A stretch of DNA of 64,000 bases from Collybia mongolica (taxonomy: Eukaryota; Basidiomycota; Agaricomycetes; Agaricales; Clitocybaceae). The number at the start of each line of letters is the position of its first letter. Within the stretch, counting starts at the first letter, position 1. This document shows, one piece after another, positions 1-64,000 of the stretch. Location of the stretch: contig JAAXNY010000004.1 of assembly GCA_013420905.1 (NCBI GenBank), positions 2,976,001 through 3,040,000 on the forward strand, given 5' to 3'. The position numbers were made by a program, and so were the translations under genes. Below the pieces are notes generated by a model that was not told the origin of the DNA, searched no databases, and saw nothing but the letters and a program-made list of their open reading frames with translations.

Positions 1-757
1 TTTTGACGGGAGGAAAATATTCCTTCTTAAAGCTACTGCACTCACTATCATTCCAAGCAAAAACATTGTTATGTTTGCACATAAAGTCATGGATTATATC
101 CATCTCTTTAGGTTTTAAGAAGTTCTCTTCTTCATGTACTCTTTGGAAGTCTGCATGCCTTTCCTCAGTATACCTTCCAGTTGGTTTAAATGGAGGTGGG
201 TTAGGTGTTAGAACTGGTAGAGCCACTAAAGGGTCACCCTTTATATCTCTGATAATTCTAAATTTATCCGGCAGATCCACCAGTGTTGGTTTTATTTTCA
301 AGTGTACTGGTTTATACTTCTTTCCTACTAGCTGATCCATGGACTCAATATTACACTTATTACCTGTTACTGTTCCAAGACTGTGCTTGTTAGTGCTAAT
401 TTGCCACTGCTTTAATTTACTTAAAGCTTTATTGAGCATGGGCTGTTCTTGAGCATATGTCATAGGTCTAGTGGGTGTACTTGTCTGGTCCCTTCTGTTC
501 TGCTTGTAGTTTATTACTGGTCCATTGTGCTCATCTACAGAAGCCAAGTACGTGGCTAGTAATTTGTGTTCAGGTACTGTACTATTCATGTTTACATCAC
601 TTCTAGACAAAAAGACATCTCTAAGTTCTTTGTGACCAAAATTCTGTTTATCAGTAGGGTGTCTATAACCCGTTATAATAAAGTTTCCGTTCTTGCCTTC
701 AGCAATTTCTATGGCTAGCTCTCCTTGATCACTTTGGATTAATTCATTGAAGGCCGA
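1..757 (-). pseudogene. Ty3/gypsy pol, RT-proximal block (left copy, cut by window edge)
   Basis: Minus-strand reading from about 757 runs open to the window edge and matches, almost residue for residue, the N-terminal part of the pol block at 41113-42543, with shared words such as GYRHPTDKQNFGHKELRDVF and KPKEMDIIHDFMCKHNN. This part lies between the protease and the reverse transcriptase core; the catalytic RT motifs would lie left of base 1. It is in the -1 frame relative to the protease block just upstream. Unlike the full-length copy it has no 0.9-kb insertion after the word AIEIAEG. It belongs to the same element as the LTR at 3925-5142. Membership is seen directly; that it is non-functional is inferred from lesions in its gag. 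Confidence 0.85.
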
Positions 758-1950
758 AAATCCTGCTCCGGCTGTCTTTTCAACAGCTTAGGCGGTGATC
801 CCTTTGCATGGGTAGGGATAGTACACCTTCGTCCCATGTTAGGGTCTGTGATAGTGACTACTTGTCCCCCATCTCTAGCATTTTTGATCTGACTTTCCGT
901 GAGTGTATCAAACGGTCTCCCCAGCAATACTTTGTATGTGGGTGAATTTATGATTTGTACTTGGAGGTAAATGGCCATGTCATTAAACAAGAAAGGGATA
1001 TTGTGCACTAATCCCGCTGTTTTCTCCACTTGTTTATTAGCACTCTGCATGTGTATGACAATGTCTGGATCCCATGAAATGTCCAAGTCTAAAGCCATTT
1101 GCTTAGCCATTGATACTATTTGGGATCCCCCATCTAATAAAGATTCCTCCATTCCTACCCCATTTATTACTGGATATACTGCGCACAAAGAGGCTGACTC
1201 TTTTGCTACATACAACTGTTTGGGCTCTTCCCCAGCTGGTAAAGACTCTAAATATTGTAGGACTGGGTCTCCACATATTATAGATCCCTTAGGTATTCTG
1301 CCGCAGTCATACTCCAAGATGAAGAAAGACTGGAATGGGATTGACTCTACTGGTAGTGTGTCATGCCGTAAGTAGTTATCATCAAGTTCCCAGTCCCTCC
1401 CAAAGGGTAAGGCGTCTTCCTCATCTGTTTTGTTTATTTGCAAGTTAGCGTCCCTTTGGGTGAGGGATTTACATCTGGCAGTTACAATATTCTTTATCCC
1501 ATCTCTAATGGTTTTTGATGAGCCCATTAACTCTCCTGTGGTCAATGTGATAGGGTTGTCTAACACTTTAGCAATTATATCGCCACCTTTTATTTTTACT
1601 TCTATCAGGGACTTAGTTTCATAAGTTGGACCACACTTGGTGTTAAAATTAGGTAGCGGATCAACTGGTTCAGGGTTGCATTCCGTTCTCCGGGGTATGT
1701 AGGGTACCACAGGCACATCAATGTAGGGCAATTCTTTTTGTACTGGAGACTTTACTGATGGTTCAACAATTTTTACTTTCCTTTTCCTAGGATACAGCGC
1801 TACCAGCTCCTCTTTGCTACTATCCTGACTACTCTCTGAATTGTTACTTATACTTTCTTGATGACTATTTCTATTTTTACTATGGTCCTCAAGCTGTCTC
1901 TTGGAACGCAACCTAGTCATAGGTCTAGTGTGTTCCTTAGCCTCCTTCAT
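739..1950 (-). CDS. Ty3/gypsy protease block (left copy)
   Basis: An uninterrupted 403-codon block. The N-terminal third is rich in K, R, S and E. The C-terminal part carries a retropepsin-like signature: LLDGGSQIVSM around residues 265-275 (D-G-G-S in place of the usual D-S/T-G) and VLLGRPFD about 75 residues later, the usual hydrophobic-G-R flap-side motif. Its homologue at 38919-40129 has a 1-base deletion and two nonsense codons that are absent here, so this is the better preserved version. The block is offset by -1 from the gag zinc-knuckle block before it and from the RT block after it. The enzyme would mature the Gag and Pol polyproteins in virus-like particles. Confidence 0.75.
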   Translation of the reverse strand: MKEAKEHTRPMTRLRSKRQLEDHSKNRNSHQESISNNSESSQDSSKEELVALYPRKRKVKIVEPSVKSPVQKELPYIDVPVVPYIPRRTECNPEPVDPLPNFNTKCGPTYETKSLIEVKIKGGDIIAKVLDNPITLTTGELMGSSKTIRDGIKNIVTARCKSLTQRDANLQINKTDEEDALPFGRDWELDDNYLRHDTLPVESIPFQSFFILEYDCGRIPKGSIICGDPVLQYLESLPAGEEPKQLYVAKESASLCAVYPVINGVGMEESLLDGGSQIVSMAKQMALDLDISWDPDIVIHMQSANKQVEKTAGLVHNIPFLFNDMAIYLQVQIINSPTYKVLLGRPFDTLTESQIKNARDGGQVVTITDPNMGRRCTIPTHAKGSPPKLLKRQPEQDFRPSMN

Positions 1951-1955
1951 TGGAC

Positions 1956-2510
1956 CTAATTGAAACCCAACTCTTTAACCTTGTTTTGGTTATTGAGCTC
2001 TGCTACCTGCCCTAATAAGGTACTCATTTGTGCTTGTAAGGCTACTATGTCAGGATTCGGCGTGCTCTTTGCAGTAGGATTATAGGTATTATTTATATAT
2101 TCCTGTTTCTGCATCTGAGGCGGTACTGGCAATGCAGTTTGCACGCTCTGTTGTCCTAACATTTGTTGTGCTTGAAATTGGGCCATTTGTGCCATTATGG
2201 CTTTCAAGGTTCCAATGTCGTTATTACTGTCTACTGCATTATGTGACTGATGCATAACTGACAATACTCCTGGAGCGGGTCCTTCTGTGACATCTCCGTA
2301 ATAAAGGGCCGCTACCTTCTTTGAATGGAAGTGTTCCACTTTATCTTTCAATGATACCATTTCTGGTTCTCTGGAAATATACAATCTGTCTGGTAAGCAC
2401 ACTCCTCCATTTGTGTTGGTCTTTATTTTCCCTTCTTCAAAATGTTTCTGTTTCTTGGGACAGGCCATGATGAAGTGTCCGGGTGTAAAACAGTAGTGAC
2501 ATTTATATGC
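1956..2510 (-). CDS. Ty3/gypsy Gag C-terminal block with CCHC zinc knuckle (left copy)
   Basis: In this frame a perfect C-x2-C-x4-H-x4-C knuckle (CHYCFTPGHFIMAC) sits immediately upstream of and across the methionine at 2468, followed by a Gln-rich tail with repeated MAQ/QQML words. The knuckle would bind element RNA during packaging. The frame is -1 relative to the capsid-like block at 2423-3016, and an in-frame TAA lies just before the knuckle. The same frame offset and the same TAA are present in the 38.3-38.9 kb copy, so they are not private damage. Confidence 0.75.
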   Translation of the reverse strand, partial: AYKCHYCFTPGHFIMACPKKQKHFEEGKIKTNTNGGVCLPDRLYISREPEMVSLKDKVEHFHSKKVAALYYGDVTEGPAPGVLSVMHQSHNAVDSNNDIGTLKAIMAQMAQFQAQQMLGQQSVQTALPVPPQMQKQEYINNTYNPTAKSTPNPDIVALQAQMSTLLGQVAELNNQNKVKELGFN

Positions 2511-3837
2511 ATTTGGTCTTTATGGTTGTCCTTCTTTAGGCTTTCTGTACTGATTCTGATCCTGATGCTGCTGGGCATGCTATTCATGGCATGGTTCTGA
2601 ACAGTTGCTTGTTGAAGCACTTTCATTACATCCTTGAATCCACTCCTTTTATTCTTCTCATTTACTTGGAGATGGTCTAACAAATTAACTATTTGTTGTT
2701 TTATTTCGTCCATCTCTACTTTGATCTTGGGCACTGCTGCTGCTGTTACAGATGTTATAAAAGATCTATTTGTGTCTGGAATATTCATGTTGGCTACGCC
2801 TTCAGAAATGCTGATTGCAGTTGCTATAACTTCCTCCAGATCATACTGATCTCCTTTTCGTTGCACGAGCGCAGCGGCTTTGGCAATAGTATTAGGATCT
2901 GCCTGGTTGTTTGTAGCAACGGCCTGTCCTGCCTGTGTGGCATTAGACTGATTATTCCCTAGCAGGGTTAGCCTTCCTTGTACTTGGGATCTGAAGACTT
3001 TGTCTAGACATCCCAAGAACTTGGTAACTAATTCTCAGTTAGATATAATAGGTGGCCTAACTCCCAAGAGTTTAATAGATTCTGCCTTGAATGTACACTT
3101 TAGCTTTTTCAGCACGGCCCCATTGGTTACTCCAATATGTGGGTTGGCGCGACACACTGCCTCTAACTTGGCTACTGATCTTTCTACTTGATTGAGTGCT
3201 TCCAGATAACTAGAGATCAACTCTGTTTTGAAATCCATCCAAGTGCCTGTTTTATAGTGGTCTAATGCCCTCCACTCATTCTCTGATTGTAGGTCTGCGT
3301 ACTTTCCTAACATTAACTTCTTTTCTTCATCATTTGTAATGTTACACTCCTTCCATAGGACCTCCATTTGCTCCAGAAACCAGATTAAACCTGTGGGCTC
3401 TTTTCCTTTGAATACTGGTGCATCATGGATGCCTGGTTGGGGCATATATTTACAAGGGGGTTCAGTCATGATTACTGAATGGTTCTGAGTAGCTAACAAG
3501 TTTGGGTTTGCTACTGGGTTTACTATGGACAATCTTCCATGCGCTACTGGTCTACTAGTGGTCAATATGTTTCCTGAGGGCTCTGGGGTTCTAAATACTT
3601 GCCTTGGTCCTGAAGATCCAAAGGCTGGTTGTGAAGATCCTCGTGTGCGCGCTTGTCTAGGGGGTGGTAACAGCTCTGTTACTCCAGCGTTTTGCGAATT
3701 TTTAGTCTTCTGCGTTTTTGTAGCTACTTGTCTTGCAAGTGGCTGATTAGTTAGTCTGTTTGACGAGCTGGCTTGTGGGCGCGGCTCTTGAGACAGATTG
3801 ACTAAACTTTCTCTGCTCTACTTCAATTTGTAGACAA
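2423..3837 (-). pseudogene. Ty3/gypsy Gag capsid-like block (left copy)
   Basis: The two open stretches 3035-3565 and 2423-3016 are one coding block in the same frame. It is continuous with the region up to about 3837 and split by a TGA after the word RPPIISN; the other copy reads through here. Typical gag capsid features are present: a Pro/Thr-rich leader, then an alpha-helical segment with FLEQMEVLW, MLGKYADLQ and SENEWRALDHYKTGTW. The residue order agrees with the plus-strand gag at 37103-38446. The product would be the particle structural protein. The stop makes this copy unlikely to be translated whole. Confidence 0.75.
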
Positions 3838-3889
3838 TGTTACTCATCTTGGTATAATATTTTTCAAAGAAAGATGCTCTTCTTAGACT

Positions 3890-3922
3890 ATTCAAAACTC
3901 TGAACCCTTGCGGTGGGCTCCA
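3890..3922 (-). promoter_or_regulatory. Primer binding site of left gypsy copy
   Basis: Read on the minus strand, TGGAGCCCACCGCAAGGG follows the LTR after two bases. TGG pairs with the universal tRNA CCA end, and the complementarity pattern continues through an acceptor stem and into a T-arm-like stretch (GGTTCAGA). The full-length copy has TGGAGCCCACTGCGAGGG at 36948. The primer tRNA cannot be named with confidence. Confidence 0.65.
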
Positions 3923-3924
3923 GA

Positions 3925-5142
3925 TAAAAGGGGGCTCCTGGGCTATAAGTGTGCTGATGTTATGAAATGTAATCTCTTACACACACACATACCAAACCTA
4001 ACAATCAACACACAAACAGTAGGAATTGCCTGTTTTGAGTTCAGGTTCAAGTGCTTAGAAGCACTAAGCTTTGAATAGTACTAGTCAAGGCCCTTTTCAA
4101 TGATCTCTAGATGGGTTTGATTCAGACAAAGCTTCAACACAAGTTTAAAGCTTGCTAGGTATATTTATAATATCTCTCGATCCAATAGACTGAGTACCAA
4201 GTGTACGTTCAATTATTAATGATCCCAAGTGGATCTATAAGTCCAAGTGACTTATTAAACAAACAGTGCCAAGTGCATTAAGGCCAAGTGCCTAGTAACT
4301 CCAACGGACAATGCGGTAATAAGTTCCAAGTGAACTAAGACTCTTCAATTCTGTGATCTCTTCAAACAATTCCAATCAAGATAACTTTTGAAGCAATCTG
4401 AGCCTTAATTCGGGCACGCAATAGTGTTTTAACAAAGGTGATTTGTATACTCTATAGTAGCGCAAAGTGGGGGCAAGATTCCTTGCCTTTGCACTACTCA
4501 TCTACAGTCTATTTATAGTGTACAAACTAAATATCATACAGAATTGTAAATGTTTATATGGAACTGCGCTCCCCTGTGCCAAGGATCTGTATTTAATGCT
4601 GACACGTCCTCTATGACTTGGCACATGCACCATGCATGCCAATTATGTTGTTACTTGTTACTTATCAAATATTGAAAGAGCTGGCTAAACTCTTATCAAG
4701 TCCTGACCACGCACTTTGTTATCTAAAACAGCGCGACACTGTCATTTACTTCTCCTGATCATCCCGGTTGTTATTCACGGTGTCCCGTCTCTTCTGGTAG
4801 TTAACACCAAGTGCCCCTGACTAGGATTGGGTTGTGCAAGTCCCAAATTTACAATTACTTCTCCTATTAATGATGATCCCTGGACTAATGATATCATACT
4901 ACAACGGTTACTTATGAATTAAGATACCAAGGTTGTAACTGGGCATGGTGAATAGGACTAATAATAGACTGTACTCATAGTCCTCTGTACTGATAGTGTA
5001 TTATCCATTAGACTAGTTCACTCTGATTAGCTGTCTTGGAGCTCAACTCTAATCCTTTATTACCATTTACTTGCTTATTAGAAATGATACTAATAGCCCT
5101 ACTTGTTGACTTTATAAGTGCAAACAATTTCGGGCCCTATCA
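3925..5142 (-). repeat. 5' LTR of left gypsy copy (LTR a)
   Basis: About 1218 bp, minus orientation, starting TGATAGGGCCC and ending GCCCCCTTTTA; the terminal CA is mutated to TA here. It is homologous along its whole length to the LTRs at 17803-19021, 35717-36945 and 49386-50615. A TATAAATA box (minus strand, near 4510) and a hairpin at 4456-4498 are conserved with the other copies. Downstream on the minus strand come the PBS and gag, so this is the 5' LTR; its partner lies outside the window to the left. The insertion interrupts an older gypsy relic beginning at 5143. Confidence 0.9.
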
Positions 5143-6240
5143 CTGGCATGAATGGTTTGGATGCAGCAAGCCTCTGTGCACTTTTCCTGTTGTTCTGCCT
5201 TGACTTTGTTGGTGCAGGTGTGGCACTTTGCTGGACATCAGCTCATCTTCACCTTGTTTGTCTGCCAATCCACTTCTGGGTTGTGCTTGCACAGCCAGGT
5301 GTACCCCAGAATAATGTCCTGTTTTCTGAGTCCAGTGACTGCAGATTGTGTGCGCTCCAAGTGTCTGTTGTACCACAGGATGAGATCTACCACACTACTG
5401 ATCACACCGGCTTTGTTGAGTGTTCCATCCACATTGTATACCAGAATTGGTTGTGCAAGGGATTGCACTGTAAGTTGGTTTTTGCAGACATACTTGGTAT
5501 CAATGAACAGGCTGGTTGCGCCACAGTCCAGGAGTGTGGTTGTTGTGAGGTTTTCACTGGTGTCAGTGGTTTGTACTTCCACTTGGAGTTTGAGGGATTT
5601 GGGACTCAGTGTTGCAGCAACAACATAGTGTTTGGGCAGGCACTGCTCCCATTTCGGAATGTAGGTGCAGTGCATGGGTTTTTGGGAGGTCAGTACATCT
5701 TGAACAGGTCTGCATGGTGTTTCAGGAGTATTATTAACATTGATAGTCTCAACTTCTAAACATGCAAACCTATTCATAGAATGCAACAGGGGCATACTGT
5801 TCACCCACTGCATGATGTAAAATCCTCCTCCTTTTCTGCCTGTTCTGTCTTGGTTTCTGCACTCTTGAGTCAGGTGATGTGTACATCTAGGTTGGCACTA
5901 AATTGCTGGATTGCCTCCTCTTTCTCTTCCAGTGTCATGTGCTGCATGTCATGTCAGTGGGGGCAGTCACACTGCATGTGGCCTGCAGCTCCACATCTGT
6001 AACAGGTTAGTGGGATTCCAGTTTTGCACCATGTTGCATCTATGTCCATTGGTACTCCAGCAGGTAGTATTACAAGTCCTTATGTTTACATAAGTAACTC
6101 GTTCATCATCCTGGGTTTGTGGGGAAAATTCAGCATACCCAACAAGATCCAGTGTTGTTTTTCCCACGGTTAGTAAGTTTGAAGTGTTCCGAGATTTCAT
6201 TAGAACATGATCAGTAAACATTTTGAAGTACATCAGTAAG
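5143..6240 (-). pseudogene. Second, unrelated Ty3/gypsy relic (Gag zinc knuckle and protease)
   Basis: On the minus strand, a knuckle CYRCGAAGHMQCDC (near 5960-6000) is followed, after stops, by a 191-codon open stretch (5238-5813) containing LLDCGATSLFID, a retropepsin active-site motif (D-S/C-G-A), and the downstream words IILGYTWLCKHNPEVDW typical of gypsy proteases in agaric fungi. Reading continues past a stop into HTCTNKVKAEQQEK and is then cut at 5143 by the left LTR. In-frame stops occur around the knuckle and near 5238. This is an older insertion of a different gypsy family, disrupted by the large element. Confidence 0.8.
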
Positions 6241-6406
6241 CCTTTGTAGTCGTGGAAATATTTTTCTAACTGTGGGAATCAAAATTAGCCGACGCGCGGA
6301 TTTCGAGCAAAAAAGGCAACATGGGCTGCATTTAATAATATAAATTCGAGTTAATTGGACTTTTTCTTGGGATATCTCAAGAATTAATTAATAACTGTCC
6401 ACTGCA

Positions 6407-6476
6407 TAATCATGCTTACGTTTGCCAACTACATTGTTAGCTCTAACAGCGTAGTTGGCAAACGTAAGCATGATTA
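6407..6476. repeat. 70-bp near-perfect palindrome
   Basis: Arms 6407-6432 and 6451-6476 are exact reverse complements of 26 bp (core CTTACGTTTGCCAACTAC). Inside, after a two-base mismatch, TGTTAG and CTAACA pair again around a CT dinucleotide. The whole 70 bases can form a cruciform or a single RNA hairpin. No gene lies across it. It could be a tiny foldback element or a junction of inverted insertions. Confidence 0.9.
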
Positions 6477-6479
6477 CAA

Positions 6480-7290
6480 GAGGCTTGTTCCACTTTGGGT
6501 CAAACTTTTCCCACAATACAAAATATTGCATATCTCCATAATGACAAGACCTATGGACACAATTTAAATTGCTACTACTAGATATGGTGAAGGGCTACCC
6601 AATTGGTATATTTATATGTATTTGTATATGTTTGTACACCATCAAATATCATGATCAAAAGTAGCTCTCTTACTACAAGCATGTTACAAATGAATATCAA
6701 GTTTGTGTATGACTTTGCCACACAGCTAGCCAAACAAACAATACCATTAAAGTTCCCACACTATAAATCATTGCATATCTCAACAAAAACAAGGCCTATG
6801 GATGTAATTTAAATTGCTAGTTTTAGATATAATGAAGTACTACCTCATGTATATGTTTGCATGTGTTTGTATTTGTTTATATTATTCTAAACATTATCAA
6901 CATCGTTTTTCTTGCTATATATTACAAATGATTACTGGTCTGTATATCACTTCACTATACATCTGGCCAAACAAACAATATCAATGAAGTTCCCATTATT
7001 AAGATGATGCATATCTCAGCAAATATGTACAAGGCTGATGGATACAATTGAAGTTGCTACTATTCCTAGACACATGGAGGGGGTACATCAAAAAATCTAT
7101 ATTTATAGTTGTTTGTACCTTTCCAAATTTGATTATAATTTCTTGTTATATTTATTTTAATATCACATATATATATTACTTGGCCAAAAGCATATCCAAA
7201 CAAGTCAATGTGGATGCTCCTGGAATTTATAATGCTCAATATCTTGACAATGGTTAGCTATATGAGTATGGTTAAATATAGTTGTGATAG
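6480..7290 (+). repeat. Degenerate ~240-bp tandem repeat, at least three units
   Basis: Recurring landmarks are GCATATCTC (6528, 6773, 7009), preceded by CCAAACAAACAATA and AAGTTCCCA and followed by AAGGC(C/T)(G/T)ATGGA and AATTTAAATTGCTA-like words. The landmark spacing is 245 and 236 bp. A weaker fourth unit may start near 7180. Identity between units is clearly imperfect. The short open frames inside are AT-rich and not convincing genes. Confidence 0.7.
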
Positions 7291-9867
7291 TACAAGAAAA
7301 AAAACACTTTACAGGCATATATACATTTGTTTGAAATTTGTCTTTGATGATGATATTTCTAATTTTAGTATATCTGATAAGTTTTTGATTAACCCAGGAT
7401 GCAAGGCTAGAAATAAAATGTTAAATGTTGAATAGTTGATATACATTTCAATACTGTGGGAATGTGTTTCTTTTATAGGCATTTGAATTGATATTACTTC
7501 CTTATATCACACAAAAAATAAGTCTATACAAGAACTTTTCCCCCACACAAGCCTGCAACTCCTCTGCTGTCCTCAGCTACTACTGCCCCTTTATTTGATT
7601 CTGTGTTAGTGCTTACTGGTGTGGGATGTGCAAGGGATGGGTTGTGTTTGTATGCTACTGTAGTAGGTGGCCTCCTGTATGCAATGGTATTCCAGAGGGT
7701 GGGGGTTGTCTAAGGTCTGGGGCTGTGCATAGTGAAATACTTGCCCATACCCTACCACACTGTAAAGGGTTGCATCACATTGAGTGTTAGAAGGGGGGAA
7801 TGATATGAGCATCAGGGTTCAGCCACACAGGGAAGGGGGCACCAGAAAATTAAATGGGCTTTGTTGCAAGAAATCTGGGCCTAGTTCATTGCAAAGGTGC
7901 TATCTGTAATTGGGCAGCCCCATCTATATATATGCACATTGGATAAATACTGTGGGGGTACCAGAAGTGTATATCAGCCCACTAGAGCTGTACAAATAGT
8001 ACAGGGGTAAAGTATCAGTAAGAAGTAAACTAATATTTGTGAAAGGGATCAAAACATATTACAAGGTAGATAGAATTACACCAAGGTAGTCTCAAGGTAA
8101 ACATCAGCATATAGGTGTATATACAATAGAATATCTGAGCAACTAGATGTGGGGCACATATGTACTCACCTGTGGGCAGGCAGTCACTGGTGATGTGGCA
8201 GGTGCCTCTGTGGTTCTTGTTGCAGCCCTTATTGTTGTGATTTGGCAGTTGTTATTATTACTGAGAGAGGTGGGTAAGAGAGGGTGGTGGTATCTATGGC
8301 AGTAGGACCTGGCATTGTATTTGGCAGCATTGTGCACAATTACAAGGCAGGGAGGTGATGGGAGGGGCAGCTGGGGATGTAGTGGTGGTAGTTGACAACA
8401 AGGCTGATGGGTGATGTGGCACCCATCAACAATACTCAGCCATTGCCAGTAATGGCCAAGAGTGGGCAGCAGGGGGTCTTTATAATAACAAGCAGCTTGG
8501 ACTGGCAAGCTCATATTGCTAAATGGTTAATCTGCATGCTTTATACACATGTCATGTAACCTTGAGGCCTTGTATTTGACTCTCTAAAAAATTGCATTTT
8601 TGTGCATTAAATAAGCAATGGTAACTATGATTAAGCAAGGAATTTGGACAGTCTGCGTGGACTCCATGAGGAGTTGTTTTAAGCTGTGTCTGAGCATCCA
8701 ACTAACAGTGTGGATTTATGGACTTAGCTTTGACTTGGCTCAGAGGCAGACTGCCAATTAAGCAGGGCTCCCTGCCAAACAGGGTCTGAGCTAGTCTGCA
8801 GACATCTGCATTTGTCTGTGTAGTCTGTGTGGCTCATATAGCTCAGTGTAAAGTCCCCAGAGAAGCTACTGCATTGGTTGTGTATTTGGAATATACAAAT
8901 ATGGATCTACATTTTCAAGTTTGTTAATTTTTTTACACAGTCCATCTCTGAGAGTCTGAGTCCCTACTTTACTAGCTGACTTGTTTTTAAGGGAAGTGCC
9001 TAGATATATGTGGTTACCTTTTGTTGTTGGATATTTGTATAGGTGTTAGAATGAAAAAGAGAAAAGAGCAGAGAAGTTCCAGAAGTGTCCAGATGAAGTG
9101 CTGGAATGACTACAACAGTTGTATTAGCAACAGTATAGCTAAGTCTAGTACAGGTAGCTTGGTGATGTGGTATTGAGCATGTGAGACAAGGAGTCACATT
9201 TCTAAATCTAAAAATAGGATCTATAAACACCAACTTCTATTGGCAATTCATGTGGAGTTGCTAATAACATACACCATGGATATGGGTGAAGTTGTAAGGG
9301 CATTACTTGTTTGTCCACATCTAGCCATCAGGATTGCTATTGCACAGCTTGCATAGCCTCACTGTTACATCTATCATCCTAATATGCATTGCCTTAACCC
9401 CTTGATAAATAGTAGTGTACTCTGGACTGACATATCACAGATGGATTGTTGCATCAGTAGAGTTACTGATATCAGATTCTGTTGTTTTTTGAGATGTAGC
9501 CACAATGGACTGTATATAAGGTACCCCTTCCTCTCCATGAAAGGGCACCTTTGTAATAGACTTGGATTGGGTTCTCTACTTGTGATCAAGCCTCTAGTGC
9601 TCCATACTCATTCCTTCCCTGCATGGCTTTTCATACTATGCATACTGCTCCCTGCCTGAGCCTCTTGGCAACATGGCCCCTCAGAGAAGTGCAACAAGTA
9701 TTTGGCAAGCTCAAATGTGTGGTCATATTACATCTTCATGTTGTGCATCCATCAGGCCTTCCATGTTGTCAAGCTGCAATCTAATTCTAGGACAATGCCT
9801 GACAAGTGTTCCAGAACCAAACTTGTGAACAACAAAAAGTAATATAAAGTTGAAGAGATTCTGGATA
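7291..9867. other. Gene-poor AT-rich stretch, no recognisable gene
   Basis: Short open frames occur (for example minus 8143-8514, 123 codons, Pro/His/Thr-rich; minus 7606-7812) but none shows a domain, a credible splice pattern or homology to anything I recognise. GGTGGTAGT and TGGGGG-type strings around 8240-8420 give the minus frame a biased composition. This is most likely decayed transposon DNA. Confidence 0.5.
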
Positions 9868-9972
9868 GCTAGTTCTATTGCAACAAGCTGGTTCTAGAAG
9901 TATAAAGAAAAGTTAATCAAAAAAAAAACATAAGGACTTGTATCTGCCAGTAATGGCCCTCTACCTCAAGTC
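9868..9972 (+). repeat. Dispersed repeat, copy 1
   Basis: The stretch from GATAGCTAGTTCTATTGCAA through CTTGTATCTGCCAGTAATGG to CCTCTACCTCAAGT closely matches 33990-34105 (CTCTATTGCAATAGGCTGG, then AACTTGTATCTGCTAGTAAT and CCCCTACCTCAAGT) in the same orientation. Both copies diverge after CTCAAGT. It may be one end of a transposon; the type is not clear. Confidence 0.65.
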
Positions 9973-10089
9973 AGTGTGGGCACTGGTGTCAGCATCAGTT
10001 GTGCAGCATTGGTTGTGCAGCATGTTGGAAGAAGGTTGGGAAGGCCTGCAGAGGTGCTCAGAAAGTTGATGTTATGTGTCACAGTGTTG

Positions 10090-10419
10090 CACTTGGCTTT
10101 GTTGATAGGAATGCAGCATTGGTGGTGCAGTTTTCATTGCATAGTGATACCACATCATATGGCCACCCCACCAAGACTTGCCACACTGGCAGGTCATAAG
10201 TGCCCCCATGCCTCCTGATGCGTCAACTGTGGCCTTGCCCATGAGTCTGACGACAGGAAGTGTTCCTTTTGGGAACACCGCTACAATGCCAAATGGCTAG
10301 CAGCCAAGTACACTGCCCAGAAGGTAGGCAAAGAGCTCTTACGCTTTGTGCCCTCTGCTGATACCCCCTTCCCTACCGTTACAGGAGACAGGCTCCGAGG
10401 ACGCAGGGAGGGTACTTGA
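10090..10419 (+). pseudogene. LINE ORF1 (Gag-like) C-terminal remnant
   Basis: The reading GHPTKTCH, a frame break, then CVNCGLAHESDDRKC fits the tail of a Tad-type LINE ORF1, which ends in two or three CCHC knuckles; the second knuckle here is C-x2-C-x3-H-x6-C. Reading continues to GDRLRGRREGT and a TGA at 10417-10419, 27 bp before the ORF2 methionine. The first knuckle has lost its leading cysteines and there are frame breaks, so this is a relic. ORF1 protein binds LINE RNA. Confidence 0.6.
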
Positions 10420-10446
10420 GTGATTCAACAAAAAGTTACTTGATTA

Positions 10447-13400
10447 ATGTCTAGTACAACTTGTAATGTAAATACGCTCAGAACCTACTGCCAAAATGTC
10501 GGGTGCAAACAACACTGGACAGTTGACCTGTTAGAACGCCACAAGGACGTCACTGACATTCTCTTCCTGCAGGAGCTGCCATGGGCCACTGTACGGTATA
10601 CAGCCTCTCTGACCAAAAAAGATGGGGTCCCCATCAGGGGACCACCCGTCCACCCAGACTGGATTCCCATGTTCCCCAAAGGGTTCAACGCTGCCAAAGA
10701 TCGGCTGTGCGTCATGGCCTACGTCAACCAAGCTATCCACTCGGTGAAACCTAAGCTCCAATCAGACATCATTAACCACTGCAATGTCATGCTCATCACT
10801 GTACGAGGTCACCTTGGCCCAGTGCATCTGATGAACATCTACTTGGATGAGAATGGATCAGTGATCCGATTCCTCGAGGACCACCTGGACAAATTCCCCA
10901 ATGTTAGCTATATGGGGGGTGATTTTAATTGCCCCTCAGCACATTGGGATGCTACCCTCAATCATGAGCACCCCATGGCCAACAGGCTCATGGAGTGCAC
11001 AGCCGCCCTCAGCCTTGAGAGGATTGCCCCCCCCTTGGGCCAGGTCATGCATCAGCCATACAATGCAGCTCTGCGTGGCTCAGTCCTTGACCTTGTGTTT
11101 ATCCCGGCATTCCGGGGATACACAGCTGACCTGACGATAGGTGAGAAGGGTGAACCGGATCACTTCCCTCTACTCCTAGACATCCCCCTTAGGGTCAAAT
11201 TCCCTGAAGGGAAGATGTCAATTAAAATCGACTCCGAAGAAGAAGCTGCTTTCCTCATGGAAGTGTGTTCACTTCTCGGGCTCATCCAAATCCCTGACAT
11301 CATGTCAGCGGAACAAACTCAACTAGTTGCTCAGGCAATAGCTAAGGGCTTTGAAACGGCGTGGTCCCATCACGCTAAGACTAACTGGGCTTGTGCCTGG
11401 TCTAAGTCTTGGTGGGATTCAGACTGCGCCCAGACAAGGTCTGAGGCCATGAGTTCTGATCTCCCAGAGGACTGGAAGGCCTTCAAGGCCGCCGCATGTA
11501 AAGCAAAATGAAAGCACTTTGACGAGTGCATCAATGAAATTGCTAATACTAACCTCAGACCATGGGATCTCATGGACTGGGTGGGCCCACGCAAGACACT
11601 GCGCTGCACTCCACCTTCAACTCAGCTATCGATAGGCCAATTGACCTTGACAAGCTGGGTAACGCTTGGACCTCACCCACAACTTGGGTGTGGGTCCCCT
11701 ACTCTGCTGCTGAGCTGTCGGATGCCTTATCAGGCACTTCAAATCGATCCACCCCTGGGCCAGATCACATCTCGTGGCATCACCTTAAACGGATCACCCA
11801 AGATGATCAGTGTGGCAAACTACTTTTGTGGCTTGCAAACGCTTGTCTATCATCAGGCCATTGGCCCGCCGAGTTTAAAGCATCCATTACAGTGGTCATA
11901 CCCAAGCTGGGTAAACCATTGTATGACACTCCCAAGTCGTTTTGCCCAATAGTTCTCTTGAACACGCTGGGCAAACTGCTAGAGAGATGTTGTCCACCAG
12001 GATGCAGTTTGAAGCTGCTCAACACGGTGTACTCCACCCCAATCAGTTCGGAGGAGTCCATCAGAACTCCACCAAGGATGCTGGTTGTTTCCTCACACAC
12101 ATTGTCCACTCCGGATGGCGTGCCAAACTCAAGACAAGCATTGTCACCTTCAACCTTGCTCAGTTCTTTCCATCCATAAACCATGAGGTCCTCCTACACA
12201 TCCTCAAGAGACAGGGATTTGCGCCAGAAGTGGTTGCGTTCTTCAGGTCATACCTTGTTGATTGTCATACTAGATATGCGTGGGACAACGAACTGTCCCC
12301 ACTCTTCCCATCTAGTGTTGGTCTGGGACAGGGCTCTGCCATGTCCCCTATCCTCTCTGCTCTATGCCTCGCACCCCTCCTCAAGGAGTTTGAACGGAGG
12401 GTTCGCATAGCTTCGCTAATTTCCTACATGGATGATGGCACCATTATAGTGCAATCAGACACGTTTGAACAGAACCTTGTTAAGCTCAAGGGAGCTTACA
12501 AAGTCATATTCGAGCTCACCCAGGCGATGGGTTTGGTTCTTGAACACAGCAAGTCTGAGGGATTCCACTTCTCTCAAAAACATGGCGATATCAACCCTGA
12601 CATTGACCTTGGCTACGCCCCATATACTGGGAACACCCCCCTCCACCCTGGCACCATTTGGCGCTACCTTGGGTTCTTCTTTGACCGTCCCCTCACATTC
12701 AGAGAGCACGTCAAGCGATACACAAACAAAGCCCTCACCTCTGTGAAGGCTATGCTCTCCCTTGGCAACTCCGTGCATGGGCTTAGGCCCAAGCACAAGC
12801 GAATGCTCTACCAAGCCTGTGTTCTCCCCATTGCTACATATGGGAGCAGGCTCTGGATATATGAGGGGGCCTGCATGGCAGGCCCTCTCAATAACCTCCG
12901 GAAAATGCAAAGGCGTGCTTGCCTTTGGATCACCAGTGCCTTCAAGACATCCCCAAACAGGGCTGGTGAGACCCTCGCAGGCATCCCCCCTATCCACCTT
13001 CATGTTAAGAAGTTGGTGGAAAGGAGTCATGTCCGCTCCCATGCACTTCAAGCCTCACATGCCTTTCGTTGCCTCATCGACGGGAACCACAAATTCTCTG
13101 TCAAGACCCTCAATGCCCGCAACCCAAGCCGTAGGCTTGGGAAACTTGTATTGCCTGTCGTAGAGGCCTGGGCTAACCTCGGCCTCTCTTCCCTGGATCT
13201 CGACCCCATCCACCCACTCAACCAACCAGGCATGTGCCCCAGGGACCTGTTCCCAGATCGCATAGTCTATGATATTGTCACCTCCCCACCTAAGGGCAGT
13301 GATCACTGCGAGGATTTCATGAAAGACCGCATCACATCGCTGAAGAGCGCTGTCGATGAGGCCTCTCACTCCCCATGGAGCATCTGCATTATCACTGATG

Positions 13401-14239
13401 CATCCACTCCCCCTCCTCCCATGCAGTCAGTCACGGTCTACCGCATCTGGCACGCTGGGGACTTATATGAGGACTGGTACACTACCAGCCTCTCTACATC
13501 TGATGACGCCAAGCTGCGAGCAGTTGCGGAAGGCGTCCAACAGGCAGCTGACATTGGACTAGAGGACATCCATGATGTCCACATCTTCTCTGACTCCACC
13601 AATGCCCTTAGGTGTTCCCTCGACGTGTCTCACCACTCAGGTCAAGCGTCTGCCCTCAAAGTGTGCGAGGTGCTGCTGCCTTGGCTGCAGCTCCGCGCCA
13701 TCCACAAGATACACCTCCACCACATTACAAATGGAGTGGAGATTGAAGACCACCAACTGGCACACATCAGCGCCATCTTGACTCGCGTTGAGGCAGGTGG
13801 AGTGCCAGTTATATCTGCTGACTTCGCACGACGCAAAGCAGTCACACGCATGCTTGATGGCTGGAAGTCTCTCTTCCAATCCAAGAAGTACATTGGCTCC
13901 AATTTCCTGATGCTCTATGCGAAAAAGGACACCCCGCTCACCCCGACCCATGTAAACAATGGGCCGTGGATGCGCAAGACTGGTCACAGCCATGCTTTGA
14001 CCGCCCGCGTGGTGCAATGCATCACTGGACACGCTCCAATTGGGGCATTCTGAGCACAATTCTTCAAGGAAGAATCTGTCTCCTGTAGGTGCGGTGCTCC
14101 CCTGGAAACCGTACAACACATCCTATATGACTGTCCGCAACATGGATGGGAAGACAAGCCTGGCTGTCAGCTGCGCTATGCGTGGCTGGTTGACTTCCTC
14201 TCAGAGAACAAAAGCACTTTTGTGTTCAATGTTCCCTAG
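10447..14239 (+). pseudogene. Tad-like LINE ORF2: endonuclease, reverse transcriptase, RNase H
   Basis: Domain order is visible across frames. An APE-type endonuclease (FLQELPW, GGDFNCP, EPDHFP) lies in 10447-11511. RT follows from about 11700 to 12950 (STPGPDHISW, NTLGKLLE, SYMDDGTI). RNase H lies near 13385-13800 (ICIITDAS, FSDSTNAL). A C-terminal zinc-binding segment (CRCGAPLETVQHILYDC) ends at TAG 14237-14239. Damage: TGA at 11509, frame changes near 11600 and 11970, and TGA at 14051. Two catalytic sites are also altered: the first RT aspartate region reads FNLAQFFPS, where an Asp is expected, and the RNase H Glu position reads AKLRAV. Both fit G-to-A changes. Confidence 0.88.
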
Positions 14240-14587
14240 TCCTAAACAGGCTGGGGGCAGTACTCAGTGTTCTAAGTGATGGCTATAGGGTGCTCCCTGC
14301 CTGAACATGCGAACCTGGATAATTGGCGGACTCGAAGCCACCACCCACTGCAGGGCACTGCAGTGGGGGGCCTACCCCCTGGCGTAGATTGGCCCTTCCA
14401 GCCTGTGTACAATGAGCTCCGGCTCCATTCACTAGCTCGTCCTCTATCGGGCAAGCATCCCAGCTCTGCAGTGCTTTGTCCTCTGCCCTCCCTCCCCATT
14501 CCCCCAATTACTACTTGTAGTGACCAGCACATGTATTAGGTACAGTTGATATATAAAATGTTGAACCCAAAAAAAAAAAAAAAAAAA
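14240..14587 (+). mobile_element. LINE 3' UTR and poly(A) tail
   Basis: After the ORF2 stop there are about 330 bp without a gene, ending in 19 A (14569-14587). At base 14588 the sequence switches to the gypsy family (GTTGTTCAACAAGGGTGTCC, compare 46484). A poly(A) abutting foreign sequence is the expected 3' junction of target-primed reverse transcription. The matching gypsy sequence is not found at the 5' side of the LINE, so a target duplication cannot be shown. Confidence 0.8.
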
Positions 14588-14591
14588 GACC

Positions 14592-14698
14592 CGTTGTTCA
14601 ACAAGGGTGTCCATTGATAAATGAGCTTGAAAGGTGTTCCACTGAGCTTGGACCATCTTGAAGTTCTTGATGTCTTGATAGTTGGGGAGGCTAGTCAT
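14592..14698 (-). pseudogene. Antisense gene B, exon 1 only (truncated by LINE)
   Basis: The reading MTSLPNYQDIKNFKMVQAQW starts at 14698 and corresponds to exon 1 of antisense gene B in the full-length element (46587-46480, 36 codons ending LVEQR). The LINE junction falls right at the exon end, so all downstream exons are gone. An ATG context and upstream A/C-rich sequence are shared by both copies. Confidence 0.7.
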
Positions 14699-15385
14699 AA
14701 TAATGCAGAGGAAATTGGTTTTTTGAAACAGAACATTGTAAAGAGAGTATAATAGAGTCTGGCAATGTCTTTGGAAAAATAGCGCGGCCAATGCCCTTTT
14801 TATACCTCTACAACTAGGAAGGTGCTACCCAGCCTCTCATTTGTTGCGCGCATTCTGCCCCAGAAAAATCTGTACATTTCAATTGAACAGGTCCGAGACA
14901 CATGCCTAATTGAAATGCTGAGCCCAATTGAAAAAGGAGCTCTGTAAAAATTCATGTGGAGCGCGGCAGTGTCTGTATGACAACTGGGACAGTTGTATTC
15001 AGTGTTGAGGGGGAAATGGGTATAAGCAAAATTAATTTGGAAAAACCTACCGAGGTTACAAAGATTGAAATAGATTGTCTATAAAAAGTCAGTGATTGCG
15101 CCATGGTCTTAATGATTGAGAGAATTGCACCAGAATTAAACTGTACTATTTATAACTTAAGTAGCCGGTGCAAGGGTGGAAGCTTTCTTATGGAAACAAT
15201 AGAACAATAGTAAAACCAATTGTATTGTTTATAGTCCGGGGGACTGTATGTAAAGATATGTGTTAGACTTCAATAAAAATTGAAGCCCCACAAAAGGCGG
15301 GGGCATAAGTAAGACGTCAATAAGGGCACTAGGGCCTGGGAAAACACAGGTAGATAAAAACATAGATGGGGGGGGCGTGGCGCAG

Positions 15386-17351
15386 CTACTCCTCCTCGCT
15401 ATCAGGCGTGGATGAAGAGGAGGTTGATGATGAAGAACTGTCATCAACCTCTGATTTGTCCTCCAAGGGCAGCCAAGGGAGGTTCTGAAACTCTGCGTAG
15501 AAGAGGAGAGCGCTCTCCATGGCTGGCATAGTCAGCAAGAGGTTTTGAAGGCCCTCCAGGCCTTCCTCCTCGTATAACCTACCAATGGTGCCAACTATGC
15601 GCACCAACAAGGAGTCATGCATTTCAAGCACACAGTTAGTGGCCTGAATGACCTCCGCGGCAAGAGTGTCCGTGTCATCCAGCTGAGCATATGCTTCAGC
15701 AACCGCTAGTAGAATAAGTAAAATCATTAGTAAACAAAAAGACAGAAAGAGAATGGCTTACTGGAAATGCCCGCACCAAGCATAGGCCCCAGATCCTCCC
15801 GGAGCCTAGCGCACTTCTGGGGAGTGAGACTGAAGCTACACTTCCCCTTCTTGGCAATAGTGCATTCAACGCACAGTTTACCCCAACCGTTGAAGGAGCA
15901 CTCAATGTCACCGCGGGTGGCGTACATCATGCAAGGATAGCCAACGTAGTAAGAAGGATCAGTAACAAGAAATAAAGTAGTGATAAACATATGGTAGAGT
16001 GCCGAGGCACAAGGTCAGCCAGCAGGGATGTAATAGGAGACTGTAGTGGCGTAGGCTCCTGGTTGGGAACCAGCACATGCTTACGGCGTGTTGCCTGAAC
16101 CCTATCCCTAGAACAAGTGGTCTTATGCGACCGATGAGGAGAAAGGGCCGCGGGAGGCAACAACTCCGCAAATCGCTCTTGAGCCAGCTGGCGCGTGATC
16201 TCTTGCTCAAAGAGCTGAAGCTCAGGGACCTCAACCTTAACCGGCGGCTGCCTGGAGGACTAAAAAGATAAAAATAAGTACAAGTAAATGGGTTTTAAAA
16301 TAGAAAGGAGACATACGGGACCTACCTCCATGGGACACAGCGTGGAATCACTGCCAGCCCCCTGGGCGCATGACATGTCAGACTAGAATTTTGAAATCAA
16401 GTCAGGAATAATGTAAAGCTCGTGAAGTAAAGGATGGTATACCTGGGGAACCGCACGGCCTTTGCCCTTGGACCCTGTATTACGCTTCTGCTTAAGGGGC
16501 TATCGAAACAAGTCAACAACAGAAGAAAAGTAATAAAAGTAGTGATCGATGAACTGTGGGTAACAAAACTGGGGAGCGCGCTGGCAAGGGCACGGCGGAC
16601 CAACTGTCCCGGTACTGATGGTAATGGCGCAGTGCACCAACCATGCAAGGGGGGATGAGGAAAGTATCTTGAAAGATACTTTCACTGTTGTCACGCTCGT
16701 AGCATGACCCCACCTGGTCCAGAACTTGCTCCACAGTGGGAGCCTGACCCTAAAGTAAAAAGTAGTCAGTTTGACAAGGACAGGCAGAGTAAAGAAGTAA
16801 ACAAGCCATTTACCAGAAGAATGGAATTGTTTCCTAGGTCAGCCGATATGACCATACGCCAGGAAGACCATGAGGCTTTGCGCGCATCAACTGGGATGCG
16901 CATCACTTGGAGGTGAAGCGCGCACAGGAGGAGAATGGCTGGGTACGGCAGCAAAAAGTGCGCACCACGGACCACGCCAGTGATGGCGTCCTGAGACCAG
17001 TAAATAAGTAATTTAGCAAAAGGTTAACAGTTAACAAGTAAAAGATGGGTGTACAATGAGCAAGGAGCAGTGATTGACAAAGTCAATTAAATTGTTGAGG
17101 TCAAGGGGGCCCTGATGGTCCATATGGGGCGCGAGCTCCTTGGCCATAATTATCCACCCTTGCTCCATGGCAACAAAGACATCGCCCTTGGCATCTTCAA
17201 GGAGATCGGAAAACAAAGGGATGGACTGGTCCACATAGACCATAGCGGGGGAACAGCCCTCAGCCAGTAAAATTGTGGTGGAAAGCGAAAGGGACAGTGC
17301 GGAAGGTGAGTACAGAGCACGAGCCATGGCAGAAGTGGAAGTGGAAGACAT
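15386..17351 (-). CDS. Antisense gene A: multi-exon Cys-motif protein inside the gypsy element
   Basis: Reads from ATG 17351 (MSSTSTSAMARALYSPSAL) through exons 17351-17055, 16990-16814, 16749-16570, 16499-16443, 16382-16326, 16259 to about 16000, about 15955-15755, and 15705-15386. Most introns are 50-70 bp GT-AG and phase 0. A late exon has a cysteine pattern C-x10-C-x8-C-x2-C-x7-C (GYPC, IECSFNGWGKLCVEC, KGKCSF), perhaps a metal- or nucleic-acid-binding motif. The tail is acidic and Ser-rich (PDSEEE). I recognise no named family. One acceptor before the Cys exon reads ACG here but AG in the other copy (TTCTTACTAG), so splicing may be damaged. It lies on the strand opposite gag-pol. Confidence 0.65.
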
Positions 17352-17802
17352 ATTTGTTTAAAGGAGTTGGAGCGTTTGAGCAATGCAAATAGCAAAGAAA
17401 TTTAGAAATGGGCTGTAAAGTCCAAATTGTCTAAAACTTAGCAAAAGCAAGAGCTTTTTAAAATGCACAACCGTGCATTGTGAAGCTCTAAAAGACAAGC
17501 AGGAGCACCGATCTCTTGCTGAAGTGTCAGAAACATAACGAGAGAAATGCTCAGATGACTGAAATATCTGTAAAGCGATGTCCGAATGTCAAGTACTCTC
17601 TCAGGAGACGTATATAACTGTCACAATCCTGATGGAAAGTAGACCTCTGGGCTCAATCCTGACATCACGTGCCTACCTGTCTAAAAGCAGGAACCATTGT
17701 GACCTTGTACTGAATGATTAGACGCATGCAGACCCGAAGTATTGGACCAACATGCCGGCGAAGAGAGACTGAGGACAGTCTACATTTGTGGTGTGGGGGA
17801 GA

Positions 17803-19021
17803 TGATAGGGCCCAAAATTGTTTGCACTTATAAAGTCAACAAGTAAGGCTATTAGTATCATTTCTGATAACCAAGTAAACAGTAATAAAGGATTAGAGTC
17901 GAGCTCCAAGACAGCTAATCAGAGTGAACTAGTCTAATGGATAATACACTATCAGTACAGAGGACTATGAGTACGGTCTATTATTAGTCCTATTCACCAT
18001 GCCCAGTTACAACCTCGGTATCTTAGTTCATAAGTAACCGTTGTAGTATGATATCATTAGTCCAGGGATCATCATTAATAGGAGAAGTAATTGTAAATTT
18101 GGGACTTGCACAACCCAATCCTAGTCAGGGGCACTTGGTCTTAACTACTGGAAGAAACAGGACACCGTAAATAACAACTGGGATGATCAGGAGAAGTAAA
18201 TGACAGCGCCACACTGTTTTAAATAATAAATTGCACGGTCAGAACTTGATAAGAGTTTAGCCAGCTCTTTCAATATTTGATAAATAACCAGTAAACGGCA
18301 TAATTGGCATGTATGGCGCGCGTGCCAAGTCATAGAGGACATGTCAGCATTAAATACAGATCCTTGGCATGGGGGAGCACGGTTCCGTATAAACATTTAC
18401 AATTTCGTATGATATTTAGTTTGTACACTATAAATAGACTGTAGATGAGTAGTGCAAAGGCAAGGAATCTTGCCCCCACTTTGCGCTACTATAGAGTATA
18501 CAAATCACCTTTGTTAAAACACTATTGCGTGCCCGAATTAAGGCTCAGATTGCTTCAAAAGTTATCTTGATTGGAATTGTTTGAAGAGATCACAGAATTG
18601 AAGAGTCTTAGTTCACTTGGAACTTATTACCGCATTGTCCGTTGGAGTTACTAGGCACTTGGCCTTAATGCACTTGGCACTGTTTGTTTAATAAGTCACT
18701 TGGACTTATAGATCCACTTGGGATCATTAATAATTGAACGTACACTTGGTACTCAGTCTATTGGATCGAGAGATATTATAAATATACCTAGCAAGTTTTA
18801 AACTTGTGTTGAAGCTTTGTCTGAATCAAACCCGTCGAGAGATCATTGGAAAGAGCTTTGGCTAGTACTATTCAAAGCTTAGTGCTTCTAAGCACTTGAA
18901 CCCGAACTCAAAACAGGCAATTCCTACTGTTTGTGTGTTGATTGTTAGGTTTGGTGTGTGTGTGTGTAAGAGATTACATTTCATAGCATCAGCACACTTA
19001 TAGCCCAGGAGCCCCCTTTCA
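17803..19021 (+). repeat. 3' LTR of second gypsy copy (LTR b)
   Basis: 1219 bp, TGATAGGGCCC to CCCCCTTTCA, with TATAAATA at 18429-18436 and the conserved hairpin at 18448-18490. It is preceded by the same polypurine tract as the full-length element. The right flank starts ACGGG; no partner LTR with this flank is in the window. Confidence 0.92.
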
Positions 19022-19957
19022 ACGGGCTGAAAACCAGAGAGAAACTGAATATGTTTCTGTGTATTCTTCAGCAATTCTGTTGAAGTTATATAGCGGATTT
19101 TCTGGAATGTTCTATCCGTTAGGCCATCTTGAACTTTCAGGGCAAAGAACTGGATGAGCTTCATATCACTCATATCTAGCATTTGGTCTGTAAACTAGTT
19201 AATATGATGCACATAATGATAACAATGTACATACCTAATTGCAAGATTTCCTTCATAAATCCCTCCCCAAGGAAGATTCCTGCCTGGCTTGCCTCCGCGA
19301 TTGGCATTTCAAATCCATCACTGTCTTCCCCAAAGTCTTCGTTGGAACCGTCAAAGTCCCCCCCCATATTGTCGTTGCCTTTGTCTTCTCCAGATCCAAT
19401 CTTGTTGTCGTTGCTATCCCCATCATCCTCATCAACAGTAAATTGTTGTGTTGAATTAAGCCCCACCATTGCTGGCTGAGCTGATTGATATGTCCTGCAA
19501 TGCAAGAAGAGCGGCGTAAGTTGGACAAGCCGTATTTGCTTGAGCAATCCTCCAATGGAGGTAAGGATGGCGCCAATGGTGGATCAGGAGGGCTGTCATA
19601 AAATCCAGATGGTCCTGCCTCGCCTGTCAAATTATCAATAATTTCTTCTGCATTATTTTGAGAGCTGAAAGAGGTGTTGCCCTTTGTAGAACTAGGGGCT
19701 GGTTTCTTTGCTAGTTGGGCTCGTGGGTGGGGGGTGGATCCAATAACTTTATGCTTGGGATGGGGACAGGATGACATTTTCCATTGGGGCTGATCTTCCT
19801 GGTTGAGGCTCTGGATAAGAGACCGGTTCTGTGATAGGATTTTCAATGTGAGGTGAGAGTGCCCTTTCCCTTTCAAGTGCCGGCTCTCAGTCCTGGAGTT
19901 GACCCTTTTGGTGCAGCCACATGCACAAAGCACAGTCTTACCGCCCATAATGTGCAT
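19022..19957 (-). pseudogene. KDZ/Plavaka-like transposase N-terminus, interrupted by LTR b
   Basis: The minus-strand start at 19957 gives an N-terminal CACGCTKRV / RTESRHLKGKG motif, like the N-terminal C-x-CGC...RH signature of KDZ/Plavaka-type transposases of agaricomycetes. Then come a Pro/Ser-rich linker, an acidic Asp/Gly stretch, a GT-AG intron near 19230-19190, and MSDMKLIQFFALKVQDGLTD ending FLSGFQPV exactly where the LTR begins. Downstream residues, where the family has a conserved Cys-rich core, are missing. A 1-nt frame change lies between the linker and acidic parts. The family call rests on motif memory, not a search. Confidence 0.55.
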
Positions 19958-20244
19958 TCACCTGGAGAGTGAAAGATATAAGTTGGTATGTAAACGAGGC
20001 AAATGTGTATGCACCAGGTCTCAAGGCCCCTAGAAAGCCGCAATGACCTCCTCAGTCTTATGAAATGTGGGGCATTGCGCACGTTGTGCCTGTGGCAACA
20101 GTCCTAGTTCACCTATTTACAATGGATCATTAGCTTCTTTATTTTTAGCTCAGGTTGTGAAATCTTATATTGTATTCAATATTGAGTACTTATAACATAC
20201 TGACTACATTTGTATAGAACTACTATATACTATATACTAAAAAA

Positions 20245-20655
20245 TGTCTTTTACTTACCGAAATACTGAGGAGGGAGGCTGGGGAAGGGGCCAGGAGGCC
20301 AGGCAGAAGTTGCGGCGGGTGATGGTTGTGGTACAGGAGCAAAGGGGAAAGTGTGCGAAAGCAGGCTGCCAGCACATGATACAGCTCAGAATGTTCAGCC
20401 GTCGGGCATCTTGGGGATTGGGCCTTTACGGCTAAATCGTTACCTGAGAAATCCGAGTCACATTGTATAAGAGTGATATGACTGAGATGCCCAATTTGAT
20501 CACATGGCCTTATTGACCAAGATGCCTGACGGCTGAACATTCCGAGCTGTATCATGTGTTGGCAGCCCGCTTTTGCACGCTTTCCCTCTTGCTCTCGTAC
20601 CACAACCATTGCCCGTTGGCCCCCTCCCCCTTGTTGTAAGTACTTTTTCTTGATA
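20245..20655. repeat. Foldback element with ~90-bp inverted arms
   Basis: The arm at 20325-20414 (GGTTGTGGTACAGGAGCAAA onward, to TCGGGCATCTTGG) is an imperfect reverse complement of 20517-20607 (CCAAGATGCCTGACGG to CGTACCACAACC), with about 100 bp between. A weaker match extends outward to TTTTACTTAC (20250) and GTAAGTACTTTTT (20637). The open frames over it (plus 20244-20435, minus 20223-20609) are mirror images of each other and so not independent genes. It is probably a MITE-like non-autonomous element. Confidence 0.8.
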
Positions 20656-20760
20656 GATTACAATTAGTATAGTAGAATTTGTAGTAGTTAATTGAATTCC
20701 AATACAAAACTATAAGACTTCATTAAGAACATTAATAAAAGCTAATAATGATCCTACAGG

Positions 20761-22619
20761 AAACCTAAGGACATCACCAGTATGCAGGACAAGACCATGC
20801 CCAACGATGTCTGCAACATGGTACACCGCTTCATTGACCTCGAAGCGCAGGTGGACAACGAGGGGGAGGATGATCTCTTTGGAGAGGAGCCAGGACTCGG
20901 TATGCCAATCTACCCATTCAGATTCAAAGCACGTTAACACTAACCTGTTTTACAGATGACTTCATTGATGATGAGGTCAACAAGGACAACGGGCAGTTGG
21001 GCAGTGCACCAAGACCGTCAACTTCCACCAACAGCCCTCTCAACAATGATGACAAATTTGATAACTTTATTCATGGGATAATGAGATGATCACAGGCAAG
21101 TCATGAGGAGGAGTTGGACGAGGACAGCAATATGGAAGAGAACAATGAAGATGACTACTATTATTGCCTTGCAAACGGATACTTTTCTGACAAAGGCACG
21201 CCAAAACCCCACAATCCGGACGAGGAACAACCCCCAGTCAATGAAGGCCTTTCAAGACACCCTGGTCTGGATGTGGAACGACTTCCAACAGGCGAAGACA
21301 GCCCATTAATGAGAGTCCATTGTGTGGTGAGCATCAGTACCTGCATCTTACTGATACTATGACTGAGACTTGATGCAATGTATTCTAGGAGGGGAGGGAA
21401 AGAGACGCCATTTCCTTTCTCCTCAATAATACAGACTCTCGACATTGGCTCAGATCAGCATTTTGTCAAGATTCCATACATGGCTGGTTCTACATTGAGG
21501 GCACAATGAATGCTGACCTTTTAGCCCTTCTAAAATCATCACCCTCAATTTTTTGCCCTCGGGATGGTATTATGGGGGTGAAGCTGGGGGAATGGGTGTC
21601 TCTGTTGAATTTAAGGCAATCTGAAGAGACCCCTTCTGCTGGAGGTTGGCTCACGATTTGTAGGGGGCTCTACAAAGGGGATATAGGATATGTTTCCTCA
21701 GTAGAGAATTGGGGAAAACTGGAAGTCCTGCTGTTACCTCACCCCCCCCCCATTCAAGACGGAGATTCCTCCAAGAAAAGGAAATGAGGTACCCTCCGCT
21801 CCGAGCCGGTTTTGTTTGACGATGAAAAACGGGACCGAATCATCAAAACTCACCCCAGAGTCACTATCATCAACCGCAAAACTATGGGCCATTTTGCTGC
21901 TTTTGGTTGCAAATTCAAATTTTTCCTTGAATGCAGAACTTATGGCTTTGGTTCAGTATTGTGTGCCCCCATTTCCTTACAAAGCAAGATGATGGACTTG
22001 TTTCTACGCTGTCCTCACCCTGAAATCAAAAGCGCGCGATTCCCATGCCCTTCAGAATGGCAATTTTTTGAAGGCAAACAGGTGGTCATAAAGGAATCCT
22101 CTAAGAGGGGTATCATCCAGTCCATTGGTATTGATTTGGCAGAGGTGGAACTAGAAATGGGGGAGGGTTTACACATGGTCCTGTGGTCCAATATGTGGAA
22201 GTACATCACTCATGGCCATTTCACAGAAGTAATCAGTGGGGCTCTCCAAGGGGAAAAGGGATGGGTAGTTGAGGTGATGGAGGAATATGTCTACATTGTC
22301 AAACATCTTGAAACACAAGGACCACAGAGTTACATCAGTCCAAACTCCCTCAAGGTACGGATTGTTGGTTGTAGTTGAAGGTGACCACCTGGGCCAATAT
22401 GTCCGCCAAATTCACCATCGTTACGAGAATGGCCAGCCAATTATGATATTGGCTGTCATCAACCGGACTGAGGGAGGCCACGAAACACTTTCGGGGGATC
22501 ATTTGGAACTAAGCCCTGATGTACTCTGCATTGGCCATGAAACCAAAGAAGAAAAGGCACAAAATGAGGGATTAATGACTGCTCTTCGAAAGGATGCTTG
22601 TAAAACTTGTGCAAAATAA
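20761..22619 (+). pseudogene. SPT5-like protein (NGN and KOW domains), degraded
   Basis: Acidic N-terminus, a GT-AG intron (about 20901-20956), more acidic sequence, a second intron (about 21329-21389), then RERDAISFLLNN and GWFYIEGTMNADLLALLKSS resembling an NGN domain. GWLTICRGLYKGDIGYV (around 21650) follows as a KOW motif, with further KOW-like units near 22180-22300 and 22370-22470. SPT5 is the conserved elongation factor that clamps RNA polymerase II. Here TGA at 21087, TGA at 21785 (probably from CGA) and a frame change near 22360 interrupt it. Many agaricomycetes carry transposon-linked SPT5-like copies, and this context fits that better than the housekeeping gene. Confidence 0.6.
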
Positions 22620-22839
22620 TTAACAGGCATTACTTTCAATTTTGCATATATCTTTTGGGACTTTACTGTGTCACATGTATATACACATCATAATTTTTGC
22701 CGTTTTCCCTGCTCATCATCCTTTCTACTCAATTTATGTCTCCATTTTTTGCTCTTTACTTTTTCCTGGAAGTTAAAATTGAATACTGGATTGATTAAGT
22801 TGCCACCTTCGACACAGATCTGAATAATAAACTTTGTTG

Positions 22840-23346
22840 TCAATCAATAAGATACTGTTGGAAACTGGTTATGTGAGTCAATTCATATACCTTCCCCTCC
22901 AATGGGTTGATAGTGCTGATATTCACCTTACACTCTTCAGGGACTATGTCTGCCTCCATTTTAATATCACCTAGGTAAGAGTTTTTCCTTCAGCATCACG
23001 TGGAGTTAGATTATTGCTTACTGTTATCCTTGGGTACACTGGATCCATGGCTTGAAGATTCAGACTTGCAAAGGTCCATAAACCAGTTTCTATTTTCCAA
23101 TAGACCAAGTTGATTCTCTGGTGAGCAAGGACCAAAGAAAGCACGATCAAATGGTCCACAGTCTGATTCAGTCTTGGATTCCATCGTGCTTTCCACAACA
23201 TGACTGGAAACATCATCATTCTGCAGCACACAGTGGGTAGGGGAAGTGTCTGGAGGGTTGGGTGTGAGGCCAGTGGCCATTATGTTGTGATTATTTTTTT
23301 GAGTTCCAAGGTCCTTTATATGTTTTATTTTGTGCTCATGCCCCAA
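22840..23346 (-). CDS. Small two-exon gene, unknown function
   Basis: Exon 1 starts at ATG 23346 (MGHEHKIKHIK) or more likely 23280 (MATGLTPNPPDTSPTHCVLQ) and ends at 23022. A 51-bp intron (GTAAGC to TAG, 23021-22971) joins in frame to exon 2, which ends at TGA 22842-22840 (FQQYLID). The product is about 130-150 aa, polar and Ser/Glu-rich, without visible TM segment or domain. The clean splice and absence of stops argue it is real. It is tail-to-tail with the SPT5-like pseudogene and head-to-head with the gene at 23640. Confidence 0.5.
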
Positions 23347-23639
23347 ACCCCAACAGTTCTACCTGAGCACAGTTAAAGATCTGGAATCCAAAGCTAGTCA
23401 GATTATAGAAATCCCTTTGCCCACCCCAAAGCCCGGAACCCATTTTTTTTTCTTTTTCATCCCCTGTGCAAATTGATTTGAGCTCAGTTCTGTTGTCCTT
23501 GGGGACAGAACCTGCTCCACCTCAAATTTAAAAGAACCCTCTTTCTCTGTGTCTCCCAGCATCTCCTCATTCGCTCGGTCTCGCCTTTCTTCAACTTTGC
23601 CACCAGCTCTTTCTCCAACACACCCTTTTCCATAAAACT

Positions 23640-24540
23640 ATGGCTAAGTCTACCGCATTTCAAAAAGTGAAGCAATCTTGCAAGGTGGCATTGTCTTTGG
23701 GCTCATCCCAGAGAGTTAAAGGTAGATACTGTGATTTTCAAACAGAAACATGTTATCTATTATTACATTTTGTTTCACCAGGTACACAGATAAATACATC
23801 AGAGACAATGGCAATGGAAGCAAAAATGAAGAAAATGAAAGGTATTACTTTTTTTTTTTGCATACTTCCTATACCATACTAACTTGACTAGCTGAACTTG
23901 TAGCCCTTTGCAAAGCCGCCCATGCTAAAGAACAGCAGAAGAATGTCATACCACGCCCACCGCACAGCGTCGCAGGGAATGGATTCAATCTCCAGGCTGA
24001 AATGCAACTCCAAGATGATTCCGATTTATACAAGGCCATTCATGTAAGTTTTACTTCTTAAAACCCTTTGCTCCAATCTTTTTTCTTACAAGTAATAGCA
24101 CTGTGTTTGTAGTTTAGTTGGTAATGCAGGCCTCAACTACTTGGTTGTTTGACACAGGCAACCTAAGTAGTCATTAGTCAAATCATCCACATGGTAAGTC
24201 TTTTCTTCACTGCTTCATTACTCATTTAAATAATTTATTTCAGGCCAAAAGTTGGCATACATACCTCAAAAAATTCCATAATGGCTGGGCCACTCAAGAA
24301 TATATCAAGTCACATTTGAAGAACAAACGCGCCTATGCTTGTAAATGTGGGTATACAAATGAGACTGGAAATACAGTAGGGGGCAGTAATGATGATGATG
24401 AGGAGGAAATGGACATCGACATTGACTTAAATGAGCATGATGAGGATGAAGTAGATAGTAGTGATGAGGGGGAAGAGGATGGGGACCAGAAGGGTGAGGA
24501 CCAGGAGGATGAGGAAGGGAATGAATCAGAAGCCTACTAA
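23640..24540 (+). pseudogene. Multi-exon gene of a transposon-associated fungal family, broken in exon 4
   Basis: Exons 23640-23721 (MAKSTAFQKVKQSCKVALSL), 23782-23841, and 23892-24043 (ELVALCKAAHAKEQQKNVIP, NGFNLQAEMQL) join in frame with short GT-AG introns. Exon 4 (about 24114-24193) contains two stops in the stretch read as AGLNYLVV / HRQPK. The last exon, 24243-24540, reads SWHTYLKKFHNGWATQEYI, KNKRAYACK and a long Asp/Glu tail. I recall this as a common hypothetical family near transposons in mushroom genomes; its function is unknown to me. Nonsense codons in exon 4 suggest a pseudogene. Confidence 0.55.
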
Positions 24541-24559
24541 TCATTAGAATATTGTTAAA

Positions 24560-25215
24560 TGTTGAATCACACAAATTTAAACATCTATAAGAGGATGAAA
24601 TATCCAAATAAAAATGAGTGCATTTCAACCTTTCAATGGATGAAAAGTTAGTACTACTTTCATCCAAAAACAATCCAGTAAAATGATGAAAAAGAGGATG
24701 AATTTAAGTGAGGAAAATGGGATGAATTTGAACATATGATTTTCATCTCTCATAAAATGCCAGTATTTTTGCCCTTAATAGTATGAAATTCATCCCTCAT
24801 GTAAGACTTGCAAGGGTGTTATTTCTGCCCTTAATAGTATGAAATTCATCCCCCATGTAAGACTTGCAAGGGTGTTATTCTCACCCCTTATTAGTATGAA
24901 ATTCGTCCTTTTTGAAAGGTTAGTATAGCACCCTTGATAGTAAGAAATTCATCCCATGAAGGTGAATTATGAGGGGTATGAATACAGACAAATTTCACAT
25001 GAAATTCATCCATCAAATTATACCTTAAAGGGGGGTTTTCCCTCCATTTTTCCCCCTACAGGGGGTGTGTTTTCAAACATCTTTGAGATGAAATTCATTA
25101 CATTTTAGGATTGTTAATTGAATGAACCTCATATTTTTAATGTATTATTTCTCTTATTTAAGAGGATGAAACACAGGGTTGAATTTCATCAATTCTCAGT
25201 TTCACAGTGAGATGT
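24560..25215 (+). repeat. ATTCATCC-type repeat element, left copy
   Basis: Built of dozens of GATGAAA / TTCATCC words, including a ~65-bp direct duplication at 24770-24895 (CTTAATAGTATGAAATTCAT, ATGTAAGACTTGCAAGGG twice). The end 25030-25215 (TTTTCCCTCC, GATGAAATTCAT, CAGTTTCACAGTG) matches the reverse complement of 29330-29505. It is a non-coding element of unknown class. Confidence 0.7.
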
Positions 25216-25324
25216 AATACCCCCAGCTTCGGATTTTGTTCTTTACAACAGGTTAATCTCCATGTACTAGCCTAGATACCCATTCTCGTAGCTGTTTCTA
25301 CCTTAATACAATCATTGTCTCACA

Positions 25325-26470
25325 TTAAGAAAGGTAGCCACAGTCTTGAAACCACCCCCTGGCTTTCTCTGGTGTGATTGCTGCAAAACATGCTTCAATG
25401 AGATCCTGCTCTGGAAAGAAGGAGTTCTGAAAGTGTTGATAATGGCACTGTAAATATGCCTTTACTATATACCAGGATAAGGGTTCATATAGGTATGGGG
25501 ATGCATTAGTGACTTACAGCAGCTGAAACTCTCTTCAACTGGACTATAATCAGGTGAGTATGGTGGAAGAAAGAGAAGTATACTGTACATCCTGGAATAT
25601 CCAAACAGGATTAGCTCATGGCTCAGGACATCAACTTGAACACAAAAGAACTCACCAATTGACTCTACAAGCTCTCATACTGCAATATGTTTATGAGTGT
25701 GGCAGTTATCAAGAACAATGACACTCTGAGGTCCTGGAAAGGGATTCATTATGGGAACCTAATGACCAGTCATGATAGGATGCCAATGAACACATTGGTA
25801 GATAGCTGACTCACCAGGTCATTGAGGACAAAGTCATAGAATTCTGCACCATCAATGGAACCTTCAATGACATGGACTGCAATGTAACCATCTAGTGTAA
25901 GAGCTGGCAAGATGCTATACCATACTCCTCAATTCAGGGATGTATGTAGCACAGGAGCTATACCATGAGGGGCTTGTCCATACTTGCACTCAACAAGAAT
26001 AATCATCTGATCTGCCTGATAATTGTCCATTACATGGTACATCCACTCAGACCTCTCTGCATCATCTCGTTCAGAGGCTGCCTTTTGTAGAATTTTGTGT
26101 CGAAGCCCAAGATCTTGCAGATTATCATGTAAAGCAGTTGTTGAGATTGCTTTGTTGTGGAAAAGGATTAGCCACTCTTGAATCTCATCGAGATACAGAG
26201 CAGGTGTTTCATGGAGCAAGTTGAAAAGACCGTCGACAGCTGCTGCATTCAGTATACGTGGTCGACCTTGAAGGATGTTGGGCGGACAAACGCTGCCGTG
26301 TGTGATGTAATTCTCCTCCCAGCATCGAATGCTTTTAACCGAGACACCAAAAATTGCCGCAACATCATCGATCTGCCACCCTTCGTCAACAAGCTGAAGT
26401 ATACGCTGCTTCATATCAGCACTTATACGCCGAGATACTATGGTTCTAGGGCGTTGTACGTCGTGAACGA
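25325..26470 (-). CDS. IS630/Tc1-mariner-like DDE transposase
   Basis: Minus strand. The N-terminal helix-turn-helix region reads MKQRILQLVDEGWQIDDVAA from 26414, with reading possible slightly upstream (RPRTIVSRRISAD). A winged-helix part with GRPRILN follows. The DDE core is continued at about 25880-25530 with SVIVLDNCHTHKH (second Asp) and FLPPYSPDYSPVEESF (Glu motif). After a GT-AG intron (25519-25455 region) the C-terminus reads EACFAAITPEKARGWFQDCG and ends at TAA 25327-25325. The middle segment (25750-25930) has stops in every simple reading, so it is either intron-split or decayed. The domain order fits fungal DDE_3-type mariner transposases. It is head-to-head with SNAPC3. Confidence 0.7.
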
Positions 26471-26517
26471 CGCCCGTCGATTTTTTATATTTTTTGTATT
26501 TATTTTATTAAAAAAAT

Positions 26518-26551
26518 GCTCAAACGCACGTGGGACAAGCTTTTCCGAAAC
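26518..26551 (+). promoter_or_regulatory. 34-bp inverted repeat, left arm, upstream of SNAPC3
   Basis: GTGGGACAAGCTTTTCCGAA with flanks is the ungapped reverse complement of 28168-28201, with about 29 of 34 bases matching. It sits 35-68 bp before the SNAPC3 start codon, in the presumed core promoter, and contains the E-box-like CACGTG. Confidence 0.7.
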
Positions 26552-26585
26552 ACCTGTACATAAACGGATACAACCTTCGTAAACC

Positions 26586-28011
26586 ATGAACGCCGGATTG
26601 GCACATACCATCGAATCCCACTTTGGACCGTCCTCAGAACTCGTGGACATAACCTCTTTTATACAAGCTGCGGTAGAGTTAGAATCTCGTGCTGTATCCA
26701 CAGACGAAAATCCACAACCTGGCGAAGGGTTATTAGATAGTACTATTGCAACGGATTGCAGGTAAGTTCGAAAATGCAACTTGATAACCATTCAGCGAGT
26801 CCCTCCAGTGTTTCAGACCTCCGAGATACTCTTTTTCAGACATGGAACAATCCCAGGCTCTCTGCGCATTTGTTGAAGGACCATGAACACAAAGTCACCG
26901 TTCTCTATGCCACCGCAAAATCGGCGAAGCTCAAGCGCAAACCCAATCTTCCTGACCCTGATAGTCTCTTACCAGAAGTCACCGTTTTGCAGAGGCACCT
27001 CGACAAAATCCAACTCTCCGGCTGGAAGTGCGTGCACTCAAGCATCATACCTGGGGATGCAGTATTTCATTCCCTCTTCGTTAGGTTACAAACAGATTCA
27101 GTGCTATTCATGCGGTCACCAAAAAATTCGGACCAAAACGTACTAGCCCAAGTGGTATGCCCCCCGTTTTTGACCAAAGTACCATTCTTTATACACCGGA
27201 TTGTAGAAAAGCATGTCGAACCCATCTATACCAGCGACAGCTACTCCTTACGCGATCATAACGTTTTCAGTTCACAACAAGCTCGCATGGGGCGCAGGAT
27301 ATGCAATACGTGCATCTCAGCATGCGCTTTATTCTTTCCACACACTCGAGGACCTCTTTAAGATTATACCATGTACGTCAAACGAGTTAGGGGCAACAAA
27401 CGTGGCAAAAGGGGGGGTAAGCCAACGCCATCAGATCGACGATTGTGTGATCTGTATTGAAGGTGTTGCATATGGATATGGGGAACATGGTGATTATTCT
27501 AAGTAAGTATTCTTGAATCCTTTCTGCGTGCATGGCTGAGTCATCCCAGTAAGCTTCTCATGCATCTCGAGATGATATCCAAGCAACAATTTAAGATAAA
27601 GAAAGGAATGACGACCATCCATAATACTCCGATTGCAGCACTCTCTCTTCGTATAAATCAACCGTATTGGCTTCTCCACCAAGGTAACTGTGAACATTTT
27701 ATTGTCGTAGATGAGATCAGGTACCCACCTTTCTATGATATGCGCGTACAGTCTAATTATAAAGATATAGATTCCAGCATCCTTCGGACGCTTCCTTTGG
27801 CTATCCCTTAACGCTTCAAATCACCCCGCCCCTTCTTGACTTGTGTCGTGTTTGTGCCAAAGTCCCTGCGGTTCTATCGATAATAGGGGATATCAGGTTG
27901 GGAGAGAGTCCTTGCTTGATCTGTGATCCTTGCCGGAGAGTCATGGGAGATCCGAGTCCTGAATTTGGGGTTCTTGTAACGTCACTGCCGCGATACAAAT
28001 TGGGATCATAA
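26586..28011 (+). CDS. SNAPC3-like snRNA-activating protein complex subunit
   Basis: Five exons join in frame: 26586-26760 (MNAGLAHTIESHFGPSSELV), 26816-27154, 27207-27502, 27550-27720 and 27771-28011; introns are 46-56 bp GT-AG. The C-terminus is diagnostic: PYWLLHQGNCEHFIVVDEIR corresponds to the Y-x-HQG-x-CEH-x-(I/V)V motif of SNAPC3/SNAP50. It is followed, in the last exon, by C-x2-C (LCRVC) and C-x2-C (CLICDPC) pairs of a zinc-binding fold. SNAPC3 binds the proximal sequence element of snRNA promoters with SNAPC1/4. No stops were found and the length (about 400 aa) is normal. It appears to be an intact host gene stranded among transposons. Confidence 0.82.
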
Positions 28012-28890
28012 CCTTTTCAATGTGGTCGGGGGAACACACCCCTTGTGTAATTATGAACGGCCTTCCACTGAGGTTACTATGACGCCGAGAAGTCATCATT
28101 CTAGAATGTGTATTTTCCGAGAATTTTGTGCATTATGCATAATACAAGTGAACACGTGAGTATCGACGTTTCCGAAAAGCTTGTCCCACACGAGTTTGAG
28201 CGAGAAACAGAAAATTTCATACACTTCCTCTATATAGGTCCTACACCTCTCTATCCTTTATTAATACTCCAAAATATCTGAGTATGGGTCAGGTAGCAAA
28301 CTGGACTACCGCTTGTCACAAAATCAACCGAAAAAAACTAAAAGCAAGAACAACTCAATTTTACAGGCCAAGAGTCAATCGAGCAATGTCGGCCCCCCAG
28401 CGATGGAAACATCAAGTCTGAGCCTGCCAAATGGTGGGCTATCATAGACGAAGAGATAGAAGGAGAATACGAGACTGACAGGGTCAATCAACAAGGGCAT
28501 GCATATCCCGTGTTTGCGAAGTTGTTCCTAACCGAGAGCAGATCGAAAATACCTTCGATGGGTGTTACACTCAGTATATGTGGTCTACCCAGGGGGCAAC
28601 CAGGCAAGAAACCCCTGAAATGAACCCTCCGCATTTGATGCAAGATCAATAAGCAGATTAAACTATTGCGGGCTTCATATTTGTAAATACAAAAACCACT
28701 ACACACATGCTAATCTTCCTCTTTTGCTAATCTGTGTCTGAGAACCTACTGTTGATATAGTGTCTGAGCAGCTTCTTTTTGCTACCATTTCTTTTCTATT
28801 CCCATAAATCCATCACTTCCAGGAATCTGATTACCTTCTCTCCAGTTTTCTGTGTTCTCCCTAGACTGTACCACTGTGCACCTGGTGGGG
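28012..28890. other. SNAPC3 3' flank and unassigned sequence
   Basis: Holds the second arm of the 34-bp inverted repeat (28168-28201). Promoter-like CACGTG and CTATATA strings lie at 28153-28240. A short reading around 28400-28640 has scattered stops. I cannot assign a gene here; it may be a broken promoter-proximal fragment of a lost gene. Confidence 0.4.
28168..28201 (-). promoter_or_regulatory. 34-bp inverted repeat, right arm, downstream of SNAPC3
   Basis: Reverse complement of 26518-26551 with a few mismatches and no gap (shared core GTGGGACAAGCTTTTC). It lies 157 bp after the SNAPC3 stop and just upstream of a TATA-like CTATATA on the plus strand. Confidence 0.7.
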
Positions 28891-28895
28891 AGGTT

Positions 28896-29510
28896 TTTCC
28901 CCCACTTAATGGATGAAAGCAGCATTTCCTAAGTTTAGTGGATGAATCTAAAGGGTATGAAATTGGGATGAAATTTTATCCCAGATATTTCATCCCTTGA
29001 GAGGATGAATTTCTGCTCTTATAATTTCCAAAATCTTCATCCCTTAGTGGAGTGAACTTTCATCCTGTTAGAGGTGAATAATATAGGACAATTTTTATCC
29101 AGTGAAAAAGAGGGGAATTTCATCCTATAAATGGTGGGTTTTATTAGATGATTTTAATCTATTGAAGAGTGAACTTTCATCCCATAAAAGGTGGAATATG
29201 TGGGATGATTTAAGTTCAGCATAGAAGGTATTTCATCCCTCAAATAGTGGGTTTATGGGATGACTTTACTGCCTTACATGAAACATTAGAAAAGAAGAAA
29301 GTGAGATTTTGGTTAGATTAATTTGAAGTGTTATACATAGTATAAAATGACTGTGTTACACTGTGAAACTGGAAATGGATGAAATTCAACCCATATTTCA
29401 TCCCCTTAAGTAATGAATTTAACACATTAATATATGAATTTCATCCAGAAGATGCATGAAAAAACACCCACTGTGGAGGGAAAAAAGGGGGAAAACTGAG
29501 GGCTTTACAC
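28896..29510 (-). repeat. ATTCATCC-type repeat element, right inverted copy
   Basis: Shares with 24560-25215 the GATGAAA/TTCATCC word array and, in reverse orientation, the terminal block around 29330-29505. The two copies therefore flank the mariner-SNAPC3 segment as a large inverted pair. There is no coding content. Confidence 0.7.
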
Positions 29511-29514
29511 TCCC

Positions 29515-29760
29515 CCACCTATCCTTCTGGAGTCCAGTGGAGTCTAAGGAAGTCTAGTGGACTCCAGAGGGAGTCCAGAGGGACTTTTGCATAACATAAA
29601 CCCAGCCTAGTAGGCATAAAGTCCATGTGGAGACCACTGGAGTCTAGTGAACTCCATGTCTAGTTACACCTATTCTCTGGAGTCCAGAGGGAGTCCAGCC
29701 AATATTTTTTACTAGAGTCTACTGAACTCCAGAAGGACTTGACTAGACTTGATATACAGT
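29515..29760. repeat. Cluster of CTGGAGTCCA / TGGACTCCAG short inverted words
   Basis: At least ten variants of the palindrome-like 10-mer (C/T)GGAGTC(C/T)A and its complement occur in about 240 bp, often joined by AGAGGGA. Many pairs can fold back. No gene crosses it. Confidence 0.75.
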
Positions 29761-30171
29761 ACAATGAGCAAGCTAAAAAAAAATGACTACAGTATGAATT
29801 GAACTAAAGACCTTATAGGTAAGTCATTAAATTATTTATTAACTAAATGGACTATGGGGAGATTGTAGAAATTGCCTATATAGACATGTGATCATGTGCA
29901 TGGACTGTTCTGGCAAGTGCAGAAGTTCAATCATGCCACTTTTTTTTTTGCCATCCTTACTTTCTTTTCCCCCCACTCCCAATTCCTTTGTAATGGGGAT
30001 GTGCCAGGGTAAGCACAAACCAGCTACAAGCAAAGGTAAGTACAGCCTCCAACTGCAGACATCTGGGTGCTAACAACAATGAGGGGCCAACATCATGTCA
30101 GCCCACCAGCACCATGCCACAATACCTAGCACCCAACCCCCAGCTGGGTCACTGGTAGAGTACAGCCACCC

Positions 30172-30690
30172 ATGCCAACTACAGCCACCAACACCAACAC
30201 CAATGCTTGGCCCCCCATGACCACCAATGCCAACTACATCAATGCCAGCACTCAGCCCCCACAACCCACTACAGCCACCAATGCAAACTATGGCCACCAG
30301 TGCCAGTGCCAGTGCCCAGCCCCCATGACCCACTATGACCACAAACATCAACTATGGCCACCAATGCCAATGTCAGTGCTTGGCCCCCCACAACCCACTA
30401 AGACCACCAATGCCAACTACAGCCACCAACACAAACTATGGCCACCAGCACATATGCCAGCACTCCACCCCCCATGGCCCGCTACAGCCACCCACACCAA
30501 CTACAGCCACCAATGCCAATGCCAGCACTTGGCCCCCACAACCCACTACAGCCACCAATGCAAACTATGGCCACCAGCACCAATGTCAGCACTTGGCCTC
30601 CCACAACCCACTATGACTACCAATGCCAACTATGGCCACCAATGCAAACTACAGCCACCCATGCCAATGCCCACAACCTGCTACAGTGAC
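30172..30690 (+). repeat. Minisatellite of GCCACCAATGCCAACTA-type units
   Basis: Nested repetition: the short words CCACCAATGCCAACTA and AACTATGGCCACCAG are organised into larger units marked by CCCACTA (30263, 30326, 30405, 30541, 30606), spaced roughly 63-80 bp. Several plus frames stay open (longest 179 codons), but only because the repeat lacks stops; they would encode ATNANYGHQ-like monotony. Confidence 0.85.
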
Positions 30691-31639
30691 AGTTGTGAGT
30701 ACAGTCAATAACACGTTTAATGTGGTCAACAATCTCTGATAGATATTGAGAGGCTTTCAATCAAATGGCTGAAGACATTGCCAGACTCTAGTTGAGGAAG
30801 TTGATGACTTGATAATGATGCAGACAAAGACCAAAGTGATTGAAAAGACAGGCCACCAGGTGGGTGGTAGAATCAACATGTTATATGGTCAAGTATGCCA
30901 CTTCACTATTTTCATCCAGTATTTAGTCAACCACCTTATTAATTATTAATTATATACTATTTTCCCCTTTTTTGCAACTTTGTTTAATTTCCTCCTACTC
31001 AATATATACAACCTCTGATTCCAATTTACCACTATTACTTGTAGGATTCATATAGCTTGTCTTCCAATGTAGATACGTAATAATTTCCATACATACAAAC
31101 CTGCACTTGTATACCCATATTTGCATTATTGCTATAATTATGTTGATATCCCCTCACTGCAGGTAAAGCACCATGTATACATGATTTTGTTGAAATGCAA
31201 CCCAGAACTGTCTATATGTGGATATAAATAACCTAAGGTGACATCTAATATTGTGTAGTCATTGTTCTACCACATTGGTTAATTGTTTTGTATGACTCTC
31301 ATATTGGAAAGGTAGTTGTTATTATCCTACTTTAAGCAATGCCTTACCCATTATTCTTTTTATCAATCAATTTTATCTATAATATAGTTACTCACATGTA
31401 TTACTATTTCCCTTGATCATTTGCACTGGATTCCAGTTGCTTTAAGTATAAGCTTAGAAAGAGGTAGGGATGATCCATTGATAGATTTTGAATTTTCAAT
31501 GGGGGTAGATTGGTGTTGCTCCATCAATTCTGTTCTATGCTGTGATGTGGTATGTATACCTTAGCATTGCCAGGAATTATGTCCAGTACTTTGAAAGAGT
31601 TTATATTATTATATTTGGTGGAAAGATAGTTTTATATAA
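30691..31639. other. AT-rich spacer without gene
   Basis: No long frame, no domain and no repeat I could pair with confidence; probably old transposon sequence. Confidence 0.4.
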
Positions 31640-32260
31640 TGTATCAGGTTTCAAAACAGGATTTGTAATGTTAGAATACACTGCATTGATTAAAGGCTTG
31701 GTGGCAGGATTGACTAGGTAAATTTATTTCCATGTTTATCTGTATGTTCTTGATTTGTAATTTTATAAGCAGTGGCACCATTTAAATACCTATTTTATTG
31801 TTTTAGTTTGAGCATCTGAAACTTGTCAGGTAGTATACATACAAATAAGTTAAGGATAACAGATAATATTTGTTCCAAGGCAGGTGATTTAACATGTGAT
31901 CATGATCTAGAGAGAACAATTAAAAAAAAAGAAATAATGTAATATGATGTAATTAAAATAGGGTTTGTAAAGTTGGAATATATTGTGTGAATTGAAGGCT
32001 TTATATCAGAATTGGTCAGGTAAAGTCATTTTCATTTTTGTCTGTCTGTAATTTTATGAGCAGTATTACAATTTGAATGTATTTTGCAAAATTTAGTTTA
32101 AGCATCTGAAATTTATGAGGAAGTGTGCATACAAATGGGTTAATATTTATTGACTTTGTGCACTTTAGAAGCCATGTGATGTGGTGGTCATGTTGTGTTT
32201 TGAGGCAGGTGACTTGAACTGGTTTCAGCGGGTGACATGAGCAGGTGATCTGGAGTAACT
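31640..32260 (+). repeat. Diverged ~300-bp tandem duplication
   Basis: Unit 1 (from GGATTTGTAATGTTAGAATA at about 31659 through TTTAGTTTGAGCATCTGAAA at about 31803) recurs as unit 2 (GGTTTGTAAAGTTGGAATAT at about 31962 through TTTAGTTTAAGCATCTGAAA at about 32094). Both contain ATTG(A)AAGGCTT, GTCAGG/TAGG and CATACAAAT in the same order. Offset is about 300 bp. Non-coding. Confidence 0.7.
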
Positions 32261-32382
32261 TAGCATATGACTCAAATACCTTTTCCTGCTTTGTCAATCT
32301 TAGTCAGCACTCCACGTAAAAGACAACTTTCTTTGTTGCTTTGTCAGACTTAGTCAGTGCTTAGTCAGGATTAGTCACAATC

Positions 32383-33340
32383 TTTTTTTTTTTTTTTTTT
32401 TTTTTGGTCATATAATAATATTAAGCGCATGTGGGTTTGACCCAGCTACATGCAGGCATAAACACCTATTACCACTAAGTAATCTGTAATGGGCCATCAG
32501 GGTGGAGCTGTACACTAAGTTGCTCTCCAGGTCATATTTCAGGTCTAGACTGAGGATACCTGCAGTCCAATGGTATTGTACTGTACCATGTCTGAACCTC
32601 CCAACGCCTTAAAGGTTTGCCTTTGCTTGTTGGGGCATGGTCCCCTCCCTTCACATTGGTACCCTGTTCCACTCCCCTCCTGGTATTTTCAGGTTGCCCT
32701 GGAAACCCATTACTCCCCTCCAGTGTTGAAGATAAATGTCCAATCTAAGTGAACGATCCATACCTCAAACCTGCTCCCCCTCTCCTGAATCCCCCCTATT
32801 ACTTTCCCCCCTGTTCCACACCGCTCTCCCAAAGTGATGACTCCCCTCAAAATGAGGCCGCCAAATCTCACCATTGGTCAATAAACTGGCATTCTCCCCA
32901 AGAGGTGTGCTCTGTGCAGGGACAGTAGCTGATCGGGGGCCAGACCCCTTCCTCCTTTTGTGTTTGGGTGTAGTGGTTAAGCAAGTACAAATAAATCATC
33001 AAGAATGTTGGCAGTGATGCTCCCTAAGGATCTGCGCAAAGCAGAGTACTAGAGTTGTGGTGTCCTTGTGTGGCCTGGTAGTTGATGAGGTGGATGTGAA
33101 CAGATTAGTGAAGCCCCCAGTACAGGCAAGATGAGATGACCCTGCGGATAGTCAGGATCAGCTCTGATAAGTTAAAAATTTGGATATGGTATAAAAGGAT
33201 AGTGGCCCAGGCTGAAAGAGTGGTCTGATGAAAGGCAATGTCGATTAGGGATGAGGTGTTAGGTAGTTTAGGGATGACCTAGTGCAGGAGGGATGAATTC
33301 CCATGGTTGGATGGTGGTGGTAAAAGATCAAGAAGCATCA
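32383..33340 (-). mobile_element. Retroposed element (SINE or 5'-truncated LINE) with 14-bp target duplication
   Basis: Exact direct repeats GATTAGTCACAATC at 32369-32382 and 33341-33354 bracket 958 bp. The left end inside is 23 T (32383-32405), the complement of a poly(A) tail, so the element is on the minus strand. These are the hallmarks of LINE-machinery retroposition. I found no RT motif; it could be a SINE, a processed RNA copy or a LINE 3' UTR. It does not match the Tad-like LINE 3' UTR at 14.3-14.6 kb. Confidence 0.88.
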
Positions 33341-33377
33341 GATTAGTCACAATCAATTCACATGGCCATAGTATTTT

Positions 33378-33938
33378 CAGGCCCCTGGAAGCTCCCCTAT
33401 ATGTTGGGAAATTTTTTGCAGATTTGAGACTCCCAAAATGATGATTTTCCCAGCCCAGAATAGTTCATCTGAGGTGATTTTGGCAAAATCTTCAGCCCAT
33501 ATACAGCAGATTTCAGACCTTCCTTAGAGTTTTTTTTTTCAAGAAACAGGTCACCAAGCTGTTTAATCCAATTCAATTTGAGAAGAGCCAGAGACCACAA
33601 TCCTCAAAGAAGCATGAAAAAAAAACATCTTCTGCCTTCTGTCAGTCTAACATAAAATAAGCCCCAGGTCTGAAAGGTTTTACCAAGAATCCAGATTCCA
33701 GGAGGTAGAATGATATCCAAACCTCTCAATTGCAAATCTACTTGATGTAATACCCCAATATAAAACATTTGCTGTATAGATGGTCTTTCTTGCCTAAAAT
33801 ACCTTAAAAAAGAAAATTCTCATGTTTTTTTTCATATGTTTTATGTTTCATGACATAAACCCCAGCCCATATAGTGGATTTGAGGCCCATTCTGGTGAAA
33901 TCTTTTTCCAAACATATAGGGGAGCTTCTGGGGGCCTG
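33378..33938. mobile_element. Non-autonomous DNA transposon (TIR element, 561 bp)
   Basis: The left end CAGGCCCCTGGAAGCTCCCC and the right end, read in complement as CAGGCCCCCAGAAGCTCCCC, continue in parallel (TATATGTTGGG versus TATATGTTTGG) for about 35-40 bp, giving terminal inverted repeats. The flanks TATTTT (33372-33377) and TACTTT (33939-33944) may be a mutated 6-bp target duplication. The interior has no transposase. CAG-starting ends occur in hAT and CMC-type elements, so the superfamily is left open. Confidence 0.8.
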
Positions 33939-33989
33939 TACTTTCAGATTCCTCTACTTTAGGAATTGTTACACAATCAGAGAAACCAG

Positions 33990-34105
33990 CTCTCTATTGC
34001 AATAGGCTGGTTCTACAAATATAAAGGGAAAAGTTAATTGAAAATAAACATAAGAACTTGTATCTGAAGAACTTGTATCTGCTAGTAATGACCCCCTACC
34101 TCAAG
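33990..34105 (+). repeat. Dispersed repeat, copy 2
   Basis: Matches 9868-9972 in the same orientation. It carries an extra tandem copy of AGAACTTGTATCTG (34052-34082). Confidence 0.65.
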
Positions 34106-35716
34106 TGTAGGAAGTCAGTAAGGAGGAATGGCACTTGCTTGAAGGGGACAGGGGGTAGGCCACAAGAGTAAGGTTATGCCAAGGTATACTCAAGGCACAC
34201 TGTGACACATGACTAGCATGTGATGAGGCAATAGAGACCTGTGTGGTTAGAGTGGAGTGTACTATCTGTCAGCAATGCAGTAATAACAGTCACTGCAGAA
34301 TGTCAGAGAGTAGAAGAGTAGAGATAACACAAGAGATAGAGAATTGAGAAGACCTGTCTGTATTGCAGAGAATAGATGAGATCAAGACTACAGAACAAGT
34401 AGCTAGAGGTGCAGTATATATACAACTACCTAAGGGGGACCAGAGTAGAATAAATATGGAGAGAGGTAAACCAAACATAACCAGGGTAGTGTACAGCATC
34501 AATCAAATGATGAAATGGAACAATGGGAATGATGGGAGAATTGTAACTACTGGGGATAGATGAATTAACAGCCAATCCCCCTAGATAAGAGATAAGATAA
34601 GATCAAAAAGATGGAGATCAGATGGGAATATAATTTTCATGACACTATCACTTCCTTTACATTCGTCAAGTGCTATCAGTAGTGGAATCCAAAACAAAAG
34701 GGTCTTCTTGGCTGATCAATGAAATAAAAAAAACTTAGGCAAAGGTAAAAAAAAAAGTAAGAGCCAGAGGAGTTTCTAAACCCTGCACTAGAGCTGTTTC
34801 ACAACCACACAGAATTTAGGATCATTTCAATTCTCACATTCTGAATGGCTGGAGCAAGTGGATTGGCTAATAGGAATGCTTGAATATCACTCTACAAAAT
34901 TTGTTCAGTTGTGAAGAAGCTCTACTGGGAGCAAAATATGTTTGGCAAGTGAGACAAAGTGCTAGCCACTCTGTCACAAGCACAGCACAAAACTGAAAAT
35001 TACCTGTCAAGGATAATTTTGAAGTTATTTAGATATTCCCACATATCTCTCTCATTTCTCATTGTTTATATTTCACCACAAGGACAACTCTGGAAAATTT
35101 TGAATCTTCCAGCATCTTATGCAAAGCAAAATTCCCCAAAGCCCATGGCTGAAGACAGCACATCGGACTTAGGGAATCTGAGCAACTTCATTCTCCAGAG
35201 ACAAGCTCCTGTGCTCGTTCGTGACTCCTCCTCCAACCACCACCATTACCTTGAGCTCTTGCCTAATGACAACATCCTGTGCCATCCTGCCCCCACCCCC
35301 ACCCCCAGGCACATTCCCAATAACATTAATGCTGTAAGCATTCATCATTGACTTCCATGTTGTGTGGCAAGATCATTACCTCATCAGATCAATCTAAATT
35401 GAAATGTCTGGAGCCCTGGTTATTAGAGCTTCTGGCCCTTGTATGCCTCAAATGGGCACTAGCGCCCTTGAATTGAGCACAGTGGGTTAGCCTCTGTAAG
35501 TAATGGCTTATTTCAGATCCACAAACAGCTGATTTACAAGCTTTTTTTTCTAGCTGGTGATGAGTTGTAGGCATTAATATGGCATGCTGTTCATGATCAC
35601 GGCCACAGCCCCAAATTTCAATGTGTTAGTTCTATTTATTCACTATCATTACACATATACTTACTTTGTTTGATTTTATTCAACTAATTCAGAAGCTCTA
35701 AGTTATCACCCCCCGC
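34106..35716. other. Unassigned sequence left of the full-length gypsy element
   Basis: A 130-codon plus frame at 34959-35351 contains a plausible acceptor (TTTCACCACAAG) followed by GQLWKILNLPASYAKQN and a Pro/His-rich end, but I recognise no family. The purine-rich stretch 34290-34600 resembles non-coding LTR-like DNA of another family without defined ends. The last bases before the LTR are CACCCCCCGC. Confidence 0.4.
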
Positions 35717-36945
35717 TGATAGGGCCCAAAATTGTTTGCACTTATAAAGTCAACAAGTAAGGCTATGAGTATCATTTCTAATAACCAAGTAAACGGTAAT
35801 AAAGGATTAGAGTTGAGCTCTGAGACAGCTAATCAGAGTGAACTAGTCTAATGGATAATACACTATTAGTACAGAGGACTATGAGTACAGCCTATTATTA
35901 GTCCTATTCACCATGCCCAGTTACAACCTTGGTATCTTAATTCATAAGTAACTGTTGTAGTATGATATCATTAGTCTGGGGATCATCATTAATAGGAGAA
36001 GTAATTGCAAATTCGGGACTTGCACAACCCAATCCTAGTCAGGGGCACTTGGTCTTAACTACCAGAAGAAACAGGACACCGTAAATAACAACTGGGATGA
36101 TCAGGAGAAGTAAAAGACAGTGCCGTGCTGTTTTAAATAACCAAGTGCGCAGTCAGGACTTGATAAGAGTTTAGCCAGCTCTTTCAATATTGGATAAGTA
36201 ACAAGTAACAACATAATTGGCACGCATGGTGTGCGTGCCAAGTTGTAGAGGACAAGTCAGCATTAAATACAGATCCTTGGTGCGGGGGAGCACTGTTCCA
36301 TATAAAATTTACAATTCCTTATGATATTTAGTTTGTACACTATAAATAGACGTAGATAAGTAGCGCAAAGATAAGGAATCTTGCCCCCACTTCGCGCTAC
36401 TATAGGGTATACAAATCATATTTGTTGAAACACTATTGCATGCATGAATTAAGGATTGGATTGCTTCAAGTTGTCTTGATTGGAATTGTTTTGAAGCATT
36501 TGATTGAAGAGATCACAGAATTGAAGAGTCCAGTTCATTTGGAACTTAGTACCCACATTGTCCATTGGAATTACTAGGCACTTGGCCTTTAGTGCACTTG
36601 GCACTGTTTGTTTGATAAGTCACTTGGACTTATAGATCCGCTTGGGATCATTAATAATTGAACATACACTTGGTACTCAGTCTATTGGATCGAAAGATAT
36701 TATAGATATACCTAGCAAGCCTTAAACTTGTGTTAAGGCTTTGTCCAAATCAAACCCGCCAAGAGATCATTGGAAAGGGCCTTGATTAGTACTATTCAAA
36801 GCTTAGTGCTTCCAAGCACTTGAACCCAAACTCAAAACAGGCAATTCCTACCATTGGTGTGTTGATTATCAGATTTGGTGTGTGCATGTGTAAGAGATTA
36901 CATTACATAGCATCAGCACACTTATAGCCCAGGAGCCCCCTTTCA
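35717..36945 (+). repeat. 5' LTR of full-length element (LTR c)
   Basis: TGATAGGGCCC to CCCCCTTTCA, 1229 bp. It contains TATAAATA (36341-36348), the hairpin 36359-36401, and a run of CACTTGG words between about 36585 and 36680. It drives the sense genomic RNA. Confidence 0.95.
36341..36348 (+). promoter_or_regulatory. LTR TATA box
   Basis: TATAAATA, conserved in LTRs a, b and c; the 3' LTR (d) reads CTCTAAATA at the same place and is probably weakened. Transcription would start about 25-30 bp downstream, within or just after the conserved hairpin start. Confidence 0.6.
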
Positions 36946-36947
36946 TC

Positions 36948-36972
36948 TGGAGCCCACTGCGAGGGTTCAGAG
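36948..36972 (+). promoter_or_regulatory. tRNA primer binding site
   Basis: TGGAGCCCACTGCGAGGG begins two bases after the LTR. Read in complement, it gives CCA, a discriminator, a 7-nt acceptor strand (AGTGGGC), a 5-nt T-stem strand (CTCGC) and a T-loop-like stretch, so the match extends beyond the usual 18 nt. Confidence 0.75.
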
Positions 36973-37102
36973 TTTTGAATAGTCTAAAAAGAGCATCTTT
37001 CATTGAAAAATTTATACCAAGATGAGTAACATCATCTACAAATTGAAGTAGAGTGGAGAAAGTTTAGTCAATCTGTCTCAAGAGCCATGTGCACAAGCCA
37101 GC

Positions 37103-38446
37103 TTGTCAAACAGACTAACTAATCAGCCACTTACAAGACAAGTAGCTACCAAGACACGCAAGACAAAAAATTCGCAAAACACTGGAGTAACAGAGCTGTT
37201 ACCACCTCCTAGACATGCGCGCACACAAGGATCTTCACAACCAGCCTTTGGATCTTCAGGACCAAGGCAAGTATTTAGAACTCCAGAGCCTTTAGGAAAC
37301 ATATTGATTACTAGTAGACCAGTAGCATGCAGAAGATTGTCTGTAGTAAACCCAGTAGTAAACCTGAACTTGTTAGCTACTCAGAACCATTCAGTAATCA
37401 TGATTGAACCCCCTTGTAAATATATGCCCCAACCAGGCATCCATGATGCACCAGTATTCAAAGGAAAGGAGCCCACAGGCTTAATCCAGTTTCTGGAGTG
37501 CATGGAAGTCCTATGGAAGGAGTGTAACAGTACAAATGATGAAGAAAAGAAGTTAATGTTAGGAAAGTATGCAGACCTACAATTGGAGAATGAGTGGAGA
37601 GCATTAGACCACTATAAAACAGGCACTTGGATGGATTTCAAAACGGAGTTGATCTCTAGTTATCCGGAAGCACTCGATCAAGTAGAGGGATCAGTAGCCA
37701 AGTTAGAAGCAGTGTGTTGCACCAGCCCACGTATTGGAGTAACTGATGAGGCCACACTGAAAAAGCTAAAACATGAATTCAAAGCAGAATCTATTAAGCT
37801 CTTGGGAGTCAGGCCACCTATTATCTCTAACCAAGAATTAGTTACCAAGTTCTTGGGATGTCTAGACAAAGTCTTCAGATCCCAAGTACAAGGAAGGCTA
37901 ACTCTGCTAGGGAATAATCAGTCTAATGCCACACAGACAGGACAGGCCGTTGCTACAAACAACCCAGCAAATCCTAATACTATTGCCAAAGCCACTGTGC
38001 TTGCACAATGAAAAGGAGATCAGTATGACTTGGAGGAAGTAATAGCAACTGCAATCAGCATTTCTGAAGGCGTAGCCAACATGAATATTCCAGACACAAA
38101 TAGATCTTTTATAACATCTGTAACAGCAGCAGCAGTGCCCAAGATCAAAGTAGAGATGGACGAAATAAAACAACAAATAGTTAATTTGTTAGACCATCTC
38201 CAAGTAAATGAGAAGAATAAAAGGAGTGGATTCAAGGATGTAATGAAAGTGCTTCAACAAGCAACTGTTCAGAACCATGCCATGAATAGCATGCCCAGCA
38301 GCATCAGGATCAGAATCAGTACAGAAAGCCTAAAGAAGGACAACCATAAAGACCAAATGCATATAAATGTCACTACTGTTTTACACCCGGACACTTCATC
38401 ATGGCCTGTCCCAAGAAACAGAAACATTTTGAAGAAGGGAAAATAA
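37103..38446 (+). pseudogene. Gag capsid-like block (full-length copy)
   Basis: Reads 37103-38011, meets a TGA (38009-38011), and continues in the same frame to 38446. At the stop the left copy has CGA, so the lesion is a C-to-T change at a CpG. Capsid-like helices (MLGKYADLQLENEWRALDHY) and a coiled, Gln-containing segment (MDEIKQQIVNLLDHLQVNEK) are present. The C-terminal 30 residues overlap the knuckle block in another frame. No start closer to the PBS is usable because ATG 37022 meets TAG after nine codons in both copies. Confidence 0.8.
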
Positions 38447-38913
38447 AGACCAACGCAAATGGAGGAGTATGCTTACCAGACAGATTGTATATTCCCAGAG
38501 AACCAGAAATGGTATCATTAAAAGATAAAGTGGAACACTTCCATTCAAAGAAGGTAGCGGCCCTTTATTACGGAGATGTCACAGAAGGACCCGCTCCAGG
38601 AGTATTGTCAGTTATGCATCAGTCACATAATGCAGTAGACAGTAATAACAACATTGGAACCTTGAAAGCCATAATGGCACAAATGGCCCAATTTCAAGTG
38701 CAACAAATGTTAGGACAACAGAGCGCACAAACTGCGTTGCCAGTACCACCTCAGATGCAGAAACAAGATTATATAAACAATAACTATAATACTACTGCAA
38801 AGAGCACACCTAATCCTGACATAGTAGCCTTACAAGCACAAATGAGTACTTTATTAGGGCAGGTGGCAGAGCTCAATAACCAAAACAAGGTTATAGAGTT
38901 GGGTTTCAATTAG
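38354..38913 (+). CDS. Gag zinc-knuckle block (full-length copy)
   Basis: After the TAA just before it, reading gives RPNAYKCHYCFTPGHFIMAC, a canonical CCHC knuckle, then KKQKHFEEGK and a Gln-rich tail (QMAQFQVQQMLGQQ), ending at TAG 38911-38913. The frame is -1 relative to the capsid block. Upstream in this frame a Gln-rich stretch (HAQQHQDQNQYRKPKEGQP) looks like genuine Gag sequence, so the frame change lies near 38290. Confidence 0.75.
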
Positions 38914-38918
38914 GTCCA

Positions 38919-40129
38919 ATGAAGGAGGCTAAGGAACATGCTAGACCTACAACTAGGTTGTGTTCCAAGAGACAGCCTGAGGACCTGAGTAAAAATAGAA
39001 ATAGTCGTCAAGAAAGTATAAGTAACAATCCAGAAAGTAGTCAGAGTAGTAGCAAGGAGGAGCCAGTAGCACCACCTCCTAGGAAAAAGAAAGTGAAAAT
39101 CATTGAACCATCAGCAAAGTCATCCATATAAAAAGAATTGCCCTACATTGATGTGCCCGCGGTACCCTACATACCCCAGAGAATGGAAAGCAACCCTGAA
39201 CCAGTTGATCCGCTACCTATTTTAATACCAAGCGTGGTCCGACTTATGAAATTAAGTCCCCAATAGAAGTAAAAATAAAAAGTGGCAATATAATTGTCAA
39301 AGTGTTAGACAACCCTATCACATTGACTACAGGAGAGTTAATGGGCTTGTCAAAAACCATTAGAGACAGAATAAAGAGTATTGTAACTGCCAGACGTAAA
39401 TCCCTCACCCAAAGGGATGCTAACTTGCAAATAAATGAAACAGATGAGGAAGATGCCTTACCCTTTGGGAGGGACTGGGAACTTGATGATAACTACCTAC
39501 GGCATGATGCACTACCAGTAGAGTCAATCTCATTCCAGTCTTTCTTCATCTTGGAGTATGACTGTGGCGGAATACCTAAGGGATCTATAATATGTGGAGA
39601 CCCAGTCCTACAATATTCAGAGTCTTTACCAGCTAGGGAAGAACCCAAGCAGTTGTATGTAGCAAAAGAGTTGGCATCTTTGCGCACAGTATATCCAGTA
39701 ATAAATGGGGTAGGAACGGAGGAATCTTTATTAGATGGGGGATCCCAAATAGTATCAATGGCTAAGCAAACGGCTTTAGACTTGGACATTTCATGGGATC
39801 CAGATGTTGTTATACACATGCAGAGTGCTAATAAACAAGTAGAGAAAACAGCGGGACTAGCATGCAATGTCCCTTTCTTGTTTAATGACATGGCCATTTA
39901 CCTCCAAGTACATATCATAAATTCACCCACATACAAAGTATTACTAGGGAGACCATTTGATATGCTCACAGAAAGTCAGATCAAAAATGCTAGAGATGGG
40001 GGACAAGTAGTCACTATCACAGACCCTAACAGGGGATGAAGGTGTACTATCCCTACCCATGCAAAAGGATCACCACCTAAGCTTTTGACAAGGCAACCGG
40101 AACAGGATTTTTGGCCTTCGATGAATTAA
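38919..40129 (+). pseudogene. Protease block (full-length copy)
   Basis: Homologous to 739-1950. It is damaged by TAA at 39129 (CAA in the left copy), a 1-base deletion near 39208 and TGA at 40037 (CGA in the left copy). The retropepsin-like LLDGGSQIVSM and LLGRPFD motifs remain in the 39302-40039 open stretch. The frame is -1 relative to the knuckle block. Confidence 0.8.
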
Positions 40130-40193
40130 TCCAAAGTGATCAAGGAGAGCTAGCCATAGAAATTGCTGAAGATGAGAACAGAAACTTTATTAC

Positions 40194-41108
40194 TTGGGTG
40201 GAGTGGGCCAACACACTGTGTGGCAGGTACTCATTCTTTATTTCTTTTTTCTATTTTTTTATAGGAGAAATAAGTCCATTCCACATTCAGGAAGTTGTAA
40301 CTGACTAAAAACAATGTAGGTGATAGTTTATAGAGGTCATGTGACCATGTGAAAATGTTACCAAGTAAACAAGCAATGCCTGTGCACAAAACCCAATGCC
40401 ATAGCTTGCCTGGTTATGGAGAAAACACAAAAACCATCAGAACTAACTTTTTTCCAGGATTATGGACACTAAATGAGCATTCAGATTGTTGTCATGTATT
40501 TGATATGCTTATGTGATGGAATAGATCATGTGACATATGTCAATAAATAGAGAATTCAATCCTCTTTGTATTTCAGGTAAATATAGTAGTAGTTGTTGAT
40601 TTTTCCAATGTTTAGGATAATTTCCCACAAGGGTCATGTTTAGTAAGGGTCATTGTTGTTATAAGATGTTTGTTCACCCCTGACATAACACACAGACCTT
40701 CAAAACTAGCTGAATCTGGACATTTCTAATATTTCGCTTAAAATAGACTGTGGGAAAAATGTGCTCAACAAGGAAATTGTAGAGCCATGTTTGTACATTC
40801 CAAACATATAAAAACAAAGTTAATGGCTTTACTGGTTATGGAGAAAAACACAAAATAAATTTTGAAACACAATACTTTGAAATATTAGATATGCATAATT
40901 TTGATGGCATCATCAAAAGCATTATGTAAGCATCCCAAATACATGCAAATTATGTCACAATACTTTGTATTTGTGGAGAAATGCTGTAAAAAGCCATAAG
41001 AGAAGAAAAATCCCATTATGGAAATATTTTCCCGCAGTGTTGAAATATGAATCAATGAATGAATGAATCACCTTTCTGCCCGAAAACTGGGTTGATAAAG
41101 AACTTGTA
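40194..41108. mobile_element. ~0.9-kb insertion inside pol, absent from left copy
   Basis: The left copy reads continuously across AACTTTATTATAACGGG; here the same sequence is split between AACTTTATTA (40192) and AATGGGTTATAG (41110). The insert is AT-rich with no transposase. It contains partly repeated phrases (GGTTATGGAGAAAA at about 40415 and 40836) and ends in short inverted TATTAC/GTAATA. It destroys the coding link between protease and RT. Class unknown; possibly a MITE with a TA target. Confidence 0.75.
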
Positions 41109-41112
41109 ATAA

Positions 41113-42543
41113 ATGGGTTATAGACACCCTACTGATAAGCAGAATTTTGGTCACAAAGAACTTAGAGATGTCTTTTTGTCTAGAAGTGATGTAAACATGA
41201 ATAGTACAGTACCTGAACACAAATTACTAGCCATGTACTTGGCTTCAGTAGATAAGCACAATGGACCAGTAATAAACTACAAGCAGAACAGAAGGGACCA
41301 GACAAGTACACCCACTAGACCTATGACATATGCTCAAGAACAGCCCATGCTCAATAAAGCTTTAAGTAAATTAAAGCAGTGGCAAATTAGCACTAACAAG
41401 CACGGTCTTGGAACAGTAACAGGTAATAAGTGTAATATTGAGTCCATGGATCAGCTAGTAGGAAAGAAGTATAAACCAGTACACTTGAAAATAAAACCAA
41501 CACTGGTGGATCTGCCGGATAAATTTAGAATTATCAGAGATATAAAGGGTGACCCTTTAGTGGCTCTACCAGTTCTAACACCTAACCCACCTCCATTTAA
41601 ACCAACTGGAAGGTATACTGAGGAAAGGCATGCAGACTTCCAAAGAGTACATGAAGAAGAGAACTTCTTAAAACCTAAAGAGATGGATATAATCCATGAC
41701 TTTATGTGTAAACATAACAATGGTTTTGCGTGGCATGATAGTGAGCGTGGTAGCTTTAAGAAGGAATATTTTTCTCCTGTTGAAATACCAGTAGTCCCAC
41801 ATACACCGTGGACAGAAAGGAATATTAGAATCCCACCAGGAATTTATGAAGATGTTTGTAAAATCATTAAAACTAAAATTGATGCAGGGGTCTACAAAAG
41901 GTCCAATTCATCATATAGGTCTAGATGGTTTACCATATTAAAGAAAGGTCCAGGAAAGAAACTTAGAATTGTACATAGTCTAGAGCCGCTAAATGCAGTT
42001 ACAATAGCACACTTGGGTTTACCACCTGCTACCGAAGAACTAGCGGAGCATTTTGCAGGGTGCGCTTGTGGCAGAATGATGGATCTGTATGTAGGATATA
42101 ATGAAAGGCCTTTAGCAGAAACATCACACGATCTAACAACATTCCAAACACTGTTTGGTGCACTAAGACTAGTAACACTCCTTATGGAATGGACGAATTC
42201 TGTTCCAATATTTCATGATGATGTTACATACATTCTACAAGATGAGGTACCACATGTCATGATACCCTACATTGATGATGTACCCATGCGTGGTCCAGCA
42301 ATGGACTATGAACTACCAGATGGAACAGAAGAAGAGCTACCTGGTGCTCCAGGTGTTAGACACTTCTTCTGGGAACATATGCAAAATGTAAATTGTGTCA
42401 TACAAAGAATGAAGTATTCTGGGGGAACCTTTTCAGGATATAAGTCTACATTATGTGCAAGTGAAATCCTAGTAGTAGGACATAGATGTACCTATGAAGG
42501 ACAAAAACCTACTACTGATAGGATTGGTGTAGTTGAAAGATGA
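41113..42543 (+). pseudogene. Reverse transcriptase (full-length copy)
   Basis: The 476-codon block has the gypsy RT series: KLRIVHSLEPLNAVT, DLYVGYNERPLAE (catalytic Asp), FQTLFGALRLVTLLMEWTNS, then HDDVTYILQ and IPYIDDVP (the Y-I-D-D catalytic pair), and GGTFSGYKSTL. It copies element RNA into cDNA. The block stops at TGA 42541-42543, where the related reading continues into GPCKDVSEVRAYMGTIG, so a Trp or Arg codon was lost. The upstream link to protease is broken by the insertion. The active site itself is intact. Confidence 0.88.
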
Positions 42544-43150
42544 GGACCATGCAAAGATGTCAGTGAGGTACGTGCTTACATGGGAACTATTGGTGTATGC
42601 AGGAATTTCATTAAAGACTTTGCCCATATAGGCCAACCTATTCAAAAGTTAACTAGAAGTAGTGAACCTTGGATATGGGGGCCAGAGCAAGGTGAAGCGC
42701 AACAGCTATTATTAGATGCACTTAAAAATAGCCCTGCACTCCATCCAATTAATCACACCTGGAATACACCTGTGGTATTGTCAGTAGATACGTCATGGAA
42801 AGCCATAGGCTACTATATCTATCAGGAAGACCCTGATATACCTGGGAGAAAGCACTATGCTAGATTTGACTTGATAACTCTGAATGAGCGCAAAGCGCGC
42901 TTCTCACAACCCAAATGAGAATTATTTGGATTAATGAGAGTTCTAATGGCATGTTATTATTGGTTTATTGGAGTACAGAATTTGGTAGTAGAAGCAGATG
43001 CAAAGTACATTAAAGGGATGTTATCAAACCCAAGTCTAGGACCTAATGCAACGGTAAATAGATGGATTGATAGGATACTTATGTTCCACTTTACTTTGGT
43101 TCATAAAGCTGGTAAAGGCTTTGGCCCAGACGGTCTGTCAAGACAAGATG
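42544..43150 (+). pseudogene. RNase H domain (full-length copy)
   Basis: Continues from RT after the TGA at 42541. LSVDTSWKAIGYYIYQ holds the first catalytic Asp, LNERKARFSQPK the Glu region, a second TGA at 42916 interrupts, and VEADAKYIKGML holds the next Asp. It ends in GKGFGPDGLSR, the conserved RH-integrase junction. It would degrade RNA in the RNA-DNA hybrid. At least two nonsense codons separate it from functional translation. Confidence 0.82.
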
Positions 43151-45099
43151 CGCAGCTAGGGGATCCTGTCTACCCAGACCCAGACAATGGTTATGATGAA
43201 CCCTCAGGTCCTTTAAGGTTTATCAACCCAACCGAGGGATTGGATGACCCTTTGGAATTGTCAGACTTTAAGGAAGAGATTGACATGCATGGTGGATATT
43301 TATTCCAACTCGCCAAGGAAATCTCTGATTTTGAAGTTGAAGCAAACAATGCTTGGGCTGGTGAAGCAGCATTTATTGGGGAAATCAAGCAGCACTTAGG
43401 TTTAGGACAGTTCGGTATTCAAAGAGAAGCTTATCTAAAGCAACTTGTAAATACTACTGTCATACCAGATGAAAAGTTTAAATATGACCCTAATGTGAGG
43501 GAAGTATATGATGAGTCTAAACAGACACCTACAGTGCAAGAACAGGATAACAACCTACCTTTAATAAAGGAGTGGTCAAAAAGACCACAAAAGAAACCAA
43601 AAGGAATGACAGACCGTGCCTACATAATATTTGTGAGGCAGGCATCTAATTTCTTTTTGGATCCAGAAGGTCAGATGTATAGGAAAAATGTCAATAGTGC
43701 GCACCAGCTCGTTGTTGGTAAAAACCACTGTACATATATGATGAGGGCTTCTCACAACTCTGTTGGACATAGGGGTTTCTATGCAACAAAATTCCCAATA
43801 GATAAAAGATTTTGGTGGCCAGAAATGGAATGCAATGTATCATGGTATGTGAAGTCATGTCACATCTGTCAGACAAGGCTCTTAACTTTGTTGAGAATCC
43901 CTCCTGTCATAACCCACATGCCTTCTATATTCCAAGTATTACATGCAGACACCATGCATATGAGCCCACCTTCTAATGGTTATAAATATATTGTCCAAGG
44001 ACGGTGCACACTGTCCTCATGGATGGAAGGTGCGCCCCTTAACTCTGAGGATGGCAAAACCTTAGGAAGGTGGTTGTTTGAAGAAGTAATCTGTAGATGG
44101 GGTTCCCTAACGGAAATTGTAACGGATAATGGTCCTGCCTTTGTTGCAGCCAAAGCATGGCTGGAATCCAAGTACGGTATTACAGGAATAAGTATATCAC
44201 CATATAATTCCAAAGGAAATGGGATCGCCAAGTGCACACATTGGGATGTGCATCAAGCAGTCTTCAAGGCTACAGGTGGTGATGTAAAGAAGTGGTACTA
44301 CTTCTTTCACCATGTAATGTGGGCAGACAGGATTACTATACGAAAAGGGACAGGTTGCTCCCCTTATTTTATGATTACAGGCACACATCCAACCTTACCA
44401 TTAGATACCATTGAAGCCACTTGGTTAGTAAAGTTACCAGGGAAAATATTGACTACAGAGGAACTCATTGGGTTTAGAGCGCAGGCTCTAGCTAAGCATG
44501 TCCAGCATGTCACTGATATGAGGAAACATATCAATATAGAAAAACAAAGGAGACTATTACAGTATGAAAAGGATCACTGCGTGACCATCAGAGACTACAA
44601 TTTCAAACCAGGAAGTTTAGTACTAGTTAGAAATACTGAGGTCAAAAGTTTGCTCAATAAAAAGCTGAAACCACAGTACCTTGGACCAATGATAGTTCTG
44701 AGACAAAACCATGGGGGAGCCTATATTGTTTGTGAAATGGATGGATTAGTTTGGCAAAATAAAGTGGGGGCATTTAGGGTTATTCCTTATTTTGCTAGGA
44801 GTGCAATTGAACTGCTGGACAATCTGCAAGATCTAATAGACATCTCTAGTGAAACATTAAATGCCTTGGTGGAATCTAAAGATCCCGCTAATAGACAAGT
44901 TTACAAGGAGCGTGACTATACCTTTGATAGAGTTCAATTAGATCAGTCCAAATCAGAGTCAAGTTCTAGTGAGGAGACTGAGAAGGGGATAGCTCCAGCA
45001 CTACCACAGACTACTAAGTCACACCACAAGTTGCATAGGTATGTAATAAATTTGTGTAGCTTTCCAAATTGGAAACAAAAAGCAGTAAAGACAGTATAA
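43151..45099 (+). pseudogene. Integrase (full-length copy)
   Basis: Open within a 721-codon stretch starting at 42934. The zinc-binding HHCC region reads MRASHNSVGHRGF and CHICQTR. The core has HADTMHMSPP (Asp) and VTDNGPAFVAAKAW (Asp). At the third catalytic site the sequence is SKGNGIAKCTHWDVHQ: a Lys stands where the DDE glutamate (NG-x-x-E-R-x-H) is expected, one G-to-A change away. The C-terminal domain reads GSLVLVRNTEV, KLKPQYLGPM and GGAYIV. Insertion by this copy's own enzyme is therefore doubtful. An acidic tail ends at 45099. Confidence 0.85.
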
Positions 45100-45206
45100 G
45101 CAACAAAGCTAAGCAGTAAGGACAGTATTATGCCAAGTAAAGACAGTAATACAAAGGAGTGTGGAGAGAGACACAATGACAGAGGAGGAGGTTAATTGGA
45201 CTACCC

Positions 45207-46587
45207 TCAAGCAGAAATGAAGTCGTCTTCAACTTCAGGCAAGGGCACGTCAGCTGGAGCTACCTCCTCCTTGTCATCGTCATCCTGGTCATGGACTTCA
45301 GTAGCACTCACAGTGGCAGCCTCATTAGAGCCTCCCTTTGGAGCTGCCTCATTCATTAGACCATTAAGGCGGGTGACTTTGTCCATAGTGGCATCATGAC
45401 ACTTCAATAAGAAGGATACAGTATGACTGATCTCTTCCAACTCAGCGCGGTAGTTTAAGAGCATCCTACCAAGGGCTTGTTTGGTGTGCGACATGGGATT
45501 GCCCTTGTCAGCAATCAAGCACGCCCGGGCTAAGACTAAATTGTGCTCCTTGGAGGGATGGAAGTCAATAAAGATGTGAGTATCTTGTACACAGTCAGTA
45601 TAAAATTAGAATTATCTATTAATAGAAAACATACCTTCAGCAGATGCCTTAGGATCTTCATCTGGGGTGTCCTGTCTTGTACACTTTTTGGGATGAAGAG
45701 TGCTACTGCAATTGAGCTTGGAGCACTTACTGTCCTGTAAGAATAAGAAATGAAGTAATAGACAGAGTAAAAACAAGAACAGGTACCTTGATGGCAGCCT
45801 TTTCAGCTTTAGTCCTTTTGACATGGGGAACCTTAATGTTTTCCTTCTCTTTTTGACTATGGGTGATTGGTCCTTCACTAAGGAGACAACTAGTCACTGG
45901 TCCAGAGACAGCAACACTGGCCATAGCACCAGAATCAATGACCATATTCTTGAGTAAAGAAGAGATGCCATTGAGTATGTTGCACACTGACAGTGCAGTA
46001 GCTAAAAAGAAACATACTGAGTCAGTACCAGACATTTCAATATCACCGTCATATTCACCACCAGCAATAACCTTGCCTGGAATAGTGGTACCATCTGTGT
46101 CGCCACCAGTGACAGGGACCTAGTACCAAATACCATAGTTTAAGAACAGTAAAGTAAACAATAAGGTAAAAAGCACACACCGTGGTTTGAGAGAGGTGCT
46201 CAGTGCGGACCTTTTCATGGTGACGGTGAATAGTGGCAGTAAGAGTCACAATGTTACAATAGATGGGCTCTTGAAGTAACTTGGGGTATACGTGTTGTAG
46301 TCCCTGGAATGCCTTATGGACACCGAAGATAACATTTTGCCATGACTGCTCCATCAGAACCATTTTGGATTCAGTCAGGAGTAACTGTAAATTGTAAAAG
46401 TTGGTTATGATAACAGCGTTATAACTTTATTGATTGGTAAAAAGTGTACTGCGGTTTTGCCTAACTTCTGGACACTGACCCTTTGTTCAACAAGGGTGTC
46501 CATTGATAAACGAGCTTGAAAGGTGTTCCACTGAGCTTGGACCATCTTGAAGTTCTTGATGTCTTGATAGTTGTGGAGGCCAGTCAT
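45207..46587 (-). CDS. Antisense gene B inside the gypsy element
   Basis: Five exons: 46587-46480 (MTGLHNYQDIKNFKMVQAQW), 46384-46181 (SWQNVIFGVHKAFQGLQHVY), 46119-45787, 45734-45635 and about 45549-45207, with GT-AG introns of 52-95 bp. The first three exons are whole-codon lengths and join without stops. The last junction does not close in frame by my reading, so this copy may be damaged. The product is about 360 aa with helical N-terminus, Lys-rich middle (HVKRTKAEKAAIK), and an acidic C-terminus (DQDDDDKEEVAPADVP). No known domain is recognised. It lies downstream of gene A in the same antisense direction, 0.7 kb away. Confidence 0.6.
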
Positions 46588-47280
46588 AATGATGCAGAGG
46601 AAATTGGTTTTTTTTTTCGAACCAGAACGTTGTAACAAGAGTATAATAAAGTCTAGCGATGTCTTTAGAAAAATAGTGTGGCCAATCCCTTTTTATACCT
46701 CTATAACTAGGGAAGTGCTACCCAGTCTCTCATTCATTGCACGCATTCTACCCCAGAAAATTTGTACATTTCAATTGAACATGTCCGAGATGCGTGCCTA
46801 ATTGAAATACTGAGCCCAATTTAAAAAAAAAAAAGGAGCTCTGTAAAAATTCATGTGGAGCACAACAGTGTCTGCATGACAACTGGGACAGTTGTATTCA
46901 GTGTTGAGGGGGAGATGGGTATAAGCAAAAACTGATTTGGAAAAGCCTATTTAGCTTACAAGGATCAAAATAGATTGTCTATAAAAATCAGCGATCGTGC
47001 CACAGTCTTAATGATTGAGAGGATTGCACCAGAATTAACCAGCACTATTTATAACTTAAGTAGCCAGTGCAAGGTTGGAAGCTTTCTTACGAAGACAATA
47101 GAACAACAGTTAAACCAATTGTATTGTTTATAGTCCAAGGGACTGTATAGAAATGAGTGTTGGACTTCAATTAATAAAATTGAAGCCCAATGAAAGCTGG
47201 GGGAATAAGTAAGAAGTAAAAAAGGGCACAAGGGCCTGGGACTGCACAATTAGATAAAATAGATGGGGGGTGCGGCATGG

Positions 47281-48933
47281 CTACTCCTCCTTGCTATCAG
47301 GCATGGACGAAGAGGAGGCTGACAATGAAGAGCCATCATCAACCTCTGGTTCATCCTCCAAGGGCAGCCAAGGGAGATTCTGAAACCCTGTGTAGAAGAG
47401 GAGAGCACTCTCTGTGGCTGGCATAGTCAGCAAGAGGTTTTTTGATGTATGGTTTACCCCAACCATTGAAGGAGCACTCAATGTCACTGCGGGTGGTGCA
47501 CATCATGCAAGGATAGCCAACCTAGTAAGAAGGATCAGTAACAAGAATAAAAGTAATAACAGACATATGGTCAAGCGCCGAGGCACAAGGTCAGACAACA
47601 GGGATGTGATAGGAGACCGTAGTGACGTTGGCTCCCAGTTGGGAACCAGTGCATGCTTATGGCATGGCGCCTGAACCCCATCCCTAGAACAAGTAGTCTG
47701 CCATGACCAACAAGGAGAAATGGCCACAGGAGGCAATAACTCTGTGAATCCCTCTTGAGCCAGCTGGCAAGCAATCTCTTGATCGAAGAGCCGAAGCTCA
47801 GGGACCTCGTTGCTTAGCAGGTGCCTAACCGGCAGCTGCTCAGAGGGCTAAAAAGATAAGAATAAGTAAAGATAAAATTGGTTTAAAATAGAAAAGAGAC
47901 ATATGTACAAGACCTGTCTCCATGGGACGCAGCACGGAATCACTGCCAGCCCCTTGGGCACGTGATATGTCAGACTAGAATTTTAAAAATCCAGTCAGGA
48001 ATAATAAAAAGCTCTCATAGTAAAGGCAATATACCTGGGGAACTGCACAGCCTTTGCCCTTGCACCCAGCATTGTGCTTCCTCTTGAGAGGCTATTAAAA
48101 TAAGTCAACAACAAAAGAAAAGTAATAAAAGTAGAAATCAATGAACTACAGGTGTCAAAACCAGGGAGCATGCAGGCAAGGGCATGGCGGACCAGTTGTC
48201 CCGGTACTGATGGTAATGGCGCGGCGCACCAACCATGCGAGGGGGGACGAGGAAAGTATCTTGGAAGATACTATCACTGTTGTTGCACTCGTAGTGCGAC
48301 CCCACCTGGTCCAGGACTTGCTCCACCATGGGAGCCTGACCCTAAAGTAAAAAGTGATCAGTATGACAAGGACAGAGTAAAGAAGTAAACAAGCCATTTA
48401 CTAAAAGAATGGAATTTGTCCCCAGGTCAGCTGATATAACCGTGCACCAGGAAGACCATGAGGCTTTGCACGCTTCAACTGGGAGGCACATCACCTGAAG
48501 GTAAAGCATGCGCAGAAGGAGAATAGCCAGGTATGGCAGCGAAAAACACGCGCAATGGACCACGCCAGTGATTGCGTCCTGGGACCAGTAAATAAGTGAT
48601 TAGTAAAAAGTTTTAGCAAGTAAAAGATGAACGTACAATCAGCAAGGAGCAATGATTGATGAAGTCAATTAAGTCATTGAGGTCAAGGGGCCCCTGATGG
48701 TCCATATGGGGTGCAAGTTCCTTGGCCATAATAATCCATCCTTGTTCCATGGCAACAAAGACGTCGCCCTCAGCATCTTCGAGGAGATCAGAGAATGAAG
48801 GGATGGGCTGGTCCACGTAGACCATAGCGGAGGAACAGCCCTCAGCCAGTGGAATTGCGCTGGAGAGCAAGAGAGATAGCGCGGAAGGTGAGCGCAGAGT
48901 GCAAGCCATGGCAGAAGTGGAAGTGGAAGACAT
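47281..48933 (-). pseudogene. Antisense gene A, copy with internal deletion
   Basis: Starts at ATG 48933 (MSSTSTSAMACTLRSPSAL) and follows the same exon plan as 17351-15386, including the intron acceptors and MVEQVLDQVGSHYECNNSDS. Near 47449 about 320 bp are missing relative to the other copy, replaced by TTGATGTATG. The loss removes most of the Cys-motif exon and the start of the last exon, so the C-terminal region is broken. The SDSKEE-type acidic tail still ends at 47281. Confidence 0.7.
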
Positions 48934-49370
48934 GTTTATTTGAAAGGGGTTAGAGTGGTCAGGTGATGCGAATAGCAAAGAAGTTTAAAAATGGGCTGTA
49001 AAGTCCAAACTGTCTAAAATGTAGCAAAAGCAAGAGCCTTTTAAAATCCACAACCCTGCATTGCAAAGCTCTAAAGGATAAGCAGGAGCACTGATCTCTT
49101 GCTGAAGTGTCAGAAACATAACAAAAGAAATGCTCAGATGACTGAAATATCTGCAAAGCGATGTCTGAATGTCAAGTACTCTCTCAGGAGAAATATATAA
49201 CTGTCACAATCCTGATGGAAAATAGACCTCTAGGCTTGATCCTGACATTGCGCATCTACCTGTCTAAAAGCAGGAACCGCTGTGACCTTGTACTGGATGA
49301 TTAGACACGTGCAGACCCAAAGTATTGGACCAACATGCCAGCAAAGAGGGACTGAGGACAGTCTACGTTT

Positions 49371-49385
49371 GTGGTGTGGGGGAGA
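49371..49385 (+). promoter_or_regulatory. Polypurine tract
   Basis: GTGGTGTGGGGGAGA directly abuts the 3' LTR, as expected for the plus-strand primer; the same tract precedes LTR b at 17788-17802. Confidence 0.75.
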
Positions 49386-50615
49386 TGATAGGGCCCAAAA
49401 TTGTTTGCACTTATAAAGTCAACAAGTAAGGCTATTATTATCATTTCTAATAACCATGTAAATGGTAATAGAGGATTAGAGTCGAGGTCCGAGATGGCTA
49501 ATCAGAGTGAACTAGTCTAATGGGTAATACACTATCAGTACAGAGGACTATGAGTATGGCCTATTATTAGTCCTATTCACCATGCCCAGTTACAACCTCG
49601 GTATCTTAATTCATAAGTAACTGTTGTAGTATGATATCATTAGTCCGGGGATCATCATTAATAGGAGAAGTAATTGTAAATTCGGGACTTGCACAACCCA
49701 AGCCTAGTCAGAGCACTTGGTGTTAACTACTGGAAGAAACGGGACACCATAAATAACAACTGGAATGATCAGGAGAAGTAAAAGACAGTGCCGTGCTGTT
49801 TTAAATAACCAAGCGCCCGGCCAGGCATTGATCAGAGTTTAGCCAGCTCTTTTGATATTGGCTAAGTAACAAGTAATGACATAATTGGCACATATGGCAT
49901 GCACACCAAGTCGTAGAGGATGAGTCAGCATTAAATACAAGATCCTTGGTGTGGGGGAGCGCTGTTCCATATAAAATTTACAATTCCTTATGATATTTAG
50001 TTTGTACACTCTAAATAGACGTAGATAAGTAGCGCAAAGGTAAGGAATCTTGCCCCCACTTCGCACTACTATAGGGTATACAAATCATATTTGTTGAAAC
50101 ACTATTGCATGCATGAATTAAGGATTGGATTGCTTCAAGTTGTCTTGATTGGAATTGTTTTGAAGCATTTGATTGAAGAGATCACAGAATTGAAGAGTCC
50201 AGTTCATTTGGAACTTAGTACCCACATTGTCCATTGGAATTACTAGGCACTTGGCCTTTAGTGCACTTGGCACTGTTTGTTTGATAAGTCACTTGGACTT
50301 ATAGATCCGCTTGGGATCATTAATAATTGAACATACACTTGGTACTCAGTCTATTGGATCAAAAGATATTATAAATATACCTAGCAAGCCTTAAACTTGT
50401 GTTAAGGCTTTGTCCAAATCAAACCTGTTGAGAGATCAGTGGAAAAGGCCTTGACTAGTACTATTAAAAACTTAGTGCTTCCAAGCACTTGAACCTGCAC
50501 TCAAACAGGCAATTCCTACCATTTGTGTGTTGATCATTAGATTTGGTGTGTGTGTGTGTGTAAGAGATTACATTACATAGCATCAGCACACTTATAGCCC
50601 AGGAGCCCCCTTTCA
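49386..50615 (+). repeat. 3' LTR of full-length element (LTR d)
   Basis: 1230 bp, TGATAGGGCCC to CCCCCTTTCA, near-identical in plan to LTR c but with many scattered substitutions (for example CTCTAAATA in place of TATAAATA). The hairpin is at 50028-50070. Confidence 0.95.
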
Positions 50616-51319
50616 CCGCATCACAAAGTATGTACAAAACAGTTTTTGCACATGTGATATGATTCTAACAACTGGGTTTAAAGAAGGGACATAAGAGCAG
50701 GTGAGTGCCCATGCATACACGTTGGAGGGGAGACACACTAGGGGAGACATGTACTGTTGCATTAGCTAGTATACATACATATATGAGACTCCTCTGTAAT
50801 TCACTACTCAAATATATTTCTTTTTGAATTTTCAAACTGCTGGTGGTCAAGAAAATAAAGCCTTGAGTGTGGCAAGCAACAAGAAATGCATGGCGAAATG
50901 CTGGAAAAATGTGTTGCAAAATGTTAGAAAAATGATCATGTTATGAGTAATAACCTGGAAATATCCTCCTCGGGATATTTCCAGTGAAACATTAGAGTAT
51001 TTGGGCTAATATTCGAGCTTCTCTGAAGTTTCACATGTTGCAATATTTTCGGCTTTGTGCTGTGAAGTTGGGGTTTCAAAAGTCACTTGGTTATTTCAGA
51101 CTTGGCATCAATAACAGGGCCAAGCATAGCCCAGCCACCTGGGATAAAGCCCACTCGAGGGACACAAGCTTACTGGTTTTAGGAGCCTGCTACCTTAAGA
51201 GTATAACCGAACATACCCACTTTTTCTTTGATTAATATTCATCCACCTTTAACTAGAACTTCTCGGTTTCATTGTTTTCGCATCCTACATACACATCATC
51301 GATATATATATGTACGAAG
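50616..51319. other. Spacer between gypsy element and prpD, with a hairpin
   Basis: No gene recognised. CTGGAAATATCC (50955-50966) pairs exactly with GGATATTTCCAG (50973-50984) around a 6-base loop. The short minus frame 50665-50919 has no support. Confidence 0.5.
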
Positions 51320-53292
51320 TCAGGCCTTCACAAAGAGGTCGGTGAACCTATCGACTGAAAGCTTCTGGAATGAATGACTATCAGAAACGATGTCCAGGAT
51401 CCTAGAGATGGGTCAATAAATTGAGTTGATTTGTTATAGCTTTTGAGCCTTGATACATACTTCTTTTGGTGGGTTTCGTCAAAGTGGTGAGAGATATGTC
51501 TGGAACATGTATACTTTAGAATCTGGAGAAAGACAAGGGATATTCTTTACCTCTTGAACTTATTGATAAGGAGAGGGGTTCCCTCTGCTCTTCTTCTCTT
51601 GTGTCCAACGGGGTACTCGACCTCGACTTCGTCAAGGACTGTTCCATCATTAAGCTCAACTAGAAGGGCGTTTCCGATGGATCGCTTAGCAGGATCGTGA
51701 TAGTCAACACTAAAGCGCTGGTCTTCTACACAATAGATCTTAGCTCTCAGTGCATCGATGCGAGGGTCAGCAGCTGATTCATCAGTGCTGGGTAGGAGTG
51801 GACCTCAGAGCCTAGGGGTTGAGATTAAAGGAAAAACATACTAGCTTTCCGAGGTGAGTTCACCGAAAATAAGAGGATACGCAACCATGTAGTTGATGGC
51901 ATGGCTAGAAGGGTAGTGTCAATGCTAAACTTCTACTAATTTGTTGACCACTCACTCCCGATCAGCGAAATTGTCGAGGGGACCTTGTTTGTCAATGATC
52001 CTCTTGGCTGCCTCCTGGGTCCGAATCCTCACGCTCTTGATATCGTCTGAATTCTTTCCTAGCTCCTTGAGCTTCGCGTGAATGGTATGGGCAGCTTCGA
52101 CAGCGGTTTGAGCATGGAATTCGGCAGGGTACGAGATTTTGAAGAGCACGTTTTCCATAATGTAAGAGGTGTATGGGATTTGGAATTCGAAAGGTTTGCC
52201 CTGGAGAGGGTTGAAACTTGAGGCAAAGGGCAGGGCTCAGAAAAACTAACCTTGAAAAGGACGTCATAGAAACCCCAAGTCTTTGCGGTGAGAACCGATG
52301 GAAGGCCCTTTTCACCTTTCTTTACTAAAAGAGCAAGGTTGACAGCCCTAGAGTTGGCATCACCGGCAGCCCAGGACTTGCGGGGACCTGTGTTAGGCGC
52401 GTGGCGGTAAGTGCGCAGTGCTTGACCATCTACCCATGCCTGAGAAACGGCGTCCACAGTTTGGTCACGGTTAAGACCAAGTAGCTTGGACACAACTGCA
52501 GTTGAGGCGACTTTGACGAGAACGACGTGATCAAGCCCGACTCTATTGAAAGAGTTGAGAAGGGCCAATGAACCTTGAATCTCGTGGGCCTTAATCATAG
52601 ATTCCAAGATGTCGCGCACGGTAAGGGGCTGGCCTTGGCGTGCAAGATGGTCTGCAACGGCGAGGATAGCGCCGAGGTTGTCAGACGGATGACCCCCTGG
52701 TATGTATGAAGGTTAGTATGGGTTCGGGAGAAGAATATACAGTGGCTGGTCTTACATTCTGCGGCCAAGAAGCAGTCATTGAAGTCAAGCCATCGAATGG
52801 CAGCACCGATATTGAATGCTCCACGGATAGGATCCAGCTGGTAGTTTGTTCCGGGAACACGCGTGCCTGGGGTAAAGCATGAACACCCGGATACAGGAAG
52901 GAGATAGAAAAGGTACCATTGGGAACAATGGTTCCTTCAACGACTGGGCCCAGGAGCTTAGTGCAGTCCGGAAAGCGGAGGGCCTCAAGACCACATCCAA
53001 TGGTATCAATCAAACACAACCTGGCCGTCTCAAAGGCGAGATCGGAGTCGACTTTGTAGTTGTGAATGTAATCTGCAATATCCTGGAGAACCTTATCAGG
53101 TTCTGGGCGCAAAGTAGATTCTCCTGCATGGGAAGACATTGCTCTGCGTGGCAGTGATGGCAGAGACGGTACTGTGGATGGGTAGAGAGAGACGCGTGTG
53201 GCGGGAACTACTAAAGAACGGAGTGCAGTGGACGCAGTTGTGCGAAAGATGGGTGCGGAGGGCAAACCGGCGCGGACTGCTTTTTTGAACAT
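51320..53292 (-). CDS. prpD: 2-methylcitrate dehydratase family (MmgE/PrpD), mitochondrial
   Basis: Starts at ATG 53292 with a basic, Ser/Ala/Arg-rich leader ([20 protein letters not shown]), a likely mitochondrial presequence. Family words follow in order: [74 protein letters not shown]-region [44 protein letters not shown], and [20 protein letters not shown]. The end is rebuilt through two short exons to [11 protein letters not shown] and TGA 51322-51320. About nine exons; no stops. The enzyme dehydrates 2-methylcitrate in propionate catabolism. It is the first host gene right of the transposon island. Confidence 0.9.
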
Positions 53293-53507
53293 GGGGCCAG
53301 TAAAAAAAAGTCTCTTGAGTACGAACTTTTCCGATTTCCGTTCTTTTTATGTTAATTCGCACCCATGTTCCAGCCGTGAAATAGTCACGTGACTCCACAA
53401 GGCAATTCAATAAACAAATTCTCAAATTATGGCAAGAAAAAGGTGGCATTGGGATTAAGAATAAACGTAAACCTCTGAACTGATTAACATAGGTAGGTGT
53501 TTTCCAT

Positions 53508-55724
53508 TCAGTTACGTGTGCCCATCCCACCCAGATTGCCGCCTGCTCCGTTCATAGGACCACCACCACCCATTTCTCGCGTAGGGCTGCCACCAATTCC
53601 ACCCATAGGGTTTCCGCCAATCCCACTTAATGGGTTGCCACCAATTCCACCTATCGGGTTTCCGCCAATCCCACCTAAAGGATTTCCGCCCATCCCACCG
53701 ATTCCATTGGTTATTGCACCGATTTCACCTATCGGGTTGCCAATTATGTCGGGTCCAAGTAGTCCGTCCAAGATATCCTTGCCATTTCTATCACGAGGAT
53801 CACGATCAGCATCTTGTGGGAAGACATCATCATCGAGGATATTCCAATGGTCATTCTCCCACTTCCAAGTTTTCCCATCTTTGTTGTGAATCCAACGATC
53901 CCTGTCGTCATTTCGAGACTTGCCATCTCCGCCGCCCCAATGGCTAGTGTCTCTGTCCCAGGGGCCGCTGTCCTTGCCATGGTCCCAGCGATCATCGTCT
54001 TTACCGTGATCCCGGTGGTCGTGGTCTCTGTCCCAAGGCTTCCCATTCTTACCATGGTCCCAACGGTCATCATCCTTGTTCCAAGGCTTTCCGTCCTTGC
54101 CATGGTCCCAGTGGTCATCGTCCTTATCCCAAGGCCTTCCATCCTTGCCATGATCATAGCGGTCGTGGTCTCTGTTCCAAGATCTTTCGTCCTTGCCATG
54201 GTCCCAGTGGCCATTGTCCTTGTTATGATCATAGCGGTCGTGGTCTCTGTTCCAAGGTCTTTCGTCCTTTCCATGGTACCAGTGGTCATCGTTTCGTTCT
54301 TTGTCATGACCATAGCGGTCGTGGCCTCTGTTCCATGGCCTGTTGTCCTTGCCATGGTCCCAGAGGCCGTCATCCTTATCCCATGGCCTTTCGTCCTTGC
54401 CATGATCATATTGGTCATGGTCTCTATCCCATGGCCTTTCGTCTTTGCCGTGGTCCCAGTGATCAGGTTCCTTATCCCAAAAATTTCTGTTTTTGCCCTG
54501 ATCATAGCGGTCATGGTCTTTGTCCCAGGGCTTCCCACCTTTTCCGTACTTCCAGGAGTAGTAGTCCTTGTGATCCCATAGATCGTTGTCTTTGCCGTAG
54601 CCCCAACGATCTGTATCTCTGTTCCAGGGCCTCCCATCTTTGCCATGTTTCTCAGGGTAGTATTCCTTGCCGTGATCCCAGCGGTCATCATCGTCCCCAG
54701 GTGCTCCGTCCTTGCCGTGATCCCACCGATCGTGGTCTCTGTTCCAGGACTTTCCATCTTTACCGTGGCTCCAACGACCATCTTCCTTGCCCCAAGGCCT
54801 TCCGTCTTTGCCGTGGCCCCAATAGTTGTCATCATTATCCCAAGCGTTATCGCCCTTGCCGTGACCCCAACGCTCTTCGCCCTTGTTCCAGGGCTTTCCA
54901 TAATCGTGATCCCTTTCCCAAGACTTCCCATCATTATCCCGACTGTGTTCACGGTCGAGTAGCTCCCCACCATCAACGTCACGCTTCAATATGTTGATGT
55001 CATTGATATCGACATCGACATCTATAATGTCCTCGAGCAAGTTGAGACCTTGGTGATCACGGTCGTGTTCGTATTTGGGGTGATTGTAATAATCCTTGTC
55101 TTCTTGGCGATCCTTGCCTTCGTAGCGATCCTTGCCTTCGTAGCGATCCTTGCCTTCGTAGCGATCCTTGCCTTCGTAGCGATCTTTGTCTTCGTGGCGA
55201 TCCTTGTCTTCGTGGCGATCCTTGTCTTCGTGGCGATCCTTGCCTTCGTAGCGATCCTTGCCTTCGTAGCGATCTTTGTCTTCGTGGCGATCCTTGTCGT
55301 CGTGGCGATCTTTGTCTTCGTAGCGATCCTTGGTCTCGTGGTGGTCCTTGATTTTGCGGTCATGATGGTCGTCGTCATGATTATAATGAGACCACTTTCG
55401 CTCATTATCCTCGATGCAGGCAGTTAACAATTTGTCGAACAAAATATGGTCACGTCCTGGCCCGCACGCAGAATGCGCCTCTCTCAACTGATGACGAGTC
55501 TCATATGCGTTCTCAAATAATACACCGAAAAGGACGCAACTGGGCCCACGCTTATGGCCATCGTACTAAGGGATAGAGAGATAAATGCTTAGTGAAGTTG
55601 ACAAAAAAGGCGGTATAGGTCTTACCAGATCATGACCGCGGGCCTCATGGCCACCTAAGGTGGGTGCGGCGAGAGCGGAGGCGCCAAGAAGGAACATAGG
55701 TAGCATGGATTTCATAGAGGGCAT
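53508..55724 (-). CDS. Secreted Asp/His/Lys/Gly-rich repeat protein
   Basis: Exon 1 is 55724-55626 (33 codons, MPSMKSMLPMFLLGASALAA), a signal peptide with hydrophobic core and APT cleavage-like site. A 60-bp intron leads to exon 2, 55565-53508. Mature parts: a Cys-containing N-domain (GPSCVLFGVLF, SACGPGRD, TACIEDNE), a block of about 15 six-residue units KDR(Y/H)E(G/D), then about 20 units of the W-DHGKD-PW-RDHD kind, and a Gly-rich tail of GGIGGNP repeats. Total about 718 aa, extremely hydrophilic. No known enzyme domain is seen. Function is unknown; metal or wall binding would be guesses. The codon-level repetition explains the long mirror frames on the plus strand. Confidence 0.8.
55085..55345. 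repeat. 18-bp coding tandem repeat array
   Basis: About 14 consecutive units of CCTTCGTAGCGATCCTTG and close variants (TCTTCGTGGCGATCCTTG), encoding KDRYEG/KDRHED on the minus strand. Purity is high, so copy number probably varies between strains. Confidence 0.9.
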
Positions 55725-56167
55725 TGCTGGTATAAATGAGTGTAATCTGATATCGTGAAGAGCGAATATCGGAAAGGAGAGTGAAGGTGATGAGATGAGA
55801 GCGAAGGCGAAGTCCTGCAATGAAGAGGATGAGGGATTTGGAAAATTCTGGGCCTCCTTTATAGCTCTCGGGAAAAGGAGGCTGGCAGCAAAACTGGCGG
55901 TAAAGCTGACCAGAGAGGTTGACGAGGAAGCTAACCTCGTTTAAAGAGAATGCGAAGAAAGATCTGGACCATCTCTGTTTGAACATGTAAACGTCTGGTC
56001 AAAAATGAAATAAGGACATATTTAGCCCTTTTTGGGGCTTCTGAACTGGACGCTTTTATAAAAACCTCATGCCCTTTAAGCTTCAGCATAAGCACCAGTG
56101 TCCACAAATTGTGGTGCAAAATGAATGATAATATTAATGAATTTACAAATAGGAAAAAAATTCAGAA

Positions 56168-58428
<2,261 letters not shown>

Positions 58429-58919
58429 AAGTCAATAGAATGAGTTGGAGTAGCAAGTTGGTTCTTGATGAATTCTTTAAAGCCATGTTGTATTATTAAA
58501 TAAACACTCTGTAATGACGTGCGAGACGATGGTTCAATATCACGCAATATGTGCAAAGGCCCGCGAATTGCTGAAAGGGGGAGTCAACCTTTTGTTTATT
58601 TATACAAGTATGATATGCCGCATTCGAGTAGATTTTGGGTGTCATCGATTGCGGCGGGATACCGTCCGCTTGCGAGTTGCAGCTTGTCATGCCCTTAACT
58701 AGGGACTCGGAAGTTTAGCGCTTGGCGTTCATATGAAGTCGGTTTCATTCTAATCGATGGAAACGGTCCCCAAGCCGGCGATTTCCGTCAACTAAATAAT
58801 TCCAGTTTCAAGGGCCCGAGAAGGTTGAGTTTATCCAAGGTACTAAAAATGGTATAAGGTTACCTCATAAGTAGATATTAATTTTACACTGTACACTATA
58901 GCTACACTATAAAAGTCTG
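58429..58919. other. Intergenic spacer MET3 promoter side
   Basis: No credible gene; short overlapping frames on both strands lack support. This contains the upstream region of MET3 and the downstream region of the next gene. Confidence 0.5.
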
Positions 58920-60751
58920 TCATGATCCCGAAAATTGAAGCATCACGGGACTTAGTGAGGAAATGATTTTCACTTGTCCTTGCACAATACCATCTCCATA
59001 GGTAGGCTGCCTTCCCCACCCAATCCAACCACGAACACGAGTTGATTCATTTTGGTAATAGACAGTATTCCTTTGTCGACTTTGTTGCAATGGATCTGAC
59101 CACGGCCCAACATATCGTTCACGTACAAATACCTGTGACAGTTTTGTCTGTGCACTGAACGTGCCCTCATAGCAAGGATCGAGGGTAACACTTGTGTTCG
59201 CGAGGTTGTTCTGCACAGATAGCTGTAATGGTACGGGAGGGGTTGACGCCGAGTTCGCAACTTTGAGCTTCAAAGGGCCATTGAAAGTCTTCACATCCGC
59301 AACGAAAGCTCGCGGATGAGCGGGTTTCCCAGCAAACCACGAGTCAGGCGCGAGAAGAGTCACCCTTGCATCAATTTCGCTGAACAAGGATGAGTATGAC
59401 TATCAGGGAGGTAAAAAAAAAGGTGCCTACCCATCACCAGTGTCTAACGTTAGATAAGTCGGCGTAGTTCTTTTCGGGTCACCTGCCAATGTCACATTGG
59501 TAATGATGGAGCTGACGGGCCAGGGTGAGGGCTTCAGAAGAAATTACAGCACATTTCGAACCACATACCCTTTAATGCTATCCAAGTTCAACGATTCCGA
59601 AGCACGAAAAACGCCGCGTATCGAACCGTAAGAGTTCTTGATGGCAATCTTTGGGGCTTTCATTGACTTGTCAAAAATATATTAAGGTTTATGATGAAGA
59701 TACGGAGAAAAGATATAAACTCACGTGGCAGATGATATCCCGACCAGAACCCTCTATGAGGACATTGTTGAATGCCGCATCCCCCGTAAGGTTTCCGAAA
59801 ATTTGGGAGAATGAAGGTAGATAAGTGACAAAATTTTCCAGGACTTGATTAGACGACTCCTGAGGAAAAAGCAGGCGAATTTCAAGCCACAGTGCGTCCA
59901 TACTTGACAGTCTTCGAGATGTCTAGGGGTTAACAATGAGAAAAATAAAAGCGCGCTGCGTTTGACTACCCACGTATACATAAAGGCCTCGATTATTCCC
60001 CTTGTCATTAAAGCAGGCGCCCGTTGAGCGAAGCAGTCCGCTGGTGGATGCGGTAAGATTCACATCGAACAGTATGTTGGTAGCTTTGGAATCAGGGTTT
60101 ATATCAACCGATAATTTGGCTTCAATAAAGTTCTTCTTATCCGTGATAAGGGAGACATTTGAGCGGATGAATACTGATCCCGTATGAGACAGGTTATACT
60201 GGGACCTAAGAGTCCTATATCAGGGAAGCTGAAATATTGATTTCCCCAAGACATACCGAGCAGTATAGGTATAATGGCTAGGGTCATCTTGTATGCTTGC
60301 CCAGCCGCAATGAGCGTCCTTGTCCAGTGTCCAAGTGTCTACGTTCGCAAGGCTCAACGGAGTTCCCGAGTCAGAATTGTCATTGCCCCATATTGAAGGG
60401 TCAGGAACCACAACCTCAGTGCTCTTAGGTTTCTTCTGTGATGTGGGTCTGTAAAAGGGACATATGTTTAAGGGTGTGTGAACGCACCAAGACGATAATA
60501 GGTACTCCAATCGCAACAGACAGCGTGACGTATATGGCAAGAGCATAGAGAATTGCACGCCAGAGTCTAGGATCTACTTTTCGCTGGGTTGAACGCTTTA
60601 GTATGAGTTGTTGCCGAGCTTCTGAAGTTTCGTAGTCAGGTAGGGGAGAATCGGAGCGACCTGCAGCTTTCTCCGGAAAGCGCAGCGTGGGACCAGTGAT
60701 ATATAGATCTTGCTTCGCGCGCTGCTGATCCTCTTCATCCAGAATAATCAT
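58920..60751 (-). CDS. Single-span membrane protein, unknown function
   Basis: Starts at ATG 60751 (MIILDEEDQQRAKQDLYITG). The polar N-terminus of about 60 residues has a proline-rich PLPDYETSEARQQ, then basic RSTQRKVDPRLW and one hydrophobic span (AILYALAIYVTLSVAIGVPI). The larger C-terminal part is outside or lumenal: VDTWTLDKDAHCGW, repeated beta-rich segments (LLFPQESSNQ, IKNSYGSIRG), ending SSLSPVMLQFSGS at 58920. About seven exons with short GT-AG introns; no stops. It resembles conserved hypothetical proteins of basidiomycetes; I cannot name a role. Confidence 0.7.
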
Positions 60752-61217
60752 AGTAGGGAGCGCTGAGCTCAAGCACGTTGGATCGGGCTCATGCAAACGA
60801 AAAACTGAGAGGGAAAGCTGGAGTTCAGGGTTGCAGTGTGAGACAAATCGTGTCTGTCTATCAAAAACTATTACGTAATTACAGGAACAAATAAGCTCGA
60901 ATGAACACATCACTTAATCAGTGTAACAAGTCTGTGACATTATATAATTGAAAGACGGTGTAAACCGAGTGTCCCTGCTGTGATAGTAATACACATATAG
61001 CCCTTACTGTTACAATATCTATATCTTTCCAAGTATATCTTATAGCTCTCCATATCCCGATCCGGGACCATACTCCTTCCCTGATGGCCGGAATATCGTT
61101 GCCAGTGCCTTCATTCCTCGGTGCATGATGTCTATTAGCAATCCGACGCAGTCAACTGTACTGTCTCTGCACACTCGAAAAATGGACGCCAGTCGAAGCT
61201 GTGCTTCCTCTAATAGG
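60752..61217. other. Intergenic spacer
   Basis: No additional gene supported; a minus reading extends above 60751 but lacks a better start. It contains the promoter of the membrane protein and the 3' end of ERO1. Confidence 0.45.
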
Positions 61218-63170
61218 TTAATTGGGCGGTCTAAGCCTACGAGTGGCGATGGCCGTGGCTAATGCGCATGCGTCAGAAACATTGTGGGATTCAAGCAGGG
61301 CAATACTTGCCTTGCCAGTTCGAACCTGTTCCTCAGCTTTGTGGATCAGCTGCTCGGATTCTGCAGGGTTCACTTTCAACCATATTTGACGAAAACTCTC
61401 TACCGCCTGCAAGCTCTCGGTAAATCGATGGAGTGTATTTACGAGTGCAACAACTTCTGAACGTTGCAGCAAGTTCGCATTGGAATAAGGACTGTGTCCG
61501 CAGTTAGTCATGGTCTAACAGGGTTTTTCTCTCAGCTCACTCGAGGGCTTTTTCGTCCATCTCAAAGAGGATCTTCATTGCGGTAGCAAGGCCAGTCGTC
61601 TGCACCTTTCCCCAGAGACGACATTTAGCACACCCTACACAATCCATTATCCGAGTTACATTGCGGAAGTGGGTTTTGAATTCCTCCTTCAAAATCTGTG
61701 GGGAATCGAAGTCGGCAAAAGATGGAGGGACACGGAAAAATTCGTGAACTGACGTTTGCATTCTCGCCGCGAAATAGTACAGTCTCATCAAACTTGCCGA
61801 CATTTCGTGCAATGTCTACCACACTAAATATTTTTGTCAGGGTTTGTTGATCGTCTTCATGATTTCCAGTCGAGCAATAGTCAAACGCTGATAGGTATGG
61901 TCCGAGGCGAGCAACAGCACGCAGCATCAAGACTGTATTGAAATAGATATATTGCAGCCGCTCCGGGTGAGAGACGACTCGATTAATAAAACATTCCAAA
62001 TTTGGCGCCTGGCAAAAATATTAGATCATGGTTAATTTTGAAGAGCCAAACCTACCCATTCTCCGGTTGTTTGGTTAAGGTATTCCAGGCAGATGTGCGT
62101 AGAGATTGATGCGTGGAGCCCTGTTCCAGGGATGATGCTTTTTGATAAGTGAATAGGGGGGATATACATACCTGATATGACCTTGTAGTAAACTCTTTTC
62201 TCTATGCAATGCTCATCGGGTTCAACTCCACCATCGCGGAAGACCTCAGACATAGAATCTGGTAATGATACAGCTGCTGGGGACTTTCCACTCATTAAGT
62301 TGAGTTCGGATAAACCAAAACAATTCTCCTCATATATCGAGCGCCATACACGGTGAGCGCTGTGTCCGGAGTATCCTGTGAAACGCTCTGGGATGAGTGA
62401 GAGATCGAAGTATTCACCCTCTGTGATGCTTTTAGTGAAACTCTGTGAATAGGAGAAAATACCAACCAGTGTTATCATCAAGAAAACAAAAGTCCGAGTC
62501 TCGATAGTAGCATCCGGGTAATTGATGACGCTGTACAACGTAAGATGCATGAAAGACCCACATCGGTGTGACGTTACCTTGTCTATAGAAGATGTATCTA
62601 CCCGACTCAGGGTACTCGACCGCCATTTTTCTGGGACGTTTTTCTGACAGAGCACGTGTGAGCGGGGAGATTGTACTTAGAGGCTGTGATACGTACCTCA
62701 TCGACTCCGTCTGGGGTACACTCTGGGTTGCTACAAGATCCATGATCTTGCCAAAATGGGCATTCTCGGTAGAGGTCGACCTACAAGATGACCGCCATTA
62801 ACATTTACATCGACATTTTTGGCATTATGCGCACTTGGAAGTACTTGAAGAAAGGCAGGCGGACCAACTCTGATAGGTTGCTGTAAAGTTCCTCGTTCAC
62901 ACTCTCCACGGTTTCGTAATCGCACATCGTCGTTTCTATGGGGCCTGTGGGCTGCAGGGTGTCATGGTTGACGGCTCATAGAACACGATGATACTTGCAC
63001 ACCTTAGAGTTCCGGCATTCAGTGTGCTTAGTTGGATGGTGTCCAAGGACTTCTTGGACTTGGCCTTTCCTAACGAGGGCGTCTGAGAGAAACGAGGTTG
63101 CTTGAATAACCGGAAAAAGGGTAAGTAGAAGTGCAAGAACACATGTGCGATGAGAAAGTGGTAGATTCAT
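61218..63170 (-). CDS. ERO1: ERO1, endoplasmic reticulum thiol oxidase
   Basis: ATG 63170 begins a signal peptide ([20 protein letters not shown]). ERO1 landmarks follow: [33 protein letters not shown] with paired Cys (the shuttle CxxxxC region), [52 protein letters not shown] [13 protein letters not shown], and the active-site block [20 protein letters not shown] (C-x2-C-x2-C). The C-terminus ends ATRRLRPPN at 61218. About eleven exons with short introns. It reoxidises PDI using FAD and oxygen. No lesions seen. Divergent from the gene starting at 63742. Confidence 0.92.
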
Positions 63171-63741
63171 TGCGAACGGGCTGTTCGGAGTAACAAATGA
63201 TTACTGAGTGGGTATCCAATGGTGGTTAGTAAATAACGGTGGGCGAACACGTCGCCTCGGGCGCGGTCCGAACGGGTGAATAAGAAGAGAACTACGAACG
63301 CCCGCAATGACCACGTGGAGCGATCACCGTGAATTGATGGCGTGGATATCTCCGATTGGCCGAGAAATCCGAGTTCAGTTTGCAGAAACTCGAGGTGGGG
63401 TTGCAGCTGCAGCCTAGATGCCCTTTAGCCCGAAATGAGGTCGGCAATGAGACTATAATATCAGTAGCTAGATCAGTAATGAGCCATCGATTTTTGGGCC
63501 TCGACTTTCAGCTTTTGCGCACACCAACGAGTTTACCCGGTGATGCCACGTCGGAAGAATCCCACGGTCAATAAACGAGAATGTTTTCTGTGGCTTCAGT
63601 TTCGCTCTAACACATTCTCAAGCATTCACCATTTGTAACGATAGAGGCTTGAGGCAACTCATCTCGTCGTAAAGGTCTTTCTTCGTCAAAGGCTACCCGT
63701 CAAAGGCTACTCGCTCTCCGGACACCCGTAATCCGAATACC
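63171..63741. promoter_or_regulatory. Divergent promoter region
   Basis: About 570 bp between ERO1 (minus) and the plus-strand gene. It contains CCACGTGG (63311-63318), pyrimidine-rich stretches before 63742, and no gene. Confidence 0.5.
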
Positions 63742-64000
63742 ATGGCTCTCACTGCTGCTGACCTCCAGGTTCGTCCCAATAACGATATGTATCTCGGATT
63801 ATTTTCTTATCTCATCCATGCAAACGCAGAGGAGGCATGAGCTTGAAGGCGCACCTGACCCATTCCCATCTCTGACCGATTCAATCCCTACCGAGCTGAG
63901 GTCGCAAGCACCTGCTGGCCTTGAGTTGGATACAGAATCCCGGTTGGCTTTTCCCTCTCTCGCGTCAGCGACTCCTGCTGTTACTTCTGCCACTAAACCG
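63742..64000 (+). CDS. N-terminus of vigilin/Scp160-like KH-domain protein (cut by window edge)
   Basis: Exon 1 63742-63768 (MALTAADLQ), a 61-bp GT-AG intron, and exon 2 from 63830 (RRHELEGAPDPFPSLTDSIP, ELRSQAPAGLELDTES) run open to the window end. The N-terminal wording is like that of fungal Scp160/vigilin proteins, which bind RNA through many KH domains, but no KH domain lies inside the window. The call is a memory-based guess; the gene itself is well supported by the splice and codon pattern. Confidence 0.5.

Follow-up and report, generated by a model that had tools for sequence, protein, structure and literature searches.

Introduction

Antisense accessory genes in LTR retrotransposons have been described in the plant Ty3/gypsy elements Retand, Grande and RIRE2, and a nuclear or DNA-binding regulatory role has been proposed for them in passages of two papers (PMC7264820; PMC11963269). 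According to the same passages, the plant antisense proteins are predicted to bind DNA or were observed in the nucleus (PMC11963269; PMC7264820), and the TRP28 domain is encoded by 97% of Retand clusters (PMC11963269). The main text of PMC7264820, which urges looking for antisense and spliced transcripts, does not contain the word "intron", and "splic" occurs twice in PMC11963269, with the accompanying passages belonging to the reference list. Boty/BcGypsy1 of Botrytis and Sclerotinia is a fungal Ty3/gypsy element with an extra antisense gene, brtn, between pol and the 3' LTR, as described in parts of PMC7264820 and PMC8365987. Antisense retroviral genes are represented by HTLV HBZ, which is nuclear, and the HTLV antisense promoter lies in the 3' LTR (passages of PMC7264820 and PMC11963269).

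Here we analyze a Ty3/gypsy-type element of the basidiomycete Collybia mongolica within a 64,000-nucleotide stretch of contig JAAXNY010000004.1, hereafter the window. It has in common with Retand, Grande and RIRE2 the position of the extra genes between pol and the 3' LTR, their antisense orientation, family-wide conservation and a large internal region (compared with passages of PMC7264820 and PMC11963269). However, those elements live in plants, whereas the Collybia module consists of two genes with seven and four introns. Boty/BcGypsy1 is set apart, going by its descriptions in citing papers, as an ascomycete element with one named gene, and the likeness to HTLV HBZ is one of logic only. 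The earlier note had seen here a candidate for an undescribed system, which in general terms is not supported given the plant elements and brtn. Since antisense accessory genes are known at this position, the novelty lies in two many-intron genes in a basidiomycete. Among the titles and abstract openings of a literature with few subscription journals, none dealt with a basidiomycete element carrying two spliced antisense genes as a module. In the literature covered, the class is mostly known from plants, plus one ascomycete element family, and is here extended to a basidiomycete.

Element anatomy and gene models

The element is 14.9 kb long and spans 35717-50615 (Table 1). It shows the LTR features of Ty3/gypsy elements (Metaviridae), i.e., two TG...CA LTRs, a polypurine tract and a candidate primer-binding site without an assigned tRNA. 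The domain order protease, reverse transcriptase, RNase H and integrase is tentative, with a clear integrase, protease and RNase H matches below the cut-off, and a reverse transcriptase motif found by eye; the reverse transcriptase region has no Pfam match at E ≤ 5, and the gag-like stretch 37052-38011 has none either. The integrase also matches the PFV and Ty3 integrase chains, including the Ty3 Gag-Pol chain 7q5b at E 8.7e-6.

The earlier note placed the integrase stop at 45099, the start of the 3' LTR at 49386, and two head-to-tail antisense genes of five to eight exons between them. All of this was borne out. Gene A has eight exons and 520 codons in open copies and lies within 47281-48933, and gene B has five exons and 383 codons within 45207-46587. 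As coding regions antisense to gag-pol between pol and the 3' LTR, they fit the accessory gene class aORF-3R. We regard this anatomy of the element and its module as close to certain.

Table 1. Features of the window, numbered from its first base.
Feature	Position	Strand	Remarks
Second copy's module remnant	14588-17802	-	gene B truncated within exon 1
Second copy's gene A	15386-17351	-	520 codons, stop-free, full-length
Second copy's 3' LTR	17803-19021		
Candidate target-site duplication CCGC	35713-35716 and 50616-50619		flanks element
5' LTR (TG...CA)	35717-36945	+	94.1% identity to 3' LTR (1157/1230 aligned bases)
Candidate primer-binding site	36948-36966	+	TGG start, directly after LTR; tRNA partner not assigned
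Gag-like region	37052-39131	+	by position; frame broken in window copy
Protease region	39302-40039	+	weak gag-asp_proteas and DUF4100 matches, both under cut-off
919-bp insertion in window copy's pol	40193-41111	.	not present in neighbouring copy
Reverse transcriptase region	41113-42543	+	YIDD motif, by eye
RNase H region	42580-42918	+	RT_RNaseH_2, E 2e-6, slightly under cut-off
Integrase	42934-45099	+	Integrase_H2C2 E 1.4e-12; rve E 6e-5, under cut-off
Gene B exon 5	45207-45583	-	377 nt, stop codon included
Gene B exon 4	45635-45734	-	100 nt
Gene B exon 3	45787-46119	-	333 nt
Gene B exon 2	46181-46384	-	204 nt
Gene B exon 1	46450-46587	-	138 nt, ATG
TATA-box-like sequence upstream of gene B	46687-46697	-	conserved
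Gene A exon 8	47281-47441	-	truncated in window copy, 161 of 320 nt
Gene A exon 7	47442-47521	-	truncated in window copy, 80 of 184 nt
Gene A exon 6	47569-47847	-	279 nt; other copies 267
Gene A exon 5	47905-47974	-	70 nt; other copies 66
Gene A exon 4	48035-48091	-	
Gene A exon 3	48147-48341	-	
Gene A exon 2	48402-48578	-	
Gene A exon 1	48637-48933	-	ATG
Upstream region of gene A	48934-49385	-	conserved; candidate antisense promoter
Polypurine tract, sense strand	49374-49385		within upstream region of gene A
3' LTR	49386-50615	+	

The introns are mostly phase 0 and of the GT-AG type, as had been claimed. Nine of the 11 are in phase 0 and two in phase 1, and across 25 modelled copies every one of the 274 introns has an AG acceptor, while 266 have a GT donor and the remaining eight start with AT; one more intron position was lost to a deletion in the window copy. 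Exon length equals that of the reference copy L012 in 314 of 323 comparisons (six differences shift the frame and three are multiples of three; the truncated exons A7 and A8 of the window copy are left out), and intron length does so in 149 of 274, with 95 differences that would shift a frame. The predicted frame has a mean of 0.0-0.1 stops per exon. For seven of the 13 exons (A1, A2, A6, A8, B1, B2 and B5) every other frame averages at least 0.7 stops, while the other six each have at least one alternative frame that is almost stop-free and are not discriminating alone.

Distribution across the genome

The module was expected to be family-wide, and its two markers were found at 102 and 114 genomic sites, with no sites for reversed-pattern controls. 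A whole or partial module, in one case detected via a distant marker, lies beside 39 of the best 40 integrase copies listed, and one lacks it. Among these 40 the module is thus present in most copies and conserved like the other element proteins, as befits the aORF-3R class. The LTR begins at the base adjoining the module in 24 of 24 copies, and the module adjoins the integrase end in seven of eight. A later insertion confined to the two copies in the window, which the earlier note had named as a possible refutation, is therefore contradicted.

The same counts bear on whether the module could be an artefact, made up of chance open frames or of an unrelated transposon that had inserted into a few copies. 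Nothing in its favor was found for the module itself, beyond the complex nested fungal elements reported in passages of Muszewska et al. (PMC3248453). Against it stand the single-base LTR junction, the integrase-end junction, the marker counts relative to controls, the invariant AG acceptors and an annotated relative in another species (see below), which together leave this explanation with practically no probability. A separate nested transposon was dropped on the two junctions. A different pol in some copies was likewise considered and dropped for three of them (L002, L003 and L005), which belong to the same family and are truncated or interrupted; L004 aligns with a different part of that family's pol.

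Purifying selection on both genes

Genes A and B are coding and under purifying selection. Of the 25 copies, 18 have an uninterrupted gene A frame and 22 an uninterrupted gene B frame. In 24 copies (window copy excluded), variable columns at codon positions 1, 2 and 3 number 151, 116 and 259 of 521 for gene A, and 79, 53 and 112 of 384 for gene B, and this bias persists when CpG sites are removed. For gene A, dN/dS is 0.13-0.38, and none of 200 neutral simulations was as low in any of the 12 chosen pairs. For gene B it is 0.23-0.43 in 11 of 12 pairs, with 0-6 of 200 simulations as low; the remaining pair, L009/L010, shows no constraint (dN/dS 0.64, 76 of 200 simulations), and the frame of L009 is broken. 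The absence of selection, also named beforehand as a possible refutation, is thus at odds with both the codon-position and the dN/dS tests. The codon-position bias of the integrase, in old versus young copies, is comparable to that of the module genes. That accessory genes of an LTR retrotransposon are spliced and selected could in this way be shown from sequence alone, by means of many copies, the contrast between introns and exons, and a relative outside the genome.

Promoters and retention of introns

A TATAAA motif lies 106-111 nt upstream of the gene B ATG in 25 of 25 copies, which makes the antisense promoter suggested in the earlier note plausible, and the sequence preceding gene A is conserved to roughly the same degree as the first two codon positions of that gene. 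Gene B might therefore be transcribed from its own promoter, and gene A from the conserved 450-bp stretch adjoining the 3' LTR, rather than either from the 5' LTR. A short repeated motif common to the LTR and the gene promoters was sought in one copy (L012), with nothing convincing found.

Introns that persist in a gene of a retrotransposon imply that the gene's own spliced mRNA is not the template of new copies. Here they are kept in the 25 modelled copies, as predicted if sense genomic RNA alone is reverse-transcribed. Packaging and copying would be restricted to the sense RNA, in which these sequences would not be read as introns, and this would explain their survival. Intron-bearing antisense genes thus mark which strand replicates.

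Conservation upstream of gene A could also mean that the antisense RNA itself matters, pairing with the genomic RNA so that double-stranded RNA feeds silencing or self-limitation, with the proteins being secondary. Ty1 is limited by antisense transcripts, as described in parts of PMC12786077. However, the codon-position-specific constraint, the preserved exon lengths and the conserved splice sites are evidence for a protein product, and we consider a primary role of the RNA very unlikely.

Protein properties and possible role

Exon 7 of gene A carries the first half of a cysteine cluster, and the pattern C-x2-C-x7-C-x8-C-x2-C-x7-C occurs in 17 of 18 open copies; it is missing in the other one and in the window's second copy. 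In the canonical Zn2Cys6 cluster, the first loop is one residue shorter. A Pfam search with gene A gave no hit at E ≤ 1, and hence none to Zn_clus, by which it would be assigned to the Zn(II)2Cys6 fungal regulators, and the zinc cluster is therefore a pattern only. In one copy, both proteins are acidic overall, with net charges of -13 (gene A) and -10 (gene B), and each contains a basic patch (residues 201-240). The gene A protein also has an acidic Ser-rich tail. The only Pfam match of gene B at E ≤ 1 is SPECT1 (E 0.25). No TRP28 match was seen for either protein at E ≤ 1, which would speak against a place in the Retand lineage only if the library includes a TRP28 model. A PDB sequence search with gene A and the relative of gene B described next gave nothing usable and no match to a solved structure.

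The sole database relative found for gene B is BDZ94DRAFT_1234893 of Collybia nuda, annotated as a hypothetical protein, with 63% identity end to end (247 of 390 aligned columns). It is gap-free at all four gene B splice junctions and lacks nine residues at gene B positions 145-153, where the intron/exon call may differ. Its predicted structure has a mean pLDDT of 40 and no usable fold. No relative of gene A was found in protein database searches and none was confirmed in viral contigs, and searches with the module proteins returned no Botrytis proteins. These database searches score roughly 8000 candidates sharing most words, and distant relatives can be missed.

These results bear on whether the module is host cargo, i.e., genes of the host that were picked up as DNA and are carried along as passengers or to the host's benefit. 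Their introns speak against an origin from spliced RNA, gene A differs in composition (GC3 0.68-0.70 in three copies versus 0.45 for the integrase in two), and the gene B relative is annotated in C. nuda. Passengers would, however, not be expected to stay under constraint between copies, and no relative was found for gene A, so we regard cargo as improbable. The captured origin that had been suggested is unproven, as no host progenitor was found in a search that, within the same genome, extended as far as the near-identical copies.

The reading we favor as reasonably probable is a standing two-gene antisense accessory module with a trans-regulatory role. The six-cysteine cluster, the basic patch and the Ser-rich tail suggest that gene A could encode a nuclear nucleic-acid-binding protein, with the gene B protein as its possible partner. 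Both might be trans-acting, with the element's promoters or silencing state as their target, and the net effect would be a balance between element expression and host repression. Judged from these sequence features and the precedent of the plant antisense proteins, and with the overall acidity of both proteins counting against it, such a regulatory role for the two genes is possible, at slightly less than an even chance.

Alternatively, the proteins might serve not transcription or silencing but the replication cycle (particle assembly, RNA packaging or nuclear import of the pre-integration complex). Selection comparable to that on the integrase and near-universal retention fit an essential part, and so does the basic patch in both proteins. 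However, antisense transcription, if from own promoters, would uncouple the proteins from gag-pol dosage, and there is no match to Pfam capsid or envelope families or to a solved structure; a replication role thus seems unlikely. To return to trans-regulation, a more specific version is doubtful, though a little less so: two-protein control in which spliced genes with their own promoters would yield a DNA-binding complex that recognizes the family and opposes or adjusts silencing by the host, evolved independently of the plant Retand proteins. DNA transposons and retroviruses evolve trans-acting regulators, and the module allows a natural test of whether the same is true of retroelements.

State of the two copies in the window

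Gene B of the window copy is open over its 383 codons. Gene A of this copy is not intact, being broken by a deletion of about 0.3 kb at about 47441-47451, which removes parts of exons 7 and 8 plus the intervening intron. The second copy had also been put forward as a carrier of the module, and this holds for its full-length gene A but not for gene B, of which only a piece is left. Neither GT nor AG remains at intron 6 of its gene A, whose cysteine cluster also lacks the second cysteine. Gene B of the window copy is Cys-rich, and a zinc finger was considered there and dropped; L012 has mostly arginine at these positions, which is consistent with C-to-T decay at CpG.

Antisense gene module

Genes A and B form a module antisense to gag-pol, between the integrase and the 3' LTR of the Ty3/gypsy-type element. 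We retrieved 34 further loci with module sequence and modelled 25 copies, i.e., the 24 with a complete module and the element in the window (window copy); the 10 loci not modelled (L031, L034-L042) hold partial or rearranged modules. We defined the exon borders in the reference copy, L012, and transferred them to the other copies via alignment. On the opposite strand, gene A consists of 8 exons totalling 1563 nt with the stop codon, and has 520 codons where its frame is open; gene B consists of 5 exons, with 383 codons in nearly all of the 25 copies. Nine of the 11 introns are in phase 0. Among the 275 intron positions, one was lost through a deletion in the window copy; all 274 remaining introns end in AG, and 266 start with GT and 8 with AT. 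Exon length was the same in 314 of 323 comparisons, with 6 frame-shifting differences (not counting the truncated A7 and A8 of the window copy), while intron length was the same in only 149 of 274, with 95 frame-shifting differences. The frame is open in 18/25 copies for gene A and 22/25 for gene B; in the window copy gene B is open and gene A is broken. In the second copy, a partial inverted neighbour outside the 25, gene A runs through 520 codons with no stop, but its intron 6 lacks both GT and AG and one cysteine of the cluster described below is altered.

The LTR begins at the base directly after the module in 24/24 retrieved copies, and the integrase end reaches the module in 7 of the 8 loci having that flank. 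Across the genome, a gene B marker (29 bases, up to 3 mismatches) has 102 sites and a marker upstream of gene A (23 bases, up to 2 mismatches) has 114; reversed-pattern controls for both gave 0 sites in the same genome. Markers were paired with integrase using 100 listed places per marker and the best 40 listed integrase copies. Among these listed matches, 33 of the 40 have an expected-strand marker downstream, with the gene B marker at 1.37-1.44 kb in 30 of the 33; in another of them (C6) the marker is 7.3 kb away and its membership in the same element is putative. Of 80 listed marker pairs, 67 have the A and B markers 2.89-2.95 kb apart. Six of the other 7 integrase copies retain part of the module, gene B being 450 bp off in one, and the remaining copy has lost the module and, with it, the initial 276 bp of the LTR. 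Therefore, since markers or module parts occur downstream of nearly all listed integrase copies, the module belongs to the family as a regular component. Between copies, its divergence varies along its length (1-2% beside 10-12% for L012 versus L017 in 150-bp steps), which suggests recombination between element copies. At locus L003 (1-1500), most of pol is deleted while the module and the stretch preceding pol are retained, and this copy is possibly a non-autonomous derivative.

Selection on the module genes

In 24 copies (window copy excluded), variable columns at codon positions 1/2/3 number 151/116/259 of 521 for gene A and 79/53/112 of 384 for gene B. Outside CpG sites, the values are 48/403, 35/414 and 128/378 for gene A and 22/317, 15/340 and 57/325 for gene B. 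We calculated dN/dS for 12 hand-chosen copy pairs, which share copies and are thus non-independent, after removing codons with gaps or stops. The neutral reference was 200 simulations per pair, with base-change rates taken from that pair's own introns and intergenic stretch. Gene A gave 0.13-0.38, and in each of the 12 pairs 0/200 simulations were equally low. Gene B gave 0.23-0.43 in 11 of 12 pairs (0 to 6 of 200 simulations equally low); the exception, at 0.64 (76/200), includes a frame-broken copy. Integrase, compared in five copies, has a bias across codon positions comparable to that of the module genes when old copies are set against young ones (e.g., 60/932 at positions 1-2 versus 78/466 at position 3); for the window copy against its neighbour the bias is less marked (54/932 versus 46/466).

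Relatives, expression and proposed role

Gene B has a single database relative at E<=0.001, a hypothetical protein of 371 residues from Collybia nuda (Agaricales, Tricholomatineae), with 63% identity end to end. The alignment has no gap at any of the 4 splice junctions, 3 of which are well conserved, and therefore gives independent support for the gene B model. The match also points to an agaric as the probable host of the window sequence. The relative is shorter by 9 residues within exon 3, which may hide a further small intron. Protein database searches found no relative of gene A, neither gene matches any Pfam family at a meaningful score, and no structure model was usable for assigning a fold. 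The pattern C-x2-C-x7-C-x8-C-x2-C-x7-C is kept in 17 of 18 open gene A copies. In L012 both proteins are acidic overall (net charge -13 for A, -10 for B) and have an acidic end, but residues 201-240 form a basic patch in each (+8 and +10, respectively). GC at third positions is 0.68-0.70 in gene A and 0.54-0.55 in gene B (3 copies each), and 0.45 in integrase (2 copies).

TATAAA lies 106-111 nt upstream of the gene B ATG in 25/25 copies, and the 450 bp from the 3' LTR to gene A are conserved about as well as gene A codon positions 1-2. From these sequence features we infer that each gene has its own antisense promoter, from which it would be transcribed separately. New element copies would be made from sense RNA; the introns would persist because they are not introns in that copying template. 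The likeliest role of both proteins is trans-acting regulation of the element, as proposed from where the genes lie, from the cysteine cluster and the basic patches, and by analogy with antisense proteins of plants, for which PMC7264820 and PMC11963269 describe nuclear location or predicted DNA binding.

Antisense accessory genes are already known as a class, and the two-gene fungal module is a variation on it. The fungal antisense gene brtn, of Boty/BcGypsy1 (Botrytis), is also mentioned in PMC8365987, and PMC7264820 urges a search for spliced antisense transcripts. As far as the literature examined goes, the pair of genes within one fungal element, the many spliceosomal introns, the probable basidiomycete host and the direct selection evidence in this setting are new.

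The window copy and its surroundings

The window corresponds to bases 2976001-3040000 of contig C4 (genome 46 Mb, 26 contigs). The LTRs of the window copy are 1.23 kb each, with 94.1% identity (73 differences in 1230 aligned bases) and TG...CA ends; a polypurine tract precedes the 3' LTR, and 4 bases, CCGC, are a candidate target duplication. On the plus strand, the gag-like region was assigned by position and the RT region was recognised by eye, not by profile; the protease match is weak, RNase H (E 2e-6) narrowly misses the cut-off. Integrase (H2C2 E 1.4e-12) resembles PFV and Ty3 integrase chains. Both gag and pol are broken, and the insertion in pol does not occur in the inverted neighbouring copy at the window start. 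The low CpG of the window copy is consistent with past methylation and decay; integrase observed/expected ratios are 0.65 and 0.83 in two younger copies.

Features located in the window
Feature	Position	Strand	Description
Protease of another retroelement	5238-5813		RVP_2 E 1.7e-9; adjoins inverted LTR of neighbouring gypsy copy
Non-LTR (LINE-type) element	10447-14053		Reverse transcriptase RVT_1 E 5e-19; endonuclease match weak, below cut-off; ends ~535 bases before second gypsy copy
Second gypsy copy, truncated	14588		Gene B broken off in exon 1
Repetitive open frame	30172-30711		Repeats Asn/Gln/Pro/His-rich
Ty3/gypsy-type element, window copy	35717-50615	+ for gag-pol	
Strong CpG depletion (gag, integrase)	37103-38011, 42934-45096		Observed/expected 0.22-0.23
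Insertion in pol	40193-41111		919 bp, AT-rich
Integrase end	45099	+	
Host genes	52059-52619, 56914-57405		Exons of MmgE/PrpD-type and ATP sulfurylase
659-aa open frame	53508-55487	minus	Mostly tandem 6- and 16-residue repeats, Asp/Lys/His/Trp-rich; no above-cut-off match in Pfam
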